NCBI GenBank assembly: GCA_963920765.1
Contig: OY987248.1
Location: 9,706,539-9,770,538, forward strand
Direction of reading: 5' to 3'
From: Ulota crispa
Lineage: Eukaryota > Streptophyta > Bryopsida > Orthotrichales > Orthotrichaceae
Length of the DNA stretch: 64,000 bases
Of the stretch, positions 1 through 64,000 are shown piece by piece. Below the pieces are notes generated by a model. That model ran no database searches, was not told the origin of the DNA, and was given only the letters and a program-made list of their open reading frames with translations. Within the stretch, counting starts at the first letter, position 1. Each line of letters starts with the position of its first letter. Position numbers and translations under genes: made by a program.

Positions 1-1013
1 GTTGAGGCCTAAAACAAACACTCTTCTTTCTCCCAAGCATCCAAGTAGGTAATTGGACATTCATTCAACAATCTTGAAACTTTAACCCTTGAATGTCCCA
101 AAGGACCAAAATGGTCCTTATAGGATTCCACATGCTTATTTGAGGTATTGGATCTAATTTTTTGACCTTGCTATATACTATAATTATCAAAGTATTCAAG
201 TGGCACATGCAAGTGAAGGAATGGCAAGGCAAGTCAAATGTTATACAAGTGTCTCAATATTTTTAATTGGGTGAAACACCATATGGAGAGTGGTGGTAAG
301 CAATGTCTCACAAGCTACAACTAATCAATACGCATTGCAAACTTCCTTGCATGTGCTTTGTGGTAGCAAAAAATTCACTAGTAAGGGTTCAAGCATGTTC
401 TAAATCCTTGTTGGGGCAACCTTCACCATTTGTGCCAGTCATTGTTTTCCATGCAATAGCAATTTGAAGCCCTCAAGCTTAACCTACAAAGAAGTAAAAT
501 CCTTAATAATTTGCAAATGTGTGCATTCACTAGTAATCTTGCTGCTCAAAAAATTTGAGATGAATCAAGGGCTTATAGAAGTTTGTAAAAATCACTAAAT
601 AACAACTACTTGCCTCAAATGAAGGTTTGCCATCCCAAGTTGTTTGATCAAATGTTATAATTTCCCATATCCCACGGTCAATTGTTCCCAAAATTTGCAA
701 GCCATTTTCTAAGTAGGTGTTCCACTATTTTCAATGGTCACTTTTTGTGGATCATCCAATTGACTGAGACACAATGCATCAAAGTTGAAGGTTTCTCAAA
801 TCCCTGATTTTGGTGAAAATGGCATGGGCACTAACAAGTAGTCAACTTTTGTTCTTCCTTATGATTTTTTGCAATATCCTTTTACTACATATCATTTACA
901 TAACTAACAAGAATCCAAGTTGGAAAACTTTGATAAACTATAACTAAAAAATGCTACAATAATTTAGAGAAGGTTGCAAAAGATTTCCACTAGATGAAAA
1001 TATAATGTACAAC
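1..1013. other. Gene-free AT-rich sequence
   Basis: No open frame with a recognisable domain was seen on either strand. A short local inverted repeat (AAGGACCA facing TGGTCCTT, about 110-125) uses the same AAAGGACCA word as the TIRs of the MITE that follows, so it may be a trace of that family. Otherwise this is unassigned, decayed intergenic DNA. Confidence 0.5.
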
Positions 1014-1252
1014 TTAATCCTTAAAGGACCAAGGAGCCCTTTGCGGCCAATATAATATTTTGTATTTTCTTGTATTTGGAATGCATCCACACCTTACTAC
1101 ATTTGAGATCAACAAAGAACTTAGAATATGGATCAATGCGGTTCTAATGAGCTAGTCTAGATCCCAAATTAAAACTTTTTATTGGTAGCAATTGCCAATT
1201 ATACGGTAGCATATTTACTATGTAATACGTAGAGCGGTCCTTTAAGAGTTAA
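1014..1252. mobile_element. Small TIR element (MITE), TTAA..AAAGGACCA family
   Basis: The left end reads TTAATCCTTAAAGGACCA (1014-1031). The right end (1236-1252) is GGTCCTTTAAGAGTTAA, whose complement is close to the left end. Total length is about 239 bp with no coding capacity, as expected for a MITE. The same TIR word bounds the larger element at 7235-8154 with 16 of 18 positions matching. A terminal TTA/TTAA could be the target site, as in PIF/Harbinger or piggyBac elements, but no clean flanking duplication was resolved, so the superfamily is open. Confidence 0.6.
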
Positions 1253-2340
1253 AATGAGTCCCGAAAGGATTTGAAAATTTATGAATACATTCAAAAACTG
1301 TTTGGCCCTCACTATGCCATTGTTCAAGTTCTGCAAAATTTTGGATTCGCATATGTTACTAATTATAATCAACCAAAATTATTTGACTAGGACTTGAATG
1401 GTTGCATAATTTGTGCTTTGTGCTTTCTTAGCAAATACAGGAGAAGGTATGTTGAAGTTGTACTAGAATCCTTTAACTTAAACATGCTTACATGAGAGTT
1501 ACCAAAACAAAATCGTCTACAAATGCAAAAGGAATACACTCTAGCAGCAAAAACTATCTCTTGATCAATGCATATTCTTTCGTTGAGCACTTTCTGTAAA
1601 CTAACTCAACATTCTAACTGCAACAAAGCTACTAAGGTAATCTGCTCATATTCCGCTCATGCTCTAATCCTGCTCACCTCCCCAAATGTACTCTTCTGGT
1701 ACATGTCTTATTCATAGCCTTTCAACAATGTACATGGGACTAACATTTGAGAGGTGGGCGATTATTGAGCACCTATGACCTTTCCACTTCAAAATTTCAT
1801 AACTAATTCCACGAAGCTTCATAAAATATGAAAACACTTGGGATAGATGCCAATTCCTCTTGTCTTTCAAGGAAAATTTACTGAAAATTATTTCAAAAAG
1901 TTTGACCTCCCCAAAATTCAGTTTCAGCCCTCAGATGAACGGTTTACGAGCACACTACCTTAGTAACAATTTTCGTAGTACTCGATTCTCATTTAACCAC
2001 TTAGAAGTGAGTCAAATACTCAACACAGCACATCCCACACCGAAGATTTATACCACCCCTATATGTTCAATTCTCTGACCAAATCACACATAGGATGTAC
2101 AGTACAGAATAAGAGATGTGGGAGGTGAGAAGCAAGCGAAGTGGCGTAGGAAAAGAAGTAACACATCTCCTAAAAGTTTAGCTGCAGCTTTAGAAGCCCA
2201 AACGTAAATGGCAAATACCTGTAGCAACTTCATGCAACTTCATTCACTGCAGAACAAACATATCGTAGGCAGCAAATCACGCAGCCTTTAGAATCACAAT
2301 CCTAATTCAAAACAAACAAAAAAGCCACACCACTCTATGT
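1253..2340. other. Gene-free stretch downstream of the DRIP-like gene
   Basis: Only short, unrecognised open frames occur here. Base composition rises in GC towards 2340, where the 3' untranslated region of the minus-strand gene probably lies. No clear AATAAA-type signal for that gene was found by eye. Confidence 0.45.
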
Positions 2341-2657
2341 CGGAGGCAGCTTCAAACAATTAACAACCACGGTACAATGGCACTCGATCCATCTGCAAAA
2401 TCGCCCACCTATAGGCTCCATGACTGCTCTCTCCATACCCCTGCCACCCTCCAGTGCACCCTCTCCAGCTCCGACCTTGCCTCCTCCTGCTCACACACGT
2501 CCCTGAGATTGTGCTGCACAACTACGCTGGTGGTGCCTCCCTCCCACAGGGCAAGCATCTGTGCACCAACGCGTGTCCAGGACTTGCATGTATCTGCACA
2601 GCTCCAGCAGCACATGCAGCACATGCAGAAATTTGAACCAAACCCAAATGCCATGCC
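2341..2657 (-). other. Probable 3' UTR of the DRIP-like gene
   Basis: This is the sequence directly after the TGA stop of the minus-strand gene, with GC content still raised relative to the surrounding DNA. It contains a short repeat of TGCATGTGC words around 2600-2635. Open frames on both strands here are GC-driven and show no domain. The end point is a guess from composition; no poly(A) signal was identified. Confidence 0.4.
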
Positions 2658-4250
2658 TCAGTTGATTCGGGGCTTCCGATGCCGTCTGTACGTCAGCACC
2701 ATCAGGAAGTCTTTTGACGTCGGGAACTCAGCAGGAGCGCTGCTTCCGTCTGCTGGATTCGTCGAGGTCTCCCCCTGTGCTTGCGCTTGGGCTTGGGCTT
2801 GCTGGGCCTGCGGTACATCGGAGATTTGGGCGCTGAACCAGATGTCGCGGATGCTCTCCAGGGGGAGGCTCGACACCACGGGCTGACCCCGGCACGTGAT
2901 CTCCACCTCCATCTCGCTCTTCACTTTGTGCGACAACTTCTGCACCAAATACGTCTTCACGTGGTACACCGGCAGCTTGCCGTCCTTGATTCGCACGAAC
3001 GGGGACGACAACGCCGGCAGGGCGTCCTCGCTCGCCTGACCGTCTCCTGATTCCAAGTGGAACCAGATGCCGTTCGTCGATGTCAGGGACGGCTGCCCTG
3101 CGGCCGTGCCTCCAGGTGAGCGACGGGCGTTGTTCCGCGGCACGGAAGGCCGCTCCATCACGCCGTTCAGAGTTTGTTTCAGACGCGACTGCAACGACAG
3201 CTCGTTCGTCGCAGCTGGGGAGCCGCCCTTGGTCAGCACTCCCTCCTTGCTGTCCCTGTGCCTGGGCACGGCCCTGCTGCCGCTGCCTGGGGTGGGCAGC
3301 TCGGGCGAGGGAGACGGGGACGCCGGCCCGGACCCCGGCTCTTCCAAGCCGGCGTTTGCGTTGGCCACTTGAGCCAGAGCGTCCAGAGCCGATGGAAACG
3401 CTTCAGCTTGAGGGGCTCGGGCGGGGACGGGGGAAATGTTGCTCTTTCGGGAGCCCCGACCGATCCTCGGCTTCGGCAGCGATGCTGAGGAGGCCTTGTT
3501 GCCGTTGGGGACACCCTGAGCCAGCCGCTTTCTCAGCATCGTCGTCAACCACGGCTCCACGTTCGGTCCTCGCAGATGCAGCTCCCCATCCCCTCGGGGT
3601 GTCGCTGCCGAGTCCTCTGCCCGCCTTCGGGGGTCGGAATACGGGTACACCTTCGCTTCGCGGACTTCCTCCGGAGACGCCCGTCGCGATCCGCCATTGT
3701 GAGACAGCTTCAGGATGGTGGTGGGCGAGTCATCTGAGATGTCGCCTTCGTCGTCCTCATCGTCGTCCTCATCATCGCCCTCATCCTCGAGCTCCTCGTC
3801 CGTGCTGCCGCCGTGCGTGCCCGGCAGCGCCCGCGTCTTGCGACTGGCGTAGCCCGGATTCACGGCGGGCGGTCCCTTCATCCCGAGCGAGTACAGCGAC
3901 CTCTCCTTGCGCCTGGTGGCGTTGGACGTCCCGGGGCTGCCGATCGACACTCCGGGCTTGCGCTTCTTCGCATTGCACGGGAACAGCTTCTCCTTCAGGT
4001 CGTTCAGTTGGTGATCCGCGCGCAGCTTCTCCAGCGGGAGCGTGCCCAGGTTCACGTGGCACATGGGGCAGCAATCCGCCTCGCCATGGCTCAGCTCCGC
4101 CGTGATGCAGTCGCGACAGAACGTGTGCAGGCACTCCGAGATGGTGGTCGCCTCGCGGATCAAGTAGTGGCACAGCGGGCACGTCAGGCACGTCAGCAGC
4201 GGCGCCTTCGGGACTCGCGCTTCCTGGTACGCCCCGTCCTCTCTCCCCAT
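2658..4250 (-). CDS. DRIP-type RING E3 ubiquitin ligase with C-terminal RAWUL domain
   Basis: The product matches plant DREB2A-INTERACTING PROTEIN ligases (DRIP1/DRIP2), relatives of Polycomb RING proteins that ubiquitinate the drought regulator DREB2A in the nucleus. From the ATG at 4250 it is 530 residues, longer than the roughly 420 of Arabidopsis. A C3HC4 RING spans residues 24-64, with CPLC, the plant signature ATTISECLHTFC, and CPMC as the last pair. A basic KKRK patch and an acidic run rich in D and E (about 150-175) follow, then a low-complexity middle. The last ~120 residues form a RAWUL-like domain with IWFHLES, EVEITCRGQPV, DIWFSAQ and a final FLMVLTYRR. The ATG at 4250 has A at -3 and G at +4. 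An ATG at 4319 is also in frame but has weak context, and an in-frame TGA lies just upstream of 4340. The frame is uninterrupted, without introns. Orthology to DRIP1 or DRIP2 individually cannot be decided. Confidence 0.93.
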   Translation of the reverse strand: MGREDGAYQEARVPKAPLLTCLTCPLCHYLIREATTISECLHTFCRDCITAELSHGEADCCPMCHVNLGTLPLEKLRADHQLNDLKEKLFPCNAKKRKPGVSIGSPGTSNATRRKERSLYSLGMKGPPAVNPGYASRKTRALPGTHGGSTDEELEDEGDDEDDDEDDEGDISDDSPTTILKLSHNGGSRRASPEEVREAKVYPYSDPRRRAEDSAATPRGDGELHLRGPNVEPWLTTMLRKRLAQGVPNGNKASSASLPKPRIGRGSRKSNISPVPARAPQAEAFPSALDALAQVANANAGLEEPGSGPASPSPSPELPTPGSGSRAVPRHRDSKEGVLTKGGSPAATNELSLQSRLKQTLNGVMERPSVPRNNARRSPGGTAAGQPSLTSTNGIWFHLESGDGQASEDALPALSSPFVRIKDGKLPVYHVKTYLVQKLSHKVKSEMEVEITCRGQPVVSSLPLESIRDIWFSAQISDVPQAQQAQAQAQAQGETSTNPADGSSAPAEFPTSKDFLMVLTYRRHRKPRIN

Positions 4251-5924
4251 CGTTGCTTCCCAACCAGCCACCCCTCGGCCTTCGACACAATTCAACGCCG
4301 TCGCATTCGGCACCGTCATAAGCACCCTAAATGCTGCCACTCAACCAAATCGACTCCAAGCTTCCTCCAGGCAGCACCGTCTCCAATGCAAAATCGAAAG
4401 CATTTCACTGCAGCAAGAAATTAAAAGATCAGCCATATGCAATCAAACGATAAAGCATGCATGCACATGATTTCAACAAAGCTACCATGAAGACTCTGAA
4501 GCCGAACAATCAAATGCGATCTGCACGTCAAGAAGGTTTAAATTCTCCCAAGTCCAACTTCCGCCGCCATGGCCATCGCCGTAAATCTAACGTTGCATAG
4601 TTACGGTCATGTCTCTCTCACTCACTCTGCTTCTTTCATTGTCCACCATCCCCAGAAGTTCAACTTTTGCACAAACCCCATGCACGTAAACGCAGAGTAA
4701 AAGCAAAAACGACTCTCCCAATTCGAAAACCCTCATCTAGTACGCTCTCGCAGTCGACACAATCTCTTCAATCTCTCGCCATACCGCCTTCTTCCCGCAA
4801 CCGCACAACCATATGCATTCCCGAACACGTCCCCCAGCTAGCATGGGCCTAGACTCCAAATCAGCTGAGCTACCTAAAAGCATCAACGACACAAACGCAC
4901 AGCGAAACACCTCAAGCACACAAGACTTCACGTGCAATCTGGAGCTAGGGCAAAAGAATAATTATCAGCATTGCCAACACAGCAAGTCACAAGTACACAA
5001 CAAACCAAAAGACAATAAATCCGCATTTCAAGAAATAATCACACCAGCTAAAAGCAATTCACATTGATCCACGTACCCCACGAAACATCGGAAACACACC
5101 TTCACATCAAAGCAGCCACACCGGCACAAACTTGCACGGCCATCGCCACCATAAAACGCCTTTGCCGATTTTCCCTTTAGCGTAACTTATTCCGGTGGAG
5201 AGAGAGTGAAATCACGTCACAGCAGCAGCAGCAGCATGCGTCGTCGTGCAGGCGCCACATCGCCATCCGCGATTAGATGCATCCCAGTTTTTCCATGCTG
5301 GTATAAGAATCCGTGCGCGCGGGGGCCTGTCTGCGCCAGGCTGGACGGATTGGACGACGTTGACTGCGTCGGACGCCACACTCATCCGTGAAGCTCCGCC
5401 CCTACAGCAACACCGTCCCCTAAACCTACACGTTGGAAAACTCAAGTGTGCAGGGAGAGGAGGCACCATGCAACATGATCAATTCGCCGTCACGCTCGTT
5501 GATCTTGCGCCACAAACCCCCCCGTTTGTAGTAATTCCGAGCTTTGCACGAACTGACACACGCCATGCTCCGGGCGGATTCCGTCCATCCCACGACGATC
5601 GGCTTCGTCGTCATCGTCGTCGTCGTCTCGGAGTCTATGCAGATTTGTTGGGGCGGATGAGGTTTTGCAGGAGCAAGTGGAAATTTTGGATTTGGGCTTT
5701 TCGGATGTCCCGACGAACGGGGACGATCGTCTGAGAAGTTCGTCGCATCGTAGCCGTCGAGTTCGTTGATGCCAGTATGCAAGAAAGCGCTCGCCTCGTC
5801 TGGAGGTGATCGGAAGGCTGTTGTGGCCAGGGTGCGTGGCATCGGACGGTGGGCGTTGGGTTGAGGGGTTGCCTTAGTGGCAATAATCCTGTATTTCTCC
5901 CACACGCATTGCAGTATATGGTTA
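4251..5924 (-). promoter_or_regulatory. GC-rich upstream region of the DRIP-like gene (5' UTR and promoter)
   Basis: The region upstream of the chosen start stays GC- and CpG-rich to about 5.9 kb, unlike the AT-rich repeats beyond, so it probably holds the leader and promoter. Visible elements include a CT-rich pyrimidine patch and a GTGACGTGAT word (5205-5220 read on the minus strand) and a TCG/CGA trinucleotide microsatellite (about 5605-5628). Open frames of up to 192 codons here (5426-6004 minus, 5246-5734 plus) have no recognisable domain. A 5' UTR intron is possible but not demonstrated. Confidence 0.5.
5605..5628. repeat. TCG trinucleotide microsatellite
   Basis: An imperfect run of TCG/CGT triplets in the GC-rich upstream region of the DRIP-like gene. 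It encodes threonine or aspartate runs in the spurious frames that cross it. Confidence 0.75.
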
Positions 5925-6469
5925 GGGCATCTCCACCGTTGCTCTTGCAGGGTCGGACACACTCCCAAAGTGGATGAAAGTGCTGAGGGCCCTTTCAAGG
6001 CCAATGTGCGGGAAAATTTGGCTGCTAGTTCATTGTTAGCTGGTGAAATTGGGAAAATAATTGGTTGTATTTTGAAATTTTATTTTAAAAATGTAAATAT
6101 AGTATATTACTATGTAAATTTAGAAAAACATTAGGCACAATTTGGTAAAAAACCGGTTGAGCACAAAGAATATTGGTTTTTAGTCGGTGAAGTCCAAAAA
6201 GTTCCCCAAATACTATTCAAGGCCCTCTCAAAACATTTATTTTATTGTTTTTATTAAGGACCCTTCAAGATACTATTCAATACTATTCATCCTAAATTTA
6301 GTGCATTTTATCCTTTACTTTGCTTGATAAATGGTCAAATGATTATTTATGAGGCATGCTAAAGTGCAAGGCCACCTTTATGAAGAACATGGGTGGAGAT
6401 CAAGGAGATTGACAATTCTTCAAAAATAGATGGAAACCTTTGCACAAGCCAAGACTACTAGAGATGCTC
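5925..6469. mobile_element. PIF/Harbinger-like MITE with TTA flanks
   Basis: The left end begins GGGCATCTCCACC and the right end, read on the other strand, begins GAGCATCTCTAGT. This is the familiar plant MITE terminus of the GAGCATCTCCA kind. TTA flanks both sides (5922-5924 and 6470-6472), matching the 3-bp target duplication of PIF/Harbinger elements. No coding capacity is visible. The match between the two ends is only moderate. A second right-type end (GGAGATGCC, up to 6523) lies close by and could be the true partner or a neighbouring insertion. Confidence 0.5.
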
Positions 6470-6955
6470 TTATTGTACTAGAAAACCAGCAGGTTATCTA
6501 GCGTTAAAGCTTTGGAGATGCCAGTTTGGTCAATTCTCTCTATGATCTTTAAGTGATCGAATGGATATGCAGAAAGTGTGGATTTTGCCAAAATAAATAG
6601 CTTTAAAATCTGGCCAAATTGGCCTCCCCAAGTTTTAACATACGTCTAGTGTTTCTTGCAAAGTCTAACACACTTCAAGCATGGATGATAAGTGCTTTTG
6701 GTCCCCAAAATGTTCTCATGGCACTCCATCCTAGTGTGTCAAGCAATGGCCCTATAGAACACTATTCATCTTGAGGTTGGTGAGCTTTATTTTACATTCT
6801 TGTTGATGAGTGGTCAAATGACTATTATAAGATATGTTTGACGTGCAAAGGGTGGAAAACAAGAATTTTGAGGGCATTTCAAAAATAGATAATATCTCTT
6901 GGAAGTGTCAAATTTGAAGTGCAATACTAGAGATGTTCTTAGGAGACAGACATGC
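6265..6955. repeat. Diverged direct duplication
   Basis: Two segments about 480 bp apart share the same order of words: ACTATTCATC, then a TTTATxCTTT block, then TGGTCAAATGA, a GTGCAAxG block, and finally ACTAGAGATG. The first runs at about 6290-6475, the second at about 6763-6950. Divergence is high. They may be two ends or two copies of one MITE family. Confidence 0.45.
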
Positions 6956-7234
6956 AATGCTTGCGGAGGGGCTCTTCTCCTTTTTCCATAACTTCATTCT
7001 ATATTTGCTAATTTGAAGAAGAAATACTAGAAAAAAGCTTTGTTGAAGTCAACATAAACTACATGATGTTTGCAAAGACAACTTAACAACAACATAGAAT
7101 CATTGCATTCAACCACCCCAACTCTTTGACAACACCTCTAGCAGTTTCAAACCAACTTTATAACAACTCAAAGCCACAAATCATAAGATCAACACTTGAG
7201 AAAATCACTAGCTCATGTTTTAAAACTACGTGAA

Positions 7235-8154
7235 TTAACCCCTAAAGGACCAGATCCCTTTTTTTAGAAACGTAGCGATTTCAGGAAGGTACTTGTGGTT
7301 GGAGATTTTCATATTTTAGGCTGAAATTTTAACGGAATGTGGGGATGAGGTTTATCTTTCATATGTACTAAATTTCATGACATTTGGAATTATGAGTAAA
7401 AAGTTATGGCCTAATTTGTTGCTTTTTACGTTCAAAGGGTAGCCTGGGCAGATTTTTTAAAATCACTTTTTCCAAAAAAAAAAGTTATTTTGGTTTAGGA
7501 GATTTATATGAATGTAGGAAGCTTCAAATCATTCCGTTTGGATCAACGAGATGAAAGTTATGAGGATTTTTTGTTTGCGGGCAATTATGGATTCTCTACT
7601 CCAAAATAAACTTTGAAGTCCTTTATTTTACTCAATTTTCAACATTTTGGAAAAAAAACAAAACCAAAGGATGAATATTGTTTATGAAAACATTATGACC
7701 ATAGGGATTGGCATTTTCATTTCCATAATTAAATTCTTCACAATTTTGTGTTTTGAATTATTCTCTACTACTTTTTACTTATTAATTTTTTTCCATATGT
7801 TGTACAACTCCAAAAGATTTTAAACTTTTTTGACATGTACTTTACTTAGGTGGAATAAGAAAATTAGAGAAGCTCCACCCACATGGCCTTTTTTCCTTAG
7901 GAATTTCACCTTCTGAAGGGTAGCTACCCGGTTTTTCACAAGATGTTTTTGAATATTTAAACCATTCTAACTTCCAATCCACGTGGCGGAAAACTTTGAA
8001 TTATTTTTCATATCTTCTAAAACTATTCTTCTACAAGATCCTATGGTCACATATGCAGAAAAATGTTTTTGTGTTCAAATTTGGTTGATGCTCTAAAAAT
8101 GGCAGTTTTGAAGAGTTTTTTGGTGATAACTATGCTTGGTCCTTTATGGGTTAA
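7235..8154. mobile_element. Non-autonomous TIR element, TTAA..AAAGGACCA family
   Basis: The left terminus is TTAACCCCTAAAGGACCA (7235-7252). The right terminus (8137-8154) is TGGTCCTTTATGGGTTAA, its inverse complement apart from one position. The 920 bp between them hold no recognisable gene, so the element is non-autonomous. The same termini, slightly changed, bound the 239-bp element at 1014-1252. A TTA or TTAA target site is suggested by the ends, but the superfamily was not proved. Confidence 0.65.
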
Positions 8155-10435
8155 TAGATAGGTTCCATTTAGTTCAAAGAACAAAAAAATCATATAATAT
8201 GTAGAGCTATTACAAGATTCATGAAATACTAAATATTTTAGTATATATAGATGAAGGTGCATTTAAACATGAGGTAGTAGGAGTTTTTACTAATAAACTA
8301 GCCTTGATAAATAGGGGTTGTGAAAATTTATAGTGTTGTTTATTACTCTCCATGTTTTATTGTTTTAAATTCATGTTGTAAATTTGAGAAATGCTTAAAA
8401 CTTGTTAGTGAAAATTATCACTTGGACATTGGCCCTTTAATTCATACTCAAATTCATATGCTTGTTATTGGTTTCATGGTGTATACTATATGTGTATATG
8501 CAACAAAAAGAGTTTTTTTTTTTTTTTTTTTTTTAAATAGCAAGGATATGATAAAACTAGACTTGCAAATTTTATACATAAAATAGCTTCATTTAAAAAA
8601 TAAATAAATGAATTTATAATTAAATATAGGGTACCAAAAAATATGCTCCGCATAGCTTTTTATGTGTTATTATGGTCTTCTTAAATATCATAGAGTCCTA
8701 GACACAAAGTGGCAGTCCTTTTTTAAAAATTCTTTTACGCAATTAATAATCAATCAAATCTAAAACTAATTATGTATTTGAAAAGCTTAGAAAAAGGGGC
8801 AAATTGTATTAAAGTTTGACATAATCTAATAAGGGAAGCATTAGAAAAAAAATCATTTGAAAAAACTTCAGGCTATGGTTTAAATGCTTTTAAAATCATT
8901 ACAAGGTTTGTCAACTATTTATCACCAATACATTCTCAATCTATTCTCAATGTACAACATGCTTGCGGTTTATGAGATTATTTGAAGTTCTAAAATGTGG
9001 TTAAAAACCCCAAAGATGTCGCTTATGTTGATAAAAGTTGATAAATATGGCATACTCATTTGTGCAAAATTGCATTTGACATGGATAAAATGCATGGATT
9101 AGAAAAAATCTACTCTTTAGATTCTATTACGTTTTAACCTCCTTAGCATGTTTTTCAAATATGTAATCACTTTCAGATTTGATGAAAAATTGAGTGTGTG
9201 GGAGGGGTTTTAGTGAGGACTACTCCTTTATGTCCAAGACTTTATTTTAGATAAATGGGCCTACATCAAGGACCCTCTTAATGTAGATATATACCATAAA
9301 TTTAAAAAGAGTAGTGAATTTTTGAGGCTAAAGACTATCTAGTTCCTTGAAGACAAACCAAATGTGCAAAAAGATGAAGAACAATGGCAATGTAGTAGGC
9401 AACATTGTCTCATATGAATGTACAAGAGAAATTGAAAGCTGCAATTATTAATATTTCTTTTTAAAATGGCATTTTTAATAAATGTGCACAATAGCAGAAT
9501 AGTGACAACACAAAGTTGTTAGTTTTAAATGAATAGTAGATTATATTAGGATATATATGGGAACAAAATGTGGTGTTCAATGTAAAGATTGAAAATATTT
9601 GGAAAATTGAAAACATAGAAATAAACCACCAAGTTTTAACAAAGAAAATGGAATCATAATTCTATGCACAATTGAGGAAGAAGTATTGAAAAATGGTGAG
9701 TACACATTAGGAAGAAATTCAGCCCTTCAAAGGGCTGTGAGTTCTGGTTCTTCCCAATCTTGGGAACCAGCCCCTATTGATCGTTAGAAAAATTAATTTA
9801 AAAAAATTAAATTAAAGTAAATTTTAAAACTTTTTTTTCTTTCTAAAATTAGATTTTTTGACGTGGTTGGACTTTGACCAGGCTAGATTGCGCATGTAGC
9901 AGTGTGACCATGATGGGCTCAAAGCTCCCATAGTTTTGGGGAAGGGGCCATTTCTTGGGCCTAATTCCCTTGTAATGATGATATTGAAGCCTATCATGTA
10001 TGTTATACAAAATGAAGGGTCAAATGAAGAAAATGTGAAAAAAAAAAAAACATTTGATAAGGAGAATGCACTTATAGAATTTGATGTGATATTTTTGTAG
10101 TTAGCAAATGCAACATATACAGATGTGATCAATGTGTCAAAAATTGATTAACCAAAATTATTATTATTTGGAAGCATGTAGATAGACAACGCATTGTAGT
10201 TGGTTGCAAAAAAACTCAAAATAAAAACAAAAAAGGTATATTCTCAAGTGAAGAGTTTAAAATGGTATTTGCAATACACAAAGTAATTCTTGTTGTATAT
10301 AATGATTTTTGTTGTTATATTTAGGCATTTGTGTAAATTAATGTATAAAAGATTGTGATGCAATTTTACAATACAATGGAGGAAGATTTGCTAGATTTAC
10401 AAGAGATATTAATTGCTCGTGGGAGATTCAATGCC
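8155..10435. other. Gene-free AT-rich stretch
   Basis: No coding region is supported. It contains a run of about 22 T at 8513-8534. Around 9721-9776 two adjacent short hairpins occur, AGCCCTTCAAAGGGCT and then CTGGTTC facing GAACCAG. Everything else looks like decayed intergenic or old repeat sequence. Confidence 0.5.
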
Positions 10436-10960
10436 AATGACGCTAAAGTGTGAGCAGTGAGCAAGGAGTGTTGAGCAGTGAGCAGTGAGCAGTTGGATTT
10501 CACCAATGAGTGTTTACATTTTACTAAAAAATATTCATTTTTGAACAATAAAAAATGAAGTTAGCCAATAAAATAATATTGGAACAACTATTAAAATTGA
10601 AAAGATCATCAAATAACTTGGAGGAAGATAGCTGTTATAAATTCATACATTGTCCAAATAAGGATAGTAAAGGCAAAAGAGGTAAAAAATTTAATTTATA
10701 CACGTGAAAGGAAATTTAAAATAGATGAAGAATGGATATCCGTCATCCATTATTAAAAAAACATTCATCCAAACATCCATCCAATCATCATCCAATGAAT
10801 GAAATTATGATGTGGATTTTTGATACATAATGATAGGCATGCATAATTAGAACATTAAGACAACATCCTCAGATTTCAAGGAAACCTCAAGCTATAATAT
10901 ACTAACATTTACAAACTCACTTGCACTCTAGAAACCCCTTTTTTGGAACCAAATAAGGGG

Positions 10961-11208
10961 GCCTAGGACCCTCCTCGGAACCAAGGAGATCTTCTTGTGC
11001 TCATTACGGGCTTTGCAAAGTACTCCTTAGAATCTGAGGAGGCCTCCCATAACTATATTTTATTTTATTTTTTCCATTAAAAAAATCTCTCTTTTTTTGT
11101 TGCAAGCTACCTCTTTTTGTCTTAGGACCCTCCTCGGAACCAAGGAGGTCATCTTGGGCCCATTATGGGCTTTGCAAAGCGCTCTTTGGAATCCAAGGAA
11201 GCCTTCTA

Positions 11209-11239
<31 letters not shown>

Positions 11240-11300
11240 GCAAGTTACCTCTTCTTGTCTTAGGACCCTCTTTGGAACTGAGGAGGCAGTGTTGTTCTCC
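10961..11300. repeat. Tandem repeat, ~140-160 bp unit
   Basis: The phrase TAGGACCCTCCTCGGAACC recurs at about 10963, 11122 and (changed) 11260, each followed by GGGCTTTGCAAAG or an equivalent and preceded by a CTACCTCTT block. This makes about two and a half copies. A run of about 27 T (11213-11239) lies inside the second unit and accounts for some of the length difference. Confidence 0.7.
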
Positions 11301-11554
11301 TAATGTGTCTTGTAAAATAGACACAAAATTTGTTAAAATTGCACAATATAGAAAATCTCAACAAAGTATAAGACTTCAAATAAGAAACTTAGTTGTTTTT
11401 GCTACAAATCAATTAAAATGATTCTTTCATGGAGAAATTGCCAAAATTACCATTTTGCTACACAGTTAGTTTGAAAATTATCTTGAGTTAAGCAATTTAA
11501 ATCTCATGAATACAAATTTGCCTTAAATGATTTGTTATGTTTATGCTATTTTAT

Positions 11555-11975
11555 TTGGAATCTAGGAAGGTAGAATTTGTACATGTCAAAAAATGTAAAT
11601 CTCATTTGAAAATACTTGACAATTCTTTGTAGTATTTGAAGAAATGTAAATTTTATTTTAAAACATTTGACAATGTTCCTCAAGATACTACAAGTTAAGA
11701 TGTGAGTTGTAGCTACTCTATTTGGAACTTGGAAAGGTAGAACATGCACAATTGAAAAAATATAAACCTTATTTTGAAGCATTTAACAATGCCATTTGCA
11801 AAATTACAAATTGCAATGTGGGCTTGAACTGTCATATTTTGAATATGAGAATGTCAAAAATGCACATGTAAAAATATATAAATTCAATTTTGAAGCATTT
11901 GACAATGTTCCTTGTACTATTATAAATTGCATAGTGAATTTGTGTAGCCCTATTTGATTTCTGAGAAAGTGAAAC
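11555..11975. repeat. AT-rich tandem repeat, ~115 bp unit
   Basis: The word CATTTGACAATG, or a close variant, recurs at about 11607, 11660, 11775 and 11892, followed each time by an AATTACAAATTGCA-like block and an AATTTGGAA-like block. Spacing settles near 115 bp. The units are strongly diverged, so the array is old. Confidence 0.6.
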
Positions 11976-12355
11976 ATTTTTGTACTTGATCTTCTTTGTT
12001 GAAAAAGTGGATATCTATGAAATTTTGTATTCTCTAGTTTTCAAGTACTTTGCCTTGATTATTTATTATAAAATGTACCTTCTAAACGCATTAGCATCAT
12101 ATTTGTTGTCCTCCTTTCATTTTCATTCATCCATGTCATTTTTCATTCATCCAATATGTTTCTTCATTCATTCTTTTCAACAATGATTTTCATACAACAT
12201 CAAATATTTCTCTTCATGTAATGACCATTTTTGCCTATTTACAATTGAATGAAGTTCATTAAATTATCATTTTCAACTTCCAAATTCTCAAGAATTTTTG
12301 CCCATTGCTCAACAATCAACGCTCATTGCTCACTACTCACAATTTAGCATCCCTG

Positions 12356-12678
12356 CCCTATAGCCCAACATAATATTTTTGAAATTATTGTTTTGTTGAA
12401 AGAAAAAATAAAATCAAAACAATATTTTTAAGGCACATTTGCATCTGCAAGCGTTGCAAACATACAATAAATATTTCTCATTAATGACATGATCAAGATT
12501 TAAACTTACAATAAAAAAGAATGACTAGTTTTAACTCTTGATCAAGTCACAAATGAGACATATATGTTATATGTTTGCAATGCTTGCAGATGTAGATATG
12601 CCCTAAAATATTGTTTTGATTTTATTTCTTATTTTGACATAACAATAATCTCAAATTTATTAGGTTTGGGCTATAGGG
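12356..12678. mobile_element. Full-length foldback MITE
   Basis: Almost the whole 323 bp is one imperfect palindrome. The left arm starts CCCTATAGCCCAACA and the right arm ends GGGCTATAGGG. Inner blocks pair as well: AAAACAATATTTTTAAGG with its inverse, GCATCTGCAAGCGTTGCAAAC with GTTTGCAATGCTTGCAGATG, and near the centre TTGATCA blocks on both sides. Transcribed, it would form a single long hairpin. There is no coding capacity. A target-site duplication was not resolved because the left end abuts another element's terminus. Confidence 0.8.
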
Positions 12679-12750
12679 GTGTCTCCCTAGCAATGGGGGA
12701 GGGGGCGTGTCTCCCTAGTCCATCCCTTGTACAAATACCATTTATTTCCC

Positions 12751-12938
12751 AAAAATTGCACAAATATCCTTGGACCATTAATTTTAGGCAATCTTGTTTT
12801 GTTTTGTAAGCCAATTTTTACTCTCATTGTGAGCATGCTTTCCTTTCCCATTTTGCATGCACACAAAGAGAGAAAGAAGTGGTGTGCACAACAAAAATTG
12901 CCTAAAATTTATGATCCAAGGGTATTTGCGCAATTTTT
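12751..12938. mobile_element. Second inverted-repeat MITE
   Basis: The arm at 12751-12802 (AAAAATTGCACAAATATCC, then TTGGACCATTAATTTTAGGC) is matched in reverse complement by the arm at about 12889-12938. That arm ends ATTTGCGCAATTTTT, with a CCAAGGGTAT block and a GCCTAAAATT block inside. The loop is about 85 bp. There are no genes inside. It lies 72 bp from the larger foldback but has different sequence. Confidence 0.7.
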
Positions 12939-13494
12939 AAAAAATTAGGAATAATTGCATAAATACAGCAAACTTTAGGGGTATCCATCCAAATTTTACA
13001 TACTATTGATGAGCAAGAGGCTTTTCCACCACTTATAAAGTGAACTCTGTTATATTGTACTCCCTTTGTTCCAATATAAAGTTCCAAATTAAGCATAGTT
13101 ATTGTCCCATTAAAAAGCTCCCTTGTGCTAATTTCAATTGCTGCACTAGTCATGTCCAATGATCTCATGGGGGCAAGTTAAGCATTTAGAGAGCGTTCCT
13201 CTCCTAACAAGCTTGGCTTTGCCCATATGAAGTACCATTGTTGCTACTAATATTTAAATCATCAATAATAAGGAACTAGCAACATGTACAAATATGGTAC
13301 TTTTTGCATAGAATTGGGGTGCCCAAATGGCAATATCAAAGTTGGAGATTTTGCACACATTTGGTAGATGGTATATCAACGACGCTTGCGTGCAAGCCTA
13401 GAGTGGCAAGCCTGTGAGTCGCGAGCGTGAAATATGTGAGCGAGGAGCCTTAAACTAGAAATTTTTGGGATAAATTGATAATTTACAATTTATA
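12939..13494. other. Gene-free stretch with a Stowaway-like end
   Basis: At 13060 the sequence CTCCCTTTGTTCC, preceded by TA and followed by AATATAAAG, resembles the terminus of plant Stowaway MITEs (consensus CTCCCTCCGTCCC). No matching opposite end was found, so this is at best a broken copy. The rest is unassigned. Confidence 0.4.
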
Positions 13495-14000
13495 TTGATT
13501 GTATTTGCAAGTTTGGGGTTTACGGTAAAGAGCGCAAAAAGATTCAGCACCTATAACCATGAATTTAGGGCTGTACCCAAGATTGTGTGGTTGTCACATA
13601 ATTTTGTAAATAGGGTAATGGGGGAGAATAGGTGGAGAACGGTGTTTAACAGTAATTCTCCTAGGGTGCCAGAAATAGTCAAAGCAAATAGAAGGTACTT
13701 ATTGATGTATGGTGAGTTGGGAGCATTGAGAAATAGACAATGACGTGCACACTGGAACAAAGCTTTTTAGAATGGATGTACTGCATTTTAACATTCTAGG
13801 GATTATGATGACATAGGGGAATATGTTAATCAAAAAGAGTTTTAATAAAAGCTGTGCAGAGTTCATGAAGTGAAGGACAAGATGAATGACATGGACATTT
13901 TCTCATACATAAATGTGAATAGTTTGAGTATATGAGAAGGTCAAATAGGGCTTAATCAAACAAAGGATAAGCATACGCAAATAGATTCAGTTACCTATGT
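13495..14000 (+). pseudogene. Decayed ORF of unknown family
   Basis: One reading frame stays sensible for about 165 codons even though stop codons interrupt it repeatedly. It contains IVWLSHNFVNRVMGENRW, then YLLMYGELGALRN, SRDYDDIGEYVNQ and KMNDMDIFSYINVN. The steady frame, with nearly all stops being TAA, TAG or TGA where a glutamine or arginine codon could have stood, points to a real protein that died by C-to-T decay. I do not recognise the family. It lies 0.5 kb from the MULE remnant but on the other strand, so it is probably a separate element or captured gene. Confidence 0.45.
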
Positions 14001-14489
14001 AGGGTGATAGTTGTGACATACGGGTTATTGTAGATAACAAACTTTAGGGGGTAGACATTGTAGCAAAAGGCATGATGAGAGGAAGTGAACTATTTGCACA
14101 CAAGCAGTGTTACCAAAACGTATTGTCATTGTAGAAGGGATCCACAACAACGTTGGAAAAAAAATGCTATGATATTTGGATAGGGTCTGTAATGTTCAGC
14201 TATTTGAACATTCCTAATAACCCAAGCAATGCATTCACCTACTCTTGCACCTTGATAATTCTAGCTTTGACACGTAGGGTTTTAATTTCCGTGTAACTAA
14301 AGCTAGGAACATGTATGAATTTGTGGTTCTGAAGGTCCATCTTGCATAAGTACCAAAAAATATAATATAAGTGCTTGCAATTCACATATTGCTTACGTCC
14401 TCCAATGGCAGAGACTGTCATGTTCACAAAATCAAGGCAATTACAAGTTGGAAAATTTCCAATAGTAATATGGTAGATAGATCTTTGCT

Positions 14490-14785
14490 ACTTTGGTCCC
14501 GTCTCAAGAGATACAATTGCACCCAATGCTGGCAAAGGCAACAGAGTCACCTCCACAATCTTCCCTTTCACGTTTGCGGCACTTTCCCAATTTATTTTGT
14601 TGCTCAGGAGTTGGCACGTTGGTGATATACCGAATTGTGGAATTTTGCCTCTTCGTTGGATATGAGTCTGGATCAAAGGGAGGGGCTTCAGTATATAATG
14701 AGCACTCAAAATTACATGACACGCCAAATAGTTGACGCGGAGATAATGCTGGCCGCTGTTGTAAACAAAAACCAACATGCTGCAA
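14490..14785 (-). pseudogene. Possible tail of the MULE-like protein
   Basis: A 90-codon frame contains TEAPPFDPDSYPTKRQ, a proline-rich stretch, and KCRKREREDCGG, a likely nuclear localisation patch. It lies downstream of, and on the same strand as, the MULE pieces, which is the only reason to link it to them. No independent family match. Confidence 0.3.
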
Positions 14786-15232
14786 GAGGGTAAACTCTTC
14801 CTTGCTTAGTTTTGTACCTGATAGAACTGGCTAGACATGTGGAACAGCAGGCCAATCAATGACCCAACTTTGTTTAGAGCCTTTCACACAACGTTGAATG
14901 TCATCAGCATAGAACCAAAGCTGCGTTGGAACTTCACAACAAGAATGAAAATCTCATTTGCAGCCATGATATGTTGGAGCAGGAGTACCCTTGGAACCTC
15001 TCCCAACTTTTGCAACACATTTGATATTTGAACTATGTTGTTGGGCATGGCATTTAGCGGCAGACTTAGCCTTCAGCCTTGCAATGTGTCATTTTGAGGT
15101 ATCACAGTCACTTTCATGTGGCATGGTTACATAAGACACTTCTTGAACCTCCGGCAAGGAACTTGGTCCTGCTTGGTTGTCAAGCACTCCAATAGTCTTC
15201 CTCCTCTTCACACAGGGTTTAGAGAAATTTAT

Positions 15233-15660
15233 CTAGTCCGGATGGTGGGATTCTCCCTCATCACCAATAGAAGTGCCTGCTTTCCTCTTAGAACTACCAA
15301 ACACCTCCTCACCCTCTAAGTGGGGAATGCGAGTCCCAATATTTTTTGCCCTTGGCAAAGAATTCAAAGCATCAGCAAGCATCTTGGGATCACCACTTTG
15401 TCTTGTAGCCCTCAATCTGAACTCATGTTTATTAGGACCAAAACCTGGGGCTTGTCCATGCAGATATGCTCTGAAGTTTGTCATTTGTTGCCAAGCTCAA
15501 ACACTGTTGTCACATGTGGCTTCAAACAAGTTTTTCCCACGATTTCCTAACATTTGTAACCACTTGTTGTGCCCTGTCTCTGACAAATTGCAAGTGGGCA
15601 TATTTGCTAGTTCATCTAAAGTCAAATTTTGCACAACATTGAAAATTTAATGCAAGTACA
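15233..15660 (-). pseudogene. MULE-like protein, C-terminal region
   Basis: In one minus-strand frame the blocks DELANMPTCNLSETGHNKWL, GNRGKNLFEATCDNS and, after a stop, MTNFRAYLHGQAPGFGPNKH and RATRQSGDPKMLADALNSLP follow each other. These are characteristic of the region after the transposase core in this plant family. It ends with a basic, Ser-rich stretch (KRKAGTS). Position and strand agree with the transposase half at 16.8-18.8 kb. Confidence 0.5.
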
Positions 15661-16816
15661 TGCTTAGCATGACCTCTCTTAATAGAAAAATGCACAAGGT
15701 CATAAACACCATATTACTTTAGAATACATTAAACATGTAAGAGACGACTGAAAAAAGTGAATAGAACTTAAGTTGAAGACAAAGAGTACACCTCAAGGTG
15801 TATTAATGAAATGTTGCTTTAATCCATAGAGGGTGATCATGTAATTATTATCATCCTGAATAAAATAGAGAAGTTCACTTGAAAGTTTATTTGAACTATG
15901 CATACTACAATCCCACTTAATGCTCCGTTGATTTTTTTCCATTGGCTAATCAAGTAAATCTCATTTTCATCAAGAAAATAAAAAACTGCCTCAGTTTTGG
16001 TCACCCCTTAGAGCACATTTGCCCATGAATGTGCTTCGGCCAAAGCAGGAAACTAATGGATAAAATGAAAATTATTATGGTAGTTTCAGATTTCAAAAAA
16101 AATTTCGAAGGTACTATGTAGAAGATATATGACTTGAACAAATACACTCATAGTTGCATTGAATTTAAGAAGTATTACTAGTCCATGTGTTTTAAAGAAT
16201 CCATTTGACAGAATTATGGACTTCCAGGAAATTATTGCGATAGTGGCTTTTCTAATGGCATTCACAATGGTTTACCAAAACCTGGTTTAGGAATGAGGCC
16301 GTCCCTAGAAATGCATAAACTCCTCCACAAGAGCAAGCAAAATTAGAGGTAAGCCAAGATGCTACGATCTTTTTCAAAGAACATCTCGACAAAAAATATG
16401 AAAATTGTTGCCAACCCTAGTTTGCTCCGGAGCACATTCGCCCAGTTCTCACAACACCAACAATTTCTCATTAACTTGTCATCACATATATCTGAGTATG
16501 GTTAATTACGGACTTGGTTTCAAATAGCCTTGCATATATTATACACTAGTAGTAATAGATGTGCTTACAACGGAGTCATCCAACACCTAAGCAATGTTAC
16601 CTTATTTTGGTTAGATGAACATACCATTTGCAGAGAGCCACCCCATTGCCAATATCAAAAGTGCCAAAACGCTAACCAATGACTCAGATGACATAATGCA
16701 TCCTCTGTGGCAGCTCCGGATGATAACCACCAAAACCAAATAGCCAAGTACCTGGTCTCAGCAACTTCTACAATGCTAGAGTCCATGTACTACTTGCACA
16801 ATTGCTTGTGCTGATT

Positions 16817-18847
16817 CTAGAACGCCTCTTTAATGTACTTCTCAATATGCTTCACCATTGACGTGGTCCAGTGAGGTAAACAAGTCCTTTCCCTATTTTG
16901 CATGACTTCATCTAGTTTCCTAGTTCCAAACACAATACGCACAGCATCCCATATTGCCATTGCACTGTCTGCCATAAAACCCTTGAAGTTTGGATTTTCA
17001 ACACCAAATCTACCCATCACAGTAATAAGAGATTTCCAAAATTGCACTTGTATTTCTATATTCTTTGATTGCATATCACATGTGGCTATAGTCATGACCT
17101 TCTTATATCCTGAGTCGTATCCATGACATGCCATAGTCGTTCGCTCTTGCATGCATTTCACATGATTAAACATCATCCATGATAGTTCCAAGTCCCCTCC
17201 CACTTGCATCCTTCTAACTAGATCTACCCCACTTCTAGGTCCATCAGTGAACATTTTAAAGAGATATACTATTTCTTTTCTTTAATCGGAGAAGACACTA
17301 TTATGAATAAACTCAAACGTTGACAGTCTTGTCATTGTCATGATGTTGTCAATAATGCCTCTTTTATTATTTGATTGTAACTGTGAAATCACATTACAAA
17401 TGTTGGGACTACTCAAGTACTGAAATCGGTCCATGATCTCATTCCTACCATTATCATCAAGCATCTTTTTTTGACCATCCCTACTGTAACACAAGTGATT
17501 AGACAGGAACTTCTCCCTAATAGCCAACAAAATACCAAACTTTGTTGCTTTCGAGGTTCTAGCTACCTCTGCTGCAATTAAACTGTGAATTTCTTTTGCG
17601 GAATTCCTGAACAATCCCTTTGCTGCAAGGTGGCAATGATTTTCTAACTGAATAGCTGCCCTAGTCATGTTCTTCTTCTCACTATACACATAGTAAATTT
17701 GAGCATTGCACAACTTCACACAAACAAGAATCTGCTTACAGACCTTGCACACGATAGTACTTTCCTTCGGCGGTTCAACTGCAACAGCAAATGCAAATGT
17801 AGTACTTCCACTCCACTCTGTCTCATTTTGGCACTTTGCTCTCACCAAATAGTTGTAGTCTGGATTATGACATGCCAAATGTCCGGCACAAGTCGATTTG
17901 CGAAACTTAAGGTTACTCACGTTGTGAATATTTGTAGTTACTAGTTTACACCAGAGGTGTCTGTTGTAGCGTTTGTCTATTCCCTCCAAATTCTTAGCTG
18001 CACAAACAGATGCATTAGAACAACTTGGTGGTAATTTGAAGATGACATTGCCATCAAATAAAGGAGGGAGGTATTGTACGTGATGATGCAAAATAGTAGA
18101 GTAGTGCAAGGTAGATAGTTTGTTCATACAATGTTGCATGGCCGCTAATTGCTTCAAGCTATCAAAAATACTAAGTTCACCAATGGATTGTGGATGCAAA
18201 GGAGGGCGTGAACTAAAAGATTTTGCTTTAATGTCAGACACAGTGGCCGGCTACTTTGTCCCAACAACTGCTGTGACTATTTTTCTCAAAAACAATGCGA
18301 CAATGTCACAATAATCTCTAGGAGAAATAGCATTGCCTAAATCACTGGATAACTCAAGGACAAGAGAAAGTTTCTCAACTTTCATAGGACAAAGATGCAC
18401 TGGGATATGGACTGCTTCATCAATCATAGGAATTGCACTAGGGACTGGTGAAATTGGAAAATACGGCATATCTACACTGGATCCACTAGAGTACAGATGA
18501 GGCTTTTGAGTACAATGAGATGTGTTTGCTAATAAAAGACCATAAACACTGAAAGAACTAGAGAACAGGTTCCAAAAATCTTTGGCATTGTCCATTGACT
18601 TGGTAACCGGTTTGCATTGTAGCAATTCACCATTTCTTGATCTACTCTCTTCTTCAATGTAAACTAAAGTCTCAACAAAACAAAAACAAACATGAAGAAG
18701 GTGATTGGAAATTCTAGCTCTGCTATTACTATCAAGAGGAAGAACTAATGGGGTTTCGATACCATCAGCATGAATAAAAGCCATGGCCATAAGGAATTGC
18801 TTTATTTCATCAAAACAATATACAAACACAACACATGGACAATGCAA
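16817..18847 (-). pseudogene. MULE-like transposase, N-terminal half (zinc finger plus DDE core)
   Basis: A single frame runs about 677 codons and is broken only by a TAG at 18251-18253 and a TAA at 17282-17284, each explained by C-to-T change of a glutamine codon. The middle part (about 17600-18000) has the spaced Cys and His pattern of a WRKY-GCM1 type DNA-binding finger: LWCKLVTTN, CAGHLACHNPDYNYLV, CKVC and ENHCHLAAKG. Beyond the second stop come blocks typical of the plant MULE family, HVKCMQERTTMACHGYDS, NPNFKGFMADSA (a likely catalytic Asp) and CLPHW. Family assignment rests on these remembered motifs and is fairly secure for the transposase core, less so for the superfamily label. Confidence 0.65.
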
Positions 18848-19869
18848 AGAACAACGTCAACCACAAAGCACCCAAAATAGATTGAATGGGTCTTGATGGA
18901 ATGACTCTAAATAGAAAACCTTAGAAGGAAAATTCTTTACACGCTCTACTAGACAAGCTAGATACTTGACTGCGCTTGTCAGGAGTGCCCTCACAGATAG
19001 ATTAATACCAATTTCTAGTTACGTAGTAATATAATGAAATAAGTGATAAGTGACGGGTACTGTGGTAGGGGCAGTCATGAATTGAATTGTAACTAAATAA
19101 GATGATAGTATTGGAGGTGGAAATGAAATCCTGCACTGATACCGTCATCACTGAGTTCAAAATGCAATTAACACTTTGCAGTACCATTTGCAACAACAAC
19201 AAGTGTCACGCATTGAAAATGCCATGTATGATATGGCGCATTAGTTTTGACATCCTGCTATATGCACTTTGACACATTATTAACATAAACAAATATATTG
19301 TTGTAGATACAATCCTCATACTGGACTCAAGGATACGGAGTGAGAGAAATCTAATCCATCACAAAATCCATAATTTAACATAATATGTTTGAGTTTGGTA
19401 GTCCGCTCTTCATAATTGTCATGAGTCATCTTGCGCTAGTACAAATTAATATTTAAAGCCACTACATTGTAGGATCCAATTTTGTTTGGAGTTGGCCAAT
19501 AATGACGACAGTGACACTGGTCCAATCTCTACAAAATCAGAGGAATAAATCATGAGAATGTATGTACAGCAATTTTGACCTGACACTTGTCCAACCATGA
19601 TGTGTTAGTATTATATGATATGACTAACAATTCATCCAATTCAAATGAACTAGATCATTCAATGAGAAGTTCAATACAGAGGTACTTTTTCAAATTAACA
19701 AGGATGAATTGCAACGTGCATCCAATATCTATATGGGTGCATCATAGAATTTTGGGATACAATATCAGTTTAAGAAGTGTTGGCAACTTGTTTCATCACT
19801 ATGGTAAACTGACAGAGTGTTCTACGTCATGAGTGATATGTGGATTGCATCTGTATAGAGTTTCAATGC
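18848..19869. other. Gene-free stretch
   Basis: Only short frames without recognisable motifs occur. The sequence may contain the 5' non-coding part of the minus-strand MULE, but no TIR or TATA-like box could be assigned with confidence. Confidence 0.4.
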
Positions 19870-20345
19870 TGTTGATACTCAAGGATCATTTTTTGGAAGA
19901 GGATGAAGAGACGTACAAAACTCCTAAGCGCAGTTTTAGAAACGTGTAATAGAGTACAAAGACTTCTACCACTTCAAGAACGTCATGCCAAACCTAGCAG
20001 AGCAATTAGTGTCCAAGAAGGAGCAGGTGCTGCAACAACATCAAATGGAGATTGCTCAATGATGTTATCAAGGGGACCCTCAACTCTACGACAAGTAAGA
20101 CATTTCTATTACAAATTTCTTTCTTTTCCATGCTATCCACCACAGATACCATTGATACCTTAGCAAAACATGAGGTCATTGCAAGAATGATCTTGCGATT
20201 TTGTCTCAAAAGGGGTGTTCTGGACTACATTGCTATTAATACATGGAGTACTAAGAGTAGTGCTTGCTCTCTTCATACTGCAAATCTGGACCGTCTGTTA
20301 CTTGCCAGATGTAACTGGAATGCTACATGTGCCGTGAAATAAATG
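19870..20345 (+). pseudogene. Exon-like fragments of an unknown coiled-coil protein
   Basis: A frame with EEDEETYKTPKRSFRNV is followed, in another frame, by EYKDFYHFKNVMPNLAEQLV and a Gln/Lys-rich stretch (SKKEQVLQQHQMEIAQ) that looks like a coiled coil. The latter runs into GACAAGTAAGA at about 20090, a good splice donor. A further frame to 20342 has several Cys and His residues (RCNWNATC) but no assignable finger. This may be the start of the same gene-like unit that continues at 23.7-24.85 kb, but that is a guess. Confidence 0.3.
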
Positions 20346-20778
20346 GGGTGCTATTGCAAAAGGTTATTTTCAAAGTTCCGGGTTCTTCAATGTATTGGCA
20401 CGTGTCACGTTGTGGCGCATCATGCATCCACTGCGGCCCCAGATTACATCCATTTCCATAGGGTTTCATTGTGAAGCTGCAGGGGTTGCCACCTACGGTT
20501 GTCATTTTGTGTTGTTGCGGGTGAAGCGGAGCTTGTGGTTCAACTTCCCTTGCGCAGATTTAGAAAGTAAGTCACAAACACTTTGCTTCTAAGTTTCTTT
20601 TGGGTTTTTGGGTTTAGTTGAGTACTTCACAACTAACAGGGTCTCTGATTAACCTTTTATAAGAGGACAAAAGTTTCGGATTAAGAGCGGTTTTTCTTGC
20701 GTGACCTGGGCTTGCGTGGTCGGAGGTGCCTTCCTAGCCTCTAGTGATTACTTTTTCAAGGATTGCTAGCGGCAGTGT

Positions 20779-20794
20779 GCTTTGCCGGCAAAGC
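20779..20794. repeat. Perfect 16-bp palindrome
   Basis: GCTTTGCCGGCAAAGC is its own reverse complement. It lies in a gene-free stretch between two exon-like fragments. There is no evidence of function. Confidence 0.8.
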
Positions 20795-22489
20795 TGCTCC
20801 AAAAATGGCAGATGTAAATCCTCCTTAAATCCTACATTCCCACTTTCCTTTTTGTTTTTAAAAATTGCAGTTTTTTGTTTCAAAATATGTTGCTACCCTT
20901 CCCGTGCATTGTTGGTTTTTGGTATTCCTGTTGCTGCTTGCAGGTTTAGGGTTCCACTTTAAGAGGTTTTGTCGTTGGTTGTAGAATACCCTTGCAGGGT
21001 TCCCCTAGTAGCCTACAGCAGGTCCAACATAGCAATTTGGAGCTCGCGCTCCAGTTTAAGGGGTGACTTTGCAGTGTCCTAGAAACTAAATGTGGTCTAA
21101 CGACTTATCCGTGAGGGAATTCCGGTCAATCTTCCTCTTCACTGTCACCACTGTGCCCTGCATGCTTCATTATTCTTGACAGCAAGAAAGTGGAGGTTGT
21201 ACGGACTCTTGCTGCATCCACAATTACAAAACCACCATTGCATATGGCTGTAGCTACCTCCGCAAATTATCTTATACTGCTGATTTTAGGATTTCATGTA
21301 ATACTTTAGCTATTAGGTGTGGTTTTTTTTTCCATTCTCTTAGCTTCTCATTCTCTAGACATTGATGGCAGTGGTTTAGGGTATACGTATTAGTCCAACT
21401 CCTACTATCATTGTTTAGGGACCTCTCATCGACACATGAAATGCTTTCCTTTATTTGGACCTTTCAAACTGTTTTTTTTTTTTTTAAATTATTAAATTCC
21501 TTGTAGTCAAAGTTGTTGAGGGCACTTTTGCTTAATTACATTATTGACAAACCAATACTACTCAAAAAGCTTTGATAATAAACCAAACGGCTGCAATAAT
21601 AAAGAATTCTTTCTCGTATATTGCATTTGATAAATTCAACTAGTACCAAACAAAACATACCTGAAGTTCATGGGGACCTATAGAGACAAAGCCCCCTAGA
21701 GGGTCTCCAAAGAATTCCTATAGTCCCTAGACATACGTACTCCCTTTCATTCTGTCCCCAATTTTCTGAAGCAAATCATTTTGAATCACTCCAAATAATC
21801 ATTTCCTTCATTGTGACTTACTCTTTTGTAGGAAATATTCTCTTCCACATTATTCATATTGAATTCCATAATTCAAGCTACTATGTGTTTGTCTAGGGTG
21901 GATTTACACATTCTTTACAAAAAGAACTATGGTGCTAAGGCAGTTTTTTGGGATTAGGGTAAGACTAATACAAAGCAAGGGGGAACAATAAAAATTTATT
22001 AGCCACCCATGCAATGGAAAACGGCTAAATTACAATGCATATAGTCTACTATCATCTAACAAACAAGTGAACCTCCAATCATCAATACATGTCACCACTT
22101 CTTTCTTTCACCTACTTTTCATGAATTCTTGGTCCCTTCCATGTAAGAGGTACCCAATTCTAGTTCCGTCCACACTCTCTCAAACTTTCCCTTCTTCACT
22201 CTCTAGTTTTGTGCCTGTCCTTGTCACTTCTCTCCTAGATACCTGACTAAAGTTCAGAGCCTGTTTTCAAAATTCAAGTTTCTTACACAATGTCACTTTT
22301 TAACAAATACGTTTAGAGACTACAATCCTAAAAATCCATATAACAAATAGCATGTCCTTTGGAAATTGCTTTAAAACTGTATTAGCACTTTTGCGCACTA
22401 TAGCATCTTCCAATTTAGTTCATTTGTTATTTGGACCCGATCTCAAGGCCTACGCAATAATGTCTGTTCCTTGTTTCAGTCATACCCTA

Positions 22490-23355
22490 CTAAGTCTATT
22501 GTACAAGACAGATTGATAGTACCCTCAAATGAACTAAGTGCTCAGTGGTACCCAATGACATTAAGTTCTCAACAACTGCGGATTCTGTCATTTTGAGGTG
22601 TCCATTGCCATGTGCATGCTTGGAGTTCGAATAGATTTAGTACCACTCAATAATACTTCAGATAGTAATGATTATAATTCAAACCGTTACAAATACAAAG
22701 TACCTTCCCTTGTTGGCTGATTTTTGTCCACAAAGAATGTTTGCTCCGTCAGTGCGTTACATAGGAAGTACTGGCCTGCACTTATTGTCTGCGCTAATCT
22801 TATGAGGTGCTATATTTTACAAGACAGTACTACTAATAGTAGTTCAATGACCAAGTTTACCTTCCTTCACCACTGCACATGCCTTCCACACTTATCATTC
22901 CTACCTTGCAGTACTATTTTCACCTAGCCTTTGTTGACCGGTTGCTTTTGGGTACATTAACAGTGTTACCACACTATTCTTAGTGAACCATTCCACTTCT
23001 CTTAAAGGTTCTTCTCTTGCGCCGGCATTTAGTACCTGCTTCATCTACTTTGTAGTATGCTCCAACAAACTCTGACTACTAATAGTACCAGATGTTACAC
23101 CAGTGTCGGTTATGCCTGTCCTCCTTAGCACTCTGTACTATTGTAGATAGGCCACCTCACATTCTTTACAAGTATGAAAATTTCTTTTACAAAGTACTGA
23201 CCTATCTTTACTTTGTACAACATAGTACTCCTCGAGCACTTTGTCTAATATTACTTGTACCGCAGTAGTCTTTCCCTCACCATTTCATAGTACTTCATAC
23301 ATTACTTGTAGTACTATAGTTATGCTATATTCCTCCTATATGCAGACTCTTGTAC
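22490..23355. repeat. Segment rich in GTAC (AGTACT/AGTACC)
   Basis: By eye about 19 GTAC words fall in about 865 bp, most within AGTACT, AGTACC or TGTACT. Equal base use would give three to four. They are not at regular spacing, so this is not a tandem array. Similar words cluster again at 58285-58640. Confidence 0.6.
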
Positions 23356-23690
23356 AATATGTTACAATGGATTCTCTTATTTAAATGCCGGTCCACTCCT
23401 CCTTATATGTTGATGTTTCTTGTTTGATTAAGCATGACTTGAATTTATGGTTTAACCAGGTGGTTTGATCCGTTTCCACCACTTGTGAGTTCCACAAAGC
23501 TCCGATTGTTTTGCTGCATGCTGGTGGCGGTCTATGTGACGTCGCTGAACAGGCTGCTTTAGGTAGACTGAATGCAACTACAGGGGGGGTGCAAATTACA
23601 GCCGCGGGGGATCTCAGTCAGCCTCTGTACACCTTCAAGAGGGTCTTCTAGTCTAGGGGGAAGAACTCCTCTGAGAGGGGCTCCTCCACG

Positions 23691-24850
23691 GTGGGGAAGC
23701 GTATGCCAATACCTCTGCCATCGACGTCTGCTCCCGCTTTTAAGCGACATGGCAATGCCAATGTCATGGAGGGCTCGCTTGGGTTAGACGGGGCCAGGCA
23801 CGGTTCACCTCGCGTTGTGCCCAAAAATTTAGCTACCAAATTTGAGGTGGTGGACGTTGTCAACAAAGATCAAGCGCCAGCTCCCGGACCTAGTCATACG
23901 CTAGTGAAGAGCAAGGGGGCAAAAAGGACGGGTGACTCCAATGGTTTTGATTACTACACGGAGGAAGACAAAGATGACAATGGTAACTCCACCATGGACA
24001 AGCTCACTAGTTTATAGGTAAGTTAACAATGACTGCCTCTTGTCGCGTTGCTTTATCATGTATGCATATCTAATTTAGTTGAATGTTGTCACAGTTTACT
24101 TGAAGGGTTTCATTGTTTCCTTGTTGATCATCTGTTCTTTCATTGTTAACTTGCACAACAACCAAAGCGTAAGAAGAGGACCTATACCGCCGACCAAAGC
24201 TGGAAGGCACTCGACGACTTGCAACTGCTGGCAAAGAGGCCTCCTTGTGTGCTGTCTAAGGCAGATTTTTGAGACAAATTCCACTTGAGCAGCTCTAGCT
24301 CCAACTTGTACAAACTGAAAGTAGGTAAACATGTCCAAGTCCTTGAGATGGAGGCGGTCTTTGGTCCAGACAAAAATCACAATGGCTATAGCTTAGTTGA
24401 GCGACTTTTTACAGATCAACAATAAGAATTGGAAGCATTATACTGTCTTTGCTACCAGAAGGAGTTGCCTGCTCATCATGTTGTAAAGGAGCTTGCTATG
24501 GGGTGGTTGCTGCAGCACACGAAAGGGGAGAGCATTGACTGGGCAGAATTCATAGCAGAAGCAAACCACCTGCAACAAAGCAACTACAGAGTTTGAGTCA
24601 AGACTTGGCTACAGCGCTTTCAAACAGCAAAGAATAGCAAGTTTGACATATTGGCCAAGGTGGACTAAATTGTGAAGGGCTAGGCAGGTGACAACAGCAA
24701 AGCAGCAATGAACAAACATTTTTGGCATCCTGGTGATGTGAAGTTGGCGTCTGACAACGACAAAGCGGTGGAGTCAGAGTTCACTATGGCGACGTTGGAT
24801 TTTGACATGCTCGCATCAAGGTGCTCATTGGCAGTTGTTGCCGATTGTTC
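23691..24850 (+). pseudogene. Two-exon gene fragment of unknown family
   Basis: The first frame (23691-24017) is 108 codons, hydrophilic, with a basic KSKGAKRTGDSN patch and an acidic EEDKDDNGN stretch near its end. It ends at TAGGTAAGT, which reads as a splice donor if the stop replaced CAG. After a ~150-bp intron-like stretch, KRKKRTYTADQSWKALDDL starts a second frame. This continues with NLYKLKVGKHVQVLEMEAVF, YCLCYQKELPAHHVVKEL, GESIDWAEFIAEANHL and VKTWLQRFQTAKNSKFDIL, broken by several stops of the C-to-T kind. Homology is not recognised. The consistent frame argues for a decayed real protein, perhaps a transposon-encoded DNA-binding factor. Confidence 0.4.
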
Positions 24851-25005
24851 TTGATGGCTTGCGGTTTTCAGATGTCCTCTCCTCTTATTTGCGCTTTCAT
24901 AGCTATGCTTACTATTAGAATAAAAACTAACTACAACAACATAAAAGCACAAATGCCGACCAAAGTTGTTACTTCGGACGAGTTTAGGCTGTCGGACAGG
25001 ATGGA

Positions 25006-25047
25006 CAGACGGACAAATCAAACCAGACCGGTGGACATGTCCGTCTG
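25006..25047. repeat. Inverted repeat with nested palindrome
   Basis: CAGACGGACA (25006-25015) is exactly complemented by TGTCCGTCTG (25038-25047). Inside lies GGACATGTCC, itself a palindrome. The structure borders the GC-rich island that starts near 25140. Confidence 0.75.
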
Positions 25048-25139
25048 GTCTTGTAGTTTAGGGTTTTTGACAGTGAATAGTGAAGTTGATTTCACCTTGT
25101 TTTACCTCCCTTCTTTGATGTGGCTAGTGATTTTGCAAC

Positions 25140-25560
25140 AACGTCGTCCATGCTGGCAGGAGGGCGCGGACGTCTAGGCGAGGATGCTTGCATTAGGCAC
25201 AAATGCGTTTTTGGTGGGGCGCAATTGCCTGAATGCAAAGTTGCATGCGCACATGCACGGACAAGGGCTGAGTGCGGACGCATGGGCGCACATGTATGGG
25301 CACGAATGTAGCAGTCGGGTGCGAACGCGGGATGTAGCGCCTTTGCCAGGCTGCAACCACGGGTACGGAGTCAAGCATTGCACGTTTTGCAAGCTAGAGC
25401 AAGGACGATGGGACAGGGCGTGCTCGCGGTCTAGGGCATTGATGGTGGAATGGGGTGCGCTCGCGGGCTGCGATCGCAGTTGTTGGGCCGCGGCGCGACC
25501 GCGAGCCGAGGGCGCTAGCGGAGGGATCGCAGCTAGGGCACAGACATCATGCCGGGCAAC
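25140..25560. repeat. GC-rich island 1 with GCGCGGAC-type words
   Basis: The plus strand shows GGGCGCGGACG, GCACGGACAAG and GTGCGGACGCATG in GC-rich DNA, against an AT-rich background on both sides. Long frames inside come from composition and have no domain. On the minus strand an ATG at 25151 starts a short frame with MDDVVAKSLATSKKGG, which could be the first exon of a gene driven from this island, but nothing recognisable follows. Compare islands 2 to 5. Confidence 0.55.
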
Positions 25561-25569
25561 CTTGTAGGC

Positions 25570-26800
25570 TTGTATTTCTTTAAGATAATCAATTTTTGTT
25601 ATGTGAATCATACCCTGTGACTAAATTTGTACCTTTGAACATGATGATATGTTCTCTTAGCCAGACACGAGTAACAAAATAGAAATATCTACTTTACAAA
25701 TTTTGGTCTTACCACAACCTACATTGAACTCTTTGTTGATCATAATTTTGTTACTTAAATTGGTTATTCTAAGAAGGGAAAATTTGCATATGGATGTTCC
25801 CAACATATCCATGCAATCAAATCTAAAAAAATCATCACCAATTTCCTTAAACCAATTTTCATGTAAAATTATGGATTTAATACAAAATAACTCACCAAAA
25901 ATAGGGTTTTGATTTTTTGGAATCAAAATTTGGTACGCTTGGTTGGGATTGCATAAGAATCAATTTCTACAATTCAAATCAACAACATCTCAATTTTCCT
26001 ATATATTATGGAAAGTTCTTGGAACTGCAGCAATGTACCGGACAATTCATGCTTGCCTGGTATTGTAGTGCTCTACCATATTGTTGCATGTTTGGAAGCT
26101 GGTATTGTTGACAATGCAATAATTTTGCACTTTAACCCCTAAACATTTGAAGTTCCATTTTTTGCCAAAAGTTGTAATGAGAGAAGTTTGGACACTTACA
26201 TAGTTTCATGTCTTACATACAACAACGTAGATTATATTCAGTGCTAATATTAACGTGGTTGAAGAAAAAGTTCAAATGCACATTTGCATACATGAACATT
26301 TAGATAGTTACTTCATAAATGCATTTAGATAAGTCTTTTTTTCCCAAAACACAGTAGTTTGGAACCACTTGCAAGTACCTACTTAGGGCACTTTTTGTAG
26401 TAAGTATAACATCAACATTTGTGATACAACTAATTATGATAACTTTTTTGTTGTGCAATGCCACCTCTTCTTTGGTTTTTATTCTTGGGATCCATTGGTT
26501 AGCATTTTTCAATTTTGGCAAGACCTAAGTAACAAAGTTTTGTAAACTTGAACTCCATGCTATGATTTTCTTGTATGAAATCTTCAAAAGGGCTGGAACA
26601 AGGGCAGTTTAGAATCAAATTGAATACATACTCAATACTCACAGCTCTTGACATATTATAGTGCTTTGAATCTATCTTATTTTCTAGGCTATTAATGCCC
26701 ACAGTGCAAACAAGCTAGCACTCCTAGCAGTACACAAAACTAATATACCAAGCTACGCCAAAGGTGATGCTACTCATACTAAAAAAACCTCCCTTGCCCA
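25570..26800. other. Gene-free AT-rich stretch
   Basis: No supported gene. A TTAACCCCTAAA word at 26142 resembles the TIRs of the 1014-1252 and 7235-8154 elements but has no partner end. The 3' end of the minus-strand hAT must lie near 26.7-26.8 kb, but no terminal repeat was recognised. Confidence 0.45.
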
Positions 26801-26810
26801 CACATGTTTT

Positions 26811-28345
26811 TCAAGTTTCACTATCACTGTTCTCCATTGTTCTTCGATTTAGAGGATTGAAGTGACTAGATCTACTGATTGTGGAATGAGAGGGACCTCC
26901 CCGATCAACATTTGCAATGCGTACATCATCATCAGCTGGTGCCTCATTGCATTCAGGATTGTCTTCATCTTTCAAACCCATAGAATCATCCTTGTTGTCC
27001 TCTCCAAATGCCTCACTAGTGTCCAATTGTGAGCTCTCATTGCGAAACTCAAGCTCATCTATTCCTTCTCTACGTATCTTGACAATCCTCTTATATCGCT
27101 TTGCTCTTGGGTCTTGCAAATCTGAATCCACGTGCGGGTCAGTGTAACCCCTTCTACATCCATTTCTTCCACTTCCTTCCCTCAAGAAGATATTATCCTC
27201 ATTATCAATGTCAAGATATGGAAGTATCTCATCAGCTAGCCTTCTTGCTCCAATTCCTTGAGTCTATGGCTGCTGAACGGGACCCAACATTTCTTCCTCT
27301 TCCTCTTGGACAATTTACACCATATTCACCCACAGCAATAGCAGGAAGCATTGGAGGGTTAATATTTTGAACATTGTTCCCCAATGCCACCAAGGTTTCC
27401 CCTATTGTTGTAGCAATACTAGTAATATTTGTTCTTGATTGCCTAAACATTACTGGAGGAGTATTAGGTACCACATCCCCGGATTGTGATGCGCTACTTT
27501 GTCCACAACGTACTACTCCATTACTGGGGTGCCTTCCATTGTTAACAAAGAGTGCCGATACAAGAACGTCTTTGTTTCTAAACATTTGGGGGGTGGAGCC
27601 TTGTGTAGCATCAATTTGTTGTCCAGATGGAGTGCTATTCCTTACTCCTCTTATTGGGGTTGATGTATTCGTGCATCTTAATGCAGTTGTCGTACTAAGA
27701 TGCTGGCATTTGCTAGGGCTAGACATTTGATATCCACCACATTTTGCAAGAATAATTTCAATATTTTGGGGCGTTGGTACTCCCAAATTCCCACCCTTGA
27801 CGTTAATATCCTACAATACGTTATTGTCAGGATGACCATTCCTCCTTGGAAGACAATTCTTTGTAGTCTCCCTTTCATTATTTTTATGCTCCTTAAATGA
27901 TGATGTATTGGACCCACTAGCAATGTCTACTGCATCAATGTTGTCACTGTCACCACCTCCTAAACAATTGCTTGGAGCAGGGCTGTAACGATTGGAATCG
28001 ATATCTCCATCACTATTGTCAAAGTCAAATTCACCCCTTCCCTCTCTGTAATATAATTGTGTGCGTCGAACATTGTCAGATTCTTCTTCCCACAAATCAT
28101 AATTGTTAAATGGACGTGGTATTTCTCTGTCCATATTACCATCTGATGCATTGTCATCAAGCATATCCTCATTATCAACAGTGTTAACTGTTAGACCTTG
28201 CAGAATGGGCGTTGGGGTGGGACCTACTTCTTCATCTTCAAAACCCTTTGATTGAATATTCCTCTCATACCATATAGCTAGATTTGCTCCTGGTTTCTAA
28301 CGAAGCATTTTGCTGTTGGTATAAATATATACCAAATCCTCTGCT
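26811..28345 (-). pseudogene. Long C-terminal tail of the hAT protein
   Basis: After a frame slip near 28350, KAEDLVYIYTNSKMLR continues the normal hAT C-terminus. Roughly 500 further codons follow in three successive open pieces (28164-27811, 27786-27232 and 27185-26811; the last is in a different frame). They are acidic and Ser/Asn/Thr-rich, with short basic patches such as KRYKRIVKIRREG. Most plant hAT transposases end soon after the dimerisation domain, so this is an extension or a second fused gene. No domain is recognised. Confidence 0.6.
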
Positions 28346-29521
28346 TTATCCGATGAGGCAATTCCGAGATTGATTGTGAACAAAAGAGTACATACTCCAA
28401 CTCCGTTCACAAGATGATGTTGAGCATATCAGCAACAACACATGCTTTGTAACTTTTGACAAAGCCACATCTACAATTTGATGCCACCATAAATGCGGTT
28501 GCATTTCATTGCCATCTATTTTTGGTGCCATTTGTGGATTGTATGGACCACTTTGTTCTTTGTATTGTGTTAATTCATATAGTACGATATCATAGTTTAT
28601 ACCTAGTATTCCTTCCATTTTATGAACCACTCAATACAAGGCTGCAAGGGCTCTACTATGTTCCCTAATAGCTGAAATATCTTTCAAATAAGGATTTAAA
28701 TAGGAAGTGGCATAATGGAGATCTTCAAACATCATACTCCACCTATCATCAAAATCTTCCTCCAACTTTGATGCAATTTGCTGAGGAAGTAGGAAAGGAG
28801 GGTTATTCAAAGAAAACACATGTCTCCTAAGATTTCTCATTATCAACCAGGCTTTCCCCATGGTTGGCTCTTTCTTGTCAAACACACGTAGCGCTTTTAG
28901 GATGTCTTCAACAATATGAATAAAGTTCTTGCAACAATTCCAAAAGCTTTGATCTTCAATGGCATCTCTCACGAGCATTGCCATAGTTGGTGCCCATATT
29001 TGGCTTTGTACTCTACTCTTGCTAGCAAAGAATTGTATGACATGTTGACGTGTTAACAAGAGTTGAAATTTAGGTTGCAATACAACTAGCTGGGAAAGCA
29101 TCAAGAAGCTTGTTGCAGAACGAGTCTCATTTGGTGTCAACAATTGCATGTTTGGACTAACTTCCCTTAGAGCTGCCATAGTCACATGATGACCCTTTAT
29201 GAACATGCATATTGTATGTGCTCTGGATATTAAGTTCTTGAAGTCTGGTACCTTGGCCCAATCTTCCAACATCAGATCCATACAATGTGCAGCACACCCT
29301 TGCTTGAAAATGTGTGGGTATGTGGCAACAACATCATCCATTGCTCCAAGCATGTTAGCCGCATTGTCGGTGCAAACTTGCACCATGTTCTTTGGTCCAA
29401 CCATCTCAATGAATACTTTCAACTCTCTCGCAATGTAGCTTTTGGTTTTTTTAGCTCCCGTTGTATCAATGGAACCTAGAAACACATCGTCGCTTGGACA
29501 AGACATCATAACATTCATCAA
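28346..29521 (-). pseudogene. hAT transposase core and dimerisation domain
   Basis: One frame of about 390 codons, broken by a TGA at 28631-28633 where CGA (Arg) fits. Upstream of its first Met the same frame reads FGVTICSDGWDNI, the DUF659 hallmark, then a TAG and a TGA in the codons just before PLMNVMMS. The core has VQVCTDNAANMLGAM, with the catalytic-type Asp of the TDNA box, and GCAAHCMDLMLEDW (the CAAH block). At the C-terminus come PHLWWHQIV and STSSCERSWSMYSFVHN, the classic hAT dimerisation signature. The product would bind terminal repeats and cut and paste the element in the nucleus. Assignment to hAT is certain from these motifs. Confidence 0.92.
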
Positions 29522-30005
29522 AGGTCAATTCTAAATGTTGTCCCATCCATCGCTACATATAGTCACCCCAAATGTCTTCACAGCAAACTTTGTTTTACTT
29601 TTTATTTGTGCTTCTATTTCCTTCTTCTTAGGTTCAATGAACTTTGTCCTAAATTGCAAATATAATGGGGGGTGATATTGACATCCAACTATGGATTTGG
29701 CCTTCATTGCCTCAATGAATGCCGGGTNNNNNNNNNNNNNNNNNNNNNNNNNNNNNNNNNNNNNNNNNNNNNNNNNNNNNNNNNNNNNNNNNNNNNNNNN
29801 NNNNNNNNNNNNNNNNNNNNNNNNNNNNNNNNNNNNNNNNNNNNNNNNNNNNNNNNNNNNNNNNNNNNNNNNNNNNNNNNNNNNNNNNNNNNNNNNNNNN
29901 NNNNNNNNNNNNNNNNNNNNNNNNNNNTGTCAATCTTGCACTTGAAGTGACTATTACATCACCTTGGCAACAATATTGAAGCAGTTCTTCACCCACATGA
30001 CTCAA
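29522..30005 (-). pseudogene. BED-like zinc finger remnant of the hAT protein
   Basis: Between 29928 and 30005 a minus-strand frame gives LLQYCCQGDVIVTSSARL, which resembles the CxYC..VxxxxxRLK core of a BED finger in decayed form. The next ~200 bases are unknown (N), so the second half of the finger cannot be read. Coding resumes before 29728. Position, immediately upstream of the DUF659 region, is exactly where hAT proteins carry this finger. Confidence 0.45.
29728..29927. other. Assembly gap, 200 N
   Basis: A run of exactly 200 N. The round number suggests a scaffolding gap of unspecified true size. It lies inside the N-terminal part of the hAT gene, and any frame that spans it is meaningless. 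Confidence 0.99.
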
Positions 30006-30080
30006 GCAACGAGCTCAAAATGAAGTCCAAGATCTAGAGGCTTGGGGAAAAACGTGAGAATGGGATGAGGAGCATAGTCC

Positions 30081-30092
30081 TTATATACTTCA
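30081..30092 (-). promoter_or_regulatory. TATA-like box of the hAT element
   Basis: Read on the minus strand, AAGTATATAAGGAC lies between GC-rich island 2 and the first hAT coding remains, with a BED-finger start roughly 80 bp further on. Spacing and sequence fit a plant TATA box. This is an inference from sequence only. Confidence 0.5.
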
Positions 30093-30189
30093 AATCACGT
30101 TACTGGGAATTTAGGGTTTTGGGGGGCGTGAGCTCATACTTGCAAGTGTTGACTCCTGGAGAGTACTCCAACCATCCGACGATGGTCCA

Positions 30190-30720
30190 TGCCCCAGGTG
30201 CCCTTTTTTGGTCACTCAAGCTGCTCACGCGCGGACGGAACCAGCGCAAGCGCAGATGGCCATGCGTGGGTGCAGACGTTGCAAAGAAGGAGTAGCAACA
30301 TGGGCTGTAGACAAGGGCAATTGCGCGGACGGCGCCAAGCGCGCAGACAAAGGCGGGCGGGCGGGCACTAGCAAGCGCGCGGACCAAGCCGAGCACGCGG
30401 TCGGGTGGGGCGCGCGGACTAGGGCAAGCACAAAGACACTCACAAGTGGGCGTGCGGACAAAGTCGGGAGCGCGGGGTGGTGGGGCGTGCAGACGCGGAT
30501 CGGCGAGTGCTCGAACAGGTATGGGCCTACGGACATGGGCGAGGTGCGTGCAGACATGGGGGAATGAGCACGGACGTGAGGGGAGTGCGCGCGGATGTCA
30601 TGGGCAAATGCGGACATGGACGTGCGCGAGAAGGGAAGGTGCAGAGGGTGTTGGGCGATGACTGAAGTTTGGCGCGGACTTAGGGCGCAAACGCAGTCCA
30701 CGTAGGCGCCAACACAGGTC
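30190..30720. repeat. GC-rich island 2 with GCGCGGAC-type words, upstream of the hAT
   Basis: The plus strand shows repeated GCGCGGAC and GCGCAGAC words (GCGCGGACGGAACC, AGCGCGCAGACAAAG, GGCGCGCGGACTAGG and others). On the transcribed strand of the hAT these read GTCCGCGC. Spacing is irregular. Open frames of up to 176 codons are pure composition. The island directly precedes the TATA-like box at about 30090. Confidence 0.65.
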
Positions 30721-30748
30721 ATGGACAAAATACTGGCAACACTTATTG

Positions 30749-30776
30749 GCGCCAAATTTCAAAATTTGGGCAATAA
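30749..30776. repeat. Short palindromic hairpin
   Basis: GGCGCCAAATTT is followed after one base by AAATTTGGGC, so CCAAATTT and AAATTTGG can pair. It lies just outside GC-rich island 2 and may mark the outer part of the hAT-linked promoter or element end. Confidence 0.5.
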
Positions 30777-30979
30777 CACCATGCATAATCATACTTAGAA
30801 TACCTCGTACTTACCTTAGATTCTGACAGCAATAGTTTCTGCGGATCTCCCCATTGTACTCCATTATTCATTACTATTTCAAACTTAGAATGCTGTATCT
30901 TAGTTCCACTAGTTATAGATGGAGCATTTGTCATAGATAATTCTTTATTGAGTACGCATATGTTTACACTTGGTGTTGA

Positions 30980-31573
30980 GATGTATTCAAAACATATAGC
31001 AAAAAGTGTTGGAATGACTTGAAACTTTCACAACATATATTAATAATGGCGTGTAACATGTGGGATTAATTTGGGATTAAATTGAAACATGGGTCTTGAT
31101 GACCCCTTGTGAGGTCAAAATTTTAAATAATTGCCAAAAGAAGAGATAGCGGGGGTTTTATTTAAATCACAAATGACAAAGTGTTGGAACAACTTGAAAC
31201 TTTTACAACATCTTTCAATAATGGTGTGTGACATGTAGGATTAATTTGGAATTAAATTGAAACATGGATCTTGTTGACCCCTTTTGAGGTCAAAAATTTA
31301 AATACTTGCCAAAGGAAGGGATACTAGGGGATGTATTCAAAACATATAGCAAATAGTGTTAGAATGACTTGAAACTTTCACAATATCTTTTAGTAATGGT
31401 GTGGGACATGTGGAATTAATTTGGGATTAATTTGAAATATGGGTCTTGGTGACTCCTTGTGAGGTCAAAATTTTGAATATTTGCCAAAGGAAGTGATAAT
31501 ATGGGATCTATTCAAAACATATAGCAAAAACTCATGGAATGACTTGAAACTTTCACAATCTTTCAATATAGCC
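30980..31573 (-). repeat. ~175-bp tandem repeat, array 1 (inverted relative to arrays 2 and 3)
   Basis: Units start at about 30981, 31155, 31331 and 31506, giving spacing of 174-176 bp; the last is partial. Shared words on the plus strand are ACTTGAAACTTTCACAA, ACATGTGGGATTAATTT, GAAACATGGGTCTTG and GAGGTCAAAATTT. Unit 2 begins with a different variant (TTTATTTAAATCACAAATGAC) from units 1, 3 and 4 (GTATTCAAAACATATAGC). This sequence is the reverse complement of the arrays at 40 and 49.5 kb. Confidence 0.88.
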
Positions 31574-31990
31574 TGTATGTTCAAATTGTTCAATAATTCG
31601 GACTTTGATTTTGAATAATGCATGTTCTCACAATAATTTGGCAATCATTTAAAAAATTAACAATGCAATCGAGGATGTGAGCTGATACATAATGGTGTTT
31701 ATAACTTCACACGGCATAGGTATGAAATCCATATCCATTATTTGTCAAACATGTATCAAATGAACAACACAAGACATCAAGTGTGTAGAAAGAAAGTCAA
31801 TTAATAATTACACAATTTAAAAAATAAAAATAAAATTGAAGAAATGCGCTTGTATTGTTTTCTTGTATGATTGTAGGGTAGTAGTATAATAGTAGTATCT
31901 TGGTCTCGAAGATTACTATAGTGCTATGTACCAAATACACCCACTGAGTCTGTCCTCCTATTGTGCAGTACAAGATCCTACACCTGCAAC
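31574..31990. other. Short gene-free stretch
   Basis: AT-rich sequence between tandem array 1 and the stop of the zinc-finger gene on the minus strand. It probably holds that gene's 3' non-coding part. Nothing else was seen. Confidence 0.4.
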
Positions 31991-31993
31991 TTA

Positions 31994-34236
31994 CTACTCT
32001 AAAGACACTGGATCATTCTGCGTGCCACTAGGTCTTGCTTTGTTGTTATCGTTTCCTTCAAGAAGGGCACGTACATTGACGTCCCCATCACGTGGGCGTA
32101 ATTCCATTCTTTGAACTTGTGAATGGATTTGCCGTGCTAGCCTGTCCACATCAAGGATAGCCCTCAAGAACTGTGAGTTTTGTAGCTCTTGTAGAGCTCT
32201 TTGAACATTCAGACTGTGACCTTCCACCAAAAAATCAATTGTATCATCCTTGAAATTCTCCCTAAACCCTCAACTTCTTGTTGTACATTCATTGCGTGAT
32301 TTTTTAGGCGCCAACTCCAAACCAAATCCTCCTCGCATTTACTAGGTATCTCTGGTGCATTTTCCTTATTCAACTCCCAACTACAAGGCATGTATGTACC
32401 AAGACCAAATAGTTGATACAGTTGTTCTTGAAATGGGGCCTTGCACACCAGTCATTGTCTACAGTTCACCATGATACTTATTAGGCAAAATGGATGGTAC
32501 ATATGGGTGCATGTGCCCAACTGCACTCCACCCTCCGGACCAAATCCGTTAAAACAAATGGGACATTTTGTACCGTGTTCCACAAAAGTTGACAGATGTG
32601 GCCACAGTTTGACCTTTTCCGTCTCATGGGCTGACATGTCATTCTCAAAAATCCAACCATTTTTTGCTCAATCTATGGTTGTGTCGCTCGTCCCCAATGG
32701 TTTAGTTGCCATGTGATCCATGTCAAACATTTTGTCCACATGGGTCCATGAGGTAAGACCAAAGCACCGTTGTTGATTGTTTATGAAGTACTCGTTAGCA
32801 ACTTTGTCAACTTCATTTGCCATTTGTTGACTGCGGTCCACATGGAAGAGACATGCCAATTTCCATTGGTAGTATTGCTCTATAATTCTTTTGAGCTTTT
32901 TTTGCAATCCAACATTTTTGGCTTTGTCTTTTGCAAGCTCTCTCACACTCTCTACAGCTTCACCACTCTTTGCTATGAGAGTTTGTAAACTTGGCTGCTC
33001 CCTAGACTCTTGTGACAGTGGAAACGACAATGAGTTTTGTGTTCTAGAGTTTCCCACTTCTGCAATTGGTGGGATAGACCGTACAGTGAGGGGGTTGTTG
33101 GGGTGTATGTTAACCGTATGTGGATTCCGAGGATTCATTTCTATAAGTGCATAGGTGACATCTTCCACCACGCAATCAAGTTCTACTCCACTTGCTTCAA
33201 CCAGGTTTGTACTTCTGAACTGAAGTCCTTCAAGAAGGTGCAGCTTCCTTGTCAATTCCTGCACTATTCCTTGCAAATTCCTGCACTAATCCTTGCAAAT
33301 TTGCATTCTCCTGTTGCAATGTTGACATGGTAATGTTCTTCTCTGCATCGGTTTTGCATATTCTAGCAAAATCTACATTCAAATAAAGAATGATATCATT
33401 CTTCAATGCAATGTCATCCTGTAATTTTTTAATGAGAGCGTTCTTAGAGTCAATGGTCATGCCATTGCCGCCAACGTTTGAAGATGGCACATCATCTTCT
33501 ATGTCTTCATCATCTAACGTTTCCATCATTTCAATGCTAGGCCCTCCTATTTCTGTAACTACATAAGTAGGGTGTATTGCCTTAAATGTTGCTGCAGTTC
33601 TCCTACGTTTAGCTCAATTAATGGCGCAGACACTTCTCATAGGCACTGGCGTTTGAGTTTCATCAGAATTGTCATCTGTTGCAAAGTCTGCTATCTCATA
33701 CTTCTCTGATGACTTCTTTGTTGGCTTTGTACACTTCAACCCTCCGTTGGAAAATTTCTTTACTCCCATTGGGATAAATCCATCACGCAGATGTGGAACA
33801 TGTACTTTTCTGCTTACACCCTTTATGATGGACCAATCCACCTTTCTTTGTAACTTCAACTCTGCCCAAACTCCTCTTGCTATGAAAAAAAAGACTTTGT
33901 TATGCTTCACATGGGGAGTGTTGTACATGACTTGGTAGACTTCTACGCAACAATCTCTGAATGCTACATTGTTGCAAAACTTCAAATTGGCCTTATTGAA
34001 GCGGCGGTGAAAATTGTATCAATTTTAAGGGAAAACCTTGGAAATGTGGCACCAATCAATGTAACCTGCGCAATTCTCATGAGACCAAGGTAATGGAATG
34101 TCTTTGTAGCCTTCAAACGCAATCTTTGCTTGATTGCATAGAGCGTGCATCCTTTTTTTTGCTTCTTTCCATGTTGTTCCCTATTTTTATCTCTCTCTTC
34201 TTTTCATAGTTTCTTGGGTGTAATTGCAACAGACAT
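31994..34236 (-). pseudogene. RING-H2-like zinc-finger and coiled-coil protein, copy 1
   Basis: The minus strand encodes about 750 codons of a protein found twice in this window (copy 2 at 50859-53173). Order: a short basic N-terminus from ATG 34236 with KKRM; a Cys-rich domain with IDWCHISKVFP and NKANLKFCNN; the best conserved block RGVWAELKL, DGFIPMGVKKFSNGGLK; an acidic linker (EDIEDDVP); a long coiled coil (33276-33529 and 32668-33276); and a C3H2C3 finger at 32565-32443, KCPICFNGF then GTCTHMYHPFC then LVCKAPF, with a stop at the seventh ligand. After the finger comes LVWSWRLK and a tail ending NDNNKARPSGTQND. In a working protein such a finger would suggest a ubiquitin ligase, but this is inference. 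The frame is broken in several places. It sits behind GC-rich island 3 and a TATA-like box. Confidence 0.6.
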
Positions 34237-34380
34237 AATGAACAGGTAGTAGGAGAATGTAGAGCTAGAGTGAATTAGATCAATCCAATGCAGACTCCAC
34301 CTGGGCTTCCAATCAACCAGCTCAATTGAAGTGGAGGAGGAAGGGAGTGCATAAGGTAATAATGGCAGGGGCGAAGAAAT

Positions 34381-34390
34381 CTTTATAGGG
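34381..34390 (-). promoter_or_regulatory. TATA-like box of zinc-finger copy 1
   Basis: The minus strand reads CCCCTATAAAGATT between GC-rich island 3 and the ATG at 34236, about 145 bp upstream of it. This is a good plant TATA match, and the arrangement repeats that seen for the kinase-like unit. Confidence 0.6.
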
Positions 34391-34690
34391 GAATGTCTAC
34401 GGGCGTAAGCCGTGGGGGCGCAGACAGTGAGGGTTTGCGCGGATCCAAAGGTGTGGGCGTGGACGAGAGAGGTGTAGGTGTGGATGGAAGAGGTCTGGGC
34501 GCAGACGACCTAAGTTTGGGCACAGACGGGTTCGTGTAGGCGCAGGGATGTCCAGCAACGCACACTTCTCAGCAACAAGCCTAGCCGCTGACGGCAAGAT
34601 CGGGCTCAAAGGCGCGTAGGGCAGGGGGCAAGGACGCGAAGGGAGGGGTGTTGTCAAGTAGAGAAGAGCGCGCTTTGAGAACACTCGAGA
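34391..34690. repeat. GC-rich island 3 upstream of zinc-finger copy 1
   Basis: The plus strand shows GGGCGCAGACAGTG, GCGCGGATCC, GGGCGTGGACGAG, TGGGCGCAGACGACC and similar words, so the transcribed strand reads GTCTGCGCCC. The repeats are degenerate and irregular. Frames inside have no domain. Confidence 0.65.
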
Positions 34691-35160
34691 TGTCTGGCTA
34701 CGACCGTCTCAGTGAATCAAGCAAGAGGTAGTATGCACACAATCACAATCAAAGTAACTCTCCAAGATGATCAAAACATAAGAGAACAAAACACATCAAA
34801 TTATGAATCAAGGTATATGAAAATATATTGTGATTTCAATGAACAAAACTCTCTCAAGTAGGGTTTCAGATATATACTATAGAGAGAAAATATAAAAGTA
34901 AAAGGTCATTTTCTACCCAAAATTAAACTCTAAAGTAAAAGCCTTCTAAACCATTGGTTTACAAATCCCTCTTAGAATATACTTTAAAGGACTCTTGTTA
35001 ACTAATACTTCTAAAATGATGTTGCCTCATTAAAACTTTATTTGGGAAAACCTTACTAATCAATGACAAAATCGCGAATGAAGGAAAAAAAGTGCAACAC
35101 CTCACATATACTATAAACTAACAATTTTATTTGTTTTTATTATATATCGTGATTTACATC
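34691..35160. other. AT-rich spacer between two opposed GC-rich islands
   Basis: About 470 bp without coding signs separate island 3, which serves the minus-strand unit, from island 4, which serves the plus-strand unit. The layout makes a divergent pair. Nothing further is supported. Confidence 0.45.
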
Positions 35161-35164
35161 ACAA

Positions 35165-35697
35165 CAGCGCGCATTCAAAGGGCGCAGGCAGGCTTTGGCA
35201 TGGGATGCAGATGAACTTAGGCAAAGGGCTTGAACGGGCTCGGGCGATAGGCATAGACACGATTTGGCAGGAGGCGTGGACGCATTAGGCAAAGGGCACG
35301 GACGCGATTTGGCAAGGGGCGCAGATGCGCAACAGCAGGGAAGCGTGGTTTTGCAAGTCTACAAGCGAAGGAATTGTGTGGGGGCGGGGCATGTGGACGC
35401 CGCACGCTTAAGCGCGGGATATAGCGCAACGGCGGCGCGCACATGGGCTAGGGTGGAGCTAGCTGTCACGAGACGGCAAGGGCGCGGACGGCAGACGACA
35501 AGGAGCGCAAACTCGCTCCAAAGAGGCGCAGACGCCTGGCATCAGGTCGCAAACTTGCGAGGCGAGGAGCGTGGACAGACAAAGCCGGGGCGCGGATGGA
35601 CTGAAGCGGGGCGCGGACTCGATTGGTTGGGGCGCGGATGCGATAGGTCAAGGCGCAAACATAAGGCAGCAGGGCGCAAACCTTAATTCCCGAGGAG
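35165..35697. repeat. GC-rich island 4 upstream of the kinase-like unit
   Basis: Words such as GGCGTGGACGC, GGCACGGACGCG, GGGCGCAGATGCG, GGGCGCGGACGG and GGGCGCGGATGCG recur every 20-40 bp. The island ends at GAGGTG, directly followed by a TATA-like box. Relative to transcription the words are in the opposite sense from islands 2 and 3. Confidence 0.68.
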
Positions 35698-35710
35698 GTG
35701 TATAAAGGCC
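35698..35710 (+). promoter_or_regulatory. TATA-like box of the kinase-like unit
   Basis: GTGTATAAAGGCC lies immediately after GC-rich island 4 and about 200 bp before the ATG at 35901. A pyrimidine-rich leader (CCTCCCCTCC) follows. Together they look like a complete plant core promoter. Confidence 0.65.
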
Positions 35711-35900
35711 TCCTCCCCTCCTTTGTCATTTGCCAAGCACATCTCCCAATGCTCTACGCATTAGCTTGCTCTACGGCCTGTATTTCACAGGATTGAAGGA
35801 ATTATGTGCTTGGCGCCTACTTCATACCAACTTATTGCAATCTTTTTTTTAAACTCATACTTTAATCTCCTTTCATTGAATCATTGTTGTCGTTGATATT

Positions 35901-36923
35901 ATGTCTACAACAACTGATAGTTCAGCAAATAAAGGGAAACGCTCTTTTTACAAGGATTTAGATATGTTGGAGGAGGTTCTCATTCCAATGGTGGCTACAA
36001 TGGATGTAGCAATGGCATCAAACTCAACTACACCGGTAACTAGCAGCAGGAAAAAAACAAAGGTAAAAAACCCCCATTTGTCTACAGCTCTGTATCTAAA
36101 CAAACTCAGATTAATTGCAGTTGATTTCTATAATGCACGGAAGAATGACTCACTTGAGAGGCAGTACTTCAAGAATAATGAGTTGGGCTATAACAAGTTC
36201 CTTGAGGACTTGAAACAAGCAATTGAAGATAGGCTAGATCAATCAGAGGAATTCAAAAATTACGTAGACTTTTGGAATTACTCATAGTGGATATTAGACC
36301 ACGTGAAGCAAGTGACAACAAATATTGAGGCTATATATGGTTATGTGGCAAAGGACGTGGACCTTGGTCTAGACTTGACTCATGAAGATTTTGTTACACG
36401 TCTGCAGTATGTACAGAAGGAAAATAAGAGGTTCTAAACTGCTCTTATACTCGACCATATCCGTATAGATTTACCGCAAAAATTGCTTTATTAGACCGTA
36501 TTGAAAAAAGTCTTATGGAGTGGCTACCTGAGTTCGCTAAAATTGTATCCATGCCAAGTCGTATGGCAGAAAGAGCATATGGACTATGAAAAAAGTTTGA
36601 ATTTCCAAGTGTATTACAGTTCCAGCACATGTGGATTTTGTAGGGAAGAGCTTGGAAGAACAAAACCACAAGGAAAAAAAGCGAGAAGTGCTAGTAGAAG
36701 CAATGACATGTCTCGTCCAGCACGCAGACATCATCTGCCTTGTTTATTTGAATCCAAATACTATGGAGGCATATTCTATTTAGTAGAACCTTGGATCGTT
36801 GGAAAGTTTCCTCAAGTTGTACAATAATCATGTAATAGAAGAACTGAAGAATGAAAAAATAATACATGACAAAACATCTGGGCTAACGCGAGAAGAGTTG
36901 AGATGGATCATTACATATCGCGT
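35901..36923 (+). pseudogene. Kinase-like element protein, N-terminal part
   Basis: The first frame (35901-36287) gives 128 codons starting MSTTTDSSANKGKRSFYKDL, with a basic SSRKKTKVKN patch and a helical, charged second half. The same frame continues past its stop with WILDHVKQVTTNIEAIYGYV and DVDLGLDLTHEDFVTRLQYV. After a frame slip comes TAKIALLDRIEKSLMEWLPE and AKIVSMPSRMAERAYG. The last piece (LKNEKIIHDKTSGLTREELR) runs into the 2.15 kb repeat at 36924. The N-terminal half has no domain I recognise. It probably precedes the kinase fold whose C-lobe resumes at 39.1 kb, because strand, order and the break at the repeat agree. Confidence 0.5.
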
Positions 36924-39070
36924 TGTCGGGTTGAGAGGAGCGTGCCTTGGGAACATGCAGGATGTCTTGCTGCGTTCGTGCATTGCTGACTAAAATCATC
37001 TTTGGTCTTGATTTTCATTTTTCAAATTTTTAGTCTTCAGTCCTTTATTGTCCTATCATGTGGCTGGCTCTAGGAATATAAGGATCAAGGTAGGGATAAG
37101 AGCCCACTACATACGAGACGGGTAGATTAGGACAGCAAATACAAGCTGCCATTTGTATGACAGGATCATAAATTCAAATTCATGATCTGCTGGCCAAAAT
37201 TTTAGATTGTGAAAACAAAACAAATCTTAACCATGTGAATGATCAATCCTACTTTATCACCTTGATAATAAATAAGGTTAAATTTGATTTAACCCAAACT
37301 ACCCGCAACAAGGTTTACAAAACAGAATGGAAATAAATTAACAAACAAGCTTCCAAAATCGGCTAAGAATAACAAAGCCACATTCCACACATACATAAAA
37401 AATAAACCCAAAACATTTCTCTTGAAATCTTGATATCTTCAAATCTTCAAGTTTTCATGTCTTCAAGTCTTTATGTTTTAATAAAAATAATAGGAAAAAT
37501 CACAAACAACAAATTCTAAAAAAGCTGCAGCCTTCTATTTAATGCCACAGATGACTCAAATATCCAAATGCTAAGTGTAATAGCAAATTGAAAAGCGCTT
37601 CTAACCCTCTAATATTTCTCTAAATTTCAACTCAATTTAGGCTACTATCTTAAAGTTATGCGGGTTCAAAATAGAAGCTCTTCTTCCTACTTGCAAATTA
37701 AACACTGTCTCTATAAACCTCTATAACTTTTATTCTACACACCACTCATAGAAACATAATATTAATTTGGAAAGGTAATACCATTGGCTACAATTTATAA
37801 AATTTTCATTTCAAAATAAAACTCTGTCCAAAAGTTCTAGTCAATCAAAATGTGGGTCTCAATTTTTTAGAGAGCACCCAAACCCCCAACTTTTACACAC
37901 TATAACTTCTTCAAAAAGACTCCTAATGAAATAATTAAAGAGAGTTTGAAAAGCTATGACAACAAACTATCACTCTTAAAATTTTAAAAAGAAAATTTCA
38001 TATTTTTCAAAAATTCTAACTCTTCAAAGTTTCAGCCTTCTCATAACAAAAGAACAACCACGTTCAATCCTTCACACCTTTATAACTTTCTCCTCCAAGC
38101 TTCAAATCTCAAGTTTAAAATTTTTTTAGAAAGCTAAGACTAAGATGAACACTTTTTTTTGTTGCAAAATGATATATAAATCATAAGCTATGGCTTATCA
38201 AAGTCTCAGCCTTTCTTCATAATTTGGTTTTTTGACTCAAAAATTCAAACACTCATATTTTTTGCATCACAACTTCAAATCAAACTTGCAAATTCATTTT
38301 GAAAAGGTAATCATATAAGAAACAATTTTTTCAAATTTTGATTCAAAATCATGTGTATACAAAAAGTTCTCTTACATCAAAGTTTTGAGATTTTTTCTTT
38401 CTTCTCACCAATACTCATACACTAACTTCCAACAATTAAAGATTCTCTCCTCCTTAATTTTGACTCTATCTATGGTAAAGAGGTGAGGCACATCAGCCCA
38501 TGCTCCTTTTTATCTTAATCCCACCATAGATGTTAAACCTCTTTCTCTTTCACACTTTTTCCATTTACTTTTAAATCCTTAGTATTTTTTATTCAAACAA
38601 AGACAAAATATATGAGCCTTCCAAAACATCTAGATAAACATATAAAAATGATTAAATTACAAAATAAACATCACCGTAAAGTAGCCACGTGCTCTTGTGG
38701 GTATATAATAGCGTCAAATATTTGTCTTCAGTCGCCAAGTCGTGGAGTTGGTTGGTTAAAGAAGCGGTCATTTCTGGCCGCCCACCAGTTTGGATTCAAA
38801 CTCCATCAGACTCGTCAAGCTGTGATGGCGGCCTACGGCTTGGCAGCTAATGAAATAGGAAATTGGCCTTGCCAACCCGCTACCTACCCCCCTGAGCTGT
38901 GCATGTGATAAGACGGCGCGGTGTACTGTAATCTATGGCCGCTGCGCTGTCACTAAACCGTGGTTTTCACCACGACCACCTTTTTTGCCACAATTGTTGA
39001 TTTATTAAAATCAACACAAACATAAATAAATAATGAGAATCTATATGATGGAAAGATTTCTATCATGACA
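36924..39070. mobile_element. 2.15 kb LTR-like repeat, copy A (probable solo LTR)
   Basis: Begins TGTCGGGTTGAGAGG and ends GACA, the TGTC...GACA form usual for LTRs. It is alignable over its full length with copy B (42859-45015). Copy A has lost more of the CG-rich words seen in B, so it looks older. Its flanks (GCGT and ACGT) are close to, but not exactly, a 4-bp duplication. It interrupts the kinase-like unit. No internal retroelement genes were seen next to it, so it is taken as a solo LTR of unknown superfamily, a fossil. It contains a tRNA-like segment near 38.73-38.83 kb. Confidence 0.6.
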
Positions 39071-39603
39071 ACGTGAATCAAACAAAATTAGTATTATTCT
39101 TGCTTATTATTGTAGGAAAGTGTCATGCAGCAAATTTCCTTTACAATGACCTCTCACCTTCAAATGTCTTGTTACATTATGATAATTGGAAGGAAGGTAC
39201 CATATACATAGGTATATGTGATTGGGGCATATCTAGCCGAGTCGTGGAGAGCCAGCTTTCCAAGTATGGATACCCAAACCTGGAAGCGGCATGGAAGGTG
39301 CAAAAAAAATAAAAGTTCGCTGCTTCGGAGTTGTTCTATGTTTATAGGCCGTAAGGGTCTGAAAACTCCATTGATAAAGTACAGCAAAAGCATATGTATT
39401 CAGTGGCTGTGGAGTCATTTGTTGTGGTATGGATAGCCAATAAAATGTAGAAGAGACATTTTAGTGTAGGGGATTTCAAAACAAGACCTATAATTCTAGA
39501 TAGGTTTGAATAGGTTTTACAAGACTTGCAAAAAGAAACCACGCATGACAGGACCACAATGATGGACACTCTACAAGTGCTGTCAAGTGCTCTATACAAC
39601 TAG
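39071..39603 (+). pseudogene. Protein-kinase C-lobe of the kinase-like unit
   Basis: One frame holds kinase landmarks in the right order and spacing. NFLYNDLSPSNVLLHYD (about 39130-39183) is a catalytic loop in which the Asp (39148) and the Asn four residues later are kept while HRD has become YND. IYIGICDWGISSR has DWG in place of DFG (39220-39228). FAASELFYV stands where APE is expected (about 39316-39342). A helical region with YSVAVESFVVVWIANK follows. The frame starts after ATTATTGTAG (about 39104-39113), a good splice acceptor, and has several stops. A kinase in life would transfer phosphate from ATP to protein. Here the N-lobe is missing or lost at the repeat insertion, so it is a dead copy. 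Subfamily unknown. Confidence 0.6.
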
Positions 39604-39984
39604 ATTATGCCAACCACATGCTTTTATAGACAGTAAAGTGTTTGCAAGGCACCTATGCTAGCTTGCTAGGTTTGTAGTCAATAGAGTAGTGTGTATTAAA
39701 ATACAAGGATATGAATTTTGTTGTTTTGGGCCTTTGGCATTATTTGTAAGCCATGGTATGAATTACTAAAATACAGAGAAATTTGTGCTTTGTTCTTGTT
39801 GTATTGCTTGAAAAATGAAATATTTGGTTGTTTTCTTATGGAGCATACATACAAATTGAAGCATTTTCCATTTATCATGTGCTAGTCAATTATATAATGA
39901 AGTATGACTAGGATGAGAACATCAAATGCATTTGATTATTACAGTGAAATTCAAACAAGGTAAATAATATGTTCAACATAGCCC
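39604..39984. other. Gene-free stretch after the kinase-like unit
   Basis: AT-rich, probably the 3' non-coding part of the kinase-like unit, reaching to the first unit of tandem array 2. No terminal repeat or target duplication for that unit was recognised. Confidence 0.4.
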
Positions 39985-40603
39985 CAATGGATGACCTTCA
40001 ATAATTGAAAATATTAAAATGCTTCCAAAAAAAATTTATATATGTTTTGAATAAATCCCCCACTATTCTTTCCTTTGGCAAGTATTTAAAATTTTGACCT
40101 CACAAAAGCTCACCAAGACCCATGTTTCAATTGAATTCCAAATCAATCCCACATGTCACACACCATTATAGAAAGATGTTGTGAAAGTTTCAAGTCATTC
40201 CAACACTTTGTCATTTGTGATTTAAATAAAATCCCCACTATCCCTTCTTTTAGCAATTATTTAAAATTTTGACCTCACAAGCGGTCATCAAGACCCATGT
40301 TTCAATTTATTCCCAAAATAATCCCTCATGTCACTCATCATTATTGAGAGATGTTGTAAAAGTTTCAAGCCGTTCCAACACTTTTTGATGTGTGTTTTAA
40401 ATAAAACACCCACTAACCATTCCTTTGGCAATTATTTAAAATTTTGACTTCACAAGGGGTCACCAAGACCCATATTTCAATTTATTTCCAAAATATTTCC
40501 ACATGTCACTCATCATTATGGAAAGATGCCATAAAAGTTTCAAGCCATTCCAACAATTTTTACATATGTGTTTTATATGGAACCTCCACTATCCCTTCCT
40601 TTG
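39985..40603 (+). repeat. ~175-bp tandem repeat, array 2 (left part of a split array)
   Basis: Units recur at about 40057, 40233, 40408 and 40582, spacing 174-176 bp. Common words are CACTATCCCTTCCTTTGGC, TTTAAAATTTTGACCTCACA, CACCAAGACCCATGTTTCAA and GATGTTGTGAAAGTTTCAAG. The array stops within a unit at CCACTATCCCTTCCTTTG (40586-40603) and resumes with the same 18 bases at 49488, showing that a LINE was inserted into it. Confidence 0.9.
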
Positions 40604-40638
40604 AATGCTTTCTCGGCTGTGTGGGGTTGCCCCTGGAT

Positions 40639-40651
40639 CCGCCATAGGCGG
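40639..40651. repeat. Hairpin near the LINE 3' end
   Basis: CCGCC, three bases, GGCGG. It lies 36 bp inside the 3' end of the LINE and may be part of a 3' RNA structure recognised by the reverse transcriptase, as in LINEs that lack poly(A). Inference only. Confidence 0.5.
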
Positions 40652-40769
40652 TTTTCTTAATATTGAAATTTTTTAAACAATGGAGGCAAGATATAGTTGT
40701 ATGCTCCTGAACCTTTAGTGCAAAATTGGGGCGACCACTCTCTTGCAAAAGTACTTTCTAATTCAGCTA

Positions 40770-42858
40770 CTTTCTTTGCGTTGCTATAGTTTCATGAATA
40801 GACTGCCAAATGGCCTGACCTGCATGCAAAGTTGATACCCAAGCCATGCCCAAGACCTATTCACCTCCATACTGAGTTTGGGAGAACTTGCGGATACAGC
40901 GAGCCAGCCATATTTGCCAAATAATACAACCTTTCAAAATATCCCAGGGTTGAAACTTGTACAAGTACTTTGTTACTAGCCTTGTGCTTGCCACCTAGAA
41001 TTCCCCCATTAGGATCTTGTCCATGCTGTTGGTCTTTGGTACCGTGCTGGCCCTTGCGATGAGATTAAATCTCTGCCACACTTCTTGAGCAAAAGGACAT
41101 ATCTAGAATAAGTGTATTGTCAATTCCATGAGGTAGGCACATAGGCTGCAGCAGGTGTTGTATTGATCTCCGACGTATCAGAGTTTATCTTCCGTGATCA
41201 GACCCTTACTGAGAGCTACACATATTAAGGCCGCCTCTTTTTGTGGTTTAGTGTTGTGCCATATGAACTTGAACAATGTGTACACCTGCTCTGTTGAGAA
41301 TCCAAGTCTAGCCAAATTTATCATACATGATGACTTTTCCCCCACTGTCTTGAGTCTATAGGTATAGCTGTGCTTTGCTTGGTATGTGAAAAATGGGGCT
41401 TGCTTGAGCCTTCTTGTAGCTCCGCACGATCATTCCGCCAGGTCTCATTGTAGACTAGCTACCATATCATCGGGGTACGCCCACACACTGTCCATGCCTT
41501 CTGGAGGCAATGGTGGGTTACACTTGGCAAACATTTTGAGTTCCAAATCCCAGAGCATCCTGGCTTGTTGCAAGTGGATGTCGGGAAGAGGTTGAGTTCT
41601 CCTTTGTTCTTCAAGAACTCCCAAGCTTCCTTTCTTGTTGAACTTCAGAGCTGGGATTTCATCACTTCCGACAAACGTGACTAGATAGAACGCCCCTTAT
41701 GGTTCGCAGTGCACCCAGTCTCCTTTCTTCCATTGGACTTCACGCTCACATGGATCCCAAGGTATGTGCTCTATGCACTTCCGACGTTTCTCCTTTGTGT
41801 TCCTAGCAATGACACTCTGTAAAGGTAGTTTTAGTTTAATTTCATGTGCCGAGATCCAATCGTTGCCCTCTTTGTCCCTTAGGTCCGCTATGCATTGGAA
41901 CCCGGCCCTAGCCTAGAGGTGCAGCCTCAATTGGTCACCAAACCTTAATGGTGTGTTTGGTACTTCTATGATCATGAGATTTCCGTATATGGGTTGGCAA
42001 AGGATCTGGTCCTTATCAGCCGGTTCCGCCCTGATCAAGTTTCCTTTAATTTTTACAAATGCTCTGAAGCACTCTTGCATCATGGGGAATAACTCCTTCT
42101 TGTTCTTTACCCCCTTTCCCATGAAAAGCCAGCCTGGGGCGTGGTGCCATCGAGCATTTTCCAGCGGCCTATAGTTGAAGATCTTATCCTTCATCAAAAT
42201 TTTCCAGGGCTTGTTCCTCAGTGCTAGTCTCCTAATAACCAGCTTAGTGATTAAAGCTTGTAATTGCAGAAGAATGTCCAGCAACTTAATACCACCAAGT
42301 TGGAGAGGTAGTATTGCTGTGTTCCACTTCACCTTAAAGTATGCTCTCCCTTTGTCTCGGCCTGACCATACATATGTGCATAGAAGGGACCATATTTTGT
42401 CACAAACACTTCTGTCTAAGCTGCAGCAAGTAGCCGTGTATCCACACGTGGCCAACATAATTAGGTTGCTTATCTGGATCCTTCCAGCAAGCGGCAATTT
42501 CTTTGTAGCCCATGAGCGTAACTTGTTTTAAAGTAGTATCATTAGCGGCAGTGTATTGGTTCCCTTGTCGAGTCCACTGCCTACCAAGGGTCCCAGATAT
42601 CTTATTCCCTTCCTTGTCTTAGCCCACTTCAGACTAATATGATTGCCCTAGTCAAAGTTCCTTGGTTTGGTAGAAGCTCCCACGGCATGAGATTTAGTCT
42701 AGTTAATCTTTGAGCCAGATGCCAAGCAGAAACACTCTAGCACCGCATGGGCACGCTCCAGATTCCTAGGCAATCCCTATAAATATATTGCTGTATTGTC
42801 AGCATACGATGAGTCTTTGAATATGTGGTCGCGTAGAAGCACGAATCCCTTGATCCGG
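40770..42858 (-). pseudogene. LINE ORF2 reverse transcriptase, C-terminal part with zf-RVT
   Basis: Directly after the inserted repeat the minus strand reads SSYADNTAIYLQGLPRNL; YADN stands where the catalytic YADD is expected. The open frame 42497-41913 has PLAGRIQISNLIMLATCGY, VWSGRDKGRAYFKVKW and LGGIKLLDILLQLQAL, the thumb and connection regions of plant LINEs. Near 41.1 kb, in broken frames, CCSLCAYLMELTIHLF then CPFAQEVW form the zf-RVT motif. The continuity of this protein across 42859-45015 proves that the repeat inserted into the LINE. Confidence 0.85.
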
Positions 42859-45015
42859 TGTCGGGTTGAGAGGAGCGCGCCTTGAGAACACGCAGGGTGT
42901 CTTGCTGCGATCGTGCGTTGTCAACTATATCGTTTTCAATCTTGATCTTCTTTTCAAATCTTCAGTCTTCAGTCTTCCGTTGGCCTATCTTGTGGCTGGC
43001 TCTAATGGTATAAGGGTCAAGGTAGGGATAAGAGCCCACTGGATACGGGACAGGTAGATCGGGACAGCAGACACGAGCTACCGTCCGTATGACGGGATCC
43101 TAAAATCAAATTCACGATCTGTTGGCCAAAACTCCAGATCGTGAGAACAGAGCAAGTCTTGACCATGTGGGTGATCAATCCCACTTCGTCACCACGACAA
43201 TAAATGGGGTTAAGTTTGGTTTAACCCAAACTGCCCGCAACAAGGTTTACAAAATAGAATGGAAATGAATTGACAAACGAGCCTCCAAAACCGGCTAGGA
43301 ATAACAAAGCTACATCCCACACATACATAAAAAATAAACCCAAAACATTCCTCTTGAAATCTTCATATCTTCAGATCTTCAAATTTTCATGTCTTCAAGT
43401 TTTCAAGTCTTCATGTTTTAATAAAAACAATGGGGAAAATCACAAATAACAAGTCATAGAAAAGCAGCGACCTTCTATCTAGTGCCACAGATGGCTCAAA
43501 GATTCAAATGCTAAGTATAATAGCAATTTGAAAAGCTCTTCTAACCTTCTAACATTTCTCTAAATTTCAACTCAATCTAAGATATCGTCCAAAAGTTATG
43601 TGGGTTCAAAGTAGAGGCTCTTCTTCCTCCTTACAAACTAAACACTGCCTCTATAAACCTCTATAACTTTTGTTCTATACATCACCCATAGAAACGTGAT
43701 ATCAATTTAAAAAGATGATATCACTGGCTTCAATCCATAAAATTTGCACTTCAAAACAAAACTTTGTCCGAAAGCTCTAGTCAATCAAAGTGTGGGTCTC
43801 AATTTTTTAGAGAGCATCCAAACCTGCAACTTCTACCCACTATAACTTCTTCAATAAAACTTCAAATGAAATGATTAAAGACAATTTGAAAAGCTATGAC
43901 AACAAACTATCACTCCTAAAAATTTGAGAAGAAAATCTCATGCTGTCCAAAAGTTGTAGCTCTTCAAAGTCTCGGCTTTCTCCTAACAAAAGGGCAGCCA
44001 CCTCCAAACCTTCACACTTCCATAACTTTCTCGTCCAAGCTTCAAACCTCAAGTTTAAAGACTTTCTAGAAAGCCAATACTAAGATAAACACTTTTTTCA
44101 AATCTTATTGCAAAATGATATACAGATCATAAGTTATGGCTTGTCAAAGTCTCAGCCTTTCTTCATAGTTTGGCTTTTTGACTCCAAAATTCAAACACTC
44201 TTAACTTTTGCATCACAACTCCAAATCAAACTTGCAAACTCATTTTGGAAAGGTAATCACACAAGGAACAACCTCCTCAAATTTCAATTCAAAATTACGT
44301 ATACATAGAAAAAAATCTCACCTCAAAGTTTCGGGATTTTTCCCCTTCTTCCCACCAACACTCATACACTAACTTCCAACAACTAAGGGATCTTTTCTCC
44401 ATAATTTCGACCCTATCTAAGGTAGGGAGGTGGGGCATATCAGCCCATGCCTTCCCTATCCTAACCCCACCATAGATGCCAAACCCTTTTTCCTTTCACA
44501 CCTTTTCTATTGACTTCTAAACCCTTAGTATTTTTATTCAAATAAAGGCAAAATATATGAGCCTTCCAAAACATCTAGATAAACATATAAAAATGATTAA
44601 ATTACAAAATAAATGCCATCATAAAGTGGCCACGTGCCCTTGCGAGCATATAATAGCGTCAAACGCTTGTCTTCAGTCGCCAAGTCGTGGACTTGGTTGG
44701 CTGGAGAAGCGGTCGTCTCTGGTCGCCTGCCGGTCCGGGTTCGAATCCCATCGGACTCGTCGAGCGGTGATGGCGGCTCGCGGCTTGGCAGCTAGTGAAG
44801 CAGGAAATTGGCCCAGCCAACCCGCTACCTACTCCCCTGAGCTGTGCATGTGACAAGACGGCGCAGCGCACTGTAATCTATGGCCGCTGCGCTGTCACCA
44901 AACCGTGGTCCTCACCACGACCACCCCTTTTGCCTCAACTGTTGATTTATTGAAATCAACACAAACATAAATATATAACGAGTATCTACATGATGGAGAT
45001 ATCTCCATCAGGACA
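42859..45015. mobile_element. 2.16 kb LTR-like repeat, copy B (probable solo LTR) inside the LINE
   Basis: Starts TGTCGGGTTGAGAGG and ends GACA, with CCGG directly on both sides (42855-42858 and 45016-45019) as a 4-bp target duplication. It is alignable end to end with copy A at 36924-39070. B keeps more CG-rich words, so it is the younger of the two. LINE ORF2 continues on both sides, so B inserted after the LINE. No gag or pol was seen with it. It is taken as a fossil solo LTR of unknown superfamily; a large non-autonomous derivative is the alternative. Confidence 0.68.
44676..44755 (+). ncRNA. tRNA-derived (SINE-head-like) segment inside LTR-like copy B
   Basis: GGTTCGAATCC (44738-44748) is a perfect pol III B box and T-loop, flanked by GGTCCG and CGGACT, which can pair as a T arm. 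About 40 bp upstream GTGGACTTGGTTGG resembles an A box. A complete cloverleaf is not apparent, so this is not called as a tRNA gene. The matching place in copy A (about 38792-38804) is decayed. It belongs to the repeat itself, since both copies carry it. Confidence 0.45.
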
Positions 45016-45048
45016 CCGGTGCCTTGTGTCTCCAACAGTGTAACTTAA

Positions 45049-45984
45049 CTAGTCTAAGGTGACTATGAACAAGAAGGGCGCTAGGAGGCAGCTTTGCCTA
45101 ACCGAGCGTGACAGCTCAAAAAATTCTCCATGTTCACCATTTACAAGGACCGCTGAAGTTGCGTTCTTGTACAACGCCCTCACATTGCAGATGTAGTCTT
45201 TATGGAAGCCAAGTTTTTCCAACGTCACTTCCATGAAGTCCCAGCTAATCCTATCATATGCCTTTTCAAAATCAAGCAATAGTAATGCCAAATCCTGGTT
45301 TGAGTGCTCCGCGTAGTGGATTGATTCCTGTGCCAAAAAGATGTTGTCAACTATGCATCTACCTTGCACAAACTTGGTCTAATTTGGCCGCATGATCTTT
45401 GCTAAAATACCTTACAATTGCGGTGCTAGCACCTTTGCCACTAGTTTATAAAATGAGCCCAGTAACGTAATAGGGCAATAGTTGGAGATATTGCTAGTGT
45501 CACCACTTTTGTGGATCAAAGTGATGAGCCCTCTACTCAACAATGTACCCAAGTCTCCTATTTCAAGAATTTCTGCTATGGCTAGGAGGATGTCCTGGTC
45601 CATGTCTCCTATTGTGCCTGCATACACCTCAGATGGTACCTCGTCAACTCCGGAAGCCTTTCTTGTGGACAGAGCTTTCATCGCTCCCTTGAGTTTCAGC
45701 ATTGTCAATGGTCTAATCACTTTTTGGTTGTGTGCGACCGTGAGCACAGATAGCACACTACCTAACACTTCCATGCAAGCACCTAGCACTTCCTCACTGA
45801 TCTGATCTTCAATGTACAGGGTCTTGTAAAAATTGGTGACCGTGGCTAGCTTCTCTTGTTGCGTTGTGTAGAGGGCGCCGTTCACCTCCAACTGGAGGAT
45901 GTGGGTTTGACCCCTCTTATCCCTGATCGCGCTGAAGCAAGCTTTGGTACATTGGTTACCCTTATGGGACCAGTTTGCGGCCAT
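45049..45984 (-). pseudogene. LINE ORF2 reverse transcriptase, first part
   Basis: The frame 45984-45412 includes ARKASGVDEVPSEVY-like sequence (KASGVDEVPSEVYAG), GLITLIHKSGDTSNISNYCP and ITLLGSFYKLVAKVL, the early RT motifs. The next frame (45369-45049) has LLLLDFEKAYDRISWDFM and SRSVRQSCLLAPFLF. Both are degraded forms of standard L1 RT blocks. The catalytic box lies beyond the inserted 2.16 kb repeat, at about 42.8 kb. Confidence 0.9.
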
Positions 45985-46399
45985 TTTATGGTACCTGTTA
46001 TCAAGGATGGCTAGTGAAAGCTTGTGAAGTGATGTCTTTGTAGCATTCTAGGAGGCCACGACGCTAGTGTCCTCTGGGTACCTAATCAAGTATGATTCCG
46101 CGTCCTTCACTCGCTTGAGGGCATCTCGCTCTTGTTGGTACCACTTGTTGCATCTTTCCTTCTCCAAGTCTTGGTTTTTGTAATGATTCTTTCTTGGGCC
46201 AAGTCTTTTCTCTCAAGCTAGGTAATACCCTCCTCCTGATCATGGCTATTCCATGCATTGAGCAAGCGGTCCTTGTAATTCTTACAAGTCCATACGAATG
46301 CTTGCATGTAGCTATGTCTGCTCATTTTGTGGCAAATAGGGAGGAGCTAAAGGGACAGCGGGGCATGGTCGGAAATCCTAGTATGCAGGTGGGTGTGGA

Positions 46400-47132
46400 A
46401 CACCCCTTCTTGCTCCTTCAAGCATTGGGATATATAAACCCTATTGATCCTTGCGCTCCTTCTTTGAACGCCATCTTGACTGTTGTCCCTTGTGAATTGC
46501 CTCTACAAAGCTGCCTGTATGCTATCCAACATAGACACATCCCTCATCTCGTAATGGTCAAGCAGCCGTACCTAGGCCACCTTCCCACTTCTTGCTACAT
46601 GACGGCAGATTCTAGAGTGATTCCACCTGTCGTTGGAGGCCTTTGTCATGTTAAAGTCACCGACGAGTATGAACTTGTCACTTGAGGCGCCAGCATCTAC
46701 TATTGAGTTCCACAGCCCCCGTCTCTCCCTTGACAAGCAATGTGCATCAATGTTAATAATAGTTACTAATGCGTTGTTCTCAATGTAGATGCTCACATAT
46801 TGCGCTCTATCGGGAACTAGAATAGCCTTTGCATGGATACGTGTGGTTAATTCTGGTGCCAGAAGGATTGCCGTCCCAGCCCTCCATCTTCCACTATCAG
46901 CGTTCAGTAGTGCCGGGTTCCAAAGCTTCCGTCCTCCTACATATGGGAAGCTTCTACTGTGATTTCTACATTGATCATCCTGCATCCAAGGTTCTTGCAA
47001 AAGAATCATCTTTGGTGGTGAGGACATTCTCTCGAAACATCTTTGCATATGTACTTGCATTTGAGCTCCTTGAGCTCTAGTGCTAGCGCCTTGTATGTTG
47101 AATGAGGCTATGGTTATCCCTTCTTCCATCAA
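46400..47132 (-). pseudogene. LINE ORF2 endonuclease domain
   Basis: From Met 47132 the frame shows ITIASFNIQGAS, then KMILLQEPWM, WRAGTAILLAPEL, a Tyr-Val-Ser-Ile strand, and FILVGDFNM. These are the apurinic-endonuclease motifs of L1-type LINEs; the usual LLQET is LLQEP here. In another frame INRVYISQ and TRISDHAPL supply the SDH motif near 46400. This domain would nick target DNA to prime reverse transcription. Confidence 0.85.
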
Positions 47133-47995
47133 AGGGATTGAGCTCCTTTTGGACTTTGCATGGTATTGGCACTTATTCTAGCAGATGTCAAAACTGCTGT
47201 CAATGATGTCGAAGGGGAAGCCGCGGGGGTTCTTGGTTTTTTCCTAAGCTGCTGAGGAGATATATTCAGGCTAGGTATCCAATCCACAATGTCTAGAATT
47301 GTTCCCTAAAGACCGGCACTATCTCTGAACAAGGTGTTGGCCATGTCCCTTCCCTTGCCGCTAGCCAATTATGAGATTTTGCCGCTCTTTATCCAAGCCA
47401 TGGGTATTTCCATCCTAGCTTTGGACTTTGGGGCCACAAGTATAGATGCAAGGATTGTCAATTCTTGAGCATTCTCATCACCATCCCACCGTGCTATCCA
47501 ATTGATCAATTCCCAGTGTTGCAATCTAGACGGTTTCTTTAATCTCTCTTGCATGTTTTCTCAGAGGCTTGCCAAAATTCTGCCTTTTAACATAGTCACT
47601 CCTTGTTCTTGAGGTGTGAAAGAGATAGGCATGGGGTCAATCAAGCTAAGGGGCTCTCCTCTCTCAAGCAAGAATTCTATCCCTAGCTCATTTTTTGTGT
47701 ATGTAATGGACCATATTGTAACGTACTCCTCCCTTTGTGTGTTGGAGGCTTCATTCCTGACTAGGAAGGTATCTTTGAGCTCTTTCTCTATAAAGGATGC
47801 CCAAAATTTGGCTGTTGGCCATGAGGAGGATCTATCCTATTTCTCTTGTTCCCAGAATCTGCCCTCTATCGGACCTTGTGGGTCAAAATTCTCAGCCCTT
47901 GCACTGCCCTAGTGTGGCTTTTACCTTTCTAGTCTCAAAAATTTACGAGGATGGGTTGGGAGCTCCACAAAGGGTAGTATCGGGAAGTTGTCTAC

Positions 47996-48840
47996 CTAGT
48001 CCGCCGTTGAATTCTCCTCCTGATCCACATGAACCTGCTTGTTGACCTCCTCACACAATAGTGCATATGGATTTTGATCCGTTGCTAGGCATGGGGAGGT
48101 CTGACCTTGTTTCATCTTAGCCATGGCCTTTGTCTTCTCTATCTCTTGCCATTCTGCTCTACCCTTCCACAGTGACTCCCTACCTAGCACCAGATCAAAC
48201 TTCTCTTGATCATGTCCCGACTCCTCTTCTTGCTTTATACATTTGCCAATCTCAACTGCTTGTCTGTCTTTTGGTGGAATTCCACGTTTGCCCAATAAGC
48301 AATCCCAGGTTTTGTGGCCAAACTGTTGGCACCTGCTACATTGGTTTGGCAAGCCTGCAAACAACACTCTTTGCTTGTATAGTTTGATTTCCTTTGCATT
48401 GTCACATAACACGTGGATCTGTAAGACTCCTGGTAGTTTAGAGAGGTCCTTTGCTACTACATTCACAATAAGCCTTGAAAGTCTTTTGCTGGCAATGGAA
48501 GTGTCCTCGATAGAGGTGACCCGTCCTACCATTCCCCCCAGGCTCCTGAGCCATGCCTCCAAAGCTAGCTAAGGATCCAATTTTGGAGATTGGACTCTAA
48601 TAGTGGGATTTGGCTTCCGGATAGGGGTTGGGATGACTGGTTTTGCAGCAAAGTTGTTGTGCCAACAATTGAAGCTGATGACCTTACTTCCCATCTCAAT
48701 TCTCCAATGCCAATATATTTCATAGCTCCAGATTCTTTTGAGAATTCTAGCCTAAATTGTCCATTAGCTAGCATCTACATTGATGTGAAAGAGTCACCAA
48801 TGTGTGTTCAAAGGAAATTGAGTAAGTTAGAGTGACCTGG
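47996..48840 (-). pseudogene. LINE ORF1 (nucleic-acid-binding, DUF4283-like with zinc knuckle)
   Basis: Two frames (48774-48565 and 48562-47996) follow each other with a frame slip. The first has ANGQFRLEFSKESGAMKYIG, resembling the DUF4283 fold of plant LINE ORF1. The second has LPGVLQIHVLCDNAKEIKLY and NQCSRCQQFGHKTWDC, a CCHC knuckle of the form CxxCxxxGHxxxxC. The product would coat LINE RNA. The polar tail ends near 47996. Further upstream to about 49440 only broken frames are visible. Confidence 0.75.
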
Positions 48841-49487
48841 CGGTGTGCCCTAAAGCTGTCCAAAAACTAGGCACTTGTAGCGGTGTGGTCTCTTCTTTCT
48901 CATCTCCTTGAGCTTCTTCAATGGGATTACAAACAGCGGCTTCAGATTCAGATCTATAAACAATTGCACCTTCTTCTCATTAGGGATTCCTGTCGGTGTT
49001 GAGCTCTTTGTGCCTGTCTTTGGCGGTGAGTCACCCCACCCTAATTCCTTTGTTGACAGCAGTTTGGGCTCTTCTCTTGATCCTTCCGCGGCTCCAAGAG
49101 TTGCTCCTCCATTCTTGTGTCCACTTTGGCCTATACGAGATTCTCCGCTTGTTCTTCCATGCGAGTTGGCAACGGCGTCAAAATTGATTCCAGAAGCTTG
49201 GACACCATTGGGCCTTTGTAGTGCCTTTCTACAAATAGCTACAAAATACCAAGTTGAAAGATCCTCTACAAACTTGTCTGTATCAAACCCTAAAATACTG
49301 CAAGGACCTGCTCCAACGAATTTGTTGTGGTCGTCAACGTTTCTTCTTTCAGCCTAACTACTTTGCAGTACTCACAAGCTTGCAATAGTGCACAGCCATC
49401 GTGCAGCACTCAAGTGCTTTGGACTCTAAACCCTAAAAGCCCCGGCTCTGCGCCGCTGCAGCAAAAGCGGAAGAATAAACCCCCCCC

Positions 49488-50110
49488 CCACTATCCCTTC
49501 CTTTGGTAATTATTTAAAATTTTGCCCTCACAAGGGGTCACCAAGACCCATGTTTCAATTTGACCCCAAAATAATCCCACATGTCAAAGACCTTTATTGA
49601 TATATGTTGTGAAAGTTTCAAGTCATTCCATGAGTTTTTGCTATATGTTTTGAATGAATCCCCTATTATCCCTTCCTTTGGCAAGTATTTAAAATTTTGA
49701 CTTCACAAAGGGTCACCAAGCCCCATGTTTCAATTTATTCTTGAATTAATCCTACATGTCACACACCATTATTGAAAGATGTTGTGAAAGTTTCAAGCCT
49801 TTCCAACACTTTGTCATTTGTGTTTTAAATAAAACCTCCACTACCCCTTCTTTTGGCAATTATTTAAAATTTTACCCTCACAAGGGGTCACCAAGACCCA
49901 TGTTTCAATTTGACCTCAAAATAATCCCACATGTCAAAGACCTTTATTGATATATGTTGTGAAAGTTTCAAGTCATTTGATGAATTTTTGCTCTATGTTT
50001 TGAATGAATCCCCTATTGTCCCTTCCTTTTGCAAGTATTTAAAATTTTGACTTCACAAGGGGTCACCAAGATTTATGTTTTAGTTTAATCCCAAATTAGT
50101 TTTGTAATCA
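49488..50110 (+). repeat. ~175-bp tandem repeat, array 3 (right part of the split array)
   Basis: Units recur at about 49488, 49662, 49838 and 50012. The first begins with the 18 bases duplicated by the LINE insertion. Two variants alternate: one with TATATGTTTTGAATGAATCC and one with TGTGTTTTAAATAAAACC, so part of the array has a ~350-bp dimeric period. After 50110 the sequence becomes unrelated. Confidence 0.9.
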
Positions 50111-50540
50111 ACCAAAAGGAATTTATAAGCATTTCTCATGTAATATACATCAAAATTGCAAGTTCTATTCGTAGACTTTGAAATTTGGAATGAATGTTTA
50201 AAAATAGATGTTCTATTTGAAAGTTCAAAAATGCAATAGTTTTCATGAAGAGAACATGATTAGCTTCCCAAAATAGTATATTTTGTAACAGTAGCAAATA
50301 TTGAAGTGTTCTTTTTTGAAAAATTATCCTTTGTGGAGTATAACTTGAATTGACATGATTCAAATTGGATTGGAAAGTAGAGTCGCTTTTCTATATGGTT
50401 TTTTTTTTAAATTTTTTCAAAAAATGTATTTTCTCATTTTGAGCAGCCGGAAAGAAATGGCAGCAACCAAAAAATGGTTGATTGGGTGTTTAGGGGTTAA
50501 ACGGAAAAAAGAGGCAAAAAAAAGCTGCTTAAGTGGGTAG
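50111..50540. other. Gene-free AT-rich stretch
   Basis: No gene. Near 50490 TTTAGGGGTTAA resembles the outer end of the TTAACCCCTAAA elements, without a partner. The composition changes abruptly to GC-rich at about 50555. Confidence 0.4.
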
Positions 50541-50554
50541 TCCTGCAAAGATTT

Positions 50555-50715
50555 CACGGCCAGGCGCACGCAAAGCAACGGCCGCACATGCCCTAATCGC
50601 GGGTATAGGCGCCTTGACCAATTGCGTCCGCGCCCTTGGAGGGGCCAGGGCGCGGACCCATCACGCCCCTAAGTCTGCGCAAGCGTGCCTCCCCATACTT
50701 AAGGGGAGGTTTGCA
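50555..50715. repeat. GC-rich island 5 upstream of zinc-finger copy 2
   Basis: A shorter island with TTGCGTCCGCGCCC, GGGCGCGGACCC and AAGTCTGCGCAAG, showing the same GCGCGGAC word in both senses. CCATACTTAAGGGG at about 50693-50706 may serve as a weak TATA-like box. The ATG of copy 2 follows about 150 bp later. Confidence 0.58.
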
Positions 50716-50858
50716 CCCTCACTCTTTACCTCACCTCCCCTTCTTCCTTCTCACGAGCTAGTTGGTTGGGAATTGGTGGGGTCTACAGATTCACACCAAC
50801 TCACATTAGTTTAACAAACTTAACTAACTATTATTGTAATTATAATACTAGTCTTAGC

Positions 50859-53173
50859 ATGGCAACACCAAGGGCACAGCAGAAGGAGGAGAAAAACAAA
50901 GGCAGGGACCAAAGGAGCCTTATACAATGCAGGATAATGCACGTTCTCAAAAATCCGGCAAAGATTGCTTTTTGAGGCTAAAACAAAATACCCAATCCAT
51001 GGTATGGAGAAATTTGCAACGACTACATCAATTGGTGCTACATTGACAATGTTTTTCCAGAAGAACGTCATCATAATTATTGTAAATCAAATAAAGCAAA
51101 CTTGCGGTACTGCACCAATGATGCTCTCAAAGAACGTTGTATAGAAGATTTTCAATTTCTGTACAACATAGCAATTTTGACTCGCAACAAAGTGTCACTA
51201 TTAATTTGCAGAGGTGTGTGGGCAGAGTTGAAGTTGAACAAATGAATGGACTGCTCAACAGTGAAAAGCATTGGTGACAAAATGCACGTTCTACTACATC
51301 AAGATGGATTTATTTAAGAGGGGTGAAGAAGTTCCCAAATGGGGAGTTGAAGGATAATGGACCAGTAAGAGCGACGAAAGGCAAGGCGGTAGTTGACCCC
51401 AACTCTTCAGCTGATGATGACTCAGATGGAACTCACACTCTATTGCATCCTAGAAGCATTAAGGCATTCAATCGCACCAAGAAATGGAGAATACAGAGAG
51501 TAGAGATGCACGCAACATTATATGGTCTATTGCCAGAGCCAGAAGGGCCAGGTGGCACGGCAAACACAATGGACGACGGATATGGCGTTAACTTGGATAT
51601 GGAGTTGAAATCCGGCAATGAAGTGGATGAACTACCTAGGCTTGACGTGGACATGGCTGCCGTGAGTATTTGTCTCTCTTAAGCATTTAACAATGAAGAA
51701 GGAATGTGAGCAGTACGCGAGGAAAATGCAGAGTTGCGGAGAGTTGATGAGCAAAAGAGCAGCACAATTTTGAGCCTTCAAGGTGAAATTGCATCACTTC
51801 AAATGCAATTACAAGAAGCAACCACTTTGGTCAAGGCTCTACAATTGTCACAGAATATCAAGCGCACACCACAAGCAGTTTTGGAAGAGGTGGCAAAGAA
51901 AACAAAGGAACTAGCAATGGAGCAGACAAAGAACATCAAATCAAAAGGCAAGTACACCGAGCTTGAAGATTGTGCTAATGCCAACACAACAGCTCTTGTA
52001 CAGCAATATTTCTATTGCAAATTGGCATGCCTTCAATATATGGATGGCCATCATCAAATTGCAAAAGAAATCAAGAGTATTAGCAAAGAATACATGAAGA
52101 GCATGCCACCATGCAGCCTTTTAATGACCTCGTGGCCAACTGTGGATGAGATGTTCAACATGGACAAATTGCCAACAAAGGAGGTGGGCCCCATTGCTAA
52201 CATCGTCACGGTTGTGGATTGGGAGAAATACGATTGGGATTACAAAACCAGATTGTCTGCAAACCAATTCAACAAGCACAAATTGTGGCCAAATCCTTAG
52301 ATGTTTCTTGAAGACGACACACAAGGTGGAATGTGCTATGTGGGATTTGGCCCAAAAGAGGGGTGGCAAGTGGGAATGTGCCATCACATGTACCATCCAA
52401 CTTGTCTAATTAATTTGATGGTTGTTTGAAGGCAATGTGTAATATGCAAAGCGCCATTTCACCATCGACTTTACCATCAATTCAAAGGTCACTTCATGCC
52501 GCCGAACTTTGAGTTCAATGAACTCATGTGTCCAAAAGTTCCCAATAAATGGGGAACTGATGTACTATGGAGTTGGCGCTTGAATGATTTCTCGCACAGA
52601 AAAAACATCTAGAGTATGTAGCATGGGTGGGAGAAAAGACCAAAAGACATTGTCAAGATTTGTGAGAAGCTCATTCCAGCAACCAGCCGGAAGACGTTTG
52701 AGAAAAGGCAATTTTTTTATCAGTGCTTTGGGGGCTATTTTGACCAAGATCAGAAAAGGTTCTTGTTTGGAAAACCACCGTATAGAAAGTACTATACACA
52801 TGACAGTGAGCTAGTGATTAGACCTAGCACAAGGGCGGAGAGATATGGAACTTCTCGCGACAAGGATGAGGTTACAATCCAAACGCCCTTTTATAAATTG
52901 TGGATGCACATGAACGAGTGGAATGACAAGTATCAAAAATTAGCCATTGACATCCTAATGGAAGAGCAATTTCTGTACATTGTAGAACTAATGAAGAAAA
53001 TGTTCTACTCCGACTATTTGAAGGATGCAATGTTTGAGGGGCAACCACTACAAGAAGAGCGGGAGTGGATTGAAAGATTATTCCACGCTTCAAGAGACAA
53101 AGTGGGCGAACTCCATCCGACAAGGGGCCTAAACAACAACAAAATTGGCCCAAGTAGAACACAGCATGAGTGA
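50859..53173 (+). pseudogene. RING-H2-like zinc-finger and coiled-coil protein, copy 2
   Basis: About 770 codons, homologous throughout to copy 1. A basic start (MATPRAQQKEEKNKGRDQ) is followed by the Cys-rich block with YINWCYIDNVFPEE and NKANLRYC, then RGVWAELKL and GVKKFPNGELK. Next come an acidic stretch (51323-51682), a long coiled coil (51734-52050) and the finger (52334-52447) with MCYVGF, GMCHHMYHPTC and RQCVICKAPF; the first Cys of the usual set is replaced. After it lie VLWSWRLNDF and a longer tail with KRPKDIVKICEKLIPATS, FLFGKPPYRKYYTHDSEL and FYKLWMHMNEWNDKY. The end, NNNKIGPSRTQHE, matches the end of copy 1, which supports the whole assignment. Several stops and slips make it a dead copy. 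Function is unknown; the finger suggests ubiquitin ligase or nucleic-acid binding. Confidence 0.6.
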
Positions 53174-53575
53174 CAAGGATCAAGCGACAATGAAAGAATA
53201 CTTGGCGGTACTGAAGGGCATCTGTTGTTCATTGGCTACGAATTTGATGAGCTAGATATGTAGCATTTTCATCTGCCCCACTTACTACCTAGAATTACTC
53301 TCAGGTAGTATAAATCTTGGGCATTTCTAGAAAAGTATAGTGAGTTTTGTATATCACTTCAAGTACTTTCAAAAGGATTCTGCAGATTTTGATATCATGG
53401 TAAATTTGAAAATTTTAATATTTCAATTACTATGTATATTTGTCATTTTGAACTTCAAGACAAGTCTTCAAATACATATTGGAATATGTGTTATTCAAGT
53501 GCACCTTCAAAAGCATTATACTTCTTCAATGTATGCATTCTTCGTTCAATGAAGCTGAATCAAAAGAAAAAATTA
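53174..53575. other. Spacer after zinc-finger copy 2
   Basis: AT-rich and without a gene. It probably contains the 3' non-coding part of copy 2. The sequence turns C-rich at about 53580. Confidence 0.4.
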
Positions 53576-53579
53576 TGTG

Positions 53580-53850
53580 AGCCCGCGGGCACGCCCTACC
53601 CTCCATGCGTGCCCATCTCCGCCGTGCTTGCCCTCCACCATGCGCCCCTCTCCACGGTGCGCGCCCCCTACCATGCACGCCCCCCTCTACGTGTGCCCTC
53701 CACCACGCGCCCCTCTTCACGCGCCCCCCATTGCGCGCTCCCGTCTCTGCTGTGTGCACCCCTCCTCTCCGTGTGCCAACCGTCCGTGCCCAACCCACAG
53801 TTGACCCGCCTGCGCCCAGCTCTACATCGGCGCAAATCCTACCAATTGCT
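53580..53850. repeat. C-rich island 6
   Basis: Repeated GCGCCCC, ACGCGCCCC and GTGCGCGCCCCC words on the plus strand. It resembles the other islands in composition and position before a coding unit, but it lacks the GCGCGGAC/GTCCGCGC word, so membership in the same family is doubtful. Frames of up to 217 codons inside are Pro/Arg-rich composition artefacts. Confidence 0.4.
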
Positions 53851-53912
53851 GCCCCAACTAAATACGCCTTTGCCCGCTCTGCGTTGGTGCCCGATAGTGG
53901 CAAGTTGGCACC

Positions 53913-54735
53913 TTGCCTACCTTTCAGCCTGCCACCGTATACCCCTTCTGGCTTGCCAGCGTGTACAAAGGTAAGTCCACGTACTTCTTTTACCCCTCTT
54001 CCATAGTCAATTGTAAGTTGACCACATCGAATAGACATAGGCCTCCATTGGACACATTGGGTGGAGAGGTGGGCAGGCGGACGAGCGGTCCAAAGTAACA
54101 ACCATGATGCCGACATGGAGACCGTACTGAGTAAAGTTGAGGACAAGGTGGAGACCCTACTAGAGGATTCTAACGACATTACATGTAGACTCGCGGACGC
54201 GGAGAAAGAGGCCGTTTATTGCAGTGGAATGGTTGATCAACTTGTTAGGCAATTTGCCAAATTTGGCACAACTTTTGGCCTCTCAGATGTTGGAGACCGT
54301 GGAGGCTAGAGCAATGTAATTGTAGGTGACGGGCCCATGCACAACATGCTACGCAATAGCTTGTCTAATCAGGACAATTTGCTGCTGAGGATGCAATTAT
54401 TTGAGGCTAAGCAACGCATTATAGACTGCAGACTGCAAGCCTCCAGTCAATACCTCAAGGCCTTGCAAACAAAGCAAGCTTCTTTGCAAGCCATATGCCT
54501 CTGCTGCGTCATACACGTAGCACCACTTCCAACGCCTGGGCTTGATATTCCATCAAGGCCAGATTTTGGCAAGATGCCATCCACATTGTCGTGCGCCATC
54601 TATTCGGAGGGCTTTCCTTACTGGCACACGCTTATATGCAGCTGCAAACACCTTTACAACCCTTGGTGTGTTGCGTCATGGTTTAGGAATACTTTCAATT
54701 GAGCGTCAACGGAACGTGGACGTGTCTCCTTGATG
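53913..54735 (+). pseudogene. Coiled-coil and RING-like protein, copy 3 (short relative)
   Basis: A short frame MPTFQPATVYPFWLASVYKG ends at AAAGGTAAGT (about 53970), a good splice donor. The next frame (54061-54309) has DMETVLSKVEDKVETLLED, a coiled coil. In another frame (54337-54702) a second coil (LLLRMQLFEAKQRIIDCRLQ) is followed by the finger at 54592-54669: CAIYSEGF, then ICSCKHLYNPWC. This matches CPICFNGF and CTHMYHPFC of copy 1, with two ligands changed. The shared CxH(M/L)Y(H/N)PxC core and the preceding coiled coil support a distant family link. The N-terminal blocks of copies 1 and 2 are absent. Confidence 0.45.
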
Positions 54736-55326
54736 TGGTTGAAGGCATGCGGATTCACGGGCTTGAATGACAAAGATTGTAGCTACCACTTGTGACAGCA
54801 TAACACCGAGCTTCGGAGTTGATGTTGCCAACCTCCATTTGAGTGGAGGCCATGCAGGCATCGATACATAGCGTCTCCTTTGGAAAGGAGGATTTTTTAA
54901 TATGTTTATTCTCTTTTCATGGCTTGAAAGACCAGCCGCTTCTATTTAGATTGTGCTTTACCTGATTGCCTTGAGTGGAGTTACCATATGTAGAGTCTAG
55001 GTTCTTACAATTTTATTGCCGACTTCCTTCCTTGTCCACTTATATAAATGATCTTTCTCTAAATAGAAGTGCGTTTCTAGATTGTCAATGTAGTGCTATT
55101 TAAAAATATTGAGGTCTATGGGTCCCGTCAAATATTCATATAAATAGAGTGTGTTTTCTGGCTCTTGTGAAATGACCCACGTCTTACTAGTATGTAATGC
55201 ATTCTTGTGTGGTTTAGGATTGGGCAATGCTGCTTCCAAATATAGTCCTACACAAGCCTCACTGCAGTTCCTTCTACAAAGATTAATGTTGCCCTCGACG
55301 TTCATCTAACAATAATTTACCTTGTC
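54736..55326. other. Intron-like stretch with a short inverted repeat
   Basis: No coding frame. CTTCTATTTAGA (about 54943) is matched in reverse by CTAAATAGAAG (about 55058-55068), 115 bp apart, suggesting a small decayed MITE. If the flanking pieces are one gene, this is an intron. Confidence 0.35.
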
Positions 55327-55339
55327 ATGTACATTACAG

Positions 55340-56007
55340 GAACTGGCATCTTTGGTGAAGGTCTAGGTTTAGCCTCGGCTACCGTGAACACTTTCTCAAA
55401 GTCCGTCGTCAAAACGGTCGACATGACAAGTGGGCTTGGTCAGCAAAATGCTTTGAAGATTGTAGGCGGGGACGTAGCCTACATGTCGCCTTCACTCATT
55501 CCTAGTTCTCTCCGGTCACTTGCAAGTGAGGCTTGCGTCTCCCACGGCATTGGCGTTGAACAAGCTCCGTTAAGAGGAACTGAGGATCTTGCTCCCTCTT
55601 CAGCAACAATGCTAGAAAGCATCATTGAAGGAAGCAAGAACGTGGATGAAGAAACACTTGCGGAAGCCACTGCAGAGCTCACGTGCAAGGAGTGGTCAGT
55701 GCTCCACGCAAAGCCAATGGCCAATCAAACTCTGGTGGGTGTCTACACCTTACCATAAGTGTTTCTTCTTGTCTGCTAAATCAAAATCTCGTACATGGGA
55801 TTTCTAAATTGGTGTCTCATTTTGTGCTATTTGCCATCGAAGGGTATACACCAAGTTGCTGTGTCATTGGCCCCCGTAGCATTGGCCCCCACAACATCAG
55901 TCGTTGTAGCAACTTTGCCACTAGTTTTGGAGTGCCCCGTTCATGGACCTAATCAAGTGCCTAGGAAAGACGCCTATATGGAATTTTTTGAGGAAGAGGA
56001 GCTTTGA
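55340..56007 (+). pseudogene. Exon-like ORFs of unknown family
   Basis: The frame 55327-55758 (143 codons) is Ser/Ala-rich with LASATVNTFSKSVVKTVDMT and EGSKNVDEETLAEATAELT. It ends near CTGGTGGGT, a weak donor. After CATCGAAG, a possible acceptor, GIHQVAVSLAPVALAPTTSV starts a second frame ending in an acidic FFEEEEL. The second piece has a duplicated GCATTGGCCCCC-like word. There is no homology that I recognise. They may be downstream exons of the unit starting at 53.9 kb. Confidence 0.3.
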
Positions 56008-57686
56008 ATGTTGCAGAAGGTCGCTACAGGTATGCAACAAAGGCAGAGCATTTGGAATCAGTGGTTTGCTTTACATTGAATGAACATCCCAAGCCTTGCA
56101 TATGAATCTTAGTTTTCCCTAGTTTTGCTTCATAGGTAATGGCATTGATGGTCGCAGTTTCCCACCTGAATTACAGGAGGAGACTTTGGTGGAACGGGCA
56201 AAGGCTCTGTCAGCCTTGCCAACGTACAACTGCTACAACATCTACATGGAGGGCAAGACCAGCTCCTCCCCCTCGTAGCAAAGTGGTGGATCTCCCAAAG
56301 CTACGTGCTCCTTGTGTTTGTCAAGGCCAACTGTCGCGACTGCACCTGCTCCAAAGTTGAAAGGGCCTCAAGCGGGCCTTGCAGCGCGGAACTTGAAGGT
56401 AACAAAGAAATGACGGAGTCCATTGTTTTGTCTTGTTGGACCTGCACATTTACAAGTGATGCCGAGGCAATTCACCTTCAATCCTAAGCCGTAAAGCTTA
56501 TGGCTGTACCAATGAGATTTGCCCATTGTGGTTGCTGCTCTCTTGGTACTGGTTACAAATGTCATTTTCATTCTCAACCATTTATTGCTCACATGAAATG
56601 GAAAAGATTTCCGATTTTGCATTGACTTCTTCATTCTACAAAGTTCTATATAGACTTGCTATTGTTTGGAAACCTGTTTGAGCATGGTCTCCACAAACCG
56701 TGCGAGTACTCCTAGAAATGCTATAACTGGTTGACTAGAGTACTTCTATTGCATTTGTTTTTTTGTTGTGTTGGTTTTTGAGTTTGACAAGTCATGGATT
56801 TGTGTTGTGATTGAGTCCGAGTCTTTATTGTTTTAGTTGTCTTAAACATGAATGATGGACACAGGAATGTATTGAGCTTGACTGCTCCAGGGTGTTGAGA
56901 GCATTCCCATTCTTTGCTCTTGACGTAGTAGCATGCCTGGAGCCCCACACTAGGACGTATCCTCCTACAAATACATCTGCTGCCTTGTGTTGCACTCTTC
57001 TATACGGTCCGGTGCAGTAGGGGCGTCCCTTTTGGCAGAAATGTTGTGCTTTTGTATAAGTTGTTGTACAAATCGAAGTAGTGAATGTTGCTGCTGTGTT
57101 TTTAGTGGAGGGTGTGTGTACGGGAGAGATGGCCGACTGAAGGACCACGTTGTTGAGCAGGTAATTTCTAGGTTCCATATATCCATTTCTGAAGTATTTG
57201 AAATTAATCTTTCTTAGTTAATTCATTTGAGATTATTGCTGCTTCACGTGTCATCTACTAGATGACACGTTGGCTTTGCATGAGTACCATTCATTGTCTA
57301 CTGTATTGTTCATCAATTCCTGAATTGTAGAGATGGAGGCAACGACTACCTGGTCCACTACTCCGGTGACTTCCTAAGCAGAGGTTACTGGAGGGGAGCC
57401 TGTCCTGGTCACTTGCAGCAACTATTCACAAAGGAGTGCTCTTCAAGCTGCCTGTGCAGCCTTGATTGCACTAATTGTGTCTTGCAAAGAGGAATAAAAT
57501 TACCATTTGAGGTTTGAATAATTGTGAATCTACCATTTCTTTGTTGTTTAGAGATTTGAGATTCCTCTTGTCTTCCATACAAATAGAGTGATGACCAGCT
57601 CATTTCTAGGTTTTGTACGCAAGCACCCAGAAGGGTTGAGGCATCAGGTCCCTCAAAGCAATTTGTAGTGGATTTTTTCTTTTCAA
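56008..57686. other. Mostly non-coding stretch with a symmetrical ACGT element
   Basis: Short frames at 56139-56487 are Cys/Arg-rich but show no domain. A perfect inverted repeat with ACGTGTC arms lies at 57246-57270. GGTAACAAAG at about 56398 could be a donor. No gene is supported. Confidence 0.35.
57246..57270. promoter_or_regulatory. Perfect inverted repeat with paired ACGTGTC (ABRE-like) arms
   Basis: ACGTGTCATCT, three bases, AGATGACACGT: the arms are exact inverse complements. ACGTGTC is the core of plant abscisic-acid response elements, and CACGTG overlaps the left end. A perfect 11-bp arm length is unlikely in decayed intergenic DNA. No nearby host gene is known that it could control, so function is open. 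Confidence 0.5.
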
Positions 57687-57884
57687 GTGTGCCGGAGAAG
57701 TCGTGACTACGCGGAATTAGTCAAATGTAGAGACGGTGGTAAATTCTCATTTCAACTCGATGCACATTGGCAATTTGAGTCCTCTAAGGGTGATGATAAG
57801 TTGCTATGCATTGATACAAGGAAAATCTTTAACTTAGTCCGGTGGATGAACCACAGGTACGCAATCAAAATGACCTTGAAGTGA
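57687..57884 (+). pseudogene. Exon-like ORF of unknown family
   Basis: Sixty-five codons with KCRDGGKFSFQLDAHWQFES and DDKLLCIDTRKIFNLVRWMN, a composition like that of a globular protein. No family recognised. It may belong to the multi-part unit at 53.9-58 kb. Confidence 0.25.
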
Positions 57885-58770
57885 TACATGTGTGAGCAAA
57901 TCCATTCATTTCAATAATTGTATGTAATGGTTGCAAGTGTGGCAACGCAAATGTCATAGACATGCCAGTTTGGACCCGTACTACCCAGTCGACTCTTTAT
58001 CAAGTAAGTGGTAAAGCATCCTCAATGATGATTTCTAAAGAAGGTAGATAATACTGGCATGAGTACTAAAGTGTAATTTATAGTTTTTGTCATTGCATGC
58101 AATGCAAGTTGCCTTCTTTGCAAACAAAGACATTTCAAGGGGGGAGAAGTTGACATGGGATTATGGTGTTGAGCTTGACACAAGTGATTCATCTGCTTTC
58201 CCCTTCACTTGTGCTTGCAGCAATCAATTTTGTTGACAAAAGTGAGTGATGCTAGGTAGCGGCCACAAGTATTGTTCTAAGAGGAGTACTTGCATAGCTA
58301 GTGCTACGGGGACTCTTTGTACTACAGTCAATGCTTTGGAGCATTGAAGCTCAACTTAAATAAGAGAAACTTCTAACCTGTTCTTTGAAATGTTCATACT
58401 GTGGCTATTTATTCTAGGGCTATGAGAGCTAATGATTCACAAAGATGGAAATTGTCATTGTATTATATCTTTGGTGTTGGGAACTCCTACCTTCACAGGT
58501 AAATAGTACTTCTAGTATTGAATGGAAGCATGCACAGTCCTATGTTAGACTAGGTAGTACTATGCAGTACTACTGGGATACAGCTAGTACATCATAGTGT
58601 ATTGTAACGTCGTCAAGTGCTTGAAAGAGAAGTACTATTTTTCCTTATGTGCCTAACCTTATGAAGATACTTGCAGCCTCTTTTACTTAGCTATCATATT
58701 CTTGTAACACGCATGTAATGACATTGAAGCTTTTGCTTGGCAATGTGTAGATCGGATCTCTGCCCTTGAC

Positions 58771-59231
58771 TCAATGCAAACGTGGTACCATCTGGAATTT
58801 GCAAACAAGAATGATGTCCGCGTCCACATGCGTTAGAGTGGAGTCCTTTAGGTATACATAGTTTTGATAGGCCAATCTTCCCCATTTTTGGTAGTAAGTG
58901 CCTGTGGTTACATAGTCGCCTGTTTTGAATTCTCCGCCTAAGAACAATTGAAGTCCTACTCCACTAGGTGCTTTCTTCTTTGGCATTGAAGGATGTAGAA
59001 AGAAACTCCTTTGCCGTTATCAGCTTCTGCAGGTATGGCAAAGTTGTCTCTTGGCTGGACCAAACCCGTCATGTGGCTCTTGTCTTTGTTGTACTCCCAG
59101 TTGCCTTCGTCATTGTTTTCATCAGTTTTTAGGACAACCTGTGCATAAGTAACATTTATTGGCTGAATTTTATAGACTTTCCAGTCAAGAACATATGCTT
59201 GCTTGTCGCAAATAGCAAAGTTCTCATCCAA
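58771..59231 (-). pseudogene. Broken ORF of unknown globular domain
   Basis: Two minus-strand frames overlap with a slip near 58970. The first has QAYVLDWKVYKIQPINVTYA, QVVLKTDENNDEGNWEY and NFAIPAEADNGKGVSFYI. The second has GGEFKTGDYVTTGTYYQKWG and YVYLKDSTLTHVDADIIL. The alternating hydrophobic pattern suggests a beta-rich domain of the BAH or similar type, but this is only a resemblance. Further upstream (59156-59338) a short frame may be an earlier exon. It is opposite in strand to the pieces at 53.9-57.9 kb. Confidence 0.35.
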
Positions 59232-59599
59232 GCATGGCCCGCAAAAACAACTCCAAGGACAAATAAGGAGCTTGGTTGGTGTGAGTGCTCAAACCTCCCC
59301 CTTGAGAAATAAACGCAAACACAACCGAGTTCTAACAATTCTAGGAAATGAGCTATAATAGAAGAGGGTAGGTTTGATTGTAGATTTCCAACTAAAGATG
59401 CCTTCCAAGCAATGGATATTTACTAACAAGCCTACAACATACAATGATGAACAAAGAAGGGAACAATCCACTTAAATATTTCTTACGTCAGATTTTGTGG
59501 TTAATCAAAATGGTTACATGAGTAATCATACCTCATCATGGGGGTTCACATACCCTACGTGTTGGTCATGAATGACCTCCATGCTTCGGTGACATGGCA

Positions 59600-62580
59600 G
59601 TGTTGGATCAACGCTTAATCACTCTATTCTATGGACAAATAATCACAACACTCTAAGGGGTTGGTGGTTCACCCCATATTACTAGGCCGATTTGGGTTAT
59701 TGCCTTGTGATGAATAATCACAACATAAATCGGCTTCTATACTTGAGGTTCAAGGATTATCCTAATCCCTTGGTACTTAAGAATCAAGGATTATCCTAAT
59801 CCCTTGGTGGGTCTTGGATGTATCTCAAATGCCAGCAACTACCTCCTTTCCTAGCCACTTAATTGAAATATGACGCCGTGTGGTTCTACGCACCTGGTAT
59901 GATGCAAGTCTTGGTTCAACAAAAAAAATAGTCCTTACATAGTTCGGAACAATGGTTAAATAAGTGAATTAGGCCAAAGAGTAGGTGGAAGCAATTAAAT
60001 GCTTCAACCTCCCTTTTTTAATTATCAGAAAATATTATGATAGAAAATCCAAATCCCCTGTGCTGGCAGGGATGGCAAGGGCTGAAGTTTGAGGCTGAGG
60101 GCCAATCCCAAAAATCGGCAGGGAGGTCCGGGTATTGCAGGGCGGAGGAGTCTGGATGGGGTCGCTAGGCCAACCGGGTATCTTTGAGTCCGGGCCAAGT
60201 CTCGCGAGGGGTTGGCGGCGCTGCTTTGACTGAGGCTCTAAGCCACGGCAACCGGGTCGAGTGAGCTAGCTAGGAGTTTAACCAGCAGCTAGAGCGCCAA
60301 GAGAGTGAAGCTTTGTACTAGCAACATAGGATGCAAGGGAACAGGGAATTGGCTGAGGGCTTTGAACTAGCAGCATGGAATGCCAGAGGGCTTCGAACTA
60401 GCAACATGGAATGCCGAGAGAGAATGAGGACTCAAACTAGCAGCATGGAATGCAAGGGAACAGGGAATTGACTAGGGGCTCGAGCAGCGTGGAATGCCGA
60501 GAGAGTGAGGGCTCGAGCTAGCAGCTGGAATGAGAGGGAACTGGAAATTGACTAGGGGTTCAAGCAGCATGGAATGTCAAGAGAGTGAGGGCTCAAACTA
60601 GCAGCATGGAATGCCGAGGGAGTGAGGACTTCATGCTAGTAGCTGGAATGCTGAGGGCTTTGAACTAGCAGCGTGGAATGCTAGAGGGCTTCGAACTAGC
60701 AACGTGGAATGCCGAGAGAGAATGAGGACTCAAACTAGCAGCATGGAATGCAAGGGAACTGGGGATTGACGAGGGGTTCGAGCAGCATGGAATGCCGAGA
60801 GAGTGAGGGCTTGAACTAGCAGCTGGAATGCCGAGAGGAACAGAGAATTGACTAGGGGGCTTGAGCTAGCAGTTGGGATACAGAGGGAACAGGGAATTGA
60901 CTAGGAGGGCTCAAGCAGCATGGGATGCTAAGAGAGTGAGGGCTTGAACTAGTAGCTGTAATGCTAAGGGCTTTGAACTAGCAGCTGGAATGCCGAGGGA
61001 GTGAGGGCTTCAAGCTAGCAGCTAGAATGCTGAGAGGAACAGGGAATTGACTAAGGGGGCTCGAGCAGCATGGGATGCCAAGAGAGTGAAGGCTCAAATG
61101 AGCAGCTATAATGGCAAGAGAACAAGGAATTGACTAGGGGGCTTGAGCTAGCAGCTTGGAATGCTGAGAGCTCAATCTTAGCAGCTAGAATGCCGAAAGA
61201 CAGCTGGAATGCTAAGAGCTAAAACTAGCAGCTAGAATGCCGAGAGGAAATTGGAATGCTGAGAGCTCAAACTAGCAGCTGGAATGTCGAGAGACAGCTG
61301 GAATGCTGAAAGCTCAAACTAATAGCTAGAACGCTGAGAGACAAGATGGTGAGTGAGGGCTTGAACTTGCTAGTTGGGCAGGAACAATGCCGGAAGGCCA
61401 AGAGATGTCAGTAGCAAGGCAAGACCTTAAGCTAGTAGAAATCACTGAACTAGGCGGCTACTCAGAGAGCCACTTGGGGAATTGGGTTAGCTGGCCAAAG
61501 CTAAGCTAAGGGGATTCCTCAAGAGCTGCTAGGAGGGCTTGAGAGGCGATGGTGACATGATGATGAAGTCCTGGTAAGGCTCTGATAAGCTGAGGTTTGG
61601 GTAAGGGTACTTATTCTAAACTAACTACTGACTAGCATGCAAGTAGAACTTTTAAGAAGTGTGGAAGAGTGGCATTGCCAATCGTAATCAAACTTCCTAA
61701 GGATTAGTATGACCAATGCCAATGAGGACTATGTTCTAACTAAGTGCAGGGGAGAGGTCCCACTACCGGCAAGAAACAAAAGGGCTAAAGACTTGACAAT
61801 ACACCAGTGATCAAAGGGTGGGGTAACAAGTAATGAGTGATGACAAGTGACCAGGAGTATGTGTTTTGGGAGGAGGTGGGCCTTCCTTTATACATTTGGG
61901 GGAGGACACCTCAGCCCTCTCTCTAGGAGATCCATAGATCCCTTGAAATCTACCTAAAATCTAAGAAAAACAAAAAATGGATGAAATCTGGGTGAATTCA
62001 CCATAACTTTTGGAGCGTAGCTCCAAATGACAAATGGATGATGGTATTGGATTCCTTGGGCCCAAAACAGCTAGATTTGGTTGTTCACACTCCCAATTCC
62101 AAGCTACAAAGCATTGGGAAACTTGAATGAAGGTTTAGAGGTGAATGGATGAAAAACTCAGAATTGGGAATTCATCCCAATTTGAGAAATTGACTTCCCG
62201 AGGTCTTCCAACGTTGTCAAGGGAGATGGAAAACACTCCTGGCTTCCGTCAATTGGGCTCCAAATGGATATAATCTTGGAATTGGATGTCGCGCACGTTC
62301 TTGAATTGGATGGATGTCGCCGTTTGAGATCTTGCCACTATCAAAACGACTTGAAACTTGGGGGACCTTCATAAATCCTTGAGAAACTCTTCCATGAATT
62401 TTGGTGACATTTTACTGCCATTTGTCAACCTCCTTTGATTGGGGTGGACTGGTAGCCTAGCAGGGTTAACTATTTGGAATCACGCTCTCTGAAAAGCGGA
62501 AGGTCTTGGGAACCTTGGGTATAGACGCACCAAAATGATAATGTGACTTGGACTAGGTGATGTGGCCCTTGGCCATGGCA
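59600..62580. mobile_element. Possible LTR-like repeat containing a minisatellite
   Basis: Signs of an LTR: a TATA-like TTTATACAT at 61887-61895 after a purine-rich stretch, followed by a leader-like region with CACCTCAGCCC, and CATGGCA words at both proposed ends (59593-59599 and 62574-62580). No retroelement genes are visible on either side. The limits are weak, so this is offered as a possible fossil solo LTR of unknown family. Confidence 0.3.
60290..61370 (+). repeat. Minisatellite of GGAATGCCGAGAG / ACTAGCAGC units
   Basis: Words such as ACTAGCAGCATGGAATGC, GCCGAGAGAGTGAGGGCT and GGGAACAGGGAATTGACTAG alternate more than twenty times at spacings of roughly 25-70 bp. Units are recombined and of mixed length, typical of a variable minisatellite. 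No coding frame was found. Confidence 0.85.
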
Positions 62581-62789
62581 TAGCTAATCTACTCCTAAAC
62601 TAACCCTCTCTAATTAGGCTAGTGGGGACTTTTCACTAGTAGAAAACTCTATCCAAAACAATAGAAAATCAATAGTTTCTTGTTGTTTTGGGTACTTGCC
62701 CACACTATTTGACTAAGTTAACAAAATTTTGTAAAAAACTACCTATGTTCTGTTGATTTGGACACCATTGTTTAAATCAACAAAAATTT

Positions 62790-63045
62790 CAGAATCTTTG
62801 AAAATCTATTTTGGAATCTTTGAGAATCTTTTGGAAATCGTTGAGCATCTTTGAGAATCTTTTCAGAATTTAAAAAATTTTAAAAATCTTTTAGAATCTG
62901 TAAAGAATCTTTAAAAATCTTGGAGAATCTTTTTTATGTTTACGAGAATCTTTGAGAATCTTTGAGAATCTTTAAAGAATCTTTGAAAATCTTGGAGAAT
63001 CTTTTTAGGAATCTTTGATAATCTTTTTGAAATCTTTAATTATGA
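62790..63045 (+). repeat. GAATCTTT-type simple repeat
   Basis: GAATCTTTGAGAATCTTT and close variants run for about 250 bp, with unit length 8-11 and increasing decay toward 63045. Confidence 0.8.
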
Positions 63046-64000
63046 AATTTTTTAAAATATTACATCCTCTTTATAAAAATAGAATCTCTTAGAGTTAATT
63101 AGAGTTGTTTTAGAATATTTTTGTAATTCAATAAAATACTTTAAAATATTTTTTCATAAAAGACTATTAGAATAGTTCAGGTTGTTTTTGAAATCTTTCT
63201 AGAATCTTTATGGACTATATGAAAATATTTTGAAGATTTGAAAAATAAAAGAAGTTTTCAAGAAAATTAGAATCTTTTAGAATTTTGAGTGTGGTTTTTA
63301 TCTTCATTTTTCACAATTTGGTATGATTTGACATTTGTAGCCTTTAAAGTCTACTAAATACATGACCAAAACAACAAAAAATCAACAATTTTTTGTTGAT
63401 CTAAACACTTTTGGACACAACTTCATTAATCCAACAAAATTTTATATAAAAAGTACAACTTTTGTTGTTTTAAGTACCAAATTTTCTTTATGAAAAATGT
63501 AAAAGATGCCCCTCAATTCTTTTAGAAAATCATGTATGTCCTTCAAAGATTTAAAGTATCAAAAATACCTTTGGCTTTTTGCAATATCAACAATGCCTCT
63601 AATATACTAGGAAATTATTAAAAATGCTCCTCAACTATTTTAAATTATCAAATATATCTTTGTGGAGTTTGAAAAAAAAATCTACCTTTGGTTTTGTGTA
63701 AAAATGCCAATTAATCTTTATTCTTAGATTTTGAAAATACCATAAATACTTGTATTTATTTTGTGCCTTTTTAGTGCAATTCTATTTTAAATATTATATT
63801 AAAAATAAAAATCACTACGCAGTTGATGCAATAGTTCTTGCAATGATAAATCTATATGCAGAAATCCTACAAAGGGCTTGAACAACTTGACTATAAGATT
63901 GAGTTTGCAATTAACTTGCCTCTATTTTTAGTAATTTTCATTATCATTCTAGTAGTTACAAAAATTTATTAAAAAAATATGAATTATGAGAACTTGTAAT
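63046..64000. other. Gene-free AT-rich end of the window
   Basis: Very AT-rich, with scattered GAATCTTT remnants to about 63280. No gene, repeat unit or hairpin beyond that could be supported. Confidence 0.5.

Follow-up and report, generated by a model that had tools for sequence, protein, structure and literature searches.

The locus described here raises the question of what kind of genetic unit holds two related genes for proteins with a RING-H2-like zinc finger, which lie on opposite strands of one stretch of 64,000 nucleotides of Ulota crispa DNA (the window). We consider it very likely that the two genes, copy 1 and copy 2, are accessory genes B and A, respectively, of a giant hAT transposon with a conserved gene set that occupies positions 24961-54106.

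The RING genes of the window

Copy 1, or gene B (31994-34236, minus strand), has its N-terminal block at 33683-34015 and its RING at 32431-32571; in copy 2, or gene A (50859-53173, plus strand), the corresponding regions are found at 51090-51347 and 52319-52459. Both are multi-frame reading frames interrupted by stops and frameshifts, and the relatives inspected are likewise broken. Sequence comparison of the two showed 44% identity over 86 amino acids in the N-terminal block and 41% over about 200 amino acids in the coiled coil and finger, and both end with the C-terminal motif NNNK..PS.TQ, which bears out the homology claimed in a first-pass annotation of this DNA. The C3H2C3-type finger proposed there was also recovered, and an alignment of 24 RING copies, from which two unrelated weak rows had been removed, includes 11 that keep all eight RING-H2 ligands (C-x2-C..C-x-H-x2-H-x2-C..C-x2-C). 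The seventh ligand of copy 1 is lost to a stop and the first ligand of copy 2 is lost as well. Pfam zf-RING_11 matched copy 1 at 1.2e-5 (best score 25.3 bits, as compared to a gathering score of 27 bits) and zf-RING_2 matched a relative at 3.1e-4, likewise below the gathering score. Since these scores lie under the cut-off, we call the finger RING-H2-like.

The N-terminal domain gave no match in the PDB at E 1 and only stray matches in Pfam (E 0.06-0.13), and a structure model built from two sequences was poor (pLDDT 57.6), so that DNA binding by this domain is a guess. A search for Rfam RNA features gave no matches at gathering scores. Elsewhere in the window, an open, GC-rich RING gene of 560 codons (2661-4340, minus strand; zf-C3HC4, 3.9e-6) has a host-like appearance and lies outside the element.

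A gene family that accompanies hAT transposase and kinase genes

The genome (275 Mb in 157 contigs, with the window in contig C7) was searched with parts of both copies. At least 132 matches were obtained with the coiled coil and RING of copy 1, at least 105 with the N-terminal block and at least 37 with a piece of copy 2. After merging, the RING family comprises at least 115 loci on 11 contigs, so that the dispersed, multi-member family that had been proposed is real and copies are far more numerous than two. The matches occur in pairs or triples at regular spacing, which indicates a larger unit.

Merging gave 93 hAT loci (from 134 matches), 115 RING loci (from 132) and 88 kinase loci (from 107). 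A RING locus was found within 20 kb of 61 of the 93 hAT loci (shifted controls: mean 6.5, maximum 14) and a kinase locus within the same distance of 71 of the 93 (mean 4.6, maximum 13). Both partners were present within 20 kb at 57 of the 93, and the remaining 36 hAT loci are without one or both partners inside this distance. The controls consisted of 500 shifts by 100-500 kb within the same contigs. Transposase, kinase (on the opposite strand) and RING gene is a frequent order, and order and strand recur in many units, with the kinase running against the shared direction of transposase and RING, at distances of about 4 and 11 kb.

That unrelated hAT, RING and kinase genes merely came to lie together by chance in repeat-rich regions is exceedingly improbable. 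The loci are indeed clustered on C11 and at the end of C6, where chance neighbours are likelier, but the 57 hAT loci with both partners compare to a mean of 3.2 and a maximum of 9 in the shifted controls, the order and strand of the genes are repeated from unit to unit, and wherever ends could be read the termini and target duplications enclose the gene set. As to the clustering itself, the density of hAT loci on C11 (6.3 Mb) is 3.3 per Mb as compared to 0.1-0.7 on six other contigs, and 15 of the 17 hAT loci of C6 are found in its last 4 Mb (beyond 18.7 Mb). These dense regions are perhaps sex-linked or of low recombination. Two units of C6, at about 22.56 and 22.65 Mb, are exact mirror images by match coordinates, with identical scores, and may represent a recent inverted duplication or an assembly artefact.

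Transposase, ends and gene content of the element

The hAT element that holds copy 1 also contains, some 2.3 kb from this gene, a decayed hAT transposase (28219-29725, minus strand) which matches DUF659 at 3.1e-27. It contains ICSDGW (29543-29557), CTDNAAN (29354-29371) and SSCERSW (28397-28417), which we take to be the three hAT catalytic motifs (D, D, E). The C-terminal dimerisation domain Dimer_Tnp_hAT was detected in a relative on C10 (1.2e-8), so that the classification as hAT transposase is based on DUF659 and SSCERSW in the window and on the dimerisation region in the C10 relative. The N-terminus of the window transposase possibly falls in a run of 200 N (29728-29927). Downstream of it there are open frames (26811-28296, minus strand), of which the scanned piece 26811-27263 gave no family match. 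Many hAT transposases in the genome share 34-48% identity with that of the window. The family had been described as one without a transposase. This holds for the genes themselves, neither of which contains a transposase motif or is part of a transposase protein, and it fails for the element, in which the DUF659 transposase is present. Three adjacent open frames elsewhere in the window (16817-18856, minus strand) presumably resemble a decayed transposase of another kind; two pieces of them were scanned and gave no significant Pfam match. Similarly, frames upstream of gene B in the unit at C11:6.14 Mb (L028:428-1202, minus strand) have what we take to be a transposase-like look and gave no Pfam match.

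The limits of the element became apparent from a break just past gene A, which occurs at the identical point in four window-type copies. The 8-mer beyond this breakpoint, ATGCCGAC (54107-54114), has one other exact occurrence in the window, at 24953-24960, where it adjoins a matching terminus; the single second occurrence at that place indicates that 24961-54106 is one element, flanked by a perfect 8-bp target site duplication. The left terminal inverted repeat CAAAGTTGTTACTTCGGAC (24961-24979, plus strand) pairs with the right one, CATGGTTGTTACTTTGGAC as read on the minus strand (54088-54106), at 16 of 19 bases overall and at 14 of 15 from position 5 on. Shared terminal repeats and target duplications, which the first-pass annotation had proposed to look for, were thus found, and the two copies, which had been supposed to be separate dispersed members of the family, share a single element whose terminal repeats enclose both. 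A duplication of 8 bp is the typical length for hAT transposons. At an intermediate stage the window hAT was regarded as a separate insertion, the gene order being unlike that of the first giant elements; this was overturned by the shared ends.

Ends were also read in related elements. A common left end was found by comparing four related units (on C2, C4, C6 and C10), those on C4 and C6 being read in part. The C10 element measures 20.6 kb and has a perfect 8-bp duplication, CATACTAG, the C2 element has one matching at 6 of 8 positions (both read by eye), and a relative at C11:5300181-5319140 (18.96 kb) has one matching at 7 of 8. The terminal repeats are short at the ends of the C10 and C2 elements as well. 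The terminal pattern occurs at 2431 places in the genome with at most 3 mismatches as compared to 414 for the reversed control. Given this excess, small non-autonomous relatives with the terminal pattern probably form a large family in the genome.

The window element measures 29.1 kb, of which about 18.1 kb remain once two later insertions are subtracted, and contains the DUF659 transposase, a first 175-bp tandem array, gene B, a kinase-like gene, a second array and gene A. The elements on C2 and C10 have the order RING gene alpha, 175-bp array, beta, DUF659 hAT transposase, gamma, inverted array and kinase-like gene. The paralogues beta and gamma carry the same N-terminal block as the RING genes (L011, L012, L016, L017, L025, L026), and no RING was found in the pieces of them that were searched. 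Such a size of about 18-21 kb and a multi-gene content are unusual for hAT, and could point to some other giant mobile element or integrated virus that holds a hAT insertion. We regard this as very improbable because it is the outer ends that bear the 8-bp duplications in four elements (perfect in two), because no inner pair of ends was present in the window by this element's own terminal patterns, and because no relative turned up when viral contigs were searched with one RING query. A viral origin was dismissed as well: among four proteins compared to PHROGs there were two weak matches (E 0.0076 and 0.0095, the latter to a serine-threonine kinase family), and viral contigs gave none with that RING query.

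The kinase-like gene is recognized in two parts. Its N-terminal part (35892-36819, plus strand) shows weak matches (E 0.002-0.006), and its C-lobe (39079-39426, plus strand) matches the C2 relative with an E-value of 4e-19 and has the motifs NDLSPSN and DWG, to which relatives add APEL. A piece of the C2 gene matched Pkinase at 1.9e-7, with 31.2 bits just short of the cut-off of 31.7; the C4 piece scanned matched no Pfam family, and a search with a kinase piece in the PDB returned no chain at 0.001.

Between the two parts of the kinase gene lies a 2.15-kb insertion (36924-39071) with the TGT...ACA ends of a solo-LTR-like sequence, which is absent at C6:11443984 and C11:5310535. An earlier description of this repeat by odd inverted flanks was dropped, as a TGT...ACA solo LTR fits. 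The second insertion is a LINE-like element of 8.9 kb inside array 2 (40604-49484, minus strand), identified by an Exo_endo_phos endonuclease (3.7e-6); two further frames of it were scanned and had no Pfam match. It holds another copy of the 2.15-kb repeat (42856-45015), a sequence that is found twice in C2 as well. Neither of the two insertions is present in the relative at C6:11.44 Mb, which shows that both arrived later. Copies 1 and 2 do lie on opposite strands and 19 kb apart (start to start), as first described, with about 11 kb of the sequence between them consisting of these later insertions.

Inverted 175-bp arrays and the orientation of the cassette

Array 1 (30980-31558, minus strand) is inverted with respect to array 2, which is split by the LINE-like element into a first (40038-40603) and a second part (49485-50071), both on the plus strand. 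Of 36 array clusters, 32 have a hAT, RING or kinase locus no more than 10 kb away, where controls averaged 2.1 and reached at most 10, the clusters being hand-grouped from at least 137 matches, with 40 of 87 candidates scored. Two units, at C2:0.22 and C9:1.13 Mb, showed no detectable array. The 175-bp consensus sequences of window-type (19 units) and giant-type elements (21 units) are 83% identical, and the RING proteins of these two types are about 37-40% identical.

The order in the window and at C6:11.44 Mb is A, array, kinase, B, array, and the unit at C11:5.30 Mb has the segment flanked by the arrays in the opposite orientation. Judged by match order, 4 of 12 readable units have the state of the window and 8 the other state. 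This count excludes C3:23.86 Mb, where the order is unclear, and units with a single RING match; the cassettes of the window, C6:11.44 and C11:5.30 were fully checked in sequence, a few others in part. In a tree of gene A a single clade of the four window-state units is rejected (p-AU 0.002) and the best tree requires 3 changes of state, with the states having been assigned from match order after an earlier tree had been seen and with one row of the tree being long-branched. Thus, the cassette between the inverted arrays exists in both orientations, which are intermixed on the tree. The trees of genes A and B agree, which indicates that the A/B pair travelled together.

Codon positions and the origin of the accessory genes

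Substitutions were counted by codon position, where a shared substitution is one present in two or more copies and counts refer to alleles, not to events. For gene A (12 rows) shared substitutions at positions 1/2/3 numbered 147/116/213 (n=476, p 2e-7) and for gene B (6 rows) 30/16/57 (n=103, p 3e-6). Private substitutions of gene B were evenly spread (50/41/43, n=134, p 0.61), and those of gene A (108/76/110, n=294) deviated at p 0.02 due to a deficit at position 2. Of the 22 shared changes in the alpha group, 13 fall at the third position (p 0.04), and its private changes are evenly spread (p 0.75). Within the six closest A rows the signal is weak: the third position has 55 of the 153 private changes, an even spread (p 0.73), and shared ones (29/15/28, p 0.08) are at position 3 not above position 1. 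The tests for the kinase and beta gave no significance, and for gamma and the transposase the three rows each were too few for counting shared changes. Shared changes favour the third position and private ones do so little or not at all, which suggests that the RING genes worked before the copies inserted; the copies look like working genes of the element up to that point.

The main rival to a regulatory role is that a hAT transposon on a single occasion picked up host genes for a RING ligase and a kinase, which then multiplied as passengers through transduplication, with no role in transposition. Capture by a hAT has a precedent in the histone H3 gene of a 9.5-kb DUF659 hAT in Pseudocercospora (PMC6710886), and the broken state of every copy inspected would suit passengers. 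However, passengers are expected to decay and the RING genes show protein constraint that predates insertion; moreover, the gene set has been kept through hAT lineages with transposases of 34-48% identity, and paralogues occur within elements (A and B; alpha, beta and gamma). We therefore hold passenger capture to be rather unlikely. The suggestion in the first-pass annotation of a captured ligase-like gene carried by non-autonomous elements stands insofar as the gene was multiplied as cargo of a mobile element; in place of capture by non-autonomous elements, a conserved accessory gene set of an element with its own transposase is the better reading.

Possible role and comparison with known systems

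Our best guess, by analogy, is that the accessory genes serve regulation of the element or anti-silencing through the arrays. The transposase would have moved the element by cut-and-paste. With a basic Cys-rich N-terminus, a coiled coil and a RING, the RING proteins would most probably be E3-type regulators that self-associate and bind DNA or chromatin. They may bind the 175-bp arrays of their own element, as is suggested by analogy with VANC of VANDAL21, and together with the kinase could protect its expression from silencing by the host, a role that VANC has for VANDAL elements. Recombination between the inverted arrays could flip the middle cassette of gene B and kinase. The most specific version of this proposal, a giant hAT with its own set of ubiquitin ligase and kinase that recognizes the arrays and defeats silencing, and in which inversion of the cassette would switch the expression of the accessory genes, we consider distinctly unlikely. 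Repeated inversion of a cassette would, in our judgement, be unusual for a eukaryotic DNA transposon.

Elements of the hAT superfamily are usually pictured as small, one-gene transposons. The element described here shares with hAT transposons of the Ac/Tam3/Hermes type, in the DUF659 branch, the DUF659 and dimerisation domains, the D-D-E motifs, the 8-bp duplication and short terminal repeats, whereas its about 18-21 kb and four to five genes set it apart from a typical hAT. It also resembles, by description only, Crinkler-type modules, in which a kinase domain is reportedly carried by transposable elements. A search of titles and the beginnings of abstracts in one open-access literature collection yielded no report of RING and kinase genes carried by a hAT, and in the main text of a review on plant gene capture neither hAT nor kinase nor RING occurs as a whole word (PMC13317346).

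What is already known is that DUF659 belongs among the hAT transposases, as stated in PMC3985635, and that a hAT may carry a foreign gene, as described in PMC6710886, which also gives the size of hAT elements as typically about 5 kb, with 7.1 kb cited as the upper end and 9.5 kb for the H3-carrying family. The Pseudocercospora fijiensis element is similar in having DUF659, a non-transposase gene, many decayed copies and an 8-bp duplication; there one housekeeping gene was captured, whereas here several genes are found across diverged lineages, with signs of constraint. Among such known elements, the giant multi-gene hAT with conserved RING and kinase accessory genes appears to be a novel form. 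If the element goes unrecognised, its RING and kinase genes may get annotated as host genes.

A further parallel is VANDAL21 of Arabidopsis, a member of the Mutator superfamily, in which the motif bound by VANC is arrayed in non-coding tandem repeats (PMC5735166). Like VANDAL21, the present element combines a transposase with accessory genes and non-coding tandem repeats; it differs in being a hAT, the likeness being one of architecture. An 18-21 kb lineage that keeps RING-type and kinase genes, with constraint on the former, would show that plant cut-and-paste transposons, as with VANDAL, can have complex gene sets, and the giant hAT lineage would offer a second, independent system for studying the action of transposons against silencing.
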